This document shows, piece by piece, positions 1 through 64,000 of a stretch of DNA of 64,000 nucleotides (the first letter of the stretch is position 1; the number at the start of each line of letters is the position of its first letter). Under the pieces are notes generated by a model that saw only the letters and a list, made by a program, of their open reading frames with translations, made no database searches and was not told the origin of the DNA. Source of the DNA: an uncultured bacterium (GTDB lineage Bacteria; Cyanobacteriota; Vampirovibrionia; Gastranaerophilales; Gastranaerophilaceae); assembly GCA_947073645.1 (NCBI GenBank), contig CAMTMK010000005.1, positions 31,977 to 95,976 of the forward strand. Reading direction: 5' to 3'. A program made the translations under genes and the position numbers.

Positions 1-106
1 CATATTCATAACTTCTGTATGCCCTGACATTACAATCAAGTTGTTCAGCCATTTGCTGTTGATTGTAACGTAATGTAACACGAATTTGTTTAAGTCTATC
101 TTTCAA
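1..106 (-). CDS. XRE-family (CI-like) repressor, N-terminal part, truncated by window start
   Basis: Minus-strand TTG start at 106 with AAAGG upstream; translation LKDRLKQIRVTLRYNQQQMAEQLDCNVRAYRSYEY is a typical HTH_3; divergent from early genes. Confidence 0.65.
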   Translation of the reverse strand, partial: MKDRLKQIRVTLRYNQQQMAEQLDCNVRAYRSYEY

Positions 107-139
107 GAAATATAACCTTTTCTAATGTGTTTGGCTGAT

Positions 140-200
140 ATTTTTACACAAATGTTGTAAAATGTGTTGACAATTTACGTAAAGTGTGTAAATATAAAAA
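140..200 (+). promoter_or_regulatory. Divergent early promoter/operator region
   Basis: TTGACA at 167-172, 17-bp spacer, AAATAT at 190-195; dyads TTTACA-N7-TGTAAA at 143-161 and TTTACGTAAA at 174-183 flank/overlap the promoter. Confidence 0.5.
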
Positions 201-341
201 CCGAGAGTATCTAAATTTAATTACATAATAACACAAGACAAGCAATCATTGTCTGTTTAATTACGTTTGTTTAAAAAATCTTAATAGACGTTTCTCTGTG
301 TTGCAGTGAAATTAAATTTTTATGCTGAAAATGAGGTCTAA

Positions 342-482
342 ATGGATAAAGTTATTTTTAGAAAGAAAATTGGCGAAATCACTGTACAAGCTACTTTTGA
401 TGATATTGTTTATTCAAAAGAGGAAAGTAACAGACTTATTGCTGAATTTCTTTTTATTTTAACAGATAGCAAACTTGAATAA
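342..482 (+). CDS. small hypothetical phage protein (46 aa)
   Basis: ORF MDKVIFRKKIGEITVQATFDD..., first early-operon ORF. Confidence 0.45.
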   Translation: MDKVIFRKKIGEITVQATFDDIVYSKEESNRLIAEFLFILTDSKLE

Positions 483-538
483 AAGTTTTTTACTAGAATG
501 TTGTGAGATTTAACAAAATTTATAAGAAAGGATAAAAA

Positions 539-784
539 ATGTTTAAATTTTTTGAGAGAGCTATTAGAGCTAAAAAATTAGCCAATACACCAAGACCGGT
601 AAAAATTAATGCAATAACTAATATTGTTGCAAACATTATTCGACAAAAACCGAATGAATTAATGCCTGTTATTTCGAGGATTGGTGTTGTGATGAATTAT
701 ATTCAGCAGAAAAATTTGGTCGATTTTTATTTTATGAATAGAAAATTGTTGCCAAGTTTATGTGCTGATTTGAATTGTTTATAA
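539..784 (+). CDS. hypothetical phage protein
   Basis: ORF with upstream AGAAAGGA ribosome-binding-like sequence. Confidence 0.6.
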   Translation: MFKFFERAIRAKKLANTPRPVKINAITNIVANIIRQKPNELMPVISRIGVVMNYIQQKNLVDFYFMNRKLLPSLCADLNCL

Positions 785-862
785 AAATACTCCTATAGAT
801 GTTTTGCGGACTTTTCGAATCTTTTAGTCCGCTTTTCTTAGGAGATTCTGGGAGAAATTAAT

Positions 863-1168
863 ATGCCAAAATCAAAAAAACAAATGATTGCAGAACTTGA
901 AAGTTTAAAAGAAGAGCTTCCAAAACGTGAAAAAATTGGAGCATTAAAAGAAACTGAGGGATTTAGACTTGCTATTGAACAATACAAGGAGGAATTTACT
1001 GAGGCTATAAATGCTGAAGATAAAAAAGCTATTGGTAATTGTAAAAAAATATTGGATTTGTTGATAGATTTTCAATCTTTTTTAAGTACTCAGCAGCAAC
1101 GTGCTGAAAGAATTCCCGAATTAATTTCGGATATTGAATATGATTTATCACAAAATAAATTCTGGTAA
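863..1168 (+). CDS. hypothetical phage protein, coiled-coil-like
   Basis: ORF, early operon context, charged helical composition. Confidence 0.6.
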   Translation: MPKSKKQMIAELESLKEELPKREKIGALKETEGFRLAIEQYKEEFTEAINAEDKKAIGNCKKILDLLIDFQSFLSTQQQRAERIPELISDIEYDLSQNKFW

Positions 1169-1185
1169 AAAGGTGAAGGGTTAAT

Positions 1186-1662
1186 ATGGAAAATACAACT
1201 ATTTTTCTAAATGGACGCGAATATCCAGCTGTTAAAACTCGAAATATTTTAGCAGCTGAAAAAGTAGAAGGTAGATATGAAGAGTATAAAATAAGCGTAA
1301 AACATGGCGGACTTATGTCAAAATTGTTTGTCAAACCTCTTAATTTTTGGTTAGAAAGTAAATTTGCAGGTACATTTTTTTACGATTTAAATAATGATAG
1401 AATTTCGTGGCTTTTATGGTCTGAATATGATCCTCAGTATCTTTTTATTTTTAGGAGATTTGTTGATGTTCTGGAAGATGATGATGTTATTTTTGTTTCA
1501 GTAAGACGTGGAAGAATGATTGACAGGTATAAAATTAAAATTGCTGAATTACGTCCTTTACTTGGCTGTGGAGAAGATAAATACGGATTATATCCTGTTG
1601 AAAAGTTTTATTTTTCAAAATTGCAGTCAAAAATTTACAAGGGTAGTTATGCGAAAAGATGA
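1186..1662 (+). CDS. hypothetical phage protein
   Basis: ORF, early operon context. Confidence 0.6.
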   Translation: MENTTIFLNGREYPAVKTRNILAAEKVEGRYEEYKISVKHGGLMSKLFVKPLNFWLESKFAGTFFYDLNNDRISWLLWSEYDPQYLFIFRRFVDVLEDDDVIFVSVRRGRMIDRYKIKIAELRPLLGCGEDKYGLYPVEKFYFSKLQSKIYKGSYAKR

Positions 1663-1775
1663 ACTTTTGATAGAAAATGAGCAGCTAAAAAAAGATTTGG
1701 CTGATGTCTGCGAACATCACAAACGTTTAACAAGATTGCTTAATCAGAAAATAGATGAGATTGCGAGTTTGAAAA

Positions 1776-1985
1776 ATGAAAAGAAAATTAAGTCCAAGAG
1801 AAAGTGAAGTATACACAATGATTGTAAGCGGAAAAACAAATAGAGAAATTTGGAATGAACTTTGCATAAGTCGAAAAACTTTAGAAAATCATATAAGCAG
1901 GATTTATGACAAAAAAGAAGTTTCTAATCGTATAGAATTAATGCAGCAACATTATAGGAGATTTGAAAATGCAAGAATTAGTTGA
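1776..1985 (+). CDS. LuxR/GerE-type HTH-only protein
   Basis: LSPRESEVYTMIVSGKTNREIWNELCISRKTLENHISRIYDKKEV matches the GerE HTH pattern; no receiver domain. Confidence 0.7.
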   Translation: MKRKLSPRESEVYTMIVSGKTNREIWNELCISRKTLENHISRIYDKKEVSNRIELMQQHYRRFENARIS

Positions 1986-2103
1986 GTTTATAGTTTTTTT
2001 ACTTGTTTTAGTATTATTGTCTGGCTTTATGTTGGCAGATATCATTCATGATTATTGTAAAAAGCATGTTGATAATTGCGAGAATGAGGATGAGCTTTTG
2101 TGA
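1969..2103 (+). CDS. small single-TM protein
   Basis: MQELVEFIVFLLVLVLLSGFMLADIIHDYCKK..., stop overlaps the GTG start at 2100. Confidence 0.45.
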   Translation: MQELVEFIVFLLVLVLLSGFMLADIIHDYCKKHVDNCENEDELL

Positions 2104-2933
2104 AAGAATTAGGTGGGCGAATTCATACATACTATGGTGCAACGGAAAGTTTACAGAAATATTCGGGCGGAAGTGCATATAGTGATTTGATTTTTTTTAT
2201 TAAGCAAGCTGTAAAAATGAATGATGAGGAAGCTGAAGCTTACAAACATATTTGTGAACTTTTGAAAAAAGATAGAAATTTAATAAAAAATTATTTATTG
2301 AGTCTAAAATGCGCTGCTGCTAACAATGCAAGCCAAAAAACGGAATGTGAGGTAAAAAGAAAAATGGCAGTATTGGAGAAAAATAGAAAACTTGAACTTC
2401 TTGATCTTTTAAATACAACTGAGCAAAAAGTAATTGCTGAAATTGTAAAAGGTACTGAATTTAATAAGATTGCACAAAATGTCGGTATTACTGACGGTAC
2501 TTTCAGTTGTATTATGAGTGGAATTTATAAAAAGACGTCTAAATTTATAACTTATGAACAAAGGGTAAAGAAAACTGCATTATACGGCTATATTTTTGGC
2601 AAATGTGGATTTGCACACGGAGAAGAACTGATTATTAAAAGTGATACGACTAAAAAAACTGTTATTAAAAAGTCTGAAGTTAAGGTTGATAAGTTAAAAG
2701 TGCAAGAAACACTTGCGCCAAAAGCTATAAATGATAATTATGTTTTGACACGAACTCTTAATATATTATATGAAAAATTTGATGAATGCTGCTTAACTAT
2801 CGGTAAAGAAGCTGTTATGGGAAATGTACAGAAAGCTATTGAAAGTGAAATGAGTAGAAAAGGCAGAGGTTATGGAAATGCAATCGAAGTTTTAACTATG
2901 TTACGTAAGGATTTGGGAGGTGAACGATGCTAG
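2100..2933 (+). CDS. hypothetical phage protein with internal HTH-like segment
   Basis: GTG-start ORF; segment LNTTEQKVIAEIVKGTEFNKIAQNVGITDGTFSCIMSGIYKK resembles a LuxR/sigma4-like HTH. Confidence 0.6.
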   Translation: MKELGGRIHTYYGATESLQKYSGGSAYSDLIFFIKQAVKMNDEEAEAYKHICELLKKDRNLIKNYLLSLKCAAANNASQKTECEVKRKMAVLEKNRKLELLDLLNTTEQKVIAEIVKGTEFNKIAQNVGITDGTFSCIMSGIYKKTSKFITYEQRVKKTALYGYIFGKCGFAHGEELIIKSDTTKKTVIKKSEVKVDKLKVQETLAPKAINDNYVLTRTLNILYEKFDECCLTIGKEAVMGNVQKAIESEMSRKGRGYGNAIEVLTMLRKDLGGERC

Positions 2934-3078
2934 ATGATACTTGTGTAAAATTTGAAGAACTTGCTTCAAGAATTAATCAAATTTATCTTGATCTAAAAAG
3001 TGGTATTCCAAAAGCTAGAGAAATATATAATCTTGATGATGTTATTACAGAATTAAATCAACTTGCAGGTAATAGAGA

Positions 3079-4167
3079 ATGATTATAAAAATAAAAGCTG
3101 AAGATTTAACAAAAGTTTTAAGTAAAATAAAATATATTGCAAAATCGGATAAAAATCGACCAGAGCTCGGGTCAGGATTATTTGAGACAGGTTGTAATGG
3201 AATAACAACAATTTCTGTATCAAGTTTAGTTGACAGTGCAATAGTGTCTATTTCTGCTGAAATTATTCAAGACGGAAAATGTATGATTGATATTGCGCAG
3301 CTTATAAGTATTCTTTCAACAATGTCAGGCGAAGTTGAAATTGAATATAACCCTGATAATTCTGTTGTATGGATAAAAAATAAAAAAACAAAATGCAGAT
3401 TGAATTCATTGGATGTAAAAAAGTTTCTTCCAAGAATTAATATTTCAGATGTTGAGTCAGATTTTATTATTTCATCTAAAGATTTAAAAGAAGGATTGCA
3501 GAAAACTATCAAATTTGTTGATTCAAATTCTAACGCTATTATGTCAGGTGTTTGTGTTAATGTTCAAAATAATCTTGTAAAATTCATTGCAACTAATGGA
3601 AGTTATATGTCGATAGCTGTTAGAAGTGTAAAAGATGAAGAATTTGGGCGCAGTTTTAACTTTGTTTTACCAAGAGCTTCTGTTGCTAATATTTTACCAA
3701 TGCTCAACGGAAATGAGGATGTTTATTTAAAATTCAATTCAAGCAGATGTTGTTTTGAATTCTCTCAGGTTTTATATTGTACTGGACTTTTGGAAGGGAA
3801 ATATCCTAATTGTGAAGGGTTTATTGCTAAAGAGTATGATGTGGACTTTAGTGTTAATAAAAGTGATTTAAAACGAGTCCTGGAGAGAATAAGTATTGTT
3901 GAAACTAAAAATGATAAGCATAGGGTGTTTTTTACTGTTAAAGGTGTATTAGCAACAATTGAAGCTAAGGATTATAAATGCAATGACGTTTTGGAACTTG
4001 TAGAAAAAAATGGCAATGATATTTCATTTGTATTAAACCGTTTGTTTCTTGAAGATGTTATATCTGTTTTGCAGGTTGAAAATATGCGATTTAAGATGAC
4101 CTCAAGTCGAAGTCCTATAATATTACCTGATGTAGGTGATACGTATTTGATTATGCCAATGACTTAG
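3079..4167 (+). CDS. dnaN: DNA polymerase III beta sliding clamp homologue (phage-encoded)
   Basis: 362 aa; DnaN-like pattern over full length, C-terminal SSRSPIILPDVGDTYLIMPMT resembles the clamp YLIMPMR end. Confidence 0.85.
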   Translation: MIIKIKAEDLTKVLSKIKYIAKSDKNRPELGSGLFETGCNGITTISVSSLVDSAIVSISAEIIQDGKCMIDIAQLISILSTMSGEVEIEYNPDNSVVWIKNKKTKCRLNSLDVKKFLPRINISDVESDFIISSKDLKEGLQKTIKFVDSNSNAIMSGVCVNVQNNLVKFIATNGSYMSIAVRSVKDEEFGRSFNFVLPRASVANILPMLNGNEDVYLKFNSSRCCFEFSQVLYCTGLLEGKYPNCEGFIAKEYDVDFSVNKSDLKRVLERISIVETKNDKHRVFFTVKGVLATIEAKDYKCNDVLELVEKNGNDISFVLNRLFLEDVISVLQVENMRFKMTSSRSPIILPDVGDTYLIMPMT

Positions 4168-4183
4168 TTTTAATAAAGAGAGG

Positions 4184-4516
4184 ATGAAAATGTTTGAAGA
4201 ATTTGAAAAATTTGAAGAAAAAACTTTTGTTGGATTCTGTACTGAACCAGAAATAAAGTTCAATGACAAGGGGACTGCTATTTGTAAATTCGGTATTCCG
4301 TTAGGCGGTGATAAAAAAGCTGAAAAACCTTTATGGTTAAATTGTAAACTTTATAAAGAAGCCGCAGAAGCTTTTGCCGAATGTTGTCAAAAAGGCTGTC
4401 TAGTAAAAGTTTGCGGAAAGTTTTATCAATATGAGTATAATTCAAATATTTATACAGAATTTTTGGTTAGAGATTTTATTAAAATTTCAGACCCTATAGA
4501 AAAGAAAGAGGACTAA
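4184..4516 (+). CDS. ssb: single-stranded DNA-binding protein (OB fold)
   Basis: FVGFCTEPEIKFNDKGTAICKFGIPLGGDKKAEKPLWLNCKLYKEAAEAFAECCQKGCLVKVCGKF is SSB-like. Confidence 0.75.
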   Translation: MKMFEEFEKFEEKTFVGFCTEPEIKFNDKGTAICKFGIPLGGDKKAEKPLWLNCKLYKEAAEAFAECCQKGCLVKVCGKFYQYEYNSNIYTEFLVRDFIKISDPIEKKED

Positions 4517-4894
4517 TATGGCTAATATTATTAGATTTAAAAAGAATTATCAAAAACTTTGCAATCAGGCTAATGCCCGTCTTGTCTGGATTGATGAAAT
4601 TCGGGACTGTGATTTTATTTTGAATTAAAAAAGCTTATAGAGACTGGTTATTCAAAACATCTGACAGAGATGTAAGCAAGTATGAGAATATCAAGCTTGA
4701 TGAAGTTCACGACCTTGAATATTGGATTGTAGCTTACAGAACAATTACAGGCGCTTGTAGCTTTGGTACCGAAAATTTCCTTGATAACAACCAAGAAAAA
4801 TATAAAAAAGAAATGACCTTAGAAGAAGTTTTCAAAGCAACAGAAGGGCAATACGGACACAATACGTTTAAAGAATTTTTCGAAAGGAACTAAA

Positions 4895-5281
4895 ATGACA
4901 GATTATATTGAAAATATGATGAAAACGGCAAGAATAAAGCCTTGTTACCAGAAACGCATAGAATGTAAAGATGGATATGAGATAGGGCATTCTTGCAATA
5001 ATCCACCTTGTATTTCCTGCGATAAAGCAGTATTTGAAGATGTTTATCCAGTGTTCACTGCAGAAAAACAACTGGAGATTATTAAGCTGATAGGTAAATC
5101 AACTGATTTACATTACTTTGGGTACGGAATGTCATCTTTATCTGAAAGCTCAGATGAAGGTGTAATAGAAGTTAAAAATAACGACTTCCCCCAAGCCCTC
5201 GCCCGGCTAACAACCGAGCTGATGAAGGCTAACGAATTAGATAAGAAGAAAGTGAAAGGAATTTTGGAAGATGCAAGATAG
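4895..5281 (+). CDS. hypothetical phage protein, Cys-rich N-terminal half
   Basis: ORF in operon. Confidence 0.6.
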   Translation: MTDYIENMMKTARIKPCYQKRIECKDGYEIGHSCNNPPCISCDKAVFEDVYPVFTAEKQLEIIKLIGKSTDLHYFGYGMSSLSESSDEGVIEVKNNDFPQALARLTTELMKANELDKKKVKGILEDAR

Positions 5282-5651
5282 GTTTAGGTTTAGAGCGTGG
5301 AATACTCAAACAAAAATAATGAAAGAAGTGTCGCAAATATCATTTGATGATAAACAGATTGCGGAGTATGCACCAAATGATAAAGTTTCAATACACTTAA
5401 ATTTCCAACCTCATTTTATTTTAATGCAATGTACCGGTTTACGCGACAAAAACGGCAAGCTCATTTTTGAGGGAGATATTGTTAAAGATGACCACGCAGC
5501 ACTACATCAAGTTAAATGGTGTTATAACTGTTTTGCATTGTACCCATTATTTAAAAATGGTTACACAATAGGTATTGTAAACGATGAAATTGAGATTATC
5601 GGCAACATCTACGAACACCCCGAGCTACTACCAGAGGAGGTGCAAGCGTGA
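5271..5651 (+). CDS. YopX family protein
   Basis: RFRFRAWNTQTKIMKEV...LMQCTGLRDKNGKLIFEGDIVK...EIEIIGNIYEHPELL is the YopX signature. Confidence 0.88.
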   Translation: MQDRFRFRAWNTQTKIMKEVSQISFDDKQIAEYAPNDKVSIHLNFQPHFILMQCTGLRDKNGKLIFEGDIVKDDHAALHQVKWCYNCFALYPLFKNGYTIGIVNDEIEIIGNIYEHPELLPEEVQA

Positions 5652-5893
5652 GTAAACTATTACTTTATATTGCTAATAGAACAAATCCTGAAACTGCAAT
5701 ATTGTATTTAATTTTATCTCAACGAAAACCTGATGATATTTATATTCATACAAAAAATATAACTGCAACCTACGGCATAACCAGATATAAAATAAAACGT
5801 TCTTTAAAATTATTGCAAGAATTAAATTTAATTCATATTAAATATGGTGTAGGTAATCAGTGGCAAGTAATAATAAGGAAGAAAAATAAATGA
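5648..5893 (+). CDS. small winged-HTH-like protein
   Basis: ITATYGITRYKIKRSLKLLQELNLIHIKYGVGNQWQV looks like a wHTH. Confidence 0.5.
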   Translation: MSKLLLYIANRTNPETAILYLILSQRKPDDIYIHTKNITATYGITRYKIKRSLKLLQELNLIHIKYGVGNQWQVIIRKKNK

Positions 5894-5902
5894 GGTAGAA
5901 CA

Positions 5903-6073
5903 ATGAAACAATATGAAATTTGGTTAACATCAGGCGATAAAATGGGACTATTAAAAAGATACCCATTTAAGCTACAAGCCATTATTTGGTGCTTTTTAAA
6001 TAAATTTATTACTACAGGTAGAGGTTACTATTTCTTAGACCCAAGAATTGAAATCAAAGAGGTGAATCAATGA
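5903..6073 (+). CDS. small hypothetical protein (56 aa)
   Basis: ORF MKQYEIWLTSGDKMGLLKRYPFKLQAIIWCFLNKF... Confidence 0.45.
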   Translation: MKQYEIWLTSGDKMGLLKRYPFKLQAIIWCFLNKFITTGRGYYFLDPRIEIKEVNQ

Positions 6074-6117
6074 CAGATAAAGAAGTAATAATAGATGGCT
6101 AATAAGGGATAAGTAAG

Positions 6118-6702
6118 TTAAAATTCTTCCAGTTCATCAATTTGGCATTTATTACCATTAGAATTTTTAACCCTGTAAAGATATTCCAACATCACTATAT
6201 TGTCATATTTCCAAATATTACGCATAGTATTTGCAAAATCATTATAGGGCAACTCATAAAGAAACCCTGTCAAAAGGTCAGAATGTTCTGTTATAAAAGC
6301 ACAGAAAGCAGTTTTATACGAAGAATAAAAACTTACTTCTTGTCCGTTTATACAGGCTTTCAATGTTTTTTTACTAACTTTTAATAACTTGTTTTTATAA
6401 TCAATTATATATGACAACTTTGTTTCGTTAGTAATATCGAAAGTTTGAAAATCAGGCAGGTTGTTTGTATGCGTATCAAAATCTAATGAATAAAGTTTAT
6501 CAGGTAAAACAATTATTTCAGAAGATTGAGAAACATATTCAAAATCCTTTATATATGGCAATTCTTTAATATCCTTACGCCGCATACGATAAAGAAGCTG
6601 ACGTATTGCAAAATCTTCTTCTCCTGACAGCTTAAAATATTTTCCTTTTTTGCGGTCAGGTTTGCGATAACCTTTTGGACGTCCAACTGATTTTTTTTCC
6701 AT
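6118..6702 (-). CDS. hypothetical protein, lone minus-strand gene in early region
   Basis: Likely start MEKKSVGRPKGYRKPDRKKGKYFK at 6702 rather than the track start at 6786; basic N-terminus with AT-hook-like GRPKG. Confidence 0.6.
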   Translation of the reverse strand: MEKKSVGRPKGYRKPDRKKGKYFKLSGEEDFAIRQLLYRMRRKDIKELPYIKDFEYVSQSSEIIVLPDKLYSLDFDTHTNNLPDFQTFDITNETKLSYIIDYKNKLLKVSKKTLKACINGQEVSFYSSYKTAFCAFITEHSDLLTGFLYELPYNDFANTMRNIWKYDNIVMLEYLYRVKNSNGNKCQIDELEEF

Positions 6703-6768
6703 AAAATATATACTAATACAAGAATAATTAAAAGTATATACTTTTAATAAGAGAGGAGTTTTAAACAA

Positions 6769-6984
6769 ATGAAACTTACAACCCAAGAAATAGAGATATT
6801 AAAACGCTTATCTCTTTCTAATAAGGAAATTGCAAAACATTTAGCATTAAGTTTAAGCACTACAAAACGACATATACATAATATTTTTAATAAACTGTCC
6901 TTTGTACCGCAAAACAGATGCGCAATTATGCTGTATGCAATAAAAGAACAAATTATACTATTAGAAGACACAATAACGGAGTAA
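6769..6984 (+). CDS. LuxR/GerE-type HTH-only protein
   Basis: LTTQEIEILKRLSLSNKEIAKHLALSLSTTKRHIHNIFNKL matches GerE HTH; AGAGAGGAG upstream. Confidence 0.82.
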   Translation: MKLTTQEIEILKRLSLSNKEIAKHLALSLSTTKRHIHNIFNKLSFVPQNRCAIMLYAIKEQIILLEDTITE

Positions 6985-6987
6985 AAA

Positions 6988-7446
6988 ATGAGCAATTTAT
7001 TAGATAAAATCTGTGCACTAAGAGATTTAATTGCAGATAAAAAATATTCAAAATTTAAATACCTAAAAATGGAATTATTACAACTTAAAGAAGAAATACA
7101 TAGACAAATCAGCAAAAAGAATGCTGATAACAAGCATGAGCTTGAATTTACAGCTCAAGATTTACGGGAACTTGCTACGGATATTCGAACAATGATGAAC
7201 GATTGGTCAGAAATTATGAACCCTGATAAAAATATCAAATCGATAGATACTAATATTAAAGACGGAGTCGTTGATATAAATCCGTTCCTAGATAAAGTAG
7301 TACCGATTATGCAAGTAAGAACTTTGATTATGCAGCCTTTGATTGAGCTTTTAAACCTAATTGAATATCACGCAGCATTTTTATACTATTTAGAACTCTC
7401 TATAGAAGATGAATTCGCACTCAAGTACACAGAAAGGGTAATTTAA
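6988..7446 (+). CDS. hypothetical phage protein
   Basis: ORF in operon. Confidence 0.6.
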   Translation: MSNLLDKICALRDLIADKKYSKFKYLKMELLQLKEEIHRQISKKNADNKHELEFTAQDLRELATDIRTMMNDWSEIMNPDKNIKSIDTNIKDGVVDINPFLDKVVPIMQVRTLIMQPLIELLNLIEYHAAFLYYLELSIEDEFALKYTERVI

Positions 7447-7907
7447 TGAAAATGAACCAAAAAGGACGAGGAAATGATTATTTCGAAACACCTGCTCATA
7501 TTTTTAATCAATTAGATGACATTTTTAATTTTAATTGTGATGTTGCTTGTAATCATCATAATGCTTGTTGTGTAAATTTTATTAGTGAAGATGACGATAG
7601 CTTAAAAATAGATTGGGGGAATTATAGATGTTTTTGTAATCCACCTTTTAGCAAAAAAGCTGAATTTATAAAAAAAGCTTATAACGAAGTTATAAATGGG
7701 AATTGTCCTATTTGCGTAATGATTTTGCCTTTAAATTCTATGGATACCAAAGTATGGCACGAATATATAGAGGGTAAATTCCATTATGAAATTTTACAGG
7801 GCAGAATATCTTTTATAGATTCAGAAACAAAACAACCTAAAAAGGGAAATAATTCAGGAACTGTAATTGTATATTTCAAAAAACGGATAAGGACAAGATA
7901 TGGATAA
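7446..7907 (+). CDS. phage N-6-adenine DNA methyltransferase (Dam-like)
   Basis: DYFETPAHIFNQLD...CNPPFSKKAEFIKKAY...MILPLNSMDTKVWHEYI; NPPF catalytic motif. Confidence 0.85.
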   Translation: MKMNQKGRGNDYFETPAHIFNQLDDIFNFNCDVACNHHNACCVNFISEDDDSLKIDWGNYRCFCNPPFSKKAEFIKKAYNEVINGNCPICVMILPLNSMDTKVWHEYIEGKFHYEILQGRISFIDSETKQPKKGNNSGTVIVYFKKRIRTRYG

Positions 7908-8082
7908 AGAATTATTGATAAGACAAATTAATCAAGCTCAACAAGAGCTTGCAAACTCTGCTTTGTGGATGCAGGATGCAATTGCTAATTTTAATTATAA
8001 ACGCGGGTATCTTGCTGCACTTCAGGCAACTTTGAAGCTTAAAGAAAATAAGCTTGATAAACATGTAGAAACAAATAATTAG
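7900..8082 (+). CDS. hypothetical small protein
   Basis: ORF in operon. Confidence 0.5.
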   Translation: MDKELLIRQINQAQQELANSALWMQDAIANFNYKRGYLAALQATLKLKENKLDKHVETNN

Positions 8083-8090
8083 GTGTAAAT

Positions 8091-9062
8091 ATGGATTATG
8101 GTTTTAACGTAGAATTAGCGCAGAAAATTGGTGTCAACGAGGCTATTGTGGTTCGTAACTTTCAATTTTGGCTGCAAAAAAATAAAGCTAACAATAAAAA
8201 TTTTTGTGAGGGGCGATTCTGGACTTACAATTCACTTGATGCGCTTTGCAAAATATTTCCGTTTTGGAGTAAAGACCAGATACGTAATATTTTGAAAAAA
8301 TTAACTTCTGCAAATATTTTGATTAAAGGTAATTTTAATAAAAATATTTATGACAAAACAGTTTGGTATTCAATAAATGATGAAATATTGGCTCAATTGC
8401 TCGGAGGTGATAAACTTCCCGAACAAAATGAAATTAATAACGATAAGATACAAAAAGAGCCTAAAAGTATCGAAATGGTCGATATGGTAAATTTACCATA
8501 TCGACATGGTGAAAATCCCACATCGACATGGGAAAATCACCACATCGATATGGTAAATTCCCCACTTCGATGTGGTAAAATTACCACACCTATACCAGAT
8601 ATAAACACAGATAGTAAACCATGTGATAAAACACATACACATAAGTGTGTGCGTGAAATTTTTTCAAACAGTCCAGAGGTTGATGAATTTTGCGCGGATT
8701 ATAAGGCTATAAAAGGCTCGGAAGTTATTGCGCTAAAGGAAAAGACTGAAATTGCAAAAGTTTTGACTGCTGAAAATGGATATGATAAGGAGTTTTGGTG
8801 TGCTGTTTTTAAAAAATCTCTCGGCGGGTGGCAAATTAACGAAAATGGCAGAGTGCGAAGAGTGCCATGCGGATTAAAAACAATTTTAGAAGATTATGGT
8901 GCAATATTCCGCAATGAAAAAGGGTTGGAAAAAGTTAGTTCCAACCCTGTACAAGTTATAAAAGTACCCGACTCTGAAATCTCTGATGAGGAACGTGTGA
9001 AAGTTCGTGTATTTAACAACGAGCAAAAGGCCCAATTAAGACAAAAAATCTATAGTTCATGA
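8091..9062 (+). CDS. phage replication/replisome-organizer-like protein
   Basis: N-terminal wHTH-like region (AQKIGVNEAIVVRNFQFWLQKNK...FWTYNSLDALCKIFPFWSKDQIRNILKKLTSANILIKGNFNKNIYDKTVWYSI) typical of replication initiators; carries internal iteron-like repeats. Confidence 0.7.
   Translation: MDYGFNVELAQKIGVNEAIVVRNFQFWLQKNKANNKNFCEGRFWTYNSLDALCKIFPFWSKDQIRNILKKLTSANILIKGNFNKNIYDKTVWYSINDEILAQLLGGDKLPEQNEINNDKIQKEPKSIEMVDMVNLPYRHGENPTSTWENHHIDMVNSPLRCGKITTPIPDINTDSKPCDKTHTHKCVREIFSNSPEVDEFCADYKAIKGSEVIALKEKTEIAKVLTAENGYDKEFWCAVFKKSLGGWQINENGRVRRVPCGLKTILEDYGAIFRNEKGLEKVSSNPVQVIKVPDSEISDEERVKVRVFNNEQKAQLRQKIYSS
8476..8585 (+). repeat. Five tandem 22-bp iteron-like direct repeats (candidate replication origin)
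   Basis: tggtcgatatggtaaatttacc / atatcgacatggtgaaaatccc / acatcgacatgggaaaatcacc / acatcgatatggtaaattcccc / acttcgatgtggtaaaattacc, each exactly 22 bp. Confidence 0.85.
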
Positions 9063-9332
9063 CAAAAAATAATAGTTTTTGTATTAAAAACTCGTTAAAA
9101 TTGACATGAAAAGCTTCTAGAAAGATAAATTGAACCGATTTTAAAAATAGGGGTTTACCCTGATATTTTTTATTTTGAAAATGAGTTATATTGAACATGC
9201 GTTGAGGAAAGCTTCAAACTTTCTGAGCAGTTTTTGAGGCAGGATAACTTCCTGCTCTGAGCCTAAAACAGGTTAGCGGGTCTTCCGATTTCAGAAAAAC
9301 TCAATTACGGAAATTTGTAGTACTGTGAGGAT

Positions 9333-9665
9333 TTGATGAAAATATTTTGTGATAACAAAAGTTGTGCAAAGCATAAATGCAAAATTGAACAAACTTTTGT
9401 TATCATTCCGAAAAACAGGCAATATGCATTTGCTTTAATGAGAACTGGTTATTGTCCTGTGTGTGGAAGACATTACACATTAATTACAAATTATCTATTT
9501 ATTAAAGAGGGGTCTTCTAAAGTTAAGCCAAATGATGAAAAACTTAGAGCATTTGGTGTTTTTAAACCTGTACATAGCCTTTTTAAAGGTGACGAAGCTG
9601 ATCGCATATTTGAAAATATTTTTGAATTTCAAAAAGCAGTTTTATATGAAGTATTGAAGGATTAG
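9333..9665 (+). CDS. hypothetical zinc-ribbon-like phage protein
   Basis: CDNKSCAKHKC...YCPVCGRHY Cys pairs. Confidence 0.6.
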   Translation: MMKIFCDNKSCAKHKCKIEQTFVIIPKNRQYAFALMRTGYCPVCGRHYTLITNYLFIKEGSSKVKPNDEKLRAFGVFKPVHSLFKGDEADRIFENIFEFQKAVLYEVLKD

Positions 9666-9807
9666 CCAAATCAGAAATCGGGCTTTTATTTGAATTATTC
9701 GGAATATGGTAGGATTAAGCGTTGTTATTCTAATTTTTCAACAATGAAGCTCGGGCGAATTCGAAATAATTTTGAATAATGTCTTGTACGTATTTAGATA
9801 ATAATGT

Positions 9808-9832
9808 GAGGGGATTTACCCCTCTTTTCTTT
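9808..9832 (+). terminator. hairpin plus T-rich tract upstream of late genes
   Basis: GAGGGG-attta-CCCCTC followed by TTTTCTTTT. Confidence 0.65.
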
Positions 9833-9841
9833 TGAGGTTTT

Positions 9842-10570
9842 ATGATTGATGTTGATGTAAAAGATATAAAAAAACTTACTGATAATCTCAAGCAAGTTCA
9901 TAAGAATGCATTTCCTAAAACTCTTTGGTATACACTTAATTCTATGGCAAAAGAAGCTTCGCTTAATGGAAAAGAAAATATTGCCAAGTCTTTTATTTTA
10001 AGAAATAAATATATTCAAGGTTCAGTTGGGTATAATAGCAAAAAAAGTTTTAATATCAGTTCTATGGAATCTTGTGCGGGACAATTTGCGGTTTATAAAG
10101 GAAAGCACACAGGGCAGCTGGAAAAGCAGGAGTTTGGAAAATCTGTCATAGCTAAAGGTAAATATACTTTCGCTGCTACTCCTTCAGCAAGAGGCGGGAA
10201 TTATAGCAAAACTATTAGGAAAAGGAATTTTTTAAATAGCTTAGGTGTGAAAAATTTATCAGATTTTGTTCAATATCCTACTAAAGATAGTTCAAAACAA
10301 GCAGCGCAAGCTCAAGCATTCTCTATTAGAAATAAGAAAAAGATAAATGTTTTATTAACTAACAGAAAAGGGCAAAAGGGAATTTATACGGTATCAAAAA
10401 GAAGTGTTAGTCTTCTTTATGATTTACGTAATAAAAAGACGAATATTAAGCGGACTCAATGGTTAAAGCCCGCATCTGATAAAGCTGCTGCACAAGCTGA
10501 AAGAATATATATGGTTGAAGCTCAAAAAAGAATGGATAGAGAAATTTCAAAGGGGTTTCAGCGTGCCTGA
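9842..10570 (+). CDS. phage protein, possibly minor tail protein-like (GPZ-like), upstream of terminase
   Basis: 242-aa ORF, Lys-rich; family assignment tentative. Confidence 0.55.
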   Translation: MIDVDVKDIKKLTDNLKQVHKNAFPKTLWYTLNSMAKEASLNGKENIAKSFILRNKYIQGSVGYNSKKSFNISSMESCAGQFAVYKGKHTGQLEKQEFGKSVIAKGKYTFAATPSARGGNYSKTIRKRNFLNSLGVKNLSDFVQYPTKDSSKQAAQAQAFSIRNKKKINVLLTNRKGQKGIYTVSKRSVSLLYDLRNKKTNIKRTQWLKPASDKAAAQAERIYMVEAQKRMDREISKGFQRA

Positions 10571-10750
10571 CCCCCATAGGTTCTCCCCCAGACTCCTATT
10601 CTCTCGGGGTTGTTTTTCCGAGCCCCGTGGGTCGTGTATTCCCCGAGTTTTTTGAAATAACCATGAAAGCATGAAGTTGTAGGGTGGAAAGCTTGATATA
10701 GCTTGATTTATAAAAACAAAACCATGAAGAAAGCATGAAATGCCATGAAT
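10570..10750 (+). other. candidate cos/packaging initiation region
   Basis: GC-rich block with CTCGGGG...CCCCGAG dyad followed by five CATGAA motifs (10662, 10670, 10723, 10734, 10744) and paired GCTTGAT, immediately before the small terminase gene. Confidence 0.5.
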
Positions 10751-11320
10751 AAAATTACAAAAGCTGAACTGGCACGGCGTTTTAATGTTAATCAATCGAG
10801 AATTAATGCGCTTCTTAACGATAAAATTTTTGAAACCGAAGATGGTTTGATAGATTTAGATGATGCCAGAAATCAAGAATATATTGAATTGCGAAAAAAA
10901 ACAGTTCCGAAATACACTGGTATTCCTTTAAAAGAAGAGCTAATAGATAGTGATGATGTTGAAGATGAAAAACTTGTAAAAGAGAATTGTTCTCAAAATA
11001 ACAATGATATATTATATGAACAAAAGGTTTTTAAATATCAGCAAGAAAATGAGTTACTGAGAATTAAACTGTTAAAAGAAAAGAAAGAATTAATTGATAC
11101 TAAACTTTTACAGCAAATTTTAATGCAGTCTTATGAATATTTTTTTAATCTATTAATGGAAGTTCCATACGATATTATTGATGAACTTCGTGACATTATT
11201 CTTACAAATTCTAATCAGAATAATGAAGACTTGCATTTTTTAATAAAAACAAATAAAGAAAAAATTTATGTAAAGGGACTTGAAGCCACAAGAGAAGCAA
11301 TTAAGAAAATATATGAATGA
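10745..11320 (+). CDS. terminase small subunit (Nu1-like)
   Basis: N-terminal wHTH MNKITKAELARRFNVNQSRINALLNDKIF..., followed directly by GpA-type large terminase. Confidence 0.8.
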   Translation: MNKITKAELARRFNVNQSRINALLNDKIFETEDGLIDLDDARNQEYIELRKKTVPKYTGIPLKEELIDSDDVEDEKLVKENCSQNNNDILYEQKVFKYQQENELLRIKLLKEKKELIDTKLLQQILMQSYEYFFNLLMEVPYDIIDELRDIILTNSNQNNEDLHFLIKTNKEKIYVKGLEATREAIKKIYE

Positions 11321-13235
11321 AAATGTTATCCAAATAGATAAAGTTATCGATTATGCTCTAAAGTTTTCTAAAAAGGATGTTTTTCAAAAGGTTTCTGAAT
11401 GGGCTGAGCAAAATAGAGTATTATCCTCAAAAGTGGCTAAGAAAAGCGGTCCATTTTCTTTTGATTATACACCTTATACCAGGGAGATAGCTGATTGCTT
11501 TTCGAAAAATAGTATTATTCGTGAAGTAGCTGTGATGAAGGGAGTGCAACTCGGTTTTACTACTTCTATATATGACAATACGATTGGTTATAGTATTGAA
11601 AACAATCCTTCTCCAATGATGATTGTTTCAGCAGATAAAGCATTGTTGAAGGATTATAAAAAAGTAAAGCTGGATGACTTAATTGATAATTCTGGTTTGC
11701 GCGATAGAATTGTTGCTGATACTGGGAATCGAAATAGCAGACGCCAAGGTGATACTGCTACAATGGTTGAATTTGCGGGTGGTTTTTTAAGGCTTGCAGG
11801 TTCTCATAATGCAAATGATTTAAAATCATTTCCTATAAAAATATTGCTTTTAGATGAATTAGATGGATACCCCGAAGAAATTAAAGGTGAAGGGAATCCT
11901 ATAAAACTTGTAGTTGCTCGTACTGACTCTTTTGGGAAGGATAAGAAAATAGGTTATATTTCAACTCCTACGCTTGCTCATAGTAGTCATATTGCTGAAT
12001 ATTATGAAAAGGGCGACAAACGAAAATATTATGTGCCATGTCCATTTTGTGGTGAAATGCAGGAACTTGTATTTTATGAAAAAAATGGTGGTCTATATTC
12101 TGATGATAAAGGTATATTAAAAGATGGTGTTATTCACAAGCCTTATGGTATAGTGTTTAACGCGACTGAATGCAGAGCTGGTGATTACAATTCAGTAGGT
12201 TATAAGTGTAAACATTGTGGCGAGGTTGCTAATGAACATCATAAATCTTTAATGATAAGTAGGGGTTCATGGCGTGCTACAGCAAAAAGTAAAATCCCGT
12301 TTTATCGTTCTTACCATATTTCTGCTCTTTATTCACCTTCTAAGGAATGGTGGGAAATTGTAAGAGATTTTATTGATGCAGGTAATGATCCTGCAAAATT
12401 GAAGGTTTTTTACAATCTTGATTTGGGGCTTCCTTTTAATGATACGACTGCAGGTGTAAATGCAGCTTCTATTCATAAATTGCGTGATGGTAGTATTAGC
12501 AATAATGTATTACCTGAAGGTGCATTATTCTTAACTGCTGCTGTTGATGTTCAAGATGATAGACTTGAAGTTGAGATAAAAGCCTGGGGAGATAGATTCC
12601 GAAATTGGGGTATTGATCACCGTATTATTAAAGGTAATACAAGTGATGCTGCAGACCCTTGTTGGGAAGAACTTTTGTATATTAAAGATGAAATGTGGAG
12701 TGGTAAACAAATTACCTATATGCTTATTGACTCTGGGGACGGGGAAAAGACTGATTTGGTCTATAGGCTCTGTGCTGATTATGGTGAAGGGATTATCTTC
12801 CCGCTTAAAGGACTTGCTTCAACAGTAAGAACTAAAGAAAAGTATAAAATAGTTAATTTGATGCCTGAATATGATTTGCAGCTTGTTGAAATATATGTTG
12901 ATTCGTATAAAAATCAACTTGCAAGGTGGTTTAATCAAGAGTGGCGTGATAGTGATAGTGATTATCCTGACGGTTGGGTGTCTTTGGCTTCAGGGTATTC
13001 TGATTCTTATTTGAGGCAGTTGACAGCTGAACATAGAGTGAAAGAGGTATCAGATACTGGGTTTGTTACTATCCGTTGGGTTAATAAAGGGCGTAGAAAT
13101 GAAGCATTTGACTTGAATGTGTATAATTTATGCTGCGCGGAAATATTTATCAATGAATATTCACGTAAGGTTTTAAGACTTGACGCATCAAGTCCTATGT
13201 TGACATTTGAAGATTTGAAGAAAGAGGCTGCATAA
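11316..13235 (+). CDS. terminase large subunit (lambda GpA family)
   Basis: FSFDYTPYTREIADCF...EVAVMKGVQLGFT...LLLDELDGYP...CPFCGEMQ; start likely 11316 overlapping the previous stop. Confidence 0.95.
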   Translation, partial: NENVIQIDKVIDYALKFSKKDVFQKVSEWAEQNRVLSSKVAKKSGPFSFDYTPYTREIADCFSKNSIIREVAVMKGVQLGFTTSIYDNTIGYSIENNPSPMMIVSADKALLKDYKKVKLDDLIDNSGLRDRIVADTGNRNSRRQGDTATMVEFAGGFLRLAGSHNANDLKSFPIKILLLDELDGYPEEIKGEGNPIKLVVARTDSFGKDKKIGYISTPTLAHSSHIAEYYEKGDKRKYYVPCPFCGEMQELVFYEKNGGLYSDDKGILKDGVIHKPYGIVFNATECRAGDYNSVGYKCKHCGEVANEHHKSLMISRGSWRATAKSKIPFYRSYHISALYSPSKEWWEIVRDFIDAGNDPAKLKVFYNLDLGLPFNDTTAGVNAASIHKLRDGSISNNVLPEGALFLTAAVDVQDDRLEVEIKAWGDRFRNWGIDHRIIKGNTSDAADPCWEELLYIKDEMWSGKQITYMLIDSGDGEKTDLVYRLCADYGEGIIFPLKGLASTVRTKEKYKIVNLMPEYDLQLVEIYVDSYKNQLARWFNQEWRDSDSDYPDGWVSLASGYSDSYLRQLTAEHRVKEVSDTGFVTIRWVNKGRRNEAFDLNVYNLCCAEIFINEYSRKVLRLDASSPMLTFEDLKKEAA

Positions 13236-13507
13236 TGAATGAGTTTGATAATATAGACTGGTTAGCTGAAAATATTAAAAATATTAAAGCAGCAATATCA
13301 AAAGCTATTGTAAGTGGTGGTGTAGTACAATATTCGTTAAATTCGGGTCAAGGGTCAACTTCTGTCCGACGTGCTACATTAGCCGAATTGACACAACAGC
13401 TTCGAGAAATGCAATATCTTTATAATGAAGCGATAGAGAATTGTACAGGTTCAAATATTAATGTAATGAGGACATATAATAATGCAAATAGATTTTTCAG
13501 CCGTTAA
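13235..13507 (+). CDS. head-tail joining protein (gpW-like)
   Basis: Position between GpA and portal; sequence VQYSLNSGQGSTSVRRATLAELTQQLREMQYLYNEA. Confidence 0.7.
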   Translation: MNEFDNIDWLAENIKNIKAAISKAIVSGGVVQYSLNSGQGSTSVRRATLAELTQQLREMQYLYNEAIENCTGSNINVMRTYNNANRFFSR

Positions 13508-15065
13508 TATATTTAAAAAACGGAAACAGAGTAATAACATAGAAATGCATTCTCGCGGAGTTGCTTATACTATGAATCAGTTTTTTAACGGTGAAAAAGA
13601 TGTTTTTGGAATGCCTCCAGCTTATGATTATAATGTTGATTATTATACAATGGCAACTCATGCAAATAATTTATATATTACTAATGAGTTTGTAGAATTA
13701 GCTGTAAATAGATTTGTCCAATTTATGGTTGGATATGGATTAGATTTGTATCCAACACCTAAGAAGAAATTTTTACAACGAAAATTTAATGTAACGCTCC
13801 CAAAAGATTTTATAGATAATGTAAAAGATTTGTGGGAATTATTTTGTTCTGAAGCTGATATTTCTTCTAATAAACAGTGGACACTTCATCAGATAATGTT
13901 TATTGCTGCTATAAACGCTTATGTATCAGGTGATGTGCTTATAGTTAGAAGGGTTGTTGATGGGCAGTTTGAGATTCAACTTATTGATGGTAGGAACGTT
14001 AAATCAACAAAATTTTCACCAGAAAATTCTGAGAATAAAATAATAAATGGCGTAGAAGTAAATAAAAAAGGTGAGCATATTGCTTATTATGTCCAAGAAG
14101 ATGACGGGACTGAAACTCGTATACAAGCAAGAGATGAGGAAGGTCATTTATATGCTTGGCTTTGCTATGCTTCTTATCATAGGTTAGGCTCTACTAGAGG
14201 GTATTCTCCACTCGGTTCAATTATGCAAAAGCTCAATCAAATTGGAGAATTTACTGAAAGCGAGGTATTATCTGCCAATATTAGTGCTAAGTTTGTTGCA
14301 ACTATTGACCAAGATGAAACTTCTACTGGTGTAAATCCTACTGCTAAAATGATAGGAACTTCAAATAGAGTTGGAAATCAAATAAAAGAGTTACCAGCAG
14401 ATGATAAAAATCCTATTGAAAAAATAGTAACTGGGTTACGGAGAATGACTAATGGTATTGTAATGCACATGCCTAGGGGGCAAAAACTAAATACATACAA
14501 AACAGATCACCCAAATGTAAATTTCGGTAATTTTCTTGATACAAATATGCAATATATTACTGCAAGTAAAAATTTACCTTATGAAGTGGCATTAATGAAG
14601 TTTCAAAGTAATTTTTCAGCATCTCGTGCAGCAATGAAAATGTTTGAGTTTCTTGTGGCTATTTCTCGTCAATTTATTTGTGTTAATGGCTTTTATAAGC
14701 CTATGTATGAAGGCTTTTTTGAACTTGAGGTGTTAAAAGGTAATTTAGATGCTCCTAAGTTTCTTGAATTAAGAAAAAGAAAAGGTTATGCGGATAACGC
14801 TTATCTTATGTGTAAATTTATAGGCGCTCCAATTCCTCATATTGATCCAGTAAAAGAAGTTAATGCTGTTGTAACTAAACTGAAAAATGGTTTGACAACT
14901 TTTGAAACAGCGCTGCAGGAACTTGGTAGTAAAACCGATTTTAATACAATGTGTGAGCAATTGAAAAAAGAAATGGATGTTATAAAAGGTTGTGGCATTC
15001 AAATTGGTGAACTTACTGAAATTTTAGATGACGATGATAATGGAAAGGATAAAGATGATGAGTGA
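13482..15065 (+). CDS. portal protein (lambda family)
   Basis: 527 aa, portal-like pattern and synteny. Confidence 0.93.
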   Translation: MQIDFSAVNIFKKRKQSNNIEMHSRGVAYTMNQFFNGEKDVFGMPPAYDYNVDYYTMATHANNLYITNEFVELAVNRFVQFMVGYGLDLYPTPKKKFLQRKFNVTLPKDFIDNVKDLWELFCSEADISSNKQWTLHQIMFIAAINAYVSGDVLIVRRVVDGQFEIQLIDGRNVKSTKFSPENSENKIINGVEVNKKGEHIAYYVQEDDGTETRIQARDEEGHLYAWLCYASYHRLGSTRGYSPLGSIMQKLNQIGEFTESEVLSANISAKFVATIDQDETSTGVNPTAKMIGTSNRVGNQIKELPADDKNPIEKIVTGLRRMTNGIVMHMPRGQKLNTYKTDHPNVNFGNFLDTNMQYITASKNLPYEVALMKFQSNFSASRAAMKMFEFLVAISRQFICVNGFYKPMYEGFFELEVLKGNLDAPKFLELRKRKGYADNAYLMCKFIGAPIPHIDPVKEVNAVVTKLKNGLTTFETALQELGSKTDFNTMCEQLKKEMDVIKGCGIQIGELTEILDDDDNGKDKDDE

Positions 15066-15417
15066 AGAAAGTTTACAAGTGAAAGATTTACCAGATGCGG
15101 AAAAACAGGCTATTTTTGAAAGTTTTAAACAGCTACATTTAAGTGGCAGTCCTTTAAAAATGGAAGTTAATGCAGCTAAAGAGCTAATTGCTAAAAAACA
15201 ACAGGAAAATATTGAAGCAAAAGGTGAAACTGTAATTGTTAATAATCCCGTCGAAATTTTAACAACCCAAGAAACACAAGAAGCACAAGAAAATGTACAA
15301 ACTACTGAAGGTGTTATTGAACAAACTGCTAAAGAATCGGACGGTAAATGTATAATTTGCCATAGTCCAGTGTATGACGGTATTTGTTCTGGTTGTAAAA
15401 CTAGATTTAGGGGGTAG
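15058..15417 (+). CDS. hypothetical protein with C-terminal CxxC zinc knuckle
   Basis: ends CIICHSPVYDGICSGCKTRFRG; start likely 15058. Confidence 0.6.
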   Translation: MSEESLQVKDLPDAEKQAIFESFKQLHLSGSPLKMEVNAAKELIAKKQQENIEAKGETVIVNNPVEILTTQETQEAQENVQTTEGVIEQTAKESDGKCIICHSPVYDGICSGCKTRFRG

Positions 15418-15419
15418 AA

Positions 15420-16475
15420 ATGGCTATTAATATTAGAGGTGAAATTGGGTGGGATGTGCTTGCTCGAGATATTGAACGACAGTTGAATTTTGCAAGTGGT
15501 GATATTGAAATTGTTATTGATTCTCCGGGTGGTTCAGTTTTTGAGGGTATTTCTATTGCAGATGCTATAAGAAATTATAAAAAAGGTAATGTAACGGTTA
15601 AAGTTATTTTTGCAGCATCAATGGCTACTTATATTTCTATGTTTGGCCAAAAACTTGTTTTTAATGCAGATTCATCTTTTATGATACATAATCCTTCAAC
15701 GATTGCTTGGGGTGATTATCGTGAAATGGAAAGTTGTCATAGTTTGCTTCATAAATTAACTGATATGTTTCGTAAGCAGTATTCGAGTTTTACTGGTAAA
15801 TCTTATGAAGATATTAAAGATGCTATGGATGCGGAAACTTGGTATATAGGAAAAGATGACTTAATGATGTGGGGTGATGTTTTAGAACCTGATAAGGATG
15901 TGACTTTAGACCCAGAAATTATCAAAGCTTGTGCGAGTGAAAAAATTACTAAGCTTAATGCAAAAATGACTAATGATTATGTTAAGGCGGATTTGGAAAA
16001 AGTTGCTAAAATGCTTGTTTTGCCAAGTTCAATTAACATGTCAAGTTCAAATAATAACAGTACTCGTTTAAAAAGACAGGAGGAAAAAATGGATTTAAAC
16101 GAATTAAAAAGTAAGTATCCTGATTTATACAATCAGGTAAAAAATGAAGGCTATCAAGACGGTTTGAAAGCGGGAGTTGACACTGAGAGAAAAAGAGTTC
16201 AGGATCATATGCAATTTGCTGACATTGATAGTGCGAAAGATTTAGTTAATGATGCAATTAAAGATGGGACCCCTTTTGCTGATATGTTTGCAAAATATAC
16301 ACGTCTTTCTTTAAATACTCAGGAAGTACAAAACATGCAGGCAAATTCTCCTAACGATGTTAATCCTGGTGAAGCTAATCAACTTCATACAGGTGGTATG
16401 TCTGCTCAAGATAAAGCTATTATAGATGAGATTGAAAAAGGACTCTCTTCTATTGGATTATGGGAGGTTAAATAA
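15420..16475 (+). CDS. ClpP-like (S14/S49) prohead protease with C-terminal scaffold domain
   Basis: IVIDSPGGSVFEGISIADAIR...VIFAASMATYISMFG (Ser) ...FMIHNPSTIAWGDYREM (His). Confidence 0.92.
   Translation: MAINIRGEIGWDVLARDIERQLNFASGDIEIVIDSPGGSVFEGISIADAIRNYKKGNVTVKVIFAASMATYISMFGQKLVFNADSSFMIHNPSTIAWGDYREMESCHSLLHKLTDMFRKQYSSFTGKSYEDIKDAMDAETWYIGKDDLMMWGDVLEPDKDVTLDPEIIKACASEKITKLNAKMTNDYVKADLEKVAKMLVLPSSINMSSSNNNSTRLKRQEEKMDLNELKSKYPDLYNQVKNEGYQDGLKAGVDTERKRVQDHMQFADIDSAKDLVNDAIKDGTPFADMFAKYTRLSLNTQEVQNMQANSPNDVNPGEANQLHTGGMSAQDKAIIDEIEKGLSSIGLWEVK
16089..16475 (+). CDS. nested in-frame scaffold protein (lambda Nu3-like)
   Basis: In-frame ATG at 16089 preceded by AGGAGGAAAAA, inside the protease gene. 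Confidence 0.65.
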   Translation: MDLNELKSKYPDLYNQVKNEGYQDGLKAGVDTERKRVQDHMQFADIDSAKDLVNDAIKDGTPFADMFAKYTRLSLNTQEVQNMQANSPNDVNPGEANQLHTGGMSAQDKAIIDEIEKGLSSIGLWEVK

Positions 16476-16831
16476 TGGAAGCGATTATAAGAGGGACTTT
16501 TATTGAAAAAACAGTGACAGTTGAAGCTTCGACTGTTTTAAAAGAAGATACTGTTTTAGGTGAAGTTACGGCTACACAAAATTTACGAGCGTATAAGTCT
16601 GATGCAAATGATGGAAGCGAAGAACCTTGTTATATTTTGCCTTGTGAATTAAAGAATGATGACGCTGATTCTGCAAAAGAATTTAAAAATGTTAGAGTTT
16701 TAGCATATGGTGATGTAGATGCTGGTAAATTAAAACTTGCAAAAAGCGATGATGCTGTTGCTGCAATTACAACAAAGCTTAAAAATAATGGGATTTTAGC
16801 ATTAAATATACAAGATGGAATAGGAGTGTAA
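16475..16831 (+). CDS. head decoration protein (gpD-like)
   Basis: 118 aa, sequence and synteny between protease and capsid. Confidence 0.85.
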   Translation: MEAIIRGTFIEKTVTVEASTVLKEDTVLGEVTATQNLRAYKSDANDGSEEPCYILPCELKNDDADSAKEFKNVRVLAYGDVDAGKLKLAKSDDAVAAITTKLKNNGILALNIQDGIGV

Positions 16832-16834
16832 TAT

Positions 16835-17893
16835 ATGGTAGTAGAATTGAATAAATATTTTGCAGGCGGGTTTGAAAAACGTAAAAAACCTGCTCAATTT
16901 TTTACAAATTTGTGTAGAAAAGAATTTGCTTTAGAAGGTACAGTAAAATTTGATAAAAGGGATGTTTTTCCTCTTGTATCTGTAAATATTCAAAGTGGTA
17001 CAGGTGGACGTTGGCATAACCTTGATAAGTATAATGCAGAAGAGTATACAATTCCCGAATACAATGACGGTTCGACTCTTGGTGAAAATTTTTATAAAAA
17101 ACGTGCTTTTGGACAGCACGAATATGCACGTAAAGCTGTAAAGGCTGTTGATATTATCGCACGTAATCAAGGAATCTTGTCTGAATGGCAGCGTAATGCA
17201 CAAGAAAAACAAGTTGTAGATGCTTTGTTGACTGGTAAAATAAAACTAGTAAATGGTGATGAAATCGATTTTAAGAAAAAAGCTTCACATTCATTAACGT
17301 CTTCAAAAAAATTCTCTGAAACTGGTGCTAAACCTTTATCGGAAGTAGAAAAAGCTATTCAGGTAATTCTTGATGATGGTAAACCTGCTACAAGCGACTT
17401 TCATTATATTATGAATTCATCTGATATTAATGATTTTATAAGTAATGATGAAGTGCAAAAGGCTGCTAAAAAGCTTGATGGTATTGATAGAGTTGCAATT
17501 GGAATGCCTGAAGAAAAAGCTTTTGGTGCAAGTTTAATGGGTAAATTTGCTACAGGTGGTACGAATGTCTATCTTTGGGGTGTAAATACTAAGTATCAAG
17601 TCCCTATGGGATTTGGGTTTGCAGGGGAAGGTACACAGCAATTCTTTTTGCCAAAGGGTAAATCAATTGTTATTCCAACTAATCCGCAGTTTGTAATGTA
17701 TTATGGTGGATTAATGCCTTGTGCGCCAGATCAAGATCCTCTTTATATGCAGCCTTTAGAAGAAGAACAAATCGCATATCAATATGTTGTATGTGAAAAA
17801 GGCTGCTCAAGCATTGAATACGGTGTTAAAATGGCTCCTCTGTTTGTTCCTGAAAATGGCGATGATTACGCATCTATTGAAGGAATTTCTTAA
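16835..17893 (+). CDS. major capsid protein (lambda gpE family)
   Basis: 352 aa, synteny and gpE-like pattern. Confidence 0.92.
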   Translation: MVVELNKYFAGGFEKRKKPAQFFTNLCRKEFALEGTVKFDKRDVFPLVSVNIQSGTGGRWHNLDKYNAEEYTIPEYNDGSTLGENFYKKRAFGQHEYARKAVKAVDIIARNQGILSEWQRNAQEKQVVDALLTGKIKLVNGDEIDFKKKASHSLTSSKKFSETGAKPLSEVEKAIQVILDDGKPATSDFHYIMNSSDINDFISNDEVQKAAKKLDGIDRVAIGMPEEKAFGASLMGKFATGGTNVYLWGVNTKYQVPMGFGFAGEGTQQFFLPKGKSIVIPTNPQFVMYYGGLMPCAPDQDPLYMQPLEEEQIAYQYVVCEKGCSSIEYGVKMAPLFVPENGDDYASIEGIS

Positions 17894-17895
17894 AA

Positions 17896-18351
17896 ATGGA
17901 TGGCTTTGAAATGTTAGAATTTGATAAACAGACCATTATTGATGATGGTCTGTTTTCAACAAAATGTATTTTGTATAATCCTGACGGCAGGATTCAGGGT
18001 AAAGGCGCTACACTATCTTTAAATGATGCTAATTTTAACCCTCAAGATAGTTTATATTGCTTTTCGCCTTTTATTGGTCTTGATATAAGTACTGATACAG
18101 GGCTTGGTATTTTTGCAGATAGAGCAGAGATTACCTTAAATATGTCAAGTGTTAAAATCGGCATTGTTGAAAAGGGATGGATAATTGAAGTTTATTTTCC
18201 TTCTATTAGAAAGTGGCAAAAGTTCAAATGTGAATTTGTCGCAATAGACAGAATGATGGGAATTTATCTTATTAAGCCATCTCTAGTTGAAGAGAAAGTT
18301 GGCAACGTAAATAATTTAAGAGTTGGGGGATTAGGTGAATTCAATATTTGA
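17896..18351 (+). CDS. head-tail connector region protein
   Basis: position after capsid. Confidence 0.55.
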   Translation: MDGFEMLEFDKQTIIDDGLFSTKCILYNPDGRIQGKGATLSLNDANFNPQDSLYCFSPFIGLDISTDTGLGIFADRAEITLNMSSVKIGIVEKGWIIEVYFPSIRKWQKFKCEFVAIDRMMGIYLIKPSLVEEKVGNVNNLRVGGLGEFNI

Positions 18352-18988
18352 TAACTTAATTACTCCTGATATAAGGACATTTGCAGTTGATTTGCTGGCT
18401 GAAATACTTGTTTGTGAGCTTGAAAATCAAATTAAGATTGCAAAAACTGCAGGTAAAAATGAAGCTTGGATAGATAAAAATATTTATTTTAATGTTAAAA
18501 ATCACGAATTTCGCAGTGCGGATATTTCAGAAATGCCTTGTGTTTATATTTGGTTTGACAGAACTGATTATGAAAAAAAACAAACTATGACAAAATTGCC
18601 ATCTGTTAATCAACTTGTTATTGAGTTGTTTGCATGTGGGCAGAATAAATTAGATGATAGCGGTAATATTATATTAAGTGCGGATGCATCAGCTGATTAT
18701 AGACTTGAATATCTTCAGGCGCAAGTTAAACAGATTCTTATGAGTGAGGAAGCTGAAAATCTCAGATGTCGTGCAGGGTTGTCTTCAACGATTATAAAAT
18801 CTGTTGAACGTACATATTATCCAGAAAAGGATAATATTGCTGACAGTGTTATGTCAAGTAAGATTATTTTTGAAATCGAATTTGATGAAAAAACAAAATA
18901 TCTTTCTGGCAGAGAGATAAAAGAATTGTATATAACAAATAATATCAGAGATGAGTTTGTTTCATTTTTGATAAAAGAATTGAATTAA
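18335..18988 (+). CDS. tail completion/terminator-like protein
   Basis: position directly before sheath. Confidence 0.55.
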   Translation: MNSIFDNLITPDIRTFAVDLLAEILVCELENQIKIAKTAGKNEAWIDKNIYFNVKNHEFRSADISEMPCVYIWFDRTDYEKKQTMTKLPSVNQLVIELFACGQNKLDDSGNIILSADASADYRLEYLQAQVKQILMSEEAENLRCRAGLSSTIIKSVERTYYPEKDNIADSVMSSKIIFEIEFDEKTKYLSGREIKELYITNNIRDEFVSFLIKELN

Positions 18989-18999
18989 AAGGAGGATAA

Positions 19000-20856
19000 A
19001 TGGTCGTTAAATCGATTAAGACTGATGCAAGAGCATCAGCTACAGGTGTGTCTTTTTATCAAAGGGCACAGCAAGAAGGTGCATATCTTCGACCTGAAAA
19101 AATATTGTTTATTGGAAATTATCAAACAGGAAAAAATATTGAAAAAAATGTTATTTATTCAGGTTCTGGGAATTCTGATGATGTAGGAACTATGATGGGG
19201 TTTGGTTCACCATTGCATAGAATGGCATTAAAAGCTTTTCCTTTGGATGGTAGCGGAGCAAATGTTGAAACATATTTCTTGCCTCTACCTGAAGCTTCAA
19301 GTGGTGTAAAACATAAGGTAAATATGTCTGTAGCGGGAACGGCTATATTAAATGCAACTTTATATTTAAGATATAAAGAGCAAGTTTTTGAAGCAGCAGC
19401 AGATTTGGCTTCTAAAGTAGCTACGATTGCACATAATAACCCTGCTCTGGATCCAAAGGGAACTAAATTAAATTCATTTAATTATGAGAAAATTCCTTTT
19501 ACATTAAAAAAGGGGGCAAAAGGTAGGGAAATTCTTGATACAATAAAAGAAACTCTTGATGAATATGTGGAAATCCCTTTTACTGTATCGGTAACGGATA
19601 CAGCTTCTGCAAAAGCTGCAAAACTTATTTCTTCAGCAGCTGTTGATTGTACAACATTATCGGCAGAAGATTATGTAGTTGCATATTCTGTTGACGGAGG
19701 TGAACGTAAAGAAATTAAAATTGGAGCTTTACCTGCAGAAACTGCTGATGATATTGTAAGTGTATTGGCTGCAAAATTAACTGATATTACTGTTTCTGCT
19801 ACGAATTCAAATGATGCAGTATCTAGATATATCTTAACATCTGCTGCAACTGGTACGGCTTCAAAAATTCAAATTTTAGAACCTTCTGAGGGTACAGATT
19901 TATTTGCTGTATTAAACTTATCGGGCATCGCAGTGGGCAGTGGAGTTCCTGCCTTAGTTTTTGAATCAAAAGTCAAAGGTGAAACTGCAAAGTTTGAAAT
20001 TGATATTGTTGATTCTGAATATAAAGCTGTATATCTTGATGATTATGGTGTTGAGTTTTTGACTTCAATTGAAGAAGAGGGCACTGGATTTGTTAAGATA
20101 GATGATTATCTTGAAGATATAGGACAGGAATTAGGTATTACAAGAGTTTGCTCTCAATTTAGTGATGATAATGCGCTTGATGCAATGAAAGAATACTTTA
20201 CAGGGTGGCGTGAACCTAAATTGGCTCAATATGTTGTTTGTTATACAGCTAAAGAATTCCCTGAAAATAAACTTAACAAAGGTACAGTAGATATTGATGC
20301 ACTTATTGCTTTTGGTAATAAACGTAGTGATGATAGTGTAAATATACAAATTTTTGGAGATTATGGCAAGTTAAGAAGTTTAAGTTGGGATTTGCGTGAT
20401 AAACTTTTAAAGGCTGGTATTCCAAATCTTGAACCATTGTCAGGCGGTGGTTACGAAATTGGTGATTTATGTACTTTTTTCCATAAAAAAAGTAATAAAA
20501 AAACACTTTATAACTATGACAGAGATATTTGTTGTATGGGTAATGTTGGTTATTATCTTTTGGCTTGTTTTAAAGAGGCTGGCTGGCAATCTGCAATTAT
20601 TGTTTCTAATGAAGATAAAACGACAAATCCGAGAGTAAAACGACCAATTGATTATGTAGATAAGCTTAATAGTTGTATAAGAGCATTAGGTGAAGCGGGT
20701 ATTCTTGCAAATGTTGAAAAATCGGTTGGATTTACTATTGCAGAAATCGATAATACAAATCCAGACAGAATTAATGCAAATACTGCCCCTGATTTATCGG
20801 GAGTCAGTAGGATTGTTGATATTAGTAATGCACTCGGGTTTAATTATGGAGGTTAA
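19000..20856 (+). CDS. contractile tail sheath protein (Mu gpL-like)
   Basis: 618 aa; C-terminal KRPIDYVDKLNSCIRALGEAGILANVEKSVGFTIAEIDNTNPDRINANTAPDLSGVSRIVDISNALGFNYGG. Confidence 0.92.
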   Translation: MVVKSIKTDARASATGVSFYQRAQQEGAYLRPEKILFIGNYQTGKNIEKNVIYSGSGNSDDVGTMMGFGSPLHRMALKAFPLDGSGANVETYFLPLPEASSGVKHKVNMSVAGTAILNATLYLRYKEQVFEAAADLASKVATIAHNNPALDPKGTKLNSFNYEKIPFTLKKGAKGREILDTIKETLDEYVEIPFTVSVTDTASAKAAKLISSAAVDCTTLSAEDYVVAYSVDGGERKEIKIGALPAETADDIVSVLAAKLTDITVSATNSNDAVSRYILTSAATGTASKIQILEPSEGTDLFAVLNLSGIAVGSGVPALVFESKVKGETAKFEIDIVDSEYKAVYLDDYGVEFLTSIEEEGTGFVKIDDYLEDIGQELGITRVCSQFSDDNALDAMKEYFTGWREPKLAQYVVCYTAKEFPENKLNKGTVDIDALIAFGNKRSDDSVNIQIFGDYGKLRSLSWDLRDKLLKAGIPNLEPLSGGGYEIGDLCTFFHKKSNKKTLYNYDRDICCMGNVGYYLLACFKEAGWQSAIIVSNEDKTTNPRVKRPIDYVDKLNSCIRALGEAGILANVEKSVGFTIAEIDNTNPDRINANTAPDLSGVSRIVDISNALGFNYGG

Positions 20857-20860
20857 ATAA

Positions 20861-21226
20861 ATGGCAGGATATTTGAAATCATTAACTATAGATGGACATA
20901 AGTTTGCTGTGCCTAGTGATTGTGAGGCAAAATTTCATATTGGCGGAGAACAAAATACTGGAAGTGTTACTTTTGGTGATGGTACTTCTCGTGCTACAAA
21001 GGGGATGGTTGCAGGCAAGATGGAAGGATTACAAGTGGATGGAGATATTGATATTTTAAAAAGTCTGCTAGGACGTGAAAATCTCCCAGTTAGAGCTGAA
21101 ACAGATGACCGTTCATACACTTGTGACGGTATGATTGTTGTAGAATCTTTAAATATTTCTGGTAAAACTCGTATTACTGAACCGTTTGATATTATTTCAA
21201 ATTCAGGTGGTTTAAAATGTGGTTAA
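20861..21226 (+). CDS. tail tube protein (Mu gpM-like)
   Basis: 121 aa after sheath; tube-like sequence. Confidence 0.9.
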   Translation: MAGYLKSLTIDGHKFAVPSDCEAKFHIGGEQNTGSVTFGDGTSRATKGMVAGKMEGLQVDGDIDILKSLLGRENLPVRAETDDRSYTCDGMIVVESLNISGKTRITEPFDIISNSGGLKCG

Positions 21227-21234
21227 GATAATTT

Positions 21235-21266
21235 AAGGAAGCGGTTTTATTTATGGCCGCTTCCTT
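21235..21266 (+). terminator. hairpin / attenuator between tube and chaperone genes
   Basis: AAGGAAGCGG-N12-CCGCTTCCTT perfect 10-bp stem; no T tract. Confidence 0.5.
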
Positions 21267-21302
21267 ATAACAAATTTTAAAATTAAGAGAGGAAGAATTT
21301 TT

Positions 21303-21722
21303 ATGAAACTTGAACAAATAATGGACAGAGATGAAGCTCAAAGATATATTGAAGAAATGGCTGATAGTCTTGAAATAAATATGATGGATTTTGGTGTTAG
21401 AAAAAAAACAGATGATGAAATGAAATCTGAAGGTTTATTTTTGGAAGCTGTAATGGCAGGATTGGTGTTTTATGATAATGAAAAAGCCTGCCTTGCTCAG
21501 AAATTAACTAAAGAAATTTCTGCAGGTGATTTTACTCGAGAGTATTTGCATTATAAAACAAAATTTAAAGTTAAGGATGCAAGAAAATTAAAAACAGGTG
21601 GACTTGAAGCTTCTATGGACATGATTGCTCAAGTTTGTGATGTGCCTAAGGCGATTATAAATGAAATGCATGGATTGAATTTAGAAATTGCAATGAGTAC
21701 ACTGGATTTTTTCTTGAAATAA
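21303..21722 (+). CDS. tail assembly chaperone (short form)
   Basis: position between tube and tape measure; ends near slippery heptamer. Confidence 0.8.
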   Translation: MKLEQIMDRDEAQRYIEEMADSLEINMMDFGVRKKTDDEMKSEGLFLEAVMAGLVFYDNEKACLAQKLTKEISAGDFTREYLHYKTKFKVKDARKLKTGGLEASMDMIAQVCDVPKAIINEMHGLNLEIAMSTLDFFLK

Positions 21723-21880
21723 TTCTGCCTGATGTCTGGCTTATGGCAGATTATCTGTGGATAGAAAAATATGACACTTATACTGGTGTTGGTGAAATGA
21801 CAGCACAGGAAGTTATTGATAATGCTCCTGTAGCTTATAAATGTGATAAAAAGAAAAATACAATACCGAAAGGATACTAA
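21303..21880 (+). CDS. tail assembly chaperone, -1 frameshift extended form (192 aa)
   Basis: T_TTT_TTC in register at 21707-21713; -1 frame open LEIILPDVWLMADYLWIEKYDTYTGVGEMTAQEVIDNAPVAYKCDKKKNTIPKGY* to 21880. Confidence 0.8.
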
Positions 21881-23700
21881 TGGCATTTTCAGTATTTACT
21901 AAATTTAAAGCAATAGATGGTGTTACACCTGCATTTCAGAGCATGATTGTTAAAGGTAATAGTTTTCAGGCACAGGCTGGGAGAATTCAAAATGCTTTTA
22001 GTAGAGCCTTTCGTGGAGTCGGTAATAGTTTTACTAATTTGAAAAATGGAATTAGTTCTGTTGTAGATAAGATTTTTACTGTTAAAAATGCAATTATGGC
22101 AGTTGTTGCAGGGCAAGTAATTACGAGAGTAGCTGCACTAGGAAAAGCTTTTGTTGATATGGCATCAGATTTAGTCGAAACCGAGGGGAAAGTTGAAGTT
22201 GTTTTTGGGTCTATGACTTCAAATGTATACAAATGGGCTGACTCTTCAATTAAAAGTATGGGGCTTGCTAGGCAAACTGCTCTTGATAGTGCTGCTCTTT
22301 TTGGTGATATGGGTACTGGTATGGGTTTATCTCAACAGCGAGCAGCTGAGATGGCTATGACATTGACCCAGTTAGGGGCGGATTTAGCTTCTTTTAAGAA
22401 TATTTCAGGTGATGGTGCGACTACTGCATTAAAAGCAATTTATACTGGAGAAACAGAATCTTTGAAAAAACTTGGCGTTGTCATGACACAAGCAAATTTG
22501 GAAGAATTTGCTCGTAGTGTCGGGTTGCGAAAAAAAATAAAAGATATGAAAGAAGCTGAGAAGGTTGAGTTACGTTATCTTTATGTAATGGATAGAACAA
22601 AAAATGCTCAAGGGGACTTTTTGCGTACTGGTGGCAATGCTGCAAACCAAATGAGAATGCATTCTGAAATGTTGAAGGAGATCCAAACGAACTGGGGGAT
22701 GATTATACTGCCAGAATACACTAAAGCTTTGACTTATGCTAATAAGCTTTTAGTAGATAATATGCCTGTAATTCAAAAAGCATTTGAAGATTTTTACAAT
22801 GTTCTTAAACGCTGTTTTAATGCAATTAGTAATATTTATCATTTATTGAAATCATTTTTTGATTTTATAGTTAAATATTCTGATAGTGTAATTGCAGCTT
22901 TAAGTGGAATTGCTACAGTTGCGTTAATAGCAAATTTTAATAATTTGACTTGGGCTGTTTTAGGGCTAGGGGTAAAACTTGGAAGTTTGGCAGCTTCAGT
23001 TTGGGCGAATGTGACTGCATTTGCATCTTTTACTGTAGCATTATTATCTAATCCAGTGACTTGGATTGTTGTTGGTATTGGTGCTTTAGTTGCAGGACTT
23101 GTACTCTTAGCCTTGAATTGGGATAAGGTAAAAGCAGCTGCGCTTGAGTTTGTTCAAAAAGCTAAAGGATGGATTGTTGATTTATGGCAAAAAATAGAGC
23201 CAATTTTTAATAAAATAAAAGAAGCTGTACAACTTGCTTTTAAATTTAGTGCTGTAGGTGCTGTTGTTAATATAACACGTAATATTAATGATAAACATAA
23301 AAATAATAAAGATGAAAAGATTCCTGGCTTTGCTAAAGGAACAGAATATTTTAAAGGTGGTCTTGCACTTGTTGGCGAACAGGGGCCAGAGCTTGTTCAA
23401 TTCCCTATTGGTACAAAGATATATAATAACAATAAAACAGTCAGCATGATTGAAAGAATGTCTCAGCCAAAATTTGATAAAGTTCTTGATTTAGAAAAAT
23501 ATAGAAAAATCAGAGATGAACGACAAACCGTTATTAAAGAAACCATTATAAAAGAAGATCAGACTGCTAAAGATGATAATATTATTTATCTTGAAGTTGA
23601 TTTAAAACTTCCTGAAGGCTGTGAGGCTAAGGTAGTTAATGCAAAATCTTCATCAGGTAAAGATTTTAAAGTTAAGTTAAAAGGAAAAACAAAACAGTGA
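21880..23700 (+). CDS. tail tape measure protein
   Basis: 606 aa with hydrophobic segments, C-terminal FAKGTEYFKGGLALVGEQGPELVQFPIGTKIYNN motif typical of tape measures. Confidence 0.95.
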   Translation: MAFSVFTKFKAIDGVTPAFQSMIVKGNSFQAQAGRIQNAFSRAFRGVGNSFTNLKNGISSVVDKIFTVKNAIMAVVAGQVITRVAALGKAFVDMASDLVETEGKVEVVFGSMTSNVYKWADSSIKSMGLARQTALDSAALFGDMGTGMGLSQQRAAEMAMTLTQLGADLASFKNISGDGATTALKAIYTGETESLKKLGVVMTQANLEEFARSVGLRKKIKDMKEAEKVELRYLYVMDRTKNAQGDFLRTGGNAANQMRMHSEMLKEIQTNWGMIILPEYTKALTYANKLLVDNMPVIQKAFEDFYNVLKRCFNAISNIYHLLKSFFDFIVKYSDSVIAALSGIATVALIANFNNLTWAVLGLGVKLGSLAASVWANVTAFASFTVALLSNPVTWIVVGIGALVAGLVLLALNWDKVKAAALEFVQKAKGWIVDLWQKIEPIFNKIKEAVQLAFKFSAVGAVVNITRNINDKHKNNKDEKIPGFAKGTEYFKGGLALVGEQGPELVQFPIGTKIYNNNKTVSMIERMSQPKFDKVLDLEKYRKIRDERQTVIKETIIKEDQTAKDDNIIYLEVDLKLPEGCEAKVVNAKSSSGKDFKVKLKGKTKQ

Positions 23701-24977
23701 TGAATTATGCCAGCAGACAGAAGCAAATTATATGGACATCACCATCAGGGAAAATTTTTAAGCTTTTAACAGACGGGAAAATAAAATTTTCACGCAAGCG
23801 TAAAGGTGAGGTTAAAAATAATCCTACACGAAGTTATGGGAAAAATAACAGCAAAACGTCGTATAAAACAGTGAACATGTCTGATGATACTTTTCAAGAT
23901 ATGGGTGTGAGCGGGCGTGATTTTAGTTTGAAAATATATTTTCTCGGCGACAATCATGATATTGAAGCGGAAAATTTTGATGCTGCATATTGTGAACGTG
24001 GTCTTGGGAAATTGCAGTTACCTTATGGAAATATTATGACTGTTCAGGCGCTTGATATTGATTATGATATTGATACTGTTGAAAAGTCATCTATGACTGT
24101 TGTTAATATATCATTTCATGAATGTGGAAAGACGATTTATCCAACGGCACAATCATCTAATATGTCAGTTGCGAAAAAGAGTATTAATCAAGCGTTAGAA
24201 ACTGTTTCTCAAAATTTTGGTGATACCGTTGAAAAACTTGCAGATAAAGAAACTTTTGCAGCAAAGTGGAGTGCAAATTTAGATAAATTGATGGCTAAGT
24301 TTGAGGATATACAAAATTCGGATTTTATAGGGATTTTAAATGATATAAAATCACAAAATATATTACATAATCCTTACGTAATGTCTACCCAACTTGGTAT
24401 ATTGCTAAAAAAAGGTGTTTTGGCTTATTATTCAACTTATGATATGCTTGATAATATCGAAGATTTGTTGTTTTCTTTTTTACCATCTTCGAAGTATTCA
24501 TCTTCTTCAAGTTCATCTTTGAAGGCTGAATATACTGCTGATGATATATTTGCAAAGCAGACTATTGTAGCTGTAAGTGATGCTTTAATTGAAGCTGATT
24601 TTGAGTTGAGAAAAGATGCTGTAAGTGCAGTTGAAGATATACAGGATATAAATGATATTTATATAGAAAAATCACAGGAAATTGAACGGATTATTAATGA
24701 AAATATTGAAAATACGGTTATCAGTGAAGTTGATACAAATGAAATAATAAATAGTGTTATATCTTCTGTTATTAGTAAGATTGATGATTTGAAAATTGAA
24801 AAAACTATATATTTAAAAGATGTTTCAAATCCTTTAATGCTAGCTTTTCAATATTATCCAGATTTGTTCAAAAAGAATCCCGATAATGCTATTGCTTATT
24901 TAAACAAGACAAATGATTTTAGTGGTGATGATTTTTTGTATCTTGATAAAGGACGTAAGGTTGTAATCTATGTATAA
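23697..24977 (+). CDS. DNA circularization protein N-terminus family (Mu gpN/gp43-like)
   Basis: Mu-like tail synteny, sequence pattern. Confidence 0.8.
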   Translation: MMNYASRQKQIIWTSPSGKIFKLLTDGKIKFSRKRKGEVKNNPTRSYGKNNSKTSYKTVNMSDDTFQDMGVSGRDFSLKIYFLGDNHDIEAENFDAAYCERGLGKLQLPYGNIMTVQALDIDYDIDTVEKSSMTVVNISFHECGKTIYPTAQSSNMSVAKKSINQALETVSQNFGDTVEKLADKETFAAKWSANLDKLMAKFEDIQNSDFIGILNDIKSQNILHNPYVMSTQLGILLKKGVLAYYSTYDMLDNIEDLLFSFLPSSKYSSSSSSSLKAEYTADDIFAKQTIVAVSDALIEADFELRKDAVSAVEDIQDINDIYIEKSQEIERIINENIENTVISEVDTNEIINSVISSVISKIDDLKIEKTIYLKDVSNPLMLAFQYYPDLFKKNPDNAIAYLNKTNDFSGDDFLYLDKGRKVVIYV

Positions 24978-26106
24978 AAAAATATATAAAGGTAATATGG
25001 ATTATGATAATATCGCACGCAAACTGTATGGTAGTCCAGATAAAGCTGGTGATCTTGCTAAGATTAATAATAATACTGACGGATACATTATTGTGCCAGA
25101 TAGTGAAACACTTCAAGCAGAAGGTGATGGAGTTCGCTGTAATATTGATGGAGTTGTATATAACAGATTTTATAAATCTTTGCTTTTAAACTCTCTTGGT
25201 GCAATTAAGGGTGTTATATTTGAGTTTGACTCAAACCCAGAAGAGTTTTTGTTTAAACGAGGTCAAAAAGTTTCTGTTTATAATGATGATGATTTATTTT
25301 TAAATGGTTATATCTCAGATATTCAATCTGATGATACGCCGAATGGCTGTAAAACACTTTTATTTATCATGTCTTCTGCAGGGATTTTAATTGATACTGT
25401 TGTGCCAGAACCTTTAAATTTTTCTTATTTAAATATAAAATCAATAATTCAAACTATATGCGATTATTTTGGGTTAAATGTCGAATTTGAAAATAGTTCA
25501 AAACTAGAATATATTTCTCAAACTTCAATTGGGAATAGTTATAGTGCTATGGAAGATGAGAGTTGTTGGCAGTTTATAACAAGAATCGCAGGTTCACGCG
25601 GTTTAATAGTTGATGATGATGGAATAAAGTTGCATGTTGGTACTATTCAAGACAAAGATGTAAAGATATCTTTTCTTGAAGGTGAAACTATAGGCGTTAC
25701 TGGGTGGAAGTCTATATTTTCAACAGAAAATCTTGCTAGATATTATGTTGCTATGACTCAATATCCTGAACCTGATTGCGTAGTAGTTGAAACTCCTTAT
25801 AATTTGCCAATCACAAAGCGTATTTCTGATGATGATGCTTTTTCGGGAAGTTTAACAGATTTTGCAAATTGGAAGGCGTGCAGATATATAGGTGAAGCTT
25901 TTAAGATTGAGCTTGAAGTTAATGACTTTTTTAATCTTAAAAAAGGTGATTTTGTATATATAAAATCACCCTCCTGTTATATTTTTGAAGAAACAAAGAT
26001 GATAGTTGAAGATTTTGAACAGGATAGCCTTGAAGGTAATAAGATTACATTAACGTTACCTTGTGCATATACGGGTGTTATTCCAAAGGAGTTGCCATTA
26101 TGCTAA
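24970..26106 (+). CDS. baseplate hub protein (Mu gpP/gp44-like)
   Basis: synteny and late-control-D-like pattern. Confidence 0.85.
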   Translation: MYKKIYKGNMDYDNIARKLYGSPDKAGDLAKINNNTDGYIIVPDSETLQAEGDGVRCNIDGVVYNRFYKSLLLNSLGAIKGVIFEFDSNPEEFLFKRGQKVSVYNDDDLFLNGYISDIQSDDTPNGCKTLLFIMSSAGILIDTVVPEPLNFSYLNIKSIIQTICDYFGLNVEFENSSKLEYISQTSIGNSYSAMEDESCWQFITRIAGSRGLIVDDDGIKLHVGTIQDKDVKISFLEGETIGVTGWKSIFSTENLARYYVAMTQYPEPDCVVVETPYNLPITKRISDDDAFSGSLTDFANWKACRYIGEAFKIELEVNDFFNLKKGDFVYIKSPSCYIFEETKMIVEDFEQDSLEGNKITLTLPCAYTGVIPKELPLC

Positions 26107-26561
26107 AATTTGCAAAAATAATTGACGAGTCTGTTTTAGGGTTTATTCGAAAGTTTAAAGTTAAGCTGTATGGTTTAAATGATACATATATGGAACAATT
26201 TGGAAGTGGTGGCGAAGATTATACACCACCTTCTGATGCAAGGGCTTTAGCTGCAGCAATCGGAAATAACCCACGTGATGGGGTAGTTTTTTTGTACCAG
26301 GATAAAATTGAGAAAAAATCTCTAGCAGGAGAAAAACGTATTTATTCAACTGATGCAACGGGTTCGAAAATTGTCGCTGAAATTTATTTAAAAAATAATG
26401 GAAAGCTTTTGATTTCTACTAAAGGTGATATTGATATAATTTCGGACGGTCAAATTAATTTTGGAAAAGAAGGGAAGCCTATAGCACGTATTGGTGATAC
26501 TGTTGAAGTTGACGGTAAAATTGGTAAAATTACATCAGGGGGAATAAATACAAGTGTCTGA
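26100..26561 (+). CDS. baseplate spike/assembly protein (Mu gp45/gpV-like)
   Basis: ATG at 26100; GDTVEVDGKIGKITSGGINTSV spike-like C-terminus. Confidence 0.8.
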   Translation: MLKFAKIIDESVLGFIRKFKVKLYGLNDTYMEQFGSGGEDYTPPSDARALAAAIGNNPRDGVVFLYQDKIEKKSLAGEKRIYSTDATGSKIVAEIYLKNNGKLLISTKGDIDIISDGQINFGKEGKPIARIGDTVEVDGKIGKITSGGINTSV

Positions 26562-26982
26562 TTTTTTGATGATTGAAAATGGTGATGGTGGCGAAATTGA
26601 AGTTTCGAGTATTGGAGATATTGTTCTTGATGGGACACTTTATTCTTCAATATATTTAACTCTCTTTGGTGGAGAGTCTTTTTATAGGCAGTTTGATATT
26701 GAGGCAATAGATAATGAAAGTATTGAGCTCGAATTAAATAAACCTTCAACTTCTAATAATATGAAAAATCTTGCAAATATGATTAATTTTAAGCTAAACT
26801 GGCTTGTTAATTTAGGGTTAGCACAGAGTGTTAATACCGAAGTTTTTACAGAAGGTGAAGTGTTGTTGAAGATTAATATCACAATCAGTCAACCTGATGG
26901 GAATTCTGAGAGATATGGGATTATTTGGGATAAAGAAAAGTCTGAATTGAAACATTTTGGAGAAATTTATGGCAGGGTTTAA
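26554..26982 (+). CDS. baseplate protein (Mu gp46-like)
   Basis: 142 aa, synteny. Confidence 0.8.
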   Translation: MSDFLMIENGDGGEIEVSSIGDIVLDGTLYSSIYLTLFGGESFYRQFDIEAIDNESIELELNKPSTSNNMKNLANMINFKLNWLVNLGLAQSVNTEVFTEGEVLLKINITISQPDGNSERYGIIWDKEKSELKHFGEIYGRV

Positions 26983-28189
26983 GAAAAAAACTATAAAAGA
27001 GATACAAGCTGATATTATTAATGAATATTCTGTACGATTAAGAAAAGAAACAAATAAAGATACACCTTTGCTGCCTATTGCTGTAATGCGTTCACTTGCG
27101 TGGGCAGTTGCAGGTATTGCTTATCTGATGGGTGATTATTTGACTTGGGTTTATATGCAAATTCTTCCACAATATTGTGGTTTACCGATTTTAAAATTAT
27201 GGGGATCTTTATTAGGACTTGAATATAAAACAGGTACAAGTACTGTATTGCAAATTGAAATAAAAAATACAAAAGCGTTGATTTCAGCAGGTACTTTATG
27301 GAAAAGTTTAAAAAATGGAGTTGTATATAAATCCTTGGCTTCCGTTAATCCTATTGAGGGAATTGCTATTGTGTCTGTTCAGGCTTTAACTTCAGGAACT
27401 GTGGGAAATTTAACACCTGGCGAAATTTTAGATATTACAAATCCTTTTGATGGTGTACCTGATAAAGCAATTGTTAAATCTGTTCTTGTAATTGGTAGTA
27501 ATGATGAGGATGTAGAAGATTATAGAAAAAGAGTTTTAATTCGTTTTAGGCAAAAACCTCAAGGTGGTAGTTTTGTAGATTATTTTCTTTGGGCTACAGA
27601 AGTTTTAGGGATTGTTGATGCTCTACCCTATGTTTTGAATTCAGGTACTAATGTTATATATCTTGTTGCAGAGGGAAGTGGGAAAAATAGGACACCGAGC
27701 GGAAATGTTACTCCAAATCCTTTTCCAGAATGGGAAAATGGTAATATGAAAGAAATATCGGGTTCGGGTCAATTTTATCAGGTTGCAAAGTCTATTAATG
27801 GTACTGATGATATGAAAAATTCAAGACGTCCTGCGGGTGTAGTTGTTGAATTGCGTAAATGTAATTATACACCTTATAGGGTTGTGATTAGTGAGTTGAC
27901 ACCTTGTACAAATGATATGATTATAAGAATTAAAAACGCAATTATATCTTATTTGGATGTAAAAAGACCTCATATATTAGCACTTGGATATTCACAACAA
28001 AATGCAAAAATTAATTCTGGTAAGATTAGCGCAGCTGTGCAAAATACAATTGATTTTGATGGTGCAACATTTAGTTCCTTTGCTTTAAAAAACAGTGAAA
28101 ACAAAATTATTAATGAAGATATTCTTGGTATAGGTTGCTTGGCTTTTCTTGAAAAATTAACTATTAATGGGTCAGATGTGGTATTATGA
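26969..28189 (+). CDS. baseplate J protein (Mu gp47-like)
   Basis: 410-aa track ORF, GDYLTWVYMQILPQYCG..., synteny. Confidence 0.92.
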   Translation: MAGFKKKTIKEIQADIINEYSVRLRKETNKDTPLLPIAVMRSLAWAVAGIAYLMGDYLTWVYMQILPQYCGLPILKLWGSLLGLEYKTGTSTVLQIEIKNTKALISAGTLWKSLKNGVVYKSLASVNPIEGIAIVSVQALTSGTVGNLTPGEILDITNPFDGVPDKAIVKSVLVIGSNDEDVEDYRKRVLIRFRQKPQGGSFVDYFLWATEVLGIVDALPYVLNSGTNVIYLVAEGSGKNRTPSGNVTPNPFPEWENGNMKEISGSGQFYQVAKSINGTDDMKNSRRPAGVVVELRKCNYTPYRVVISELTPCTNDMIIRIKNAIISYLDVKRPHILALGYSQQNAKINSGKISAAVQNTIDFDGATFSSFALKNSENKIINEDILGIGCLAFLEKLTINGSDVVL

Positions 28190-28842
28190 TATTTAAAACT
28201 TTTAAGATTTTATTAGGGAACGGACGTGCTTGGCGCTTAGTAAATCCAAATATAAGGGCAATTGTTTTTGCTTTAATTAAGCCGTTTAAAGATTTAAGAC
28301 TCGCTGGACGTCGTATTGTTTATGCTCCATTTCTTACGCAAAATCATTATGCATCGGAAGAAGAACAGCTTATTGATGTCGAAAATTACGAAAACTTGTT
28401 TGGTATTGAGCCTGTATCTAATATTTTAAAAGAACGTCAATATAATACAGAAGCTCAATGGGCTTTAAGGGGTGCACAGGGGTTTGGATATATTGAAAAA
28501 GTCTTGGAACGTGCTGGGATAAAGGTAAAAGTAATTGAAAATATTCCTATGAAAGATTTATCGCATATTGGGGCTTTTGAATATGGGTTTACTCAGTATG
28601 GGCAGAATGTCAATGATGTAAAAGTTCAATATGGAGCTTCAGGTTACAGACTTATTGCTAACGGTAATCTTTATTATGGTGATAAGTATAATGATCCTGC
28701 TGTAATTACTCGTTGGGATAAAGTTATTTTGGTTGAAGTTATTAATCCTATAACTTATGGACAGTATAAAACTTTTGTTGATTTACTGCTTCGAACTAAG
28801 CCAATGGAAATTGTTTGTTTGTGTAAGTTGATTTTATATTAG
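28186..28842 (+). CDS. tail protein (Mu gp48/YmfQ-like)
   Basis: synteny; YGASGYRLIANGNLYYGDKYNDP pattern. Confidence 0.8.
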   Translation: MIFKTFKILLGNGRAWRLVNPNIRAIVFALIKPFKDLRLAGRRIVYAPFLTQNHYASEEEQLIDVENYENLFGIEPVSNILKERQYNTEAQWALRGAQGFGYIEKVLERAGIKVKVIENIPMKDLSHIGAFEYGFTQYGQNVNDVKVQYGASGYRLIANGNLYYGDKYNDPAVITRWDKVILVEVINPITYGQYKTFVDLLLRTKPMEIVCLCKLILY

Positions 28843-28851
28843 TGAGGGAAA

Positions 28852-29703
28852 ATGAAAAATTTATACGATTATGAAAATACTCAGTCAGCTAATACTGATT
28901 TGCCTTTTGGTGCTTTTAAAAATGAAAGTTCCCCAGGACAAAAAGATGGTACAGATATTATTGCAGAACATATTCAAGATATAGCATATCCGTTGTATCA
29001 AGTTTTACAACTTGCAGGTATAGTGCCAAACGGTGAGTTGGAAGATGGAAACAATAAAAAACAGTTTATACAAGCTTTAACAAATATAGGAATTTTAAAA
29101 CATGCAGAAGGTGTTTCATACGAAGCTTCGATTCTTGTATGGCGTATTGTAGGTACAGAATTTGCTTTGTATCGTTCTAATTTTTCAGAAAACAATGCAG
29201 ACCTGAGTGATGAAGAATCTTGGACTAAGATACTCACAATTGATAATAAAAACAAAATAAACTTTCATGTAGAAACAAATATTTCAGGAAGTTTATCACT
29301 TCCCACTTTCTGTTTTAACTCGGGTGCAGTCGACAGTGACGGCAATTCTGCATTAATGACTGTTGAAAACGATATTTTGACCTTAAACGCTCCTGCTGTC
29401 GGTACAACAGCAGACGGAGAAACTTTTACGGTTTCTGAAAATATTACATTAGATATTAGTAATTTGGCAGACGGCAGTTATAATTGTTTCTACAACCCTG
29501 AAACTAACGGGCTTGAGATTTATAACAACGAAATTTTTGAACAAAAAGCAGAACCCGAAAATTGGAGCATAAACGATATTTGGGTCAACACGAGCATTAT
29601 GCCGAACGTTTCCTACAAAAAAGTATCGGATACTGAAAAAGTTGTCACTAAACTTGTTCAAACCGCTGATGTAGAGCGGGTTTCAAATGGGGGGGGGGGG
29701 TAA
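28852..29703 (+). CDS. tail fibre protein ending in a 12-G tract
   Basis: MKNLYDYENTQSANTDLPFGAFKNES... fibre N-terminus; C-terminus VERVSNGGGG stop. Confidence 0.8.
   Translation: MKNLYDYENTQSANTDLPFGAFKNESSPGQKDGTDIIAEHIQDIAYPLYQVLQLAGIVPNGELEDGNNKKQFIQALTNIGILKHAEGVSYEASILVWRIVGTEFALYRSNFSENNADLSDEESWTKILTIDNKNKINFHVETNISGSLSLPTFCFNSGAVDSDGNSALMTVENDILTLNAPAVGTTADGETFTVSENITLDISNLADGSYNCFYNPETNGLEIYNNEIFEQKAEPENWSINDIWVNTSIMPNVSYKKVSDTEKVVTKLVQTADVERVSNGGGG
29689..29700 (+). repeat. homopolymeric G12 tract (candidate phase-variation tract)
   Basis: caaatGGGGGGGGGGGGtaac read directly. Confidence 0.95.
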
Positions 29704-29705
29704 CT

Positions 29706-30152
29706 TTGAGCAATAAAGAATACAACCTTGCAAAACTACTCAAACGTATAAAAAAACTTGAAAACAATATTGACGGAGAATGGACGATTAGCAATATGAC
29801 TTTGTTAGCCTACACTTCAAATAATTTACCGCAAGATTTTGACGTTACGTATGATTTGAGTAATTATCTGCCTGATGACGGCAATATTTACGAATGTATT
29901 ATTAATGGTTATATTGAAACATTAGCATCAAATAGAATTTGTTCAATTTCTGTCGGTAAAGTTATAAACGGTGAAAGTTGTGGAGCAGGTGGAATGTTTT
30001 TAAAGTGTGGCGGAACAGTTTCTATTAGTTATGCTCATGGAACCATGCCCGTACTGGTTTTTGCAAATCGGAAATTAACAATTTTTCAGGCTGGTGCTGT
30101 CAGTACGGGAGCAGGCGGATTTAGTCTTTTAAGATACAGAAAGGTAAGGTAA
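29706..30152 (+). CDS. fibre tip/adhesin-like domain ORF (TTG start or frameshift-fused)
   Basis: 148-aa ORF starting TTG six bases past the G tract; would be fused to the upstream fibre at G13 or G10. Confidence 0.65.
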   Translation: MSNKEYNLAKLLKRIKKLENNIDGEWTISNMTLLAYTSNNLPQDFDVTYDLSNYLPDDGNIYECIINGYIETLASNRICSISVGKVINGESCGAGGMFLKCGGTVSISYAHGTMPVLVFANRKLTIFQAGAVSTGAGGFSLLRYRKVR

Positions 30153-30154
30153 AA

Positions 30155-30541
30155 GTGTTTTATATTCATGTAAGAAATGGAAATTTAATAGGTTGCGGGC
30201 AATTTAAAGCGGTTGATGAAGATATTTTGAATATTTCGATATCTGAGGAGCTTTATAATGATTTTTGTAAAATTCCCGAAAAATATATTTGCAACGATAG
30301 TGGAATATTTCTTAATCCTGAATATGAGCCTGCGGATAAAGAAAAGCAATTAAGAATTGTAAATATAAAACAAGAGCTTGTTGAACTTGATACAAAGCGC
30401 ATTCGTGCAATGTGTGAGCCGTCTTTGCGTGAAGACGGGCAAGATTGGTTGTGTTTTTATAATCAACAAGCGCAATGTTTGCGCACACAGTTGCAGGAGT
30501 TAGAAGAAAGGACGGGAAATGACTACAACATTAACAAATAG
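30155..30541 (+). CDS. tail fibre accessory/assembly-like protein (copy 1)
   Basis: C-terminal coiled region similar to the ORF at 31619-31972. Confidence 0.55.
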   Translation: MFYIHVRNGNLIGCGQFKAVDEDILNISISEELYNDFCKIPEKYICNDSGIFLNPEYEPADKEKQLRIVNIKQELVELDTKRIRAMCEPSLREDGQDWLCFYNQQAQCLRTQLQELEERTGNDYNINK

Positions 30542-31619
30542 ACCGTATAATAATTACACAAATAAATGTTCAGTTACAGGCGGTTACGATTTGGGTCAAT
30601 TGTATTTTTCCGACCATATATTAGAAGGCGACGAGGCTGTTGGCAAAGCTTTACTTGGTACTTATGTCTACAAGGACGGTATAGCAGGCATTCGTAATGG
30701 CTATCCTGAATTTTATGATAAGTATTTGGCATTAATGAAAGCTAGTGAAGCACAACAAGTAACACTTGGTGATAATACAATAACAATGTATATTAATGCA
30801 AACGGACTTCAATTTTATAATATTGCGGATAAAGAAGTTATTGACGCTTGGTATAATAAATATGGTAAAGCTTATTTCTTTGGCGTTGATGAAGAAAACG
30901 AAAGAATTTTCTTGCCGAGAGGTGAGCAATATTTAGTAATGGGTAAGAATAATACTGTACCTGTAAAGGTTTTTGGTACTGGTAAAACTCTAGGTCTTAC
31001 TAACGGTACTAATAATGTTGCATTGTCAGGTATTTCTGTTGACGGTCCACCTTGTACTTTAACTACTACTGGATTCAATGTTAATGTTGCAAATACTCCT
31101 ACTTCTCCTAGTGGTCGTAATTCTAAGGGTTATTATGGTGTAGTTACTAATCCATCTACTTCGGGCATACGGGGTACTGTTGATTTATCAAATATAGGTC
31201 AAAAGGCATATCTTTACATGGTTGTCGGCAATACAAAAGAAGTAACACATATTAGGACTACTATTCCCGAAGGTGAAGCTTTAGAACAGATTTATAAAAA
31301 TAAAGATGATATTACCATACTAAACGATAATAAAGTTGATTTAACCAATACGCAATGGGCAATAAATTCTTGTGCACTCGATTACAAAAATGCGATATCG
31401 CTTATGCTTACAACAACACCATATACAGCCCCTATAGATGGAGTTATTTTTGTAGCGGATAATAATACTTCAACCAAAAATCAGTTGATTATTGATGGTG
31501 TTTCTTTAGGTGCTGTTAAGTTGTATTTGAGTATTGCTATGCGTGTATCAAAAGGGAGTACGATAGCAACAGTTGCTGATATTCACGCTCAATTTATACC
31601 ATTGAAAGGAGCTGTATAA
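30519..31619 (+). CDS. second tail fibre/collar protein
   Basis: 366 aa; FDEENERIFLPRGEQ-like fibre motif (VDEENERIFLPRGEQYLVMG). Confidence 0.75.
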   Translation: MTTTLTNRPYNNYTNKCSVTGGYDLGQLYFSDHILEGDEAVGKALLGTYVYKDGIAGIRNGYPEFYDKYLALMKASEAQQVTLGDNTITMYINANGLQFYNIADKEVIDAWYNKYGKAYFFGVDEENERIFLPRGEQYLVMGKNNTVPVKVFGTGKTLGLTNGTNNVALSGISVDGPPCTLTTTGFNVNVANTPTSPSGRNSKGYYGVVTNPSTSGIRGTVDLSNIGQKAYLYMVVGNTKEVTHIRTTIPEGEALEQIYKNKDDITILNDNKVDLTNTQWAINSCALDYKNAISLMLTTTPYTAPIDGVIFVADNNTSTKNQLIIDGVSLGAVKLYLSIAMRVSKGSTIATVADIHAQFIPLKGAV

Positions 31620-31972
31620 TGACATATTACACAATTCAAAGTGATAAAATTTTAATGGCAGAAACAGAACAAGCATTAAGTAATTTTTATAATAATATCA
31701 AAATTTTGCCAGATGATTATGTAGAGGGCAAATATATTCTTGATAACAACATGCTTGTTCTTAATCCTGACTTTGAAGCGGAACAGGTGAATAGAGAACG
31801 CGAAATTCGAGTTTTAGAAATTAAATCACAATTGGTTGATTTGGATGCACAAGCAATCCGTCCGTTACGTGCAGTTTTAACAGATTGCGGAACTGACGAA
31901 GATAGAGAGATTTTAAAAGATATAGAAATGCAGGCTAATAATTTGCGCGCGGAATTAAGCAGTTTCCTGTAG
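31619..31972 (+). CDS. tail fibre accessory/assembly-like protein (copy 2)
   Basis: REIRVLEIKSQLVDLDAQAIRPLRA... parallels KQLRIVNIKQELVELDTKRIRAMCE in copy 1. Confidence 0.55.
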   Translation: MTYYTIQSDKILMAETEQALSNFYNNIKILPDDYVEGKYILDNNMLVLNPDFEAEQVNREREIRVLEIKSQLVDLDAQAIRPLRAVLTDCGTDEDREILKDIEMQANNLRAELSSFL

Positions 31973-32317
31973 ATTTTTATTAACAGCTTCTTCAATTAAA
32001 GCGTTAATGCTAACGCCTTTCATTTTTGCGGTTTTAGCAAGTCGGTAATGGGTTAAACCTGTAGTTCTGTAAGTTATATTTCCCTTAAAATCAGATAATT
32101 TAAGCGGTTCAGGGATTTCCATATTATTTGCAAGACTTGTATTAATATATGCTTCAAGTGCTTTTTTTAAATTTGTAATAACTTCTTCAGGAGAATCACC
32201 GCAAGTCATATTTTTTTCAAGTTCAACTATACTGCCGAGATAACAGCCGTCAGCGTCGCTCCATTCAACAATGTAGCTGTAAGGTAAATTCAAGTAGTAT
32301 TCAAGATTTTTTTTCAT
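31955..32317 (-). CDS. hicB: HicB-family antitoxin
   Basis: YSYIVEWSDADGCYLGSIVELEKNMTCGDSPEEVITNLKKALEAYI plus C-terminal RHH-like segment. Confidence 0.9.
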   Translation of the reverse strand: MKKNLEYYLNLPYSYIVEWSDADGCYLGSIVELEKNMTCGDSPEEVITNLKKALEAYINTSLANNMEIPEPLKLSDFKGNITYRTTGLTHYRLAKTAKMKGVSINALIEEAVNKNLQETA

Positions 32318-32318
32318 A

Positions 32319-32561
32319 TCAATACCCCTCATATTGTAGTACTGCTTGTAATTTTGCAACCATATACGGTTTTAAAGGATTTTGAGTAAGAACGATAGTG
32401 ACTGACGGAGCGTTAGGTTTTCTATAGGTTAAATGTGAGCTTCCGCCTGCCGGTCCTTGAGCAATGTATCCGAACATTTCAAGAATTTTTCTTGCTTCTG
32501 CCGGAGTTATTTCAGATTTGCCTTTAAGGATTTTTTGAATAAGTTTGTCTGTTTTACTCAT
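32319..32561 (-). CDS. hicA: HicA-family mRNA interferase toxin
   Basis: ARKILEMFGYIAQGPAGGSSHLTYRKPNAPSVTIVLTQNPLKPYMVAKL; conserved GSSH. Confidence 0.9.
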   Translation of the reverse strand: MSKTDKLIQKILKGKSEITPAEARKILEMFGYIAQGPAGGSSHLTYRKPNAPSVTIVLTQNPLKPYMVAKLQAVLQYEGY

Positions 32562-32567
32562 ATTATT

Positions 32568-32589
32568 ATGATAGCATATATGCTATCAT
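32568..32589 (-). promoter_or_regulatory. 22-bp perfect palindrome, candidate HicAB operator
   Basis: ATGATAGCATATATGCTATCAT a few bases upstream of hicA. Confidence 0.75.
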
Positions 32590-32695
32590 TTGTCAAGTAT
32601 TAAAACTAAAAATATTACGAAACATGTCGAAAAACAACAGAAAGTTAGGAAATTATTACAAAATTTGTCAAAAATGACAAGAAAGCGAGGAAATT

Positions 32696-32941
32696 ATGGA
32701 TGAAAAAATGAGAACTGTACTTTTAGGATGGTGCGAAAGACATGCGACTATATTGTCACCTGTAGTAGTTGCTGCATTAAAAGATTTGGTTGAAACAGTT
32801 GTTAAAACAACAGATACCCCACTTGATGATGCTATTGTATTACCTTTGACGGGAACAGTATTTAAGTCTTTAGATAGCTGGTTGCTCGAACAGGCTGATA
32901 AAATCGACGGTGTAGAGGGAAACTGCGGAGCGCATGTGTAA
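32696..32941 (+). CDS. hypothetical phage protein
   Basis: ORF with GCGAGGAAAT upstream. Confidence 0.6.
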   Translation: MDEKMRTVLLGWCERHATILSPVVVAALKDLVETVVKTTDTPLDDAIVLPLTGTVFKSLDSWLLEQADKIDGVEGNCGAHV

Positions 32942-33186
32942 TGTTTGATTTCGCGGGAGTAATAAAATCGGTCGGAGAGGTTTTTTCAAGCCTCTTCGAT
33001 TATTTTAAAACAGTAAAGGAAAATCAATCTGAAACAGAGGTTATACAAGATAAACATGATATGGAAAAGGCATGCAGGTATGCAGAGAATGCTATATCTA
33101 TAGTTGAAAAAAGCGCATTTTTCTTTAAGAAAAAAGACAAATTTCGTTTTGGATATTTTGTGAAAAAGTTTAGAAAATTTAAGTAG
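32941..33186 (+). CDS. hypothetical phage protein
   Basis: ORF, lysis-region context. Confidence 0.55.
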   Translation: MFDFAGVIKSVGEVFSSLFDYFKTVKENQSETEVIQDKHDMEKACRYAENAISIVEKSAFFFKKKDKFRFGYFVKKFRKFK

Positions 33187-33492
33187 GTGAAAATGCAAGC
33201 AGGAAATGAATTGATAACTTTTTTGGTATCACTTTTGGGTGGTGGTGGAATTGGTGGAGCTGTTGGATTTAACTTTGTGAAAGCGTATATACGTAGTGAA
33301 GCACGTGAGGCAGTTTCTTTTGATGTGAAAAAACTTGAACATGAGGATGAGGCATTGCACAAGCGGATAAACCACGTAGAAAACGAGTATGTCCAGTGTA
33401 AACATTGTAATACGCAACATTCAGGATTAAATATGACGCTAGGCAGTATGGATCACAAACTGGATATTTTAATTGAAAAGAAAATGAGGTAG
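33187..33492 (+). CDS. small membrane protein, possible holin/spanin-like
   Basis: N-terminal TM ELITFLVSLLGGGGIGGAVGFNFV then coiled coil; directly before endolysin. Confidence 0.5.
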   Translation: MKMQAGNELITFLVSLLGGGGIGGAVGFNFVKAYIRSEAREAVSFDVKKLEHEDEALHKRINHVENEYVQCKHCNTQHSGLNMTLGSMDHKLDILIEKKMR

Positions 33493-33496
33493 TAAA

Positions 33497-34018
33497 ATGA
33501 AAATATTTTTGAATGCAGGTCATGGTGGAAGTGACCCTGGAGCAGTTTCAAAAAATGGATTAAAAGAAAAAGATGTTACGAAGAAAATTTGTGACATATT
33601 AGCAATGATACTGCATAAAAGGGGGCATTTTGTTATACAGTACCAGGAGCAAAGATCTTATTTGGAAATAACAAAAGAAGAAAATAAAAGTGGAGTTGAT
33701 TTATTTATATCTGTACACTGTAATAGTTTTAGTGTTGATTCTGCACATGGTGTAGAAACTTTGTATTATCCAACTTCTATAAAAGGCAAAAAACTTGCTG
33801 AAAGTGTTCAAAAAGAATTGTTGGTAAAAACAGGTCTTTTTAATCGTGGGTGTAAAATGCGCAGAGATTTGCATGTATTAAATGCAACAAAAGCTCCTGC
33901 TGTATTAGTTGAGTGTGCATTTATATCAAATCCGACAGAAGAAAAACTTTTAAAAAGTAATCCTGAACTTTTTGCTCAAGGGATTGCTGATGGTATAGAA
34001 AATTATGTAACAATTTAG
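33497..34018 (+). CDS. N-acetylmuramoyl-L-alanine amidase (Amidase_3) endolysin
   Basis: MKIFLNAGHGGSDPGAV...DLFISVHCNSF...HGVETLYYPTS...PAVLVECAFISNPTEEKLL. Confidence 0.95.
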   Translation: MKIFLNAGHGGSDPGAVSKNGLKEKDVTKKICDILAMILHKRGHFVIQYQEQRSYLEITKEENKSGVDLFISVHCNSFSVDSAHGVETLYYPTSIKGKKLAESVQKELLVKTGLFNRGCKMRRDLHVLNATKAPAVLVECAFISNPTEEKLLKSNPELFAQGIADGIENYVTI

Positions 34019-34031
34019 TTCTCTTATATTT

Positions 34032-34055
34032 CCCTGCATTTTGCAGGGTTTTTTT
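34032..34055 (+). terminator. rho-independent terminator after endolysin
   Basis: CCCTGCA-ttt-TGCAGGG followed by T tract. Confidence 0.9.
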
Positions 34056-34273
34056 ATTTTAGAAATATTTACAAATTGTTTTATTTATATTATAATTTTA
34101 TTTTTAATATTATTTTTTATTACAAAGTGTAGTTTGAAAAGTTAGAATGAGTGCTTTGTTTATTATATTAAGACTTAGGCAGCCAAAAATTCGATAATAC
34201 TGTTAAAAAGTATAATATTTTCGGGTTTTGTTAAAACTTCTTTTAGTTCGAAGTATGTCCTACAAGGCGCCCC

Positions 34274-34311
34274 ATAGAAAAGCAGATAACAAAAGTTATC
34301 TGCTTTTCTAT
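34274..34311. terminator. 17-bp perfect stem hairpin, likely bidirectional terminator
   Basis: ATAGAAAAGCAGATAAC-aaaa-GTTATCTGCTTTTCTAT. Confidence 0.6.
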
Positions 34312-34331
34312 TTTACTGTAGTTTACTTTGA

Positions 34332-34526
34332 TGGTATCCTATAAATATAGTTAATGTAAAAGTAAGAATAGAATATAACGAATTCACAGAAGATGACGGA
34401 ATAATAGAAAGAAAAGTTTATCCCGTTGTATCTCCTAAAGTTGAATATTCTTTAACTGCAAAGGGGGAAAGTTTGATTCCGATTTTACTTGAAATGAGGA
34501 AATGGGGTGAAAAGTATGGAGAATAG
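34332..34526 (+). pseudogene. HxlR-family transcriptional regulator C-terminal remnant
   Basis: No start codon; open frame [45 protein letters not shown] is the HxlR C-terminal signature; N-terminal half absent. Confidence 0.75.
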
Positions 34527-34851
34527 ATTCTTATATAAATATATTCTTGTAAGTTTTTTTGTAATTGTTGTTATACCATGTTGTTTAACAAAATTGCCCT
34601 TGCAATACTTTGGATTTATTTTATCAATAATTTACTTTCTTGCAGTATTACCGATTTATTTTATATTAGCAGCTTTAACATGCAAAAAGAAATCAAAAAT
34701 GCTGTGGATTTTGCCAATTATTGATATTTTATTCTTTTTGCTGACGTCTGTATTATTTTTTAATTCGGGAATAGCTTTATACTTGCTAATTTATGTGCCA
34801 TTGGCATATATTGCAATTACAGTTAAATGTTTTTTGAAATCCAATCAATAA
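34507..34851 (+). CDS. small multi-TM membrane protein
   Basis: 114 aa highly hydrophobic ORF. Confidence 0.6.
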
Positions 34852-35166
34852 GTTTTTTATATAGAGTCTCAAGTTCGTTTTTTTCAATTGATTGAGTTGT
34901 TTTCTATTTATGCAAATATTTAAGATTTCTTGGTCTATTCCCCGCAAGCATTCAAGTAATTCCTTTTTAGTTTTTACATAAGTGTTGGTTTCAATAAAAT
35001 ATTTGGCTTGCAAAATAAAAAATGTCATTTTGTATAAGTTTTGCAAATCTTCTGAAAAATTAGCCGAATGCACAAAACTATGAACTGCTGCGTGATATAA
35101 AGTTTCAGAACTTGTTTTAATATTCATTTGTTTCAAATAATTTAATTCTGCCATATTCGCCATCAT
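34786..35166 (-). CDS. HEPN-like domain protein (tentative)
   Basis: helical SSETLYHAAVHSFVHSANFSEDLQNLYKMTFFILQAKYFIETNTYVKTKKELLECL. Confidence 0.4.
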   Translation of the reverse strand: MMANMAELNYLKQMNIKTSSETLYHAAVHSFVHSANFSEDLQNLYKMTFFILQAKYFIETNTYVKTKKELLECLRGIDQEILNICINRKQLNQLKKTNLRLYIKNLLIGFQKTFNCNCNICQWHIN

Positions 35167-36343
35167 AGCCAGCTTGTTTTATTACTTTGCCTTGTCGTAG
35201 ACGTGAAATCCCTTCACCTAATAATGTTGAGTGTTTTGTAATTTCATCTATCGGAATACTTTGTAGTATTGCAAGTTCTGAACCAAATGTATTAATAAGG
35301 TTTTCATACTCTCTTGCTACAGATTTACTTGTTATACCTTTTTGCATAATTTCAGATAAAATTTCTTGTAGTGGAACAAGACTGTAAACTTTGCCGGAAG
35401 TTTCAGGTGGTGTAATAATTTTATCGCGGTCAGAAAGTTCATTTACTCTGTATAATACCCCGATAGTTAAAGGCTTTCCGCAAACAGGACAGATGCCGTT
35501 AAGTTTTTTGGTTTCTTCAGGTGTAAGATGTATACTGCATTTTCGGTGTCCGTCTTCATGATATTTGCCTTCTTCCGGAAAAAATTCTACTGTTCCGTCA
35601 TATCCATCGCCGGTTTTAAGTGCATGCTTAATAGAAAAATAATCAGGTTCTCTACTGAATACAGTAGCTTCTCTTGCTAATTTTGAAGGAGAATGTGCAT
35701 CAGAATTTGAAACAAGTCTGAATTTATCAAGTTTAGAAACATGCCAGTTCATTTCAGGGTCTGAAGAAAGCCCTGTTTCAAGGGCAAAAATATGTTCAGA
35801 AAGGTCGTCATAGCATTCTTCTATGCTGTCAAACCCTGATTTTGAACCAAGTACAGAGAACCAGGGTGTCCAAATGTGTGCAGGGATTATGTAAGAATGT
35901 TCGTTGCTTTCTAATGTAATTTCAAGTAAATTTCTGGAATCTAAGCCTAATATTGGTCGTCCGTCAGATTTTATATTACCTATAGAAGCAAGTTTGGTTC
36001 TAAATTTTTCTGCGGTTTGTATATCCGGTACAAAAACGATTTGGTGGACTTTTCGTGTTTTCTCCCATTTTTTGTATATAGTTGATATTTCAACAGATAG
36101 GATAAATTTTACGGATGCATTGATTGTTTTTTCTATCTCCGGTTTAAGTCTGAATGTTCCATTATCTGCAGGGATAAGTTTTTCTTTTATCTCATCAAAC
36201 CAAGCTGGATGTGTAAAATCGCCTGTTGAAATAAGGTTTAAACCTTTCTTTTTTGCCCATATTGCAAGTTCTTCAAGTGTACAATTTTTACTTGTTGCTC
36301 GTGAATATTTTGAATGTATATGTAAATCGGTATAGTAAAGCAT
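35117..36343 (-). CDS. Endonuclease Q family (PHP-domain) deaminated-base repair nuclease
   Basis: YYTDLHIHSKYSRATSKN...STGDFTHPAW...SNSDAHSPSKLAREA...CSIHLTPEET...CPVCGKPLTIGVLYRVNELSDR. Confidence 0.85.
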   Translation of the reverse strand: MLYYTDLHIHSKYSRATSKNCTLEELAIWAKKKGLNLISTGDFTHPAWFDEIKEKLIPADNGTFRLKPEIEKTINASVKFILSVEISTIYKKWEKTRKVHQIVFVPDIQTAEKFRTKLASIGNIKSDGRPILGLDSRNLLEITLESNEHSYIIPAHIWTPWFSVLGSKSGFDSIEECYDDLSEHIFALETGLSSDPEMNWHVSKLDKFRLVSNSDAHSPSKLAREATVFSREPDYFSIKHALKTGDGYDGTVEFFPEEGKYHEDGHRKCSIHLTPEETKKLNGICPVCGKPLTIGVLYRVNELSDRDKIITPPETSGKVYSLVPLQEILSEIMQKGITSKSVAREYENLINTFGSELAILQSIPIDEITKHSTLLGEGISRLRQGKVIKQAGYDGEYGRIKLFETNEY

Positions 36344-36344
36344 T

Positions 36345-36842
36345 TTATCTCCGCTGTTTTTCATTATCAAGTAACAGTTTTTTTATCTCAAGTCCGCCAG
36401 CGTATCCTGTTAAATTACCATTATGACCTATTACTCTGTGGCAAGGAATGATAATTGAAATTGGGTTCCGACCTACAGCTCCGCCTACTGCTTGTGCAGA
36501 TACTTTATTAATCTCTTTTTGCAGGGCAATTTTTTGAGCGATTTTACCATAGGTTGTAGTTTGTCCGTATGGGATTTCTTTTAAAATATTCCATACGGTT
36601 AATTGAAAATCTGAACCTTCAAGTTTTAATTTTGGTGTAAAATCAGGATTTTTCCCGCTAAAATATATATCAAGCCAGTTTTTTGTTTCATCAAATATTG
36701 GTAGATGTTTTTCTTTATATTCAGCTTGTAATGTGCTTCCAAAATATTTTGCATTTTCTAACCATAAACCAATGAGGGAGCGTTCATCGCTCCCCATTGT
36801 TATTTTTCCTATTGGTGAATTATAGTAATTAATATAGTGCAT
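36345..36842 (-). CDS. ogt: methylated-DNA--protein-cysteine S-methyltransferase
   Basis: IPCHRVIG active site, GGAVGRNPISIIIPCHRVIGHNGNLTGYAGGLEIKKLLL. Confidence 0.95.
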   Translation of the reverse strand: MHYINYYNSPIGKITMGSDERSLIGLWLENAKYFGSTLQAEYKEKHLPIFDETKNWLDIYFSGKNPDFTPKLKLEGSDFQLTVWNILKEIPYGQTTTYGKIAQKIALQKEINKVSAQAVGGAVGRNPISIIIPCHRVIGHNGNLTGYAGGLEIKKLLLDNEKQRR

Positions 36843-39800
36843 TATTTACCTAATCTGTAAGTGAAACCGGCTTGTAAGCCTACACCTGTTCTTCCTGCAT
36901 TTCTAAGTACAGCTTGGAAATATCCTGATGCTCGGTCTGTAAATTTCTTAGTGAAACCTATACCATATTGTATATAGCCTCTTTCCATTTCAAGCTGCGG
37001 CAAGTGAACATTACCTGCTCTACCGCCTGATGCACCGTTTACGTTATACATATATTGTAATGTTAAATATGCACTGAAGGTGTCTTTTTCCCATATGAAG
37101 TTAATTCCCGGTGCGATATTTACACCATGTAACATTCCAGACATCATACCCATTTGACCGAAATTAGAGTGCCAGTTTTGCTGTCCGAAGTAATTGTATG
37201 CTGCCATTAAGTTTGGCTGAATTACAAAATCTCTGTGAATTCTAATATTATATGATGCTTTTGCAGCAGTACCTGCAAAGTAGTTGAATGTCTCATCAGT
37301 ATGACCGTATACATCCATAGTATTTCCGTAAACTCCACCGTAAGCCATTGCACCTACAATGAAATTGTCTTTATACCAAGTTCCTAGGAAACCTGCCTGA
37401 CCACCATTTTGGTATTGGCTTACATTAGACCAATATTGGTGAGCGCCATTGTAACCTACGTATGCTGTCGGCATAAATTTCCAACCGTTTTTCAAGTCTT
37501 TTAAGCCGAAGTCAGCACCAATTAAAGTTCCATATGCGTTATTTCCGACATGTTTTAGTCCATTGTTCATTTGAAGATGTTCAAATGTACCGTAAGTTTT
37601 GTACCAAATACCGCCATCTTTTCTTGAATATTGGTAAGGGGCAAACAGCGGATCAGTTGATGCGTAGTGATTTGCCATTTTGCCGCCGTCTTCTTCTTTA
37701 AAGCTTGGCAGAACCATTGAGTGAGTAAATAACATATCATCAATGCTTAACTGGTTCATCCATTGAGAAACTGTTGCAACCTGTCCTCTGAATACTTGCG
37801 GATTGAATTTAACTAAATCAAGTGTGTAATTTGTTCCTGCACCTTTGTTTAATTGGTACCAGCCGATTGGTGAGAAGTTTGTTTTATCTGTAGTTTCTAT
37901 AGTTGCTTCTATAGGGTTTCCATCTTTATCAATAAATATATCACCAAGTTTAACATGTCTGTCGATAGGTGCATCATAGCCAAATACATCACCGAATAAT
38001 TTCCAATCATCAATTCGGATTGTACCATCGCCTGCTACGTTCCCTATAATGAATTTGTCACTATCGTTTCTTAGAGAGCTTCTGCCTAAGATATCAATAT
38101 TAAAGTTTGCTTGATTTTCTATACTTAAATTCTCAATATTTGCTCTGTTTAATTGAGAGTTCATAACATTAACTAAGCCGGATGATGTTAGGCTGTCTAG
38201 TGAAAATTCTGCATCTTTTGCTGATTTAACAATGAATGCTGAGTTCTCATCAATTATCATATCGCCGCCGCTTAATAAAGCATTGTCGATTGTAAGAGTT
38301 GAATTATCTTCGATTTTAATATCACCGCCTGTGATTGTACTATCAGAGTTTAGTGAAATTTTTGAAGCTTCGCTAAGATTTAATTCACCGTCTTCTTGTT
38401 TTAAGGAACCTGATGCATCTGTAACTCCTTTGGCATTAATTATACCGTTTTTGTTGTGGATGTGTCCGTTCCATTTATCCTTGCTGTCAAGGTTTAGAGT
38501 TAAGTTTTCTTCAAGGTTTAGAGTTGCGCCTTTTTGAATATCAAGTGCTACAGCATCTTTAATGTTACTGCCGTTGCTGATAGTCAGAACTGAACCTGAT
38601 AATAAATTCAGATTACCTGCATTTCCGACAACAAGAGCGCTTGCATCTTCAGTTTTGCCGTAATCAAGTGTACCGCCTTCTTCAAGAGTAATTTTTGCAC
38701 CTGATGCCAGTGTGTCATTATCGTTTATGGCAACGTAACCACCGTCAATAATTTTTATATTACCGCTTGTTTGAATAGCTACTTCTTGTTTTATATAGCT
38801 ACCGTCGCCTATAGTAAGGTTTAGGTTATCGACTATCAAATTACCGTTATCAGCGTGGAGAGTTCCCATTTCTTCGGTTGGAAGGCCTACTGTTAATGTA
38901 CTTGAATCATCTTTAAGTCCTTCTGTTCCAAGATTAATTGTACCTTTCCAAGTATCTCCTGTATTTAGTACAACGTTTCCGCCTTTAATGTTTAACTCAG
39001 CACCTTCTTCGATTGTTGTAGTAACTTCACCTTTGATTATACTGTCGCTTCCGATATTAAGTACACCTTTGTTTTCTACAAGTGTCAATTCTCCGCCTTC
39101 TGCAATAAGCTGGCTGTTTGAGGTAATATCTGCGATATTTAGTGAACCTGAGTTTAATGTAATACTGCCGTTCCAGTTATCATTTTGGTTAAGGTTTACG
39201 GTACCGCCTGCAATTTGCAATGAGCTGTTTTGTGCGAGATTAACTTGTGCTGTTTCATTGATAGTTCCTTGAATAAAGTTCAAGGTTGTACTTTCGTTTT
39301 TACCAATATTAATACTGCTGACAATTTCGCTACCGCTTACGCTTAACGTGTTGTTGCCGTTATCAACATTGATAGTTCCGCCAAGATTATTTTCTTGTGC
39401 AGAGATATTCAGTGTTGATGAATTTGAGATTTGTATAGTACCTTTATTGGTTATGTTGTTAACTGTAATATTTGCATTATCAATAACCTGGAATTGATTG
39501 TTATTTGTTACGTTCGCATTTGTCAGTGAAGCATCTGTACCTTTATTTATAAACGTTCCGTCATTGATAACAGTATTAGCTGTAATATCTTTATTGTTTA
39601 CAAATTGATTTTTATTTGTAATTTCAGATGCTGTAATTGTGTTGTTGTTTGTGAATTGACCATTGTTTATAATAGAGTTTTGCGTGATAGTTCCGTTATT
39701 TACACCTGTTTTGTTTACGGTGATTGAACCTGTATTATCAGCATCGGTAATATTACTGTTATTTTGGAATGTATTTGCAGTAATACTTCCTGTATTTGCC

Positions 39801-41752
39801 AATGTTTCGGCAACAGTTACTTCATCTTGATTAATTGTACCTGCGTTTGAACCTCCATTAATAACAATGTCGCCATTGCCTTTAATTGTTCCCGTGTTAT
39901 CAATAATTGCAGTAATTAATGCGCTATTTGTGATAGTTCCGCTGTTGTCTAACTTTTCAGAAACCGTCATGTCGGCAGAGTTTGTGAAATTACCACTGAT
40001 TGTAATATTGTTTTGGGTAATTCCTTTAGTATTTTCACCATTATTGATTACTAAATCACCTGCACCTGAAATTACAGCATTAGCTTTAAAGTTTCCGCTT
40101 GAAGTAATTGCTCCTGTGTTGTTTAGGTTTCCGCTGACAGTTATATTTTTTTGTGAAACAGTTCCTGAATTTGAGTGTTCATTAGAACCACTGCCAAGTG
40201 TTAAATTTCCTTCTCCTGTTATATTACCAGAGTTTGTGAATTTACCGTTTGAAGTGATGTCACCTGTATTAGTAATATTGTTGCCGTTATTTGTAAACTC
40301 ACCGTTAGCTGTAATCGTTTTTGTATTTTCAAAATCTCCGGTAACAGTAATATTTTTTTGAGTAATAGTACCGTTATTTTCTCCGCCTGAAATTGATATA
40401 TCACCATTACCTTTGATAGTTCCTGTGTTGTCAATAATTGCAGTAATTAAAGCGTTATTTGTAATAGTTCCGCTGTTGTCTAATTTTTCAGAAACAGTCA
40501 TGTTGGCAGAGTTTGTGAAATTACCGCTGATTGCAACATTGTTTTGAGTAATTGTTTTATCACTTGAACCTGATGTGATATTTAATGTGCCTGTACCGTC
40601 AATTACTGCATGGTTTGTAAATGTTGCATTTGAAGTAATTGTACCATTATTTGTAAAGGCATTGTTTAGCGTGACGTTGTTTTGTGTGATAGAACCTTCA
40701 TTTGTTCCGCCTGTAATTGTTATATTTCCGGCTCCGTCAATTTCGGCATCAGCAGAGTTTTTAATTTCAGCAATAATCATATTGCTAATATTAGTAATTT
40801 TGCCATCATTAGTTAAAATTTCATTAACTGTCATTTGCGCATTGTTGTCAAAGTTTCCGCTGATTGTAATGTTATTTTGAGTGATTCCTTTGGTATTTTC
40901 ACCGTCAGTGATTACTAAATCCCCTGCACCAGAAATTACAGCATTAGCTTTAAAATTACCGCTAGAAGTAATTGTTCCTGTGTTGTTTAGGTTTCCGCTG
41001 ACAGTTATATTTTTTTGTGAAACAGTTCCTGAATTTGTGTGTCCGTTAGAACCATTGCCAAGTGTTAAATTTCCTTCCCCTGTTATATTACCAGAGTTTG
41101 TAAATTCCCTGTTTGAAGTGATTTCACCATTGTTTGAGTATGTACCGTTTACGGTTACCTTATTTTGAACAATAGTACCATTATTTTCACCTTCATTAAT
41201 AATGAGATTACCTGTGCCTCTAATTTCGCCTGCATTATTCAGACTTTCAGAAGATGTTATATTGCCGTTATTATTGATTTTTCCGTTTATTGTTATATTG
41301 TTTTGGGAAATTGTTCCTGAATTTGTGTTATTGCTTAATTCGCTCCCGTTGATAGTAATTGAACCAGCACCAGTGATGTTACCGCTGTTGTTAAAGCCTG
41401 TATTTGCAATAATAGTATTACTGTTTTCAAAATCAGAAGTGATTTCAATAATAGCTTGTTCAATACTTCCGGCGTTAGAACCAGAACCGATTTTTAATTG
41501 ACCGGTTCCATCAATAGTGCCTGTCTGGCTGTTAATGAGTGTTTTAACATCAATTCCGCCATCTGGCAAAAGCCCATTGTTGGTAATTGAACCATTGTTA
41601 GTTAATGTGTTTACATTAATTAAATCATCTGTAGTCACTGAAGTTCCTGTCGGATATTCAATGTTAAAATCTCCTATAATGCCTGCTTCTGCAATATTCA
41701 TTACGCTAACTATTGCAGACAAGCATAATAATAGCTTAAATCTGTTTTTCAT
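36842..41752 (-). CDS. large repeat-rich autotransporter-like adhesin with C-terminal beta-barrel domain
   Basis: Signal-like N-terminus; many N/T/G-rich INGxFxNxGxITxN repeats; C-terminal ~320 aa alternating barrel-like sequence ending in AGFTYRLGK. Confidence 0.88.
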   Translation of the reverse strand: MKNRFKLLLCLSAIVSVMNIAEAGIIGDFNIEYPTGTSVTTDDLINVNTLTNNGSITNNGLLPDGGIDVKTLINSQTGTIDGTGQLKIGSGSNAGSIEQAIIEITSDFENSNTIIANTGFNNSGNITGAGSITINGSELSNNTNSGTISQNNITINGKINNNGNITSSESLNNAGEIRGTGNLIINEGENNGTIVQNKVTVNGTYSNNGEITSNREFTNSGNITGEGNLTLGNGSNGHTNSGTVSQKNITVSGNLNNTGTITSSGNFKANAVISGAGDLVITDGENTKGITQNNITISGNFDNNAQMTVNEILTNDGKITNISNMIIAEIKNSADAEIDGAGNITITGGTNEGSITQNNVTLNNAFTNNGTITSNATFTNHAVIDGTGTLNITSGSSDKTITQNNVAISGNFTNSANMTVSEKLDNSGTITNNALITAIIDNTGTIKGNGDISISGGENNGTITQKNITVTGDFENTKTITANGEFTNNGNNITNTGDITSNGKFTNSGNITGEGNLTLGSGSNEHSNSGTVSQKNITVSGNLNNTGAITSSGNFKANAVISGAGDLVINNGENTKGITQNNITISGNFTNSADMTVSEKLDNSGTITNSALITAIIDNTGTIKGNGDIVINGGSNAGTINQDEVTVAETLANTGSITANTFQNNSNITDADNTGSITVNKTGVNNGTITQNSIINNGQFTNNNTITASEITNKNQFVNNKDITANTVINDGTFINKGTDASLTNANVTNNNQFQVIDNANITVNNITNKGTIQISNSSTLNISAQENNLGGTINVDNGNNTLSVSGSEIVSSINIGKNESTTLNFIQGTINETAQVNLAQNSSLQIAGGTVNLNQNDNWNGSITLNSGSLNIADITSNSQLIAEGGELTLVENKGVLNIGSDSIIKGEVTTTIEEGAELNIKGGNVVLNTGDTWKGTINLGTEGLKDDSSTLTVGLPTEEMGTLHADNGNLIVDNLNLTIGDGSYIKQEVAIQTSGNIKIIDGGYVAINDNDTLASGAKITLEEGGTLDYGKTEDASALVVGNAGNLNLLSGSVLTISNGSNIKDAVALDIQKGATLNLEENLTLNLDSKDKWNGHIHNKNGIINAKGVTDASGSLKQEDGELNLSEASKISLNSDSTITGGDIKIEDNSTLTIDNALLSGGDMIIDENSAFIVKSAKDAEFSLDSLTSSGLVNVMNSQLNRANIENLSIENQANFNIDILGRSSLRNDSDKFIIGNVAGDGTIRIDDWKLFGDVFGYDAPIDRHVKLGDIFIDKDGNPIEATIETTDKTNFSPIGWYQLNKGAGTNYTLDLVKFNPQVFRGQVATVSQWMNQLSIDDMLFTHSMVLPSFKEEDGGKMANHYASTDPLFAPYQYSRKDGGIWYKTYGTFEHLQMNNGLKHVGNNAYGTLIGADFGLKDLKNGWKFMPTAYVGYNGAHQYWSNVSQYQNGGQAGFLGTWYKDNFIVGAMAYGGVYGNTMDVYGHTDETFNYFAGTAAKASYNIRIHRDFVIQPNLMAAYNYFGQQNWHSNFGQMGMMSGMLHGVNIAPGINFIWEKDTFSAYLTLQYMYNVNGASGGRAGNVHLPQLEMERGYIQYGIGFTKKFTDRASGYFQAVLRNAGRTGVGLQAGFTYRLGK
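39890..41110 (-). repeat. segmental duplications within adhesin repeat domain
   Basis: ~260-bp segment near 40,860-41,110 recurs nearly identically near 40,005-40,255; ~110-bp segment 40,430-40,540 recurs at ~39,890-40,000. Confidence 0.85.
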
Positions 41753-41849
41753 TAGTACTTAATACTCCAAATTCTTCTTAATTCAACAATATTATTGTAT
41801 CTTAAGAAGAATTTGAGGTTAATAATTTATGAAGATTTTTTAAAAAATT

Positions 41850-42476
41850 TTAAGATTCTTTTAAATGTTTGACATGTTTGTAAATATAAAGCACGCCGAG
41901 AATTCCAAAAATCACAACAATTGCTATGTCAAATTTATGCCATATATGTTTAAATGCTTCCATGTTCTGCCCCATTTTTACACCGACATATACAAGCAAG
42001 TAGCTCCATACAAGCGAACCTAAAAATGTCAGAGTGAAAAATATTCGTTTTTTTGCGCGTAAAATTCCTGCCGGAAGTGAGATGAAAGTTCTTACGACAG
42101 GAAGCATTCTGCAAATAAAAAATGCCCAATCCCCGTATTTTTCAACCCATTTGTCCGCTTCTTCAAGGTCTTTGTGAGAAACAAGAAAATATTTTCCATA
42201 TTTTTCAACGAATTTTCTTCCGCCAAAGTATCCCAAATAGTATGAAGGGATTGAACCTAATACGCATCCGAATGCTCCGGCGAGTGCGGCAATGTGAAAG
42301 TTCATTTCACCTTTGCTCACGATGTAGCCTGCAAATGGTAGTATTGCTTCACTGGGAAGTGGGATGTTGCAAGATTCTATTGCCATAAGAAGGCTTATGC
42401 CCCAAGGTCCCATAACGTTGATTACGTGTTCTATAAAATTAATTAAAAATGCTAAAATTGTGTTGATAAATTCCAT
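41850..42476 (-). CDS. DedA family membrane protein
   Basis: GPWGISLLMAIESCNIPLPSEAILPFAGYIV...YYLGYFGGRKFVEKYGKY...FFICRMLPVVRTFISLPAGI. Confidence 0.95.
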   Translation of the reverse strand: MEFINTILAFLINFIEHVINVMGPWGISLLMAIESCNIPLPSEAILPFAGYIVSKGEMNFHIAALAGAFGCVLGSIPSYYLGYFGGRKFVEKYGKYFLVSHKDLEEADKWVEKYGDWAFFICRMLPVVRTFISLPAGILRAKKRIFFTLTFLGSLVWSYLLVYVGVKMGQNMEAFKHIWHKFDIAIVVIFGILGVLYIYKHVKHLKES

Positions 42477-42479
42477 TTT

Positions 42480-44204
42480 TTATTCCTTTAATAACTTTTC
42501 AGCCAATTCTGATTCTGTTCTACCGTTTAATGTTTTATTTATTTTTTGAAGCTTTTGAGCAATAAGTTCTAAATTTTCTGTCCAAATAAAGTTGTCTAAA
42601 ACATATTTTTCAGCTTTGTCAAAATCACCTTCAATCTGTATTCTGACAATTTCTGATAACATTTCTTTTGCAATTGGAACAACTTTATCTATGTTAACGT
42701 GAATTTTGCTGTCAATGATATCGTATGCACCACGTTCTGAAAAATATTTGTTTTGCATTACTGTACGAACTCTGTGGGCTTGGCTCAAAGTCGGCTTGGA
42801 TTTTAAGAAGTTGTCTGCAATTGTTGTTACGATAATTTGTTTACGTTGTTCTTCTGTGTACATACCAAGTTCTGTGAGCAAATCTACGAATGCCAACGCA
42901 CCCATATCAGCTTTGTTTTCTTCAATGATGTTTCTATATTTGCCAAGAGTTTCGCAAGCTTTTTTAGGTCCGAGTGAGTGCGCATTTTCATGCCCGATTG
43001 TGAACCAGTGATCTGCTTCATCTAAATAATATTGATGTTGTTCTTTATCTAAAATTTCATCTAAACGTTCTTGAAGTTTTTTCGTATCGCTTATAAAGCG
43101 GATTTGTCTGTGATAAACGTTACGTCTGCCGCCACCTATTGTAAGCGATAACTTATCGTCATTTGGAAGATTTTCCGCCAAAGTAATTCCGCCTCTGTAT
43201 TCTCCGACATCGCCTGTAACAGCTACCAAATCAACATCAACCATAGTTTGTTTTGCATCCTGATTAGGGTTGATATTTTGTTCATATTCATCACTGAACG
43301 GCATGTTTTGCGCAAGTGTCGGAAGATACTGTTTGATTGCCATTAAAGCTTCTGTCCCTTTTTTATTTACAATACCTACACGTCCGCCTAAAAAATCCTT
43401 AGGAATAGGTGAAATTCCATGTTTTTCCAAAAGTTCTGATAATTCTTTATTCTCAACGATTGTACCTGTCATTTCGTCTTCGTAGTTTTCACGGGTAATT
43501 GTAAATTCAAGCGGTGTATCTTGCAATGTTGCCCATTTTTTATCAGCGTAAGCATCAAGCATCGGGTCAGCCTCTCTCAAAGCTTTTGCCTGTAATTTCA
43601 AATATTCGTTAAAATCAGCATTTGTTGAAACTTTAGAAGCAAGTTCCAATTCGTCCGCCATTTTGGAGAAATCTTCTTTGAATTTGTCGATGTAGTCTGT
43701 GCCTTTAAGATATTCACCGTCTCTTTCGATAACTGAGCGTTGCGTCAAGATTTTCTTTACATCTTCGGTTTTACCTTCATTTAACATTTTTGTTAAAATG
43801 TTGTGAAATTCCTCTTTGGATAAATCCTCTGGGTAAACGCCTTTGCCTGGCATTTCAACTATCCCTTTTGCAAGATTAATCTTATTTGACATTGTGTCAA
43901 TCGCGTTTATACCTTTTTGAGCATCAAAAAGAATTTTTGTGAGTTCTGCCTGTTTGTTACCGTTTGCAATTTCTTTATCTAAAAATGCTTTAAATTCTAA
44001 ATTGTGATGGCAGTCAATCTGCATATTAATTTTTTCTAATATATAAGCCGCTTTTACAAGGTGTTTTAAAGCTTCCTTGTCGCCTTCAGCAAGTTCAAGA
44101 TATTCGGGCGCATCGGCTTTAAGCATTTTTTTAGTCATTAAGTAATCTTTATGTGTACGTTTTTCCAATTCTTCCATGGAAAGATTAAATTCAAACTCTC
44201 TCAT
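42480..44204 (-). CDS. dipeptidyl-peptidase III (M49)-like metallopeptidase homologue
   Basis: HENAH (HExxH) in WFTIGHENAHSLGP and downstream EENKADMGAL. Confidence 0.65.
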   Translation of the reverse strand: MREFEFNLSMEELEKRTHKDYLMTKKMLKADAPEYLELAEGDKEALKHLVKAAYILEKINMQIDCHHNLEFKAFLDKEIANGNKQAELTKILFDAQKGINAIDTMSNKINLAKGIVEMPGKGVYPEDLSKEEFHNILTKMLNEGKTEDVKKILTQRSVIERDGEYLKGTDYIDKFKEDFSKMADELELASKVSTNADFNEYLKLQAKALREADPMLDAYADKKWATLQDTPLEFTITRENYEDEMTGTIVENKELSELLEKHGISPIPKDFLGGRVGIVNKKGTEALMAIKQYLPTLAQNMPFSDEYEQNINPNQDAKQTMVDVDLVAVTGDVGEYRGGITLAENLPNDDKLSLTIGGGRRNVYHRQIRFISDTKKLQERLDEILDKEQHQYYLDEADHWFTIGHENAHSLGPKKACETLGKYRNIIEENKADMGALAFVDLLTELGMYTEEQRKQIIVTTIADNFLKSKPTLSQAHRVRTVMQNKYFSERGAYDIIDSKIHVNIDKVVPIAKEMLSEIVRIQIEGDFDKAEKYVLDNFIWTENLELIAQKLQKINKTLNGRTESELAEKLLKE

Positions 44205-44375
44205 ATAAATTCTCCTTTTTTCTTTTATAATAGCATAAATTAGTGTAAAAATCACCTTATTTAGTTTTGTAAAATCTTTGCGGTTCGCGGGTTGCGGGCA
44301 CTTGAGAAATATGTTAAAATGTGCTACAATAGTAGTAGGAAGTTCCTTTTATATTATTAAAAAGGTTTCCGACGA

Positions 44376-45695
44376 GTGTTATTCCCCGCACCACTCTTAA
44401 ATCAAAAAGGTATCCGGTTACATAATCTTGGTGACGATATGGATACGATTATTTTTAATGAAAAAGATTATAAAAAGATGATTGAAACAGCAGTTAATGT
44501 TTCAGTTATCGGGGTTTTAATTTTGTGTCAGGGGCTATTGCCGTTACACGCGGGTAATGTGAGAGTCGCGCAGGTTACAGCTCCTGACTTTGATACAGGA
44601 CAGATAAAGATGCGGATTTTAAATGAGTTTTCTCCAGAAGTCCGCAGGCAAAATTTTGATACAATGGTCAGAAATAAATATCCTAAAGCAGTTATAACAG
44701 ATGTAACAAGCGGGGTAAAGCATGTCAAACTTACAAAATATTATTCAGGTAGACCCGTAAAAATTAATGTTGTAGAAGTCGATATGAAGTTGGCGAAGGA
44801 TTTGGAACTTACCCCCGCTTTGTCTTCAAATCAAACACTCAAAAGTAGAAGAACAATTTCAGCGATTGCTAAGAATAATAATGCTGTAGTAGCTTTAAAC
44901 GGTACATACTTTAAGCCTCAAACAGGCGTTCCTCTCGGAACTTTAATGATTAATAAAAAAATGTACACAGGTCCTATTTATGACAGGGTTGCAATGGGAA
45001 TTTTCGATAACGGTTTTGATATTGCCCGTGTTCAGCTTAACGCAACTGTAAAAGGAAGCGGACAAACAATAAAAGTTGATAATATCAATCAGCCGAGAAT
45101 GCTTTCAACATACGTTCTTGCCTATACTCCGGATTGGGGCAAAACTTCTCCCTATGCCCCTAAATATGGTATGAACCTGCTTGTTGAAGATAACATAATT
45201 ACAAAAGCTTCTGCAAATCCAATTGAAATCCCTGAAAACGGTTTTGTAATCTCAGGCCCTAAAAGTGTTTTGGAGTCATTATTAGATAAAAAAGATGCAA
45301 AATTAACTATAAATACTATGCCTGAATGGAAAAATGTAAAACATATTATAAGCGGAGGGCCATATCTTGTTAAAGATGAGGAAGTTTTCGTCGATATGAC
45401 TGCTCAAAAACTCGGTGCAATCGGAGGAAGAAACCCCAGAAGCGCAATCGGTTATACAGCTGATAACAACTTAATTCTTGTCGCTGTTGACGGAAGGGAA
45501 GGTAGTTCAATAGGTATGACCTTAATGGAGCTTGCACAATTTATGAAACAAATCGGCTGTACAAATGCAATGAACCTTGACGGCGGCGGTTCAACAGTTA
45601 TGTACGTTAACGGTCAAGTTGTAAATAATCCGCATCAAAAAGGCGGTATTCCGCTTTCAAATGCAATAATTTTATCATCAACTAACGACGACTGA
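44376..45695 (+). CDS. phosphodiester glycosidase (NAGPA-domain) family protein
   Basis: VVALNGTYFKPQTGVPLGTLMIN...GGPYLVKD...RNPRSAIGYTADNNLILVAVDGR...NLDGGGSTVMYVNGQVVN; start may be 44439. Confidence 0.88.
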   Translation: MLFPAPLLNQKGIRLHNLGDDMDTIIFNEKDYKKMIETAVNVSVIGVLILCQGLLPLHAGNVRVAQVTAPDFDTGQIKMRILNEFSPEVRRQNFDTMVRNKYPKAVITDVTSGVKHVKLTKYYSGRPVKINVVEVDMKLAKDLELTPALSSNQTLKSRRTISAIAKNNNAVVALNGTYFKPQTGVPLGTLMINKKMYTGPIYDRVAMGIFDNGFDIARVQLNATVKGSGQTIKVDNINQPRMLSTYVLAYTPDWGKTSPYAPKYGMNLLVEDNIITKASANPIEIPENGFVISGPKSVLESLLDKKDAKLTINTMPEWKNVKHIISGGPYLVKDEEVFVDMTAQKLGAIGGRNPRSAIGYTADNNLILVAVDGREGSSIGMTLMELAQFMKQIGCTNAMNLDGGGSTVMYVNGQVVNNPHQKGGIPLSNAIILSSTNDD

Positions 45696-46089
45696 TATTT
45701 TGACCGATAATGTCTGAAATCCAGGGAATGTAACTGAATTTACCTATAAATGATGTTCCTGCAAGGTAAATTAATACAGAATAAATTACGATTTGTATTA
45801 ATGAATATCCGAATAGCAGCGGCATGTTAAGCAAAAATGCGATTTGCGCAACAAGTTTGTTTATTAACGGGATGAAGCTTAATATGTTTGAAACAAATCC
45901 AATAAAGAGCGACAATACCGTAAATCCCAGCGAAATAAATATTGATTGAAATATATGATATTGTAAGAAAGGTTTCAATCTCGCATTTGTAAACAAACTT
46001 ACAATAAGCCAAATAAAACCAGCCATTCCCATTGTTAAATAAGAAAGCGATGCTACAATTCTTTCAATCATACTAGGCATTTCGCGCAT
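45682..46089 (-). CDS. small multi-TM protein, Tic20-like (tentative)
   Basis: IERIVASLSYLTMGMAGFIWLIVSLFTNARLKPFLQYHIFQSIFISL. Confidence 0.55.
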   Translation of the reverse strand: MREMPSMIERIVASLSYLTMGMAGFIWLIVSLFTNARLKPFLQYHIFQSIFISLGFTVLSLFIGFVSNILSFIPLINKLVAQIAFLLNMPLLFGYSLIQIVIYSVLIYLAGTSFIGKFSYIPWISDIIGQNISRR

Positions 46090-47171
46090 TATGCTCTCCT
46101 GTTGTCAATGTATTCGTCAAGAACTTGTGTATAAACAAGTCTGTACTCATCATTTTCGGGTGCAATATTTATTGATGAACGATAAGAAGAAATAGCTTCT
46201 TCAATTTCACCTTTCAAGTAATGCGCATTACCTAACAGCATATATGTTTCTGCACTGTTTGGCTTTAATCTTAAACATTCTCTGTATAAATCAACAGCCA
46301 AATCCAAGAAATTAAAGTTTGTATAAAGGTTTGCAAGTAATGTTTGGGCATTAATTTCATTAGGATTGATGATTGCTGCACGTTTATACATTTCAACAGC
46401 CATGTCATATTCGCCAAATTCTGAAAGTGCAATCGCATAACAAATATAAGCTTTGTAATTATCACCTTCCATTTTTAAGGCTTTTTCAAAATAGTTGTAT
46501 GCTTTTTCACGCTCTTTCATCAATGTTAAAGTGTTACCTATACAGATTGCAACTATTTTGTTATCAGGATTCAATACAAATACTTTTTTATATAGTTCTA
46601 GTGCTGTTTCATAATCAAATAACTTAAAACAAACATTACCCATGTCAATTAAGGCTGTAAGATTCTCAGGGTCAAGCGATAAAGCTTTTTCATAATAAGC
46701 TTTTGATTCAATATAATCTTCGTTATCCTGATATAAAAGCGCAATAGCATTGTAAATTTCAGGGTTTGTTGAGTTTAAGTCAATAGCTCTGTTGTAATAG
46801 AAAAGTGCTTTTGGGAAGTTTTTCCATTCAGCAAAAACGTTACCCATGTTGTAATAAATCAAAAAGTTTTTAGGATTAACTTCTAATGCTCTATTGTAAT
46901 AAGAAAGAGATTTTCTGAAATCTTTTTCATAAAACCACATAGTTCCCATTCCCACTAATGCCTGAATATCATCAGGTTTTATTGTTAAAAGACTTTCTAA
47001 TACTGACATAACTTTGTCATAATCTTCGATTTGAAGATAAAGTTCTGACAATTTGTGGTAATTTTCCACATTCTGCGGGTCTTTAGCCATTGCTAATACT
47101 AATTCGTTAATTTGATTATTAATTTCTTCTCTACTCATTGTTATTTTTCCTAAAATACTCTCCTGTATCAT
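46089..47171 (-). CDS. TPR repeat protein
   Basis: multiple TPR units (A..YYNRALEVNPKNFLIYYNMGNVF). Confidence 0.92.
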   Translation of the reverse strand: MIQESILGKITMSREEINNQINELVLAMAKDPQNVENYHKLSELYLQIEDYDKVMSVLESLLTIKPDDIQALVGMGTMWFYEKDFRKSLSYYNRALEVNPKNFLIYYNMGNVFAEWKNFPKALFYYNRAIDLNSTNPEIYNAIALLYQDNEDYIESKAYYEKALSLDPENLTALIDMGNVCFKLFDYETALELYKKVFVLNPDNKIVAICIGNTLTLMKEREKAYNYFEKALKMEGDNYKAYICYAIALSEFGEYDMAVEMYKRAAIINPNEINAQTLLANLYTNFNFLDLAVDLYRECLRLKPNSAETYMLLGNAHYLKGEIEEAISSYRSSINIAPENDEYRLVYTQVLDEYIDNRRA

Positions 47172-47221
47172 AATTCTACACTATTTTTAAGATTTTGCAA
47201 TAATGTAAAGTTACATAAAGA

Positions 47222-47246
47222 AAAAGCCCCTCAAAAAGGAGCTCGT
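47222..47246 (-). terminator. terminator after rsfS-like gene
   Basis: AGCTCC-ttttTGA-GGGGCT followed by T tract on minus strand. Confidence 0.6.
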
Positions 47247-47253
47247 TACGTTA

Positions 47254-47646
47254 TTAAAATTCTCTGTAATCTTTTGAAAGTTCTTTCCATTCGCTTTCTG
47301 AAATACTGAAAGCATTACTCCAGAACTTCTCGATTGCATAAGTTTCGCGTTCATCTCTGTGCAGAATATGAACGATTACATCGCCGTAATCAAGTAAGTT
47401 CCAGCGGTTTTTGGCATCGTTTTCCATTCTGATAGGTGAACGTTCAAAAAATTCTTTAATTTTTTCTTTTGTATTGTTCATCAAAGCTTTTACCTGCGGA
47501 GTAGAATCTCCCGTAACGATTACAAAATAATCCGCTAATGATGAAACATTGCTAATATTTAAAATTGTAATATCTTTTCCTAACTTGTCATCAAGTGTTC
47601 CTGCAATAATACAGGCAAGTTCTTTTGAATCTATATCTTTTGTCAT
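47254..47646 (-). CDS. rsfS: ribosome silencing factor
   Basis: DKLGKDITILNISNVSSLADYFVIVTGDSTPQVKAL...WNLLDYGDVIVHILHRDERETYAIEKFW. Confidence 0.95.
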   Translation of the reverse strand: MTKDIDSKELACIIAGTLDDKLGKDITILNISNVSSLADYFVIVTGDSTPQVKALMNNTKEKIKEFFERSPIRMENDAKNRWNLLDYGDVIVHILHRDERETYAIEKFWSNAFSISESEWKELSKDYREF

Positions 47647-47655
47647 AATTTTTCC

Positions 47656-48111
47656 TTATATTGTGTCTAACATGTCAACTCTGCGTTGGTGTCTTCCGCC
47701 TTCAAATTCTGTTTTTAACCAAATATCAACGATATCAAGCATAAGGTTTTCGCCTATTACTCGTTCTCCAAGACATAAAACATTAGAATTATTGTGTTGT
47801 CTTGTCATTCTTGCAGAATATGTATCACCGCATAAAGCCGCTCTAATGCCTTGAACCTTGTTTGCAGCAATCGACATTCCGATACCTGTACCGCAAACTA
47901 AAATCCCTCTGTTGTATTCGCCTGATACGATTTTTTTTGCAACTTCCTTGGCTATAACAGGGTAATCGCAAGATTCTTTGTTATAAGTTCCTGCATCAAA
48001 AACTTCGATATTACGTGATTTTAGATAATCAATAATCGTTTTTTTGTAATTAAATCCGCCGTGATCAGATCCTATAACTACTTTCAAATCTTGCATATTA
48101 AAACACCTCAC
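47656..48111 (-). CDS. rpiB: ribose-5-phosphate isomerase B
   Basis: VIGSDHGGFNYKK...CGTGIGMSIAANKVQGIRAALCGDTYSARMTRQHNNSNVLCLGERVIG. Confidence 0.96.
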   Translation of the reverse strand: MRCFNMQDLKVVIGSDHGGFNYKKTIIDYLKSRNIEVFDAGTYNKESCDYPVIAKEVAKKIVSGEYNRGILVCGTGIGMSIAANKVQGIRAALCGDTYSARMTRQHNNSNVLCLGERVIGENLMLDIVDIWLKTEFEGGRHQRRVDMLDTI

Positions 48112-48162
48112 CTGCTATTATACACATATTTTTTAATTTTGCAAAGATGTTTTAAAAACAAA

Positions 48163-48188
48163 AGCCGGACGATTTCCGTCCGACTTGC
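48163..48188 (-). terminator. terminator after 48192-49178 gene
   Basis: GTCGGACG-gaaat-CGTCCGGC then TTTTG TTTTT on minus strand. Confidence 0.7.
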
Positions 48189-48191
48189 TTG

Positions 48192-49178
48192 TTACCAGTT
48201 TTTGAGACCATATCCGGCACTTGCAGCTTCGTTAGCATCTGACGAATATTGGTAGGCTTGATTATTTTTACCTACAATGTAAGTCTGGTCACCTACTTGT
48301 ATTTGTAAATATCCTTTATAGTTTGTAGCTTTAGCTGCTTTGCCGTCAATAGTACCTAATGATATACTTGCTCCATCTGTGCTTAGTGTTGCCATTTTTG
48401 CTGCATCAAGATTTATACTGACTGATTTTGGTAATGGACCACCGCCATCATTTAGTTTCGTGATTGTAATACTATTTGCGTTAGCTGTTATTTTATATGG
48501 ATCAGAACCAGTTAACTCTTTAAATTTACTTTCTTCAAGTTCTGTGCTTGTCAAGCCGCTTGTACCGGATTTGAATAGTAGATTTGTGAAGGTTTCGGGT
48601 TCATCTGTTGCAGCGTCAGTAGCTTTTGTTTGCGCTTTTTGCAGTGCTGCTACTTGAGCTTTCAGGTCAGCTATTTCTTTTGCTCTTGGATCTTCACTTA
48701 GACCGCCTGTGCCATCAGGATTTGTATTATCTTTTACAGCTTCGGCTAAATCATCTAATGAATCATATTTTACTCCATTACATAAGAATTTACCATCACT
48801 AAGAACTTGAATTTTTACATTAAGATCTTTTGCATAGGCAGCTGCATCTGCTTTTAATGATGTCAAATCAGGAGCGTCAGCTTTTGCTTTTTCGGCACCT
48901 CCTCCGCCGCCTCCGCCCCAGAAGCAGGTTCCAATTTGAGTAAGAGTATTCAGTAACATACTACCTGCTATAGTCCAGTCCATCCAACTCATCTTATTGC
49001 TACCGCCACCGCAACCACAGTCGCCGTAGTCGTAGCATCCGCCAAATGCACCTATATTATTATTAATAATAGTATTGTTTTGGAATACATTAACTCTGGT
49101 ATTCCTAAACTGTCCCGGCATTAAGTTGTAACTAAGCGGTCGTCGTCCGCCGCCTGACCATCCTGTAATATTATACAT
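48192..49178 (-). CDS. lineage-specific Gly-rich N-terminal protein
   Basis: Start MYNITGWSGGGRRPLS with GGAG upstream; GCYDYGDCGCGGGSNK, GGGGGGG. Confidence 0.75.
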   Translation of the reverse strand: MYNITGWSGGGRRPLSYNLMPGQFRNTRVNVFQNNTIINNNIGAFGGCYDYGDCGCGGGSNKMSWMDWTIAGSMLLNTLTQIGTCFWGGGGGGGAEKAKADAPDLTSLKADAAAYAKDLNVKIQVLSDGKFLCNGVKYDSLDDLAEAVKDNTNPDGTGGLSEDPRAKEIADLKAQVAALQKAQTKATDAATDEPETFTNLLFKSGTSGLTSTELEESKFKELTGSDPYKITANANSITITKLNDGGGPLPKSVSINLDAAKMATLSTDGASISLGTIDGKAAKATNYKGYLQIQVGDQTYIVGKNNQAYQYSSDANEAASAGYGLKNW

Positions 49179-49206
49179 GGCCTGCTCTCCTCTATCTATG
49201 CTCTCT

Positions 49207-49225
49207 TGTATATATAAAGTATATA
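49207..49225 (-). promoter_or_regulatory. shared promoter-like motif, copy 1
   Basis: TGTATATATAAAGTATATA (plus), begins 29 bp upstream of the start codon. Confidence 0.6.
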
Positions 49226-49277
49226 CAGATTGCAAAATTTCACAAAAGGAGAGATTCGTTACAATTGTTTACATAAT

Positions 49278-49308
49278 AAAAACTCGCTTTGTTTATAAGC
49301 GAGTTTTT
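49278..49308 (-). terminator. terminator after 49313-50641 gene
   Basis: AAAACTCGCTT...AAGCGAGTTTT with A/T tracts. Confidence 0.75.
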
Positions 49309-49312
49309 ATTT

Positions 49313-50641
49313 TTATCTTGTTGATGCAAATTGTTCTAAAGGTATCCAGTTAGGATGATTATTAGTACCTACATTTACTATTATACTATTATCCTCATTT
49401 TTCTTGATATGGTAAAGTTTTGGCGAAGCTTTTTTATCACCTGTGGCTTTATAGTAATTGGGGTCACAATCATACCAAAGCTCAAGATATTTAAGCTCAG
49501 AAGTGCATTTTATTTTGCCAGCTTCGTCGTTAAAGTAGCCCATATTTACTGTATTGTTGTTCTTCTTCTCTCTAAAACGATATACACCTTTGTAAGGTCC
49601 TCTAGGAATGTACAACTCAGCATCTTGACCCAGCCCTTTTGCTTTTACATTTATCATTGCTCGTCTTACTCCGTTGTTAGTTATATTATAACTGTCACGT
49701 TCATGCCAAGCGTTAACATTTCTTGTTACATCAGTATCAAAAGTATTACTTGACGTAACTCGTGTCGTTGCAACAGTTAAGCTGTAAGTATTTCTCAAAT
49801 CATCAATACTTGGAATATCTAATTTATTCCATGGGAATGGTGATTCAGGTTGACCATTATTTCTATCAAAACAAGAGGGATTGTACTTAATCATATCTTT
49901 AACTACTTGACTATCATTTGTAAGTTTACTCATATCAAGTCCGGTAGTACAAGCCTTTAATATTTCTATAGGGGTTGGAGAAACATTTTTATCTGTGAAG
50001 TTTGTTTTGAACCAATCTTCATTTATGCCACGTCTGTGCCAAGTATTTGGTATTTGTACACCTTTTGCAGTGTTATTACCTGATTCTTGAGCGGCTTCGA
50101 TATTATTATTTTGAACAACTCCGGCATCCTCATTACCAGTGAGTTCGCCTCTACCTTCTGTATCGGTAGCTACTGGTTTAGATGTGAATTTATCTGGATT
50201 TGCATCAATATAAGCATTCATTTCATCCATCAATTCAAGCACATTACTACCTGAAAATCTAACTGTTCTGTCTGATTTTAAGGTTGCTTGATATTCTCCA
50301 CCAATATTAGTGAATTTAAATTCTGTGTATGAATTTTTAAGTTCATTAAAATCTTGTTTCTCTTGCTGTTGTTTTAAATAATCATCATAATTTTGAGGCA
50401 TTCCTCCGCCACCACCTAGTTGTAGTCCCATCATGCCATACGGATTATATGGATTGAAAGACTCTTGTTGTGGAGAAGTCATGTAACATCTGCCAAACAT
50501 ATTATTTATCATGCCAAACATCATTTGATAGCCTAACATTTTGTTCATCCAGTTATTACCACCGCCACAGCTGTGATGTCCGCCACAACCCCAGCCCCAA
50601 GGTACAGGCGACCAAAGGTTGTTGTTAATAATTCTTACCAT
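49313..50641 (-). CDS. lineage-specific Gly/Met/Asn-rich N-terminal protein
   Basis: GWGCGGHHSCGGGNNWMNKMLGYQMMFGMINNMFGRC N-terminus. Confidence 0.78.
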   Translation of the reverse strand: MVRIINNNLWSPVPWGWGCGGHHSCGGGNNWMNKMLGYQMMFGMINNMFGRCYMTSPQQESFNPYNPYGMMGLQLGGGGGMPQNYDDYLKQQQEKQDFNELKNSYTEFKFTNIGGEYQATLKSDRTVRFSGSNVLELMDEMNAYIDANPDKFTSKPVATDTEGRGELTGNEDAGVVQNNNIEAAQESGNNTAKGVQIPNTWHRRGINEDWFKTNFTDKNVSPTPIEILKACTTGLDMSKLTNDSQVVKDMIKYNPSCFDRNNGQPESPFPWNKLDIPSIDDLRNTYSLTVATTRVTSSNTFDTDVTRNVNAWHERDSYNITNNGVRRAMINVKAKGLGQDAELYIPRGPYKGVYRFREKKNNNTVNMGYFNDEAGKIKCTSELKYLELWYDCDPNYYKATGDKKASPKLYHIKKNEDNSIIVNVGTNNHPNWIPLEQFASTR

Positions 50642-50669
50642 ATTAGCGTCCTCATTATTTATACTCTTA

Positions 50670-50688
50670 TGTATATATAAAGTATATA
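50670..50688 (-). promoter_or_regulatory. shared promoter-like motif, copy 2
   Basis: TGTATATATAAAGTATATA, identical 19 bp, begins 29 bp upstream of start. Confidence 0.6.
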
Positions 50689-50739
50689 ATGTTTAAATAA
50701 TTGCTTTTTTATTAATGGAAGTTTACATTTGTTTACAAA

Positions 50740-53112
50740 TTATATATCTAATCCGCTGAAAAGCTGTAGAGACGTAACTTCTTTTAAATATGGATAATCG
50801 TCTATATTATGTGATTTTATAAAATCAATTGCTTCATTGCGGGCTTGTTCCAAGATTTTTGCATCTCGGACAATATCTGAAATTATTAAGTCTGGCAAGC
50901 CGCTTTGACGAGTTCCCAAAAATTCTCCTGGTCCCCTCAGTTGTAAATCCTTTTCTGCAATTACAAATCCGTCGTTTGTTTCGGTCATTATATTAAGACG
51001 TTCGCGCGTTTCTTGTGATTTTGTAGCAGTATGAAGAATACAATATGATTGCAAATCGTTTCTGCCGACACGCCCTCTTAATTGATGTAATTGTGACAAG
51101 CCAAATCTTTCAGAGTTTTCAATGAGCATTACTGTTGCATTGGGTACATCTACACCGACTTCTACAACAGTTGTTGATACTAAAATATCATATTTTTTTG
51201 CTTTAAAATCGCTCATCACCTGTTCTTTTTCATCATTTTTAAGTTTTCCATGCAAAAGTCCGATTTTAAATTGCGGGAAAACTTCTGCTTGCAGGCGTTC
51301 AGCTTCTATTGTAGCGGCTTTTGCTGATAGTGTTTCACTTTCTTCGATTAGTGGATAGACAACATATGCCTGTCTGCCTGCTTCGATTTCCCGTTGAATT
51401 AATTCATAAACTCCCTTGTGCGAAGTTACAAGTGTTGTTTTAATTGGTTTTCTGCCTTTTGGAAGTTCATCAATAATCGTCAAATCCAAATCTCCATGAA
51501 CAGTTAGTGCAAGCGTTCGCGGAATTGGTGTTGCTGTCATTGTAAGCATTTGCGGATTTTGTGATTTTTTCTTTAAAATGTTTCGTTGTTTTACTCCAAA
51601 TCTGTGTTGTTCGTCAACAACAATTGCGCTGAGATTATTGAAGTCAACATCTTCTTGAATAAGTGCATGGGTGCCGACTGCAATATTCATTTGTCCGTTG
51701 CGTAAATCTGTACGAAATTTTTCACGAACCCGTTTGCCCTGACTGCCTAAGAATAGTCCGACGCTCAGCCCCATTGGTGTAAGCCAGTTTTGCAGATTAT
51801 TATAATGCTGTTGTGCAAGAATTTCAGTTGGTGCCATAATTGCACCTTGGTATCCGTTTTCAACACCTGCAAGGAGCATTATCGTTGCAACAACTGTTTT
51901 ACCGCTTCCAACATCACCTTGTAAAAGTCTTGCCATTGGAATATCAGAATTTAAGTCGTTTAAAATTTCATTGACAGCTCGCTCTTGACCTCCTGTAAGC
52001 TGAAATGGAAGACTTTGAATAAATTTTCGTACCAATCCTTTTTCTTGAATTTTTAAAGCAAGTGCTGAGTGGTTGTCTGCATTTTGTTCTCGTAAGCGGA
52101 CTAATTTAAGTTGAATTAAGAAAAGTTCTTCAAATATTAGTGAATATCTTGCCTGCTCCAAAAGTTCCATGCTTTCCGGAAAATGGATTTGTTCAACAGC
52201 AACTTTTTTATCTAAAATTCCGTATTTTTCGCGAATAAAGTCTGGCAGAACATTTTCAATTTCATTTTTGTACATTTGAATTGCATTAAAAATAGCACGT
52301 CTGAGAACTTTTATGCTCAAATCTTCACAGACTTGATAAATTGGAACAATTCGTGCAACATTTAAATTTGAGTTTTTGTCTTCAAGAAACTCGCCTGTCA
52401 TAATTGAGTATGTAGGTTTATCAAAGGTTAATTTTTTATCAAAATTGTTTAATTTTACAGTGCCTGAAAGCATTATGCCTGCATTTACAGGGAATTGAGC
52501 TTTTGTTCTTTCAAGCATAAATCTGTTTGATTTTGCTTGAAAAAAGCTTAAATCCAGTCGTCCGCTTTCATCGGCAACAGTTACTTTTATGACGGAAAGT
52601 TTATTTTTTGTATTAAATGCCGAGACAGATTTGATGTACCCAAAAACTGTTGTATTTTCACCTTCTTTTAATTTACGTATAAGGGTTCTGGATGAATAGT
52701 CAATATGTTTTTTGGGGAAATACATAATTAAATCTTGAGCAGTGTATATTCCTAGTTTGTTGAGTTTATAAGCGATTTTTGGCCCTACCCCTTTCATATA
52801 CATTACATCTGTATCTTTGGCGGGTTTGCTTGCGGTTTGCGGTTCTGGATTTTTCGGAGCTGTTTCAGATTTGAGAACTTTTATAAGTCTGTCTATGCTC
52901 TTTCTGCGTTCGTTTACATTTGCAAACGGATAGTGTTCAAATATTTCTATCAGCACTGCCCATTTGGGATTTTTCTTTGAAAGTTTGTAATATTTTTTTG
53001 CCTCATTTGTAATAAATTTAGAAAAAGGCTGAGTTTTTCCATGAATATCTATATATTTATATTGAATTTCTATTTCTATAGCTTTTTTTAGCTGGTCAAT
53101 ATTATCAATCAT
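50740..53112 (-). CDS. recG: ATP-dependent DNA helicase RecG
   Basis: LLQGDVGSGKTVVATIMLLAGVENGYQGAIMAPTEILAQQHY; VDEQHRFGVKQR; QLRGRVGR. Confidence 0.97.
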   Translation of the reverse strand: MIDNIDQLKKAIEIEIQYKYIDIHGKTQPFSKFITNEAKKYYKLSKKNPKWAVLIEIFEHYPFANVNERRKSIDRLIKVLKSETAPKNPEPQTASKPAKDTDVMYMKGVGPKIAYKLNKLGIYTAQDLIMYFPKKHIDYSSRTLIRKLKEGENTTVFGYIKSVSAFNTKNKLSVIKVTVADESGRLDLSFFQAKSNRFMLERTKAQFPVNAGIMLSGTVKLNNFDKKLTFDKPTYSIMTGEFLEDKNSNLNVARIVPIYQVCEDLSIKVLRRAIFNAIQMYKNEIENVLPDFIREKYGILDKKVAVEQIHFPESMELLEQARYSLIFEELFLIQLKLVRLREQNADNHSALALKIQEKGLVRKFIQSLPFQLTGGQERAVNEILNDLNSDIPMARLLQGDVGSGKTVVATIMLLAGVENGYQGAIMAPTEILAQQHYNNLQNWLTPMGLSVGLFLGSQGKRVREKFRTDLRNGQMNIAVGTHALIQEDVDFNNLSAIVVDEQHRFGVKQRNILKKKSQNPQMLTMTATPIPRTLALTVHGDLDLTIIDELPKGRKPIKTTLVTSHKGVYELIQREIEAGRQAYVVYPLIEESETLSAKAATIEAERLQAEVFPQFKIGLLHGKLKNDEKEQVMSDFKAKKYDILVSTTVVEVGVDVPNATVMLIENSERFGLSQLHQLRGRVGRNDLQSYCILHTATKSQETRERLNIMTETNDGFVIAEKDLQLRGPGEFLGTRQSGLPDLIISDIVRDAKILEQARNEAIDFIKSHNIDDYPYLKEVTSLQLFSGLDI

Positions 53113-55061
53113 AAATAAATTAGTCCTAATACTTCGTATATATCCATTTTTTTAGCTTTACCGCGTATTGTTACATCTGCAATTCTGATTACGTTAACAA
53201 TATCGCTTACATATGTGTATGTTGAACTGCTTATAAGCATGTTTGTTTTATAAACTTTGTTGTAGCTTTCAATTCTGCTTGCGAGATTAACCATATCGCC
53301 GATTACTGTGTATTCAAGACGTTTTTCTGACCCTATATTTCCAACGAAAGCTTCACCGGTATTTATGCCGATTCCGATTTCTATTTTGGGTTTTCCTTCC
53401 AAAAGCCATTTTTCTTGAAGTTCTTCAACTTTTTTAAGCATTGCACAGGCACATTTTACAGCGTTTTGAGGATGATTAATATCTTGGATAGGTTCTCCAA
53501 AAATTGCCATAACTGCATCGCCGATAAATTTATTAATTACGCCGTTATATTTGGTTATAATAGGTTCAATTTCCGAAAAATATTCGTTCAAAATAACTGA
53601 AACTTCTTCTGCTGTCATTTTTTCTGACATGCTTGTAAAACCTCTGATATCAGCAAATAAAACTGTTACGTTGGCTTTTTTCCCGCCTAATTTAATATCA
53701 TCGATATTTTGAACAACATTTTGCATAATATCTTGAGATAAGTATTTTCCCATTGCATTTTTGATTTTTTCTTTGTTTTTACCTTCAAGAATAAATCTGT
53801 AAGAATATCCGAAAATCATTGTGCTTAACTGAACTGCAAGCGGTGTAATAACTAACGGAATTAAGTTATTGTTGAAACATATCAGGCTGAATATAAAATA
53901 TAATATTGCAATTCCTGTAAGCATAAGTAATGATGGCAAGAAGGCAAAAAATCTTATTATTGCAAATGCAAAGGCTGATAATATTAGTATAATGGCGATA
54001 TTAAAAGATGCCGGAAGTTGTGTGAGAAATTCATTATTTAAAAAATTGTTAAGTATAGTAGCTTGAATATCTACTCCGGGATGGTTTGCTGATATTGATG
54101 TATCATGCGCATCTTGCAAGCTTAACGCATTTGCACCTATAATTACAATTTTATTATCAAATTCGGCAGGGTTTATGATAGGTTTTTTACCTTGATTAAT
54201 TAATTTATATGAGTTTATTATATCAATTGCCGAATATTTATTATGCGAATATTCTGAGTTTTCTTTGAATTTGTAATATTTAATTTTGTGTTTAACATTT
54301 CCATTTGATAAATATATTGGAATTTTTAATCCGGTTTTGTCAACAATAATATGTTTATCTGTCAGAGTTAATTTATTGGTATTATTAACTTTTAAATATG
54401 TCTGCATTGCAATTGTCGGATAAAATTCTCCGTTATATCCTATTAAATCGTTTGAAGAACGCAATGTCGCATCAAACGGGTCTAAATTAAGATTTGTTGC
54501 TCCTGCCGTTTTTAGGCTGTTAAAGTATGGTTCAGGAAGGATGGAAAGACTTTTATAAGGGCTAAAATTAGATATATTTTTTTTTCTGTTGTCTATAACA
54601 TTAATTTTAAATTTCTCTGTGAACTTTTTATTATATTGTTGTTCAATTTCTTTATTCTCGTAAGGTGTTGTTACAGCCATGTAAGCTCCGACAAAAGAAG
54701 GTGAATTTTTTACAGAATTAAAAAAGTAGTTGTCTGAAGCGGCAGGGTTATTTTTATCAAGAGCTCTTATTATACAGTCAAATACAACAACTTTTGCCTT
54801 CGTGTGTTTGCTGAAATATTCAAACATATCTCCATACATTGAGCGTGCCCAAGGCCATCTTTGAGCAGTTAAGGATTTATTATCAATTACTACCAAAGAT
54901 ATTTCATCAGAACCAATATTGTTAGATGATGAAGCTTTGACAAGCATATCGTATACAGGATTTTCCCAAAAGCATATTGATACAAATGATATTACAAGTA
55001 CCAAAAATATGTGTAGTAATATTGACTTAAAAAAGAAAGCTTTTCCCTTAAATATTTTCAT
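53109..55061 (-). CDS. CHASE2-domain class III adenylate/guanylate cyclase
   Basis: CHASE2-like N-terminus, TM segments, VTVLFADIRGFTSMSEKMTAEEVSVILNEYFSE...KFIGDAVMAIFGEP. Confidence 0.93.
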   Translation of the reverse strand: MKIFKGKAFFFKSILLHIFLVLVISFVSICFWENPVYDMLVKASSSNNIGSDEISLVVIDNKSLTAQRWPWARSMYGDMFEYFSKHTKAKVVVFDCIIRALDKNNPAASDNYFFNSVKNSPSFVGAYMAVTTPYENKEIEQQYNKKFTEKFKINVIDNRKKNISNFSPYKSLSILPEPYFNSLKTAGATNLNLDPFDATLRSSNDLIGYNGEFYPTIAMQTYLKVNNTNKLTLTDKHIIVDKTGLKIPIYLSNGNVKHKIKYYKFKENSEYSHNKYSAIDIINSYKLINQGKKPIINPAEFDNKIVIIGANALSLQDAHDTSISANHPGVDIQATILNNFLNNEFLTQLPASFNIAIILILSAFAFAIIRFFAFLPSLLMLTGIAILYFIFSLICFNNNLIPLVITPLAVQLSTMIFGYSYRFILEGKNKEKIKNAMGKYLSQDIMQNVVQNIDDIKLGGKKANVTVLFADIRGFTSMSEKMTAEEVSVILNEYFSEIEPIITKYNGVINKFIGDAVMAIFGEPIQDINHPQNAVKCACAMLKKVEELQEKWLLEGKPKIEIGIGINTGEAFVGNIGSEKRLEYTVIGDMVNLASRIESYNKVYKTNMLISSSTYTYVSDIVNVIRIADVTIRGKAKKMDIYEVLGLIYL

Positions 55062-55115
55062 CTTTTCATATCCCTTTATTTTATGATATAATAAATTTCA
55101 AAAAAAGGATAGTAT

Positions 55116-55724
55116 ATGAGCGAAAATTTAATTAATCTTTTATCAGAGGAGAAAATTTTTCCAATAATCAGAAGCAATGACCCGCAAAATGCAGTTAATA
55201 TTGCAAAGGCTTTAATTGACGGCGGTATTAAAGTTTTAGAGATTAATGTTGAAAATCCTAAAATTTTTAGTGCAATTGAAGAAGTTTCAAAATCTGCGCA
55301 TGTTTGTGCCGGTGGTATTATTACTTCTATGCAGGCAGATGCAGCGATTATTTCCGGTGCTAAAATTTTATCCTCACCTATTTTTTCAATGAATTTATTA
55401 AAGCTTTCAAAAGATAAACGTATTCCGTTTATTGCAGGTACTTCTACGGCAAATGAAGCTTATAATGCTTGGAAAGCACGTATTCCGCTTATAAAAATTT
55501 ATCCTATTACTGCAATGGGCGGTGCAATGTATGTTGAAGATTTATTAAGACCTATGCCGTTTTTGAATATCATGCCTTTGGGTAATGTGAAACTTGAAGA
55601 AGTGCGTTCATATATTGATGCAGGTGCAAAAGTTGTTGGGGTAGGCAGAGATTTATATGAAGGTTATTCATATTCTGAGATTACAAAACGTGCTAAAAAA
55701 GTTATTGAAGAATTAAAGGGCTAA
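55116..55724 (+). CDS. eda: KDPG/KHG aldolase
   Basis: FPIIRSNDPQNAVNIAKALIDGGIKVLEINVENP...IKIYPITAMGG. Confidence 0.88.
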   Translation: MSENLINLLSEEKIFPIIRSNDPQNAVNIAKALIDGGIKVLEINVENPKIFSAIEEVSKSAHVCAGGIITSMQADAAIISGAKILSSPIFSMNLLKLSKDKRIPFIAGTSTANEAYNAWKARIPLIKIYPITAMGGAMYVEDLLRPMPFLNIMPLGNVKLEEVRSYIDAGAKVVGVGRDLYEGYSYSEITKRAKKVIEELKG

Positions 55725-55725
55725 T

Positions 55726-56670
55726 ATGGATGAAAAATTAGATATAATTGCTATCGGAGAAAGCTTAGTTGAACTTTCTACTAATGCAAAAATGTCATCA
55801 GCAGGGTGTTTGTATAAATATTATGGTGGAGATGCTTTAGCTACTGCCGTTTCTGCTTTGAGGATGGGGTCAAAAGTGGGATTTATAACTCGTGTAGGCA
55901 GTGACCCTTTTAAAGATTTTCTTTTAGACAGCTGGCAGAATGAAGGACTTGATATTTCACAAGTTAAACTTTCTAATGAAGCTAATGGCATGTATGTAAT
56001 TGCGCGTCCTACACTTGATGAAAAAGAAATAGTGTATTATAGAAAGAAAATTGCTCCTTCTAAATTATCTATTGATGATATTGATGCAGAATATATTAAA
56101 AATTCAAGCGTTCTTTATGCATCTGGAATAACTCAATCTCTTTCTGTTTCTGCAAATGAGGCGGTAGATTATGCGTTCAAATTGGCAAAAGAAAATGATA
56201 TCATCACGGCTTATGACCCGAATTATTATTCGGCAATAACTACACCGGATGAAGCAAAAGAAAATTTTGCCCGTATAAGTGAAAATGTTGATATTCTATT
56301 TATGAGTACAAAACATGATGCTATTAATATCTTGGAAATTGATTCCCCTGAAAATATTATTAAAAAACTTTGGGATATGGGAATTCAAACTGTTGTATTA
56401 AAATCAAGCGATAAAAAAGGGTATTATACTGGTTATAATGGAAATATTGTATTTACAGATTTCTTTACGACTGAATATATAGATACAACCTGTTCAGGAG
56501 ATGCGTTTAATGGAGGGGTTTTGCATGCTGTAACTCATGGATTTACTCCGTTTGAAGCTGTAAAATTTGCATCAGTAGTGGCAGGTCTTCAGGCAAAAGG
56601 TATTGGCGCTATAAAATCCATTCCTTACAAGGAAGAAGTTTATTCAATTTATAGAGGAAATAATGGTTAA
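55726..56670 (+). CDS. PfkB family sugar kinase (KDG kinase-like)
   Basis: DTTCSGDAFNGGVLHAV PfkB signature; next to aldolase. Confidence 0.9.
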   Translation: MDEKLDIIAIGESLVELSTNAKMSSAGCLYKYYGGDALATAVSALRMGSKVGFITRVGSDPFKDFLLDSWQNEGLDISQVKLSNEANGMYVIARPTLDEKEIVYYRKKIAPSKLSIDDIDAEYIKNSSVLYASGITQSLSVSANEAVDYAFKLAKENDIITAYDPNYYSAITTPDEAKENFARISENVDILFMSTKHDAINILEIDSPENIIKKLWDMGIQTVVLKSSDKKGYYTGYNGNIVFTDFFTTEYIDTTCSGDAFNGGVLHAVTHGFTPFEAVKFASVVAGLQAKGIGAIKSIPYKEEVYSIYRGNNG

Positions 56671-57673
56671 AGTTTGTATCTCAGGATATTATGGATTTAA
56701 AAATTTTGGAGATGAAGCTATTTTATCAGTTCTTGTTAATCATTTAAACGAACATGATATTACGGTTTTTTCTGTTAATCCGGAGTTTACATCCGTTGAG
56801 TATGGAGTTAAGTCTGTAAAAAGTTTTGATTTAAAAAAAGTCATACAGACAATAAGGAATGCAGATATAGTTGTTTCAGGCGGTGGAAGTCTTTTACAGG
56901 ATGTTACCAGTTTGAAAAGTCTTGTTTACTATTCTTTAATCATTGCATTAGGATTATTTTTTAATAAAAAAGTTATTATTTTTGCTCAAGGAATAGGCCC
57001 GATTAATAACAGCTTTGCTCAAATAATTGTGAAAAATCTGTTGAGGCTTTGTTCGTTGGTTACTGTTCGTGACGAAAACAGCTTTAATCTTTTGAAAAAT
57101 TGGGGTGTTGATGCAAAACTTGTTTGTGACCCGATTTATTCGTTGGATGTAGCATGTCAGGAAAAATCAAATACGGTTGGAATTCAGCTTAGAGATTTTA
57201 AAACAATGAATTATAATCTGTTACAGAAGCTTGCAATGCTTATTGTAACTAAGTTTACTGATAAAAAGGTTGAAATTTTTTCATTGCAAGAAACTCAGGA
57301 TTTAGAGTTGTGTAAAAAGTTCGAAGCGATTTTGCATTCTTTAAATACAGAAATACAAACAGAAATTGTGACAGATAACATAATCGAACGTATTTCTAAA
57401 CTGGAATACTTACTTGCCATGCGTTTTCATGCAATTCTTGTGGCCTTAAAGTGCGGCGTTAAAACTTGTGCAATCAATTATGATATTAAAGTGGAAAAGC
57501 TTGCACAAGATGCCAATTTGCCAATAATATCAATGGGTGCAAATGAGAATTTTGAAGCAATTTATAATAAATTACAAAACCTCAACAAGGAGGAGTTGTT
57601 GAGGTTTGCAAATTCTAAAACTTTTGATTGGACTGAATTTGATGAACTATTCGCTTTCGGGTTTTCCGAATAA
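56663..57673 (+). CDS. csaB: polysaccharide pyruvyl transferase family (CsaB-like)
   Basis: ISGYYGFKNFGDEAILSVLV...VVSGGGSLLQDVTSLKSLVYY...FAQGIGPI...MRFHAILVALKCG. Confidence 0.9.
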   Translation: MVKVCISGYYGFKNFGDEAILSVLVNHLNEHDITVFSVNPEFTSVEYGVKSVKSFDLKKVIQTIRNADIVVSGGGSLLQDVTSLKSLVYYSLIIALGLFFNKKVIIFAQGIGPINNSFAQIIVKNLLRLCSLVTVRDENSFNLLKNWGVDAKLVCDPIYSLDVACQEKSNTVGIQLRDFKTMNYNLLQKLAMLIVTKFTDKKVEIFSLQETQDLELCKKFEAILHSLNTEIQTEIVTDNIIERISKLEYLLAMRFHAILVALKCGVKTCAINYDIKVEKLAQDANLPIISMGANENFEAIYNKLQNLNKEELLRFANSKTFDWTEFDELFAFGFSE

Positions 57674-58657
57674 TGTTTTATAATTTGCCCAGTTTGCTTT
57701 GCCAAATGTACCGTTAACCAATATCTTTTGAGTATGTGAGTAGTCTGTTTTGGAAATTTTACCGTCTAGTTTGCCAGAGCCGCTGCCGGCTGCATCATAA
57801 GTTGCTATTGTTGATGCCATTTCTTTCCAATCTATATGTTCGTCACCATTTAAGTCCATTTGAACAAATGCATTTTTTATCATTGTTTCTAATTGTTCAT
57901 CGGTTGCATTCGGGAATTGCTTTCTGAAACTATCAATTTCATGTGCAATATATTCGTCTAGATCTATTTTACCGTCATCACCACCTATTTGTTTGGCATG
58001 CGATTGTGCAATTGCACTTATATTTGTTATATATTTTTCTTTATCAGATGTACGACCATTTTTAACATCTTCTGCAATAGTTACATCGTCAGCATTTATA
58101 TCCGTACCTAGTGCTGTTGTTCTTTCATCGAATTCTTCTCCTTTTTCAGTTGTAACACTGCTTGCAACTTCTCCGGCATCAGCGTTGCTATATGATAGTG
58201 GTTCAAGCTCTTTTTGTTGATAATTAAAATTATTCATGTTTAGTCCAGGATACATTGTCCCTTGTTGCATCATTTGTTGCATTACAAGTTGCTGCCCCCA
58301 TTGGAATGCCATCATGTTACCCATGCCATTCATGCCGTTTAGCATTCCCATACCACCAAACATATCCATACCGCCACCCATCATACTGAATGGAGTGTTG
58401 CCATACATGTTCATTCCACCCATGCTCATTGGATTACATCCAAACATGTTGATATTAGCACCAAATCCGAATGAATTACATCCGCATCCGCCGCCAAATA
58501 TACTTCTATTATGCTTCATGTCATGTATCATGTTTCCTGTCAAACCGACAGTAAAAGCAGCCATACCGGTAGCGGCCATACCCTTTTGGATATTGCCGTT
58601 GTTCCAGCCTGTTTTAAAGGCGTTGCCTATAGAACCCATGAATGTTCTGAATGACAT
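57647..58657 (-). CDS. lineage-specific Gly/Met-rich protein with EF-hand-like domain
   Basis: Met/Gly-rich first half; DLNGDEHIDWKE EF-hand loop; overlaps csaB 3' end by 27 bp. Confidence 0.8.
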   Translation of the reverse strand: MSFRTFMGSIGNAFKTGWNNGNIQKGMAATGMAAFTVGLTGNMIHDMKHNRSIFGGGCGCNSFGFGANINMFGCNPMSMGGMNMYGNTPFSMMGGGMDMFGGMGMLNGMNGMGNMMAFQWGQQLVMQQMMQQGTMYPGLNMNNFNYQQKELEPLSYSNADAGEVASSVTTEKGEEFDERTTALGTDINADDVTIAEDVKNGRTSDKEKYITNISAIAQSHAKQIGGDDGKIDLDEYIAHEIDSFRKQFPNATDEQLETMIKNAFVQMDLNGDEHIDWKEMASTIATYDAAGSGSGKLDGKISKTDYSHTQKILVNGTFGKANWANYKTLFGKPESE

Positions 58658-58679
58658 AATTATCCTTATTTATATACTC

Positions 58680-58698
58680 TGTATATATAAAGTATTTA
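58680..58698 (-). promoter_or_regulatory. shared promoter-like motif, copy 3
   Basis: TGTATATATAAAGTATTTA, 16 bp identical to copies 1-2. Confidence 0.55.
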
Positions 58699-58748
58699 AA
58701 ATGGTAAAAATTGCAGAAATTTCATATTTTGTTAACATTTTGTAATAA

Positions 58749-58776
58749 AAAAAGAACTCAGTTTTGAGTTCTTTTA
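58749..58776 (-). terminator. terminator after tRNA-Leu
   Basis: AAAAGAACTCA-gttt-TGAGTTCTTTT. Confidence 0.75.
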
Positions 58777-58781
58777 AAATT

Positions 58782-58866
58782 GCCCTGGGCCAGACTTGAA
58801 CTGGCACTGGATTTAACTCCAACCGGATTTTAAGTCCGACGCGTCTACCGATTCCGCCACCAGGGC
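58782..58866 (-). tRNA. tRNA-Leu(TAA)
   Basis: Reverse complement GCCCTGGTGGCGGAATCGGTAGACGCGTCGGACTTAAAATCCGG...GTTCAAGTCTGGCCCAGGGC; long variable arm, acceptor stem pairs, anticodon TAA. Confidence 0.96.
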
Positions 58867-58917
58867 TTATTTGATTTTCAACCTCTTTATATTATCCCAA
58901 ACCAGTTTAAATGTCAA

Positions 58918-60120
58918 CTATTTGAGAGGATAAAGCTCTAAATATTTTTCCAATTCATTAATTTTTGAACTTAAGTTGTTATTTATTTTAGATAGTTCCG
59001 CTTTTACTAAGTTTTCATTATTTAGTCTGATTTTACCAAATAACGGTGGATAGTTTATGTTTGTAATAAATAGTTCTTTGAAATTTTTTATATCTTTTAA
59101 ATCGCCCAAATCAATTACATCTTTGTATGAACATAAGTCCATAAACAGGTCGCCCAATTGTATTTTGGCTTTAAAAATTTTATTCGCATTTATCAATTTT
59201 TGAATTTTTAAACAATGAGAATAAATGATTTCATAATGATTTTTAATTTTTGCTTTTTTAGGTGGTAAAACTTTTGTGAAGTAATTTATAGTTTGTTCAT
59301 AGCCGGATTGAATTAATTCATTACGTTTGTTTTCATTAAGATTAAAATCTACAACTACTGTTTTACCTGTATTTAAAACGATATAATCAAATTTATCTTT
59401 TTTTGCATAAATATCAGTAACAAATGATGTAGACATTGATGTCATGCAACTGTAAACAGCATTAGCGTAATCAATTCCGGAAATATTATTGCTGTCATAG
59501 TATCCTTCAAGGCGCAGTTCAAGAATTCTGTCACTGCTGTTTGATAGATTTTGAGATAATTTCCACATTGGCCAGCTTTTTTGTAAATCACCGTCAACCA
59601 ATAGAGTTTTATTATATTCTATTGGTTTCATTAAGCCCGGCATACAGGACGAAATTCTTATTGCAGAAGCAATTTCATAATCAGGAGTTTCAAATTTTGA
59701 AAATTCTTTGCATTCAAAGTTTGAAAGATTTGTTGTTATTATAATAAGGTTTTTGTCAATATCTTTGAAAGTTACTGCTCTATTTTCGCCTTTTTTATAT
59801 TTATCCCCGTAATATTTTTTTTCAATAAGCTCTCGTAACCATTCAAGGAAAACTTCTCCTTTGCTGAGTGCAAATAAAGGTCCGATACCTATTGCAATAT
59901 CTTTGAAAAGTTCAAAATTAACCTTTGAAAATATTTGTTTTAACTCTTCTGATGTATAACCAACTGCAAGCAATGCCGCAAATATTGCACCTACAGAAGA
60001 ACCTGCCAGAGTATCAGTTTTAATTCCCAATTCTTCAAAAGCCTTTAGTGTTCCAATATAAGCAACACCTCTGATAGCTCCACCGCCGAACAAACATGTA
60101 TATTTCAAATTATTTTTCAT
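58918..60120 (-). CDS. patatin-like phospholipase
   Basis: FGGGAIRGVAYIG, AGSSVGAIFA, LLVDGDLQKSWP. Confidence 0.93.
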   Translation of the reverse strand: MKNNLKYTCLFGGGAIRGVAYIGTLKAFEELGIKTDTLAGSSVGAIFAALLAVGYTSEELKQIFSKVNFELFKDIAIGIGPLFALSKGEVFLEWLRELIEKKYYGDKYKKGENRAVTFKDIDKNLIIITTNLSNFECKEFSKFETPDYEIASAIRISSCMPGLMKPIEYNKTLLVDGDLQKSWPMWKLSQNLSNSSDRILELRLEGYYDSNNISGIDYANAVYSCMTSMSTSFVTDIYAKKDKFDYIVLNTGKTVVVDFNLNENKRNELIQSGYEQTINYFTKVLPPKKAKIKNHYEIIYSHCLKIQKLINANKIFKAKIQLGDLFMDLCSYKDVIDLGDLKDIKNFKELFITNINYPPLFGKIRLNNENLVKAELSKINNNLSSKINELEKYLELYPLK

Positions 60121-60138
60121 ATCTAAATTATACTACGA

Positions 60139-61593
60139 TTAAAATTTAATGTCAGTATCAAACAGAGTATTTTTATAGTAATTCAAATCATCAGTTGGCT
60201 GTTTATAAGTTTTATTGACTTTATTGGCAGGTATAAATACTCCGAAAACTTTTCCTTCGTAAACAGCCTTCCAGTCTTTTTCTTCCTTAAGCTTGTTGTA
60301 TATAGGATAGTAGTTTTCAATAATCATTACATCCGGCGGGAAGTAGGTAAATATTTCTTTCCAATTTGGATTTGCAAGGAAAAATTCTTTAAGCATGGGT
60401 ACCATGTAGTCATAATAAACTTCTTCATATCTTCCATCCATAAAAATTAAATTATTGGGATAAAGCTTATATGAAACATAGCTTCCAAGCCCAAAATTTA
60501 CAAGAATTTTACCGTTAAGATTATTTTCTTTAACAAATTCAACTTCTTTTATTGGATATGTATCCATTCCTAGAGGTATAGAAAAATCTTTGATAGTAAA
60601 CGTAAACAGAGAAATAAGTATTAGGGTATAACATATAATTTTATCTTTAATCTGCGGTAAATCCTCGTAAACAAAGCATAATGAAGCAATTGCAAAGAAA
60701 GGTAAGAGTTTTACATGGCTAACTGCTAAATAAAGGGTTGATAATAATACAATATATTTGACTTTATCAATTTCGTGCCATTTTTGTTTTATTGTCATGG
60801 CTTCAGTTCCAATAACCGTAAGCATAAAAGCTTTAAATATAATATGTTTAAATAAATAATATTTAGAAAATAATCCCCACCATTCAATAATATATGGGCG
60901 TTTCATTGTGTTAGCCATAAGCAGGAATTTTATATAATCATATCCCCAAGGGTTTATAAACATTACAATGCAAGATACGGCAAGTGTTATTAAGTATTTT
61001 TTGAATGGTTTTTTGTTTAAAAACTCTCCCAATGCATACATTCCCATGAGCCCAAGCCCTGCAACAACTCCGCCGTGGATATTGTTCCAAAATAATACTA
61101 TAAACGGTACAAGGTATAATAGTTTATTGTTACCTCTCCGAACTTTTTCAAATATATAAATAAAAATAGTAAAGAATAGAAAGCTAAACATATGGCATCT
61201 TATGGGTGCATTAAGATTTTCCATTACAGCCATAAGTGCAAAAAAGTAAAATAAAATATTATATGGACATTTTTCTGTTCTTAGTTTTATTATACGTGAT
61301 GCTGTAAAAAATATTCCAAAAAGCATAATAGCTTGAAGGATTATAAGACTAAATGATCCGAAATGTTTTAAGAAAAAGTAAAATATTACACCTGCACCCC
61401 ACTCATGGTCCCACCATGTATGAACAGGTGTATAAGATAAGAAATCTTGAGTTAAAACATGTCCGCCGTCAATTACTCCCATGCCTGCGATTAATCTTGC
61501 CCACAGGTCAAAATCATAACTGTTTGTTGTCATTGAGTAAGCTAAAATTAGCAAGAATAATGTAATATAAAATAATAAAGCTTTCTTCTGCAT
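60139..61593 (-). CDS. multi-TM membrane protein (possible glycosyltransferase-like)
   Basis: 484 aa with ~10 hydrophobic segments. Confidence 0.7.
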   Translation of the reverse strand: MQKKALLFYITLFLLILAYSMTTNSYDFDLWARLIAGMGVIDGGHVLTQDFLSYTPVHTWWDHEWGAGVIFYFFLKHFGSFSLIILQAIMLFGIFFTASRIIKLRTEKCPYNILFYFFALMAVMENLNAPIRCHMFSFLFFTIFIYIFEKVRRGNNKLLYLVPFIVLFWNNIHGGVVAGLGLMGMYALGEFLNKKPFKKYLITLAVSCIVMFINPWGYDYIKFLLMANTMKRPYIIEWWGLFSKYYLFKHIIFKAFMLTVIGTEAMTIKQKWHEIDKVKYIVLLSTLYLAVSHVKLLPFFAIASLCFVYEDLPQIKDKIICYTLILISLFTFTIKDFSIPLGMDTYPIKEVEFVKENNLNGKILVNFGLGSYVSYKLYPNNLIFMDGRYEEVYYDYMVPMLKEFFLANPNWKEIFTYFPPDVMIIENYYPIYNKLKEEKDWKAVYEGKVFGVFIPANKVNKTYKQPTDDLNYYKNTLFDTDIKF

Positions 61594-61630
61594 AGAAGAA
61601 AGCTTATCATAAAATTAGTTTGATTAAAAC

Positions 61631-61906
61631 TTAAGCAGCTTTAATTTCTCTAATTAGGTATTCAGCAACCCATTCAAAATCTTTATTTGTCTTAGCAGCT
61701 TGCTCAAGGTATTTAACGGAAGCATTGCCAATTCTAATCAAAGTCATAGCAACAACACCTCTTTTAATGCCTCTTACGATTTGTAATTGGTCAACAAGTT
61801 GGGGTAGTGCAGAAGCACCGATATTTACTAATTCATTTTCAAGTTGGTTTTTAGTTGTGTTGTCTGCGTTTTCTAATTTTGAAAGAATTTCTTTAACTGT
61901 TTCCAT
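61631..61906 (-). CDS. small HEAT-like conserved protein
   Basis: METVKEILSKLENADNTTKNQLENELVNIGASALPQLVDQLQIVRGIKRGVVAMTLIRIG. Confidence 0.65.
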   Translation of the reverse strand: METVKEILSKLENADNTTKNQLENELVNIGASALPQLVDQLQIVRGIKRGVVAMTLIRIGNASVKYLEQAAKTNKDFEWVAEYLIREIKAA

Positions 61907-62224
61907 TATTTAAAATCTCCATTTATCTAATCTATATTCTGATTATAAACGAAAAAATATCATGACTTTGATTTCCTTACATAATCTTTATATCGATATA
62001 AAGATTTGTGTTACGAAATGTTAACAATCTCTTTTAAATTATTAAAGTTTTTAAAGGATTTATCCGATATACCATAATGAAAGTTACTAAGTTAACTCTA
62101 TCGGAAAGGAAAGAACGGGAACAAGCGCTAGTACTTAACTACAAAGCAATTGAAAATTAAAAGAGCGCAGTGACTGAACAAGACCTTGAAGGTAAGACCA
62201 AAACCATCGGAAAGGGCAAAAAAC

Positions 62225-64000
62225 ATGGGAATGGCGGCAGGACAAGCAAGATTATTATCAATAACATCTCGTATGTCTGATAACGAGTTAAGAGCTCAGA
62301 TTATCAACAATAACAAGATGCGCCTTGCTACACAAAGCTCACAGGTAAGTGAAGCTTATGTTACTGCGCTTAATGAAGCTCAGATGATGTTTACTAATTA
62401 TGATAAAGATAATAATACTTCTTATCAAAAGTTGACATTCAATGCTTTGACAGCATATAACCCTTATAATAACCAATACATTTTAACAAATAACTCAGGT
62501 AATGTTCTTTTATCTGAAAGAGACGCTGTTAATTATGAAAATGCAAATGGAGATGTAACTAAATTTTTACAAGCATATGGGCTTGAAAATACTACTACTT
62601 ATTTTGATAATTTGGCTGCTCATGCCAAAGATGGTGCTATACCATATAAAACGGGTATGATTGATGCAAATGGCAATGAACTTTTAGGTTATATTAATGC
62701 ACCTAATGCTGATGCAACACCGCAAGAGCTTGCTAAATACATTCAAAATTTATATGAGGGTACTGTTCCGGGTGATGACTCAGATCCGAAACTTCACCCT
62801 GGTTATATGAATACAGTTGCTTCTGAGGACTATTACAATTATACAAGATTATTAAGTGATTATACTAATAAAAAAGATGCTTATCTTGAAACAATTGCTC
62901 AATTAATGTCTGAAAAGTTAGAAACTATTACAATTTCTTCTGGTTCTACTAATAAAAACTTGAATGCTATAAGTGCTGATATAAATAGTGCAACTGATAT
63001 TAGTGCAATGAAAAAAGTATTTGGGGATTTAACTAGTTTTATAAACGCAGCAAAAGCCTATAAAATTGATGATGGTGATAGTTACTTTGCTAATTTGATT
63101 GATATAATTGATGCTAATAATAAGGATAGATGTACTGCTACATATTCTAAAGCCGATGGGTATTGTTTAAAATTAGATGGATCTGGCACTTTAGTACTTT
63201 ATGATGGGCAATCTGATAGTGCCAGCAAACTTTATTCATTCACAAAAACTACTATTCCTGGTGGTGGTATGTCATATGCCTTAACACTTTTTGATAAGAG
63301 TGGAAATTCAGTTGGTAATAAAACATCTACTAATGGTACTTTTACTTATGGATTTACAAGTGATGGTAGCTTTGACGCTAGTGCTTCTGATGAGACATTA
63401 AGTATTAATACAAATTACTTTAATTCAGTTCCTGACGATTGGAAAGTTGAAGTTACTTCTGATAATGATGTAGATAATATGAAATCTGTTGCAAATCAGA
63501 TAGTGTCTTCTTTGAGACAATCTATATATTCAGTTTGGAATCCAGATAGTGGGCAGTTTAAACCTAATAGTTCATCAAGTCCTGGATATCTTGAATATCA
63601 AGCATATCAAAATGCCGCAAAAGCACTTTCTGAACAAATCTTTGGGAAAGATGTCGGCGAAACTAACTATGCTAATTTAGATAATATTGAAGAATGCTTT
63701 AATGGAAGTTTAAAAGGTGATTTTCAAGGTGATAAAAGAAATGATTTCCAAAAGATTTATGATGCATTCTTATTGGATAGTATCATGAATACTTATGGTG
63801 AACCTAAATATGGGTGGATTGATACTACAAAACCTCAAAATATTCCAGATCCGTATGTTGAAGATACTTCATATAATACCAACGGTGAGGCAAAAGCACA
63901 GTGGTATCAAAACTTGTTTGAACGTATTCAAAAAGGTGGATATAAAGTATTGCAAGATGGTTTAGCTTCAAGCAACGAATGGATTCAGTTTGCGTTTGAA
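62225..64000 (+). CDS. large lineage-specific protein, truncated at window end (absent from ORF track)
   Basis: Open frame of 592 codons to the window edge: MGMAAGQARLLSITSRMSDNELRAQIINNNKMRLATQSSQVSEAYVTALNEAQMMFTNYD...SNEWIQFAFE. Confidence 0.85.
   Translation, partial: MGMAAGQARLLSITSRMSDNELRAQIINNNKMRLATQSSQVSEAYVTALNEAQMMFTNYDKDNNTSYQKLTFNALTAYNPYNNQYILTNNSGNVLLSERDAVNYENANGDVTKFLQAYGLENTTTYFDNLAAHAKDGAIPYKTGMIDANGNELLGYINAPNADATPQELAKYIQNLYEGTVPGDDSDPKLHPGYMNTVASEDYYNYTRLLSDYTNKKDAYLETIAQLMSEKLETITISSGSTNKNLNAISADINSATDISAMKKVFGDLTSFINAAKAYKIDDGDSYFANLIDIIDANNKDRCTATYSKADGYCLKLDGSGTLVLYDGQSDSASKLYSFTKTTIPGGGMSYALTLFDKSGNSVGNKTSTNGTFTYGFTSDGSFDASASDETLSINTNYFNSVPDDWKVEVTSDNDVDNMKSVANQIVSSLRQSIYSVWNPDSGQFKPNSSSSPGYLEYQAYQNAAKALSEQIFGKDVGETNYANLDNIEECFNGSLKGDFQGDKRNDFQKIYDAFLLDSIMNTYGEPKYGWIDTTKPQNIPDPYVEDTSYNTNGEAKAQWYQNLFERIQKGGYKVLQDGLASSNEWIQFAFE

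Follow-up and report, generated by a model that had tools for sequence, protein, structure and literature searches.

The window, the whole 64,000-nucleotide stretch of DNA analysed here, carries a prophage with an initiator gene at 8091..9062 on the plus strand. Its match to phrog_11233 and a structural model describe a 323-residue protein with an N-terminal winged-helix domain, a disordered linker and a C-terminal domain. Upstream in the same replication region the prophage has its own sliding-clamp homologue (3079-4167, plus strand) and SSB (4184-4516, plus strand), together spanning 3079..4516; a Dam methylase gene stands shortly ahead of the initiator gene, and terminase, portal and minor-tail genes lie downstream of it. 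Of the ORFs tested in the neighbourhood of the initiator gene, none was recognisable as a helicase loader. GC skew keeps its sign at 8.5 kb and gives no independent origin signal there. Around 34000-36000 the skew, about +0.2 until then, declines to zero or slightly negative values and the coding strand switches, possibly marking the prophage boundary or a module border.

The initiator falls within phrog_11233, matching this 'replication initiation protein' profile with E=1.6e-30 over residues 4-119. It also matches phrog_678 ('O-like', E=2.4e-11), a profile broader than lambda O, and, through its N-terminal part only and with no Pfam match alongside, phrog_6493 ('DnaD-like helicase loader', E=1.8e-22). 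No Pfam family was found for the protein at E<=1, and searches by sequence among solved structures gave no convincing match. In the AlphaFold model, residues 1-100 form a confident winged-helix domain (pLDDT 92-98) with helices at 7-13, 15-33, 49-55 and 61-73 and wing strands at 77-80 and 92-95. The closest PDB folds are N-domains of plasmid Rep and initiator proteins (4pql, 4pt7 and 5kbj, with a Rep-DNA complex among them), the best of these being a weak match (E=1.1e-3, 14% identity). By sequence the protein does not belong to RepA_N (PF06970), for which it has no Pfam match, the likeness being one of fold only. On the model and fold matches, the winged helix-turn-helix domain (codons 1-105, 8091..8405, plus strand) would be the iteron-binding part, and its predicted recognition helix (codons 61-73, 8271..8309, plus strand) includes D62 (8274-8276) and R65 (8283-8285). 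Because pLDDT falls below 50 at residues 112-116, 119-195 and 200-213, codons 112-195 (8424..8675, plus strand) are predicted to encode a disordered linker. The DNA of this linker contains both the iterons and an AT-rich block, and the protein is thus predicted to be disordered where its gene encodes the origin. The C-terminal domain (8676..9062, plus strand), a putative recruiter of replication machinery, is similar in relatives from the same host family and is modelled at low confidence.

Within the linker, Tandem Repeats Finder detects a single array at 8479-8588 (period 22, 5.0 copies, 76% matches, 0% indels, score 122), and a separate repeat search returned the same register with spacings of 22, 22 and 22. 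Lying wholly inside the ORF at 8091-9062, mid-gene and about 390 bp past the start codon, it consists of the units TCGATATGGTAAATTTACCATA (8479..8500), TCGACATGGTGAAAATCCCACA (8501..8522), TCGACATGGGAAAATCACCACA (8523..8544), TCGATATGGTAAATTCCCCACT (8545..8566) and TCGATGTGGTAAAATTACCACA (8567..8588), none of them assigned to a strand. The preliminary description had reported five 22-bp units of exact period in a replication gene, which both searches confirm. It had found the same array but placed it 3 bp off, at 8476-8585, and had given all units the core TCGAYRTGGKRAAAWT, which is exact in two of the five (8501 and 8567) and carries one or two mismatches in the other three. The peptide that it quoted agrees with the translation, and successive units encode different peptides because a period of 22 does not divide by 3. 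The 1.71-Mb genome has no exact match to the core pattern outside the array. At distance 22, 67 of 89 positions within the array match. Shuffling the bases 20,000 times never gave more than 40 matches, and 20,000 shuffles among synonymous codons, with the peptide preserved, never gave more than 62 (mean 45.5, sd 4.4). The DNA repeat is therefore stronger than the peptide forces, as expected from the earlier claim that selection acts on DNA rather than on protein.

Is the array simply a run of direct repeats? The core also matches the reverse strand at 8489, 8533 and 8555, so the units are palindromic, and the array is an 11-bp lattice of half-sites in alternately inverted orientation (GATGTGGTAAA); the first reading, of 22-bp iterons, had the period right and missed the lattice. 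TCGA-type dyads are centred after bases 8480, 8502, 8524, 8546 and 8568, and AAATT-type dyads after bases 8491, 8513, 8535, 8557 and 8579. Across 74, later 107, non-redundant origins the dyad score peaks exactly at -11, -22, -33, -44, -55 and -66 from ACC|TATACC, reaching 0.39-0.62 at these lattice points compared with about 0.24 elsewhere. From this regularity it follows that the array is a row of alternating 11-bp half-sites. Half-site positions 5-9 are specific to each phage, with agreement of 0.52-0.70 within one phage versus 0.25-0.47 between phages, and the flanks are common to phages. A further lattice point of the window lies between 8590 and 8591, inside the AT-rich block.

That block, an element of 12-bp repeats (ACC|TATACCAGATATAAACACAGATAGTAAACC), adjoins the array on its 3' side in fixed phase. 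It occupies 8588..8630 on the plus strand, begins with ACC|TATA and contains the 12-mers CCAGATATAAAC (8595-8606), ACAGATAGTAAA (8607-8618) and CCATGTGATAAA (8619-8630), all on the plus strand; we regard it as a candidate DNA-unwinding element. The block is defined by a family consensus (ACCTATACCAGATAtaAAcaCAgATa.tAAAcCAgaT), by autocorrelation at 12 bp (0.56 versus about 0.32) and by an exact 25-mer, which a block scan found in 66 viral contigs. A degenerate form of the block was found in 16 bacterial genome contigs, whose titles name Firmicutes, Patescibacteria, Spirochaetes, Victivallales, Psychrobacter and Robiginitomaculum; a variant block pattern matched one contig. All 82 block sites in these 66 viral and 16 bacterial contigs fall inside long ORFs with the initiator signature, in a single frame, and 22 is the best upstream period in 78 of the 82 loci. 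Given the constant frame, and with 12 a multiple of 3, it could be argued that the peptide alone is conserved here. Against a peptide-only reading, and for conservation at the DNA level, the modal synonym appears 467 times in codons 4-12, compared with an expectation of 236 (codons 1-3, which had served to find the block, were left out), and GC content in the block stays at 0.17-0.42 even in genes above 45% GC. Just past the 12-mers, 8621-8664 (ACACATACACA...GTGTGTG) is partly an inverted repeat, largely conserved in the same host family (loci L221-L225).

With the window protein as the only query, neither viral nor genome contigs yielded relatives; profile and block scans did. In a homologue from the same genus the N-domain is 69% and the C-terminal part 46% identical, and between them an array sits in the same place and phase. 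Other homologues from the same host family have lattices of 11-bp half-sites at this position too, with a depth of five units over the part displayed. Farther afield, phrog_11233 relatives in phages of Bacteroides, Flavobacterium, Vibrio, Burkholderia, Staphylococcus and Listeria share the N-terminal domain and mostly carry, at the corresponding place, repeats of 22 (or 22/23) bp, whereas their iteron arms have other sequences and their C-terminal domains are exchanged. The preliminary description had named, as contrary to its reading, homologues that conserve the peptide and not the DNA repeats. We found the opposite: among 97 non-redundant homologous genes, from loci gathered by protein or family searches, the best linker period is 22 or 44 bp in 87, with arms that are phage-specific. 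One contig binned to Patescibacteria (L170) has the same block and initiator, yet an iteron period of 21 bp, a multiple of 3 and nearer two helical turns. The C-terminal domains have been swapped between unrelated N-domains in several relatives (for example at loci L011, L019 and L031), and the domains of 80alpha ORF20 and lambda O are among those exchanged; some relatives' C-terminal domain resembles that of 80alpha ORF20 (60% over 105 aa) and some have a lambda-O-like C-terminal piece (37% over 54 aa). These matches are consistent with exchange of a module that would recruit replication machinery.

Which part of the protein might read the half-sites? In a set of 97 origins (effective number 58), half-site base 7 covaries with residue 62 (Z=13.3), and bases 6 and 5 covary with residue 65 (Z=12.4 and Z=5.7, respectively), the 99th percentile of all residue-base pairs being 4.7; nearest-neighbour pair tests give p=1.9e-4 for residue 62 with base 7 and p=2e-6 for residue 65 with base 6. 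R65 is paired with T5 in 51 of 52 cases and with G6 in 49 of 52; K62 goes with C7, R62 with A7, and D, H, N or Y at residue 62 mostly with G7 (D62 in five of five). The window, with D62, R65 and the core TGG, fits this code, and both residues lie within the first turn or turns of the predicted helix 61-73. With relatives above 70% identity held out, base 7 is predicted correctly from residue 62 in 70/97 origins against a baseline of 43/97; for base 6, residue 65 gives 62/97, little gain over the 60/97 reached from R versus not-R. Shared ancestry is only partly controlled in the pair test, since for base 7 some further residues come to a p of about 1e-4 as well. The covariation lies in the recognition helix and therefore ties the N-terminal domain to the repeats; it is indirect evidence, from which we infer that the initiator binds them. 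Together with the 22/44-bp period in 87 of the 97 genes, it supports the earlier proposal of an iteron origin bound by the initiator in whose gene it lies.

On these comparisons, the locus is very probably the replication origin of the prophage, built into its initiator gene. Iteron origins have tandem, helically phased repeats in the initiator gene, here 5 x 22 bp, and an adjacent AT-rich element, which by sequence is the stretch of conserved 12-mers at 8588-8630. The preliminary description had recognised the array inside the gene as an embedded origin and had overlooked the 12-bp AT-rich block that completes it. Binding, melting, helicase recruitment and origin activity can be pictured from sequence as follows. 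In the 8091-9062 product, the N-terminal winged-helix domain would bind the 11-bp half-site, each palindromic 22-bp unit would take a pair of proteins on half-sites of alternating orientation, and the five units would load a protein array on one face of the helix. This assembly would then open the adjoining 12-bp repeats, and the C-terminal domain would bring in the host helicase machinery.

This anatomy resembles that of lambda, 80alpha and pSK41, in which the initiator's binding sites lie within the gene that encodes it and the protein opens an adjoining AT-rich element (PMC7466680, PMC5043065, PMC5499656, PMC5703833). In lambda the iterons are inverted repeats in the middle of O, with an AT-rich tract on their 3' side (PMC7466680), but there are four of them at 20-24 bp spacing, and the tract is A-rich where the window's family has CAGATA 12-mers. 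The parallel with lambda O drawn in the preliminary description thus holds for the working principle and not for descent: by sequence the window protein is not a lambda O, having no BLASTP match to it, and the short C-terminal match is confined to some relatives. For 80alpha, ORF20 is not complementable in trans, and ORF20 with ORF21 suffices for plasmid replication, which by this cis-complementation evidence embeds the origin in the initiator gene (PMC5499656). Several relatives of the window protein share its C-terminal domain; in contrast, BLAST finds no similarity between ORF20 and the N-terminal domain of the window protein, and the in-gene repeats of ORF20 have a 15-bp rather than a 22-bp period. 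In the RepA_N protein pSK41 Rep, a winged-helix NTD recognises boxes that lie within rep, the protein can do without its ori-encoded linker and the CTD is separate (PMC5703833). The window protein is like it in this layout and in its best PDB folds, and differs in having no RepA_N Pfam match. Plasmid Rep proteins also bind one strand of the repeated 13-mers in their AT-rich region (PMC4081077), a model for what might happen at the 12-mers of the window.

Could the array serve mainly as an operator, bound by the initiator or another phage regulator for transcription control rather than for starting replication? Plasmid iterons often double in autoregulation, and the covariation, which indicates binding by the initiator family, is silent on its purpose. 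Yet in the window and in relatives alike the array lies mid-gene, some 390 bp into the coding sequence, it is phase-locked to a conserved low-GC block of 12-mers, and the region has no promoter-like excess; we consider a mainly regulatory array very unlikely. An origin within the initiator gene also accounts better for the repeats than selection for a repeated peptide linker, a reading with hardly any probability left to it. The gene is indeed open throughout, and the linker peptides of close relatives are partly similar, but units encoding different peptides, a DNA periodicity above that of every synonymous shuffle and a linker predicted to be disordered all speak against it.

The palindromes might instead act in the mRNA, as a hairpin controlling translation or stability. 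A stretch of 171 nt around the array has a folding energy of -58 kcal/mol, compared with -29 for shuffles (z=-7.7), although such folding is expected of any palindromic direct repeat, and overlapping dyads every 11 bp cannot all pair at once. G-T mismatches are slightly above what composition predicts (0.67 versus 0.54 relative to A-C, z=2.6, uncorrected for kinship), but they are fewer than A-C mismatches (237 versus 356). RNA pairing does not predict covariation with a recognition helix, and Rfam gave no match. A role in the mRNA accordingly seems extremely improbable, and the replication origin remains our preferred reading.

An origin embedded in its initiator gene is, as a kind, already known from lambda O, 80alpha ORF20 and pSK41 Rep. 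In open-licence PubMed Central papers we found no prior report of the 11-bp lattice, the shared 12-mers or the two-residue code, which may have been described in other literature. We speculate, with some doubt, that phages of several phyla share one origin plan, in which iteron specificity drifts freely under a simple code of residues 62 and 65, while the 12-mer block stays nearly fixed because, once it has melted, the sequence of one strand is recognised by the initiator, or else by a conserved factor of the host, and serves these phages as a common signal for loading. The near-invariance of the block raises the question of what it is that recognises it across phages whose hosts differ so widely. 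With the sequence signature, candidate replication origins can be located in many uncultured phages, and the covariation provides a testable rule connecting two amino acids with origin specificity.

Follow-up and report, generated by a model that had tools for sequence, protein, structure and literature searches.

The window analysed here is a 64-kb stretch of an AT-rich, 1.71-Mb genome from the family Gastranaerophilaceae, whose named relatives include Candidatus Gastranaerophilales and 'Fusobacterium sp. CAG:439', the latter belonging to the same genus as the window genome. Members of this gut lineage are non-photosynthetic relatives of cyanobacteria. The window carries the structural part of a myovirus prophage, in which the tail-fibre gene runs into a pure G tract and is followed by tip and chaperone-like ORFs:

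13482..34018, + strand: structural part of the contractile-tailed myovirus prophage (portal, head protease, major head protein, sheath, tape measure, baseplate hub, baseplate J-like wedge, fibre, endolysin)
28852..29703, + strand: tail-fibre ORF in its OFF reading, 283 aa, with VSNGGGG as its C-terminus
29293..29688, + strand: conserved hinge domain, mostly beta, its end directly abutting the tract
29689..29700, + strand: G12 tract, the proposed slipped-strand switch
29701..29703, + strand: TAA, the fibre stop in the G12 state
29706..30152, + strand: exchangeable tip (ORF2), 148 aa, TTG start, C-terminal end GGFSLLRYRKVR
30155..30541, + strand: small ORF 3' of the tip, fibre-chaperone-like by position
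30519..31619, + strand: second, orphan tip cassette, a free-standing ORF of 366 aa
31619..31972, + strand: second chaperone-like ORF (phrog_300 tail fiber, E 0.014)

The N-terminal region of the fibre ORF is matched by phrog_26525 (tail fiber, E 1.1e-7). Searches of named phage records returned only weak N-terminal matches for the fibre, to Klebsiella and Vibrio phages, and no relative of the hinge. An AlphaFold model of the fibre ORF is confident only at the hinge (approximately residues 165-278), which is modelled as beta strands with the glycines coming straight after. A fold search with the hinge model gave nothing significant, the best hit being the Mu tail fibre (E 0.03, probability 0.28), and sequence searches against solved structures found no credible match. 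The tip model, made from a single sequence, was uninformative (pLDDT 38).

Two neighbouring features are recorded for completeness. In this phage (window 31955-32561) and in the phage at locus L035 (7562-8186), the fibre cassettes are separated from the lysis genes by two small minus-strand ORFs that resemble a HicA/HicB toxin-antitoxin pair. Just outside the prophage, the minus strand at 36842-41752 encodes a very long repetitive protein of 1636 aa; its numerous repeats are rich in Asn/Gly, and its C-terminal part resembles an autotransporter barrel.

The first-pass annotation had claimed that a G12 tract closes the fibre frame with the tip ORF one base out of register, and this is borne out at 29689-29700. 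With 12 Gs the fibre meets its stop immediately. The frame of ORF2 is already open from 29670, and a tract of 13 or 10 Gs joins fibre and tip into one protein of ~433 aa, reading ...VSNGGGGVTLSNKEYN...; 11 or 14 Gs lead to a stop a few residues on, after NFEQ in the case of G14. The tract had also been described as the sole long G homopolymer, which is correct for the window, where no other G run exceeds five, but not for the genome, which holds 64 tracts of at least nine. Matches to G9 in the window (four, overlapping) compare with a mean of 0.02 in dinucleotide shuffles, and, with GGG making up just 15% of the prophage's glycine codons, an uninterrupted run of G is unexpected. The tract satisfies the first criterion that we apply to a poly-G phase-variable gene, a pure homopolymer of at least about eight within a reading frame and beyond chance.

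Hinge relatives and tract length

A profile of the hinge domain identifies relatives in 41 of 387 family genomes and also in IMG/VR contigs; an initial profile built from a two-row alignment had no match in the genome contigs, and the relatives were found with a richer alignment. A G run of at least eight sits at the hinge C-terminus in 16 of 50 prophage or phage loci that carry the hinge, across about ten genera. The tract is present in all nine hinge matches above 150 bits, and the 34 relatives that lack it are mostly distant ones. Over 261 kb drawn from 23 contexts there are 15 G/C runs of eight or more, every one at a hinge end, together with 82 runs of five, five of six, and one of seven.

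Although the position of the tract is kept, its length is not. We find G8 at L101 and L109; G9 at L106, L115, and L162; G10 at L098, L104, and L108; G11 at L035, L099, L100, and L102; G12 in the window and at L125; G19 at L103; and G25 at L112. These lengths come from assemblies rather than reads, and individual values may be off by one; the G19 and G25 tracts, both close to a contig end, are possibly artefacts. The hinges of the window and L035 have diverged to a dS of 0.77 with a dN/dS of 0.11, and the tract is still pure G in both.

Flanking sequence is readable in 11 loci. In each of them a single phase leads into an open tip frame (144-483 aa) and the remaining two reach a stop within 4-9 codons, such that only some tract lengths give the full protein. 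Nine of these loci are OFF as assembled (the window at G12, L035 at G11, L125 at G12, L098 at G10, L099 at G11, L101 at G8, L102 at G11, L104 at G10, and L109 at G8), and two are ON (L106 at G9, a 561-aa ORF, and L108 at G10, an 808-aa ORF). Such a distribution, as assembled, fits a switch that flips at random and is open for one in every three lengths. Related genomes thus differ in tract length, and both ON and OFF examples occur among them. The first-pass annotation would have been refuted by a tract invariably of 12 in front of a conserved stop, with no fused homologues. That outcome is not seen: lengths range from 8 to 12 (plus 19 and 25), L106 and L108 are fused, and relatives of the tip are fused elsewhere.

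Exchangeable tips and alternative explanations

The tips behind the tracts represent six or more unrelated families. L104, L109, and L125 have similar tips, and the window tip is similar to the final part of the one in L101. The tip of L035, an IMG/VR locus, is a relative of the window's free-standing cassette at 30519-31619 (48% identity) and is joined to its hinge through a G11 tract, so that the same tip is tract-joined in one phage and stands as its own gene in a second. Eight other tract loci also carry, 3' of their tips and often twice, homologues of the window's small chaperone-like ORF at 30155-30541. The N-termini of hinge-bearing fibres vary as well, with at least three types: that of the window (also in L118-L120), the Pfam tail-collar domain PF12571 (three members), and a coiled-coil-like form (L121). 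From these unrelated tips and varied N-termini we infer that the hinge plus tract acts as a transferable switch module.

In about 20 family loci, relatives of the window tip form the C-terminal domains of continuous fibre ORFs, mostly ending YRK or YRR, which indicates that proteins of this kind are ordinarily fused. ORF2 retains the conserved DGxW and YRKVR motifs, and purifying selection is evident where sequences can be compared (tip2 dN/dS 0.33, alongside the hinge value given above). Aligned tips (n=8) were too diverse for a profile scan, a scan of viral sequences with ORF2 alone found no relative, and the tip has no match among 50,697 named phage records. That the tip binds a receptor is our inference from its position, its modularity, and the chaperone-like genes that follow it; we have no binding data.

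The most serious rival to a tip switched on and off is that ribosomes in the OFF state re-initiate past the tract, using the G stretch as a Shine-Dalgarno-like signal, and make the tip as a separate polypeptide, so that the locus would toggle between fused and split products. An ATG, GTG, or TTG does lie in the tip frame one to three codons past the tract in eight of 11 loci, often near the OFF stop codon (L125 and L109, for example), and the neighbouring cassette at 30519-31619 is itself a free-standing tip ORF. However, L035 and L098 have no start codon for 10 codons past the tract, and L104 has none for 60, from which we conclude that re-initiation is not the general rule. A free tip also has no known means of attachment, and the start codons are perhaps mere remnants of captured free-standing cassettes. 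We regard this explanation as unlikely, but for the window it remains a real competitor.

The first-pass annotation had raised programmed ribosomal frameshifting or RNA-polymerase slippage as a way to obtain both forms from one template. Long homopolymers can make ribosomes and polymerases slip, which is the general ground for considering it here. Tract length varies among relatives, however, and each length would need a different shift; nor is there unusual RNA structure 3' of the tract (fold z = +0.61). The locus does not meet the definition of a programmed frameshift site, a fixed slippery site with a stimulatory structure, and we give the proposal little credence, although some background slippage is not excluded.

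Less credible again is an error of assembly or sequencing, whereby the gene would in truth always be fused or the tract would be a two-colour poly-G artefact. Short-read homopolymer lengths can indeed be off by one, and the two longest tracts lie near contig ends. Such an error does not explain why contigs produced by independent projects, among them CAG:439 scaffold FR900471.1 and two IMG/VR contigs, share an internal, in-frame tract at one and the same hinge. Judged on the sequences, the tract itself is real and its exact lengths are perhaps off. Decay of ORF2 into a pseudogene fragment after a frameshift, for which the out-of-frame assembly is the only support, can be set aside, given that the arrangement recurs with unrelated tips, some of them in frame, and that selection and both tip motifs are maintained. 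An inversion switch was also considered and is disfavoured, there being no long flanking inverted repeats in 26900-34200; in a search confined to repeats, the longest inverted pair in that interval is 27 nt at 74%, of a chance type, and no repeat of the diversity-generating-retroelement type is obvious.

Poly-G tracts in the host genome and family

The host genome contains 64 G tracts of 9-12, and 52 of these lie in the leaders of prepilin-like genes, 5-30 codons past the start (nearly all 5-16); examples are L036-L065 and L127-L158 (genome G000). A prepilin motif from the tract-bearing genes reads FTLAEVLITLGIIGVVAA, and in the four prepilin-like genes tested TIGR02532 or PF07963 (cleavage/methylation domain) matched at or near cut-off. 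Each of the 52 genes has a G9-12 or C9-12 tract with one open phase, and nine are ON as assembled. These genes apparently constitute a very large phase-variable pilin repertoire in a Gastranaerophilaceae genome. A text search of one open-access library turned up no description of phase variation through poly-G tracts for this lineage.

Several further observations concern the host tracts. Some twelve G/C tracts are in genes other than pilins (L048, L131, L139, L140, L141, L144, L146, and L147), some of which resemble surface-sugar enzymes; unlike the pilin tracts, roughly half of them, if not more, are ON. The leaders of the tract-bearing pilins L041, L046, L049, L062, and others have in common an insertion of similar sequence (AAGCGTAGCCGCTTGACCCGCCACATTGG...), which is possibly a short repeat element.

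Across the family, G tracts of nine or more are found in 101 of 118 genomes, with a range of 0 to 151 per genome, suggesting from the assembled genomes that family members differ strongly in their use of poly-G tracts. Hosts of prophages with a fibre tract are richer in tracts than hosts of prophages without one (p = 2e-4, uncorrected for phylogeny). Campylobacter is known to lack MutSL. The present host encodes a full-length MutL and, unlike Campylobacter, is therefore not obviously repair-deficient; absent mismatch repair as the cause of the long tracts is unsupported, MutL being the only component examined.

The proposed switch and known systems

We propose, with high confidence, that the G tract serves the prophage's tail-fibre gene as a phase-variation switch. 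The relatives strongly support the first-pass claim of a slipped-strand switch at the level of sequence: the tract, its fixed position, its variable length, its single open phase, the occurrence of both states, and the unrelated tips and N-termini can all be read from the assemblies. Length change within a population has not been demonstrated, and slippage as its source is inferred. During replication, Gs would be gained or lost from the tract by slipped-strand mispairing. One length in three (10 or 13 in the window) would join the fibre body and hinge to the tip in a protein of ~433 aa, and in the other two phases translation would end at or just past the polyglycine, leaving a tip-less fibre. 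The tips would then be exchangeable cassettes, and the hinge with its tract a reusable on/off socket. Small copying slips very probably toggle the exchangeable tip in this way, and toggling may change which cells the virus grips, an effect on host choice that we infer rather than observe.

A broader hypothesis, which we advance only tentatively and are inclined to doubt, is that the hinge and G-tract form a mobile unit spread through unrelated Gastranaerophilaceae phages, behind varied attachment domains and before interchangeable tip-chaperone cassettes. It would be matched to a host that varies its own surface likewise, with phage tips and pilus proteins varying randomly against each other. 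Since a G run can be counted, existing gut metagenome reads could reveal mixed tips in phage populations, and the same reads could show whether tip state tracks the phase-variable pilins of the host.

The locus resembles the invertible tail-fibre segments of Mu and P1 (Gin/Cin) in having alternative tips and chaperone-like genes adjoining the fibre gene. It differs from them in lacking long flanking inverted repeats (26900-34200) and in switching one tip on or off, rather than inverting between two. With the poly-G contingency loci of Campylobacter and Neisseria it shares an in-frame homopolymer that leaves only one of the three phases open, and lengths of about 9-12; unlike those loci, the gene is viral and the host has a full-length MutL.

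The closest precedent lies in Campylobacter phages. A 2025 review credits Sorensen et al. 2021 with demonstrating phage phase variation through simple-repeat switches in receptor-binding protein expression (PMC11868660), and the title of that paper (Cell Rep 35:109214) names Campylobacter phages and polyG tracts (PMC11868660, PMC10877375). Poly-G phase variation of phage receptor-binding proteins is therefore known in principle. Both cases involve a phage host-recognition gene turned on and off through a simple G repeat; the Campylobacter phages are lytic, whereas ours are prophages of Gastranaerophilaceae. Homology to the Campylobacter-phage receptor-binding proteins is not seen: the tip matches none of the named phage records, and the fibre gives only the weak N-terminal matches to Klebsiella and Vibrio phages. 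The present tract lies at a conserved internal hinge between the fibre body and a swappable tip, a position that we have not compared with that in the Campylobacter phages. What is new here is the host lineage, the prophage setting, the fixed hinge position with exchangeable tips, and the parallel in host pilin genes. Random on/off control of host recognition would thereby be extended from lytic phages of Campylobacter to prophages of an uncultured gut lineage, with an anatomy that is now defined: a conserved hinge, a G-tract, and a swappable tip.
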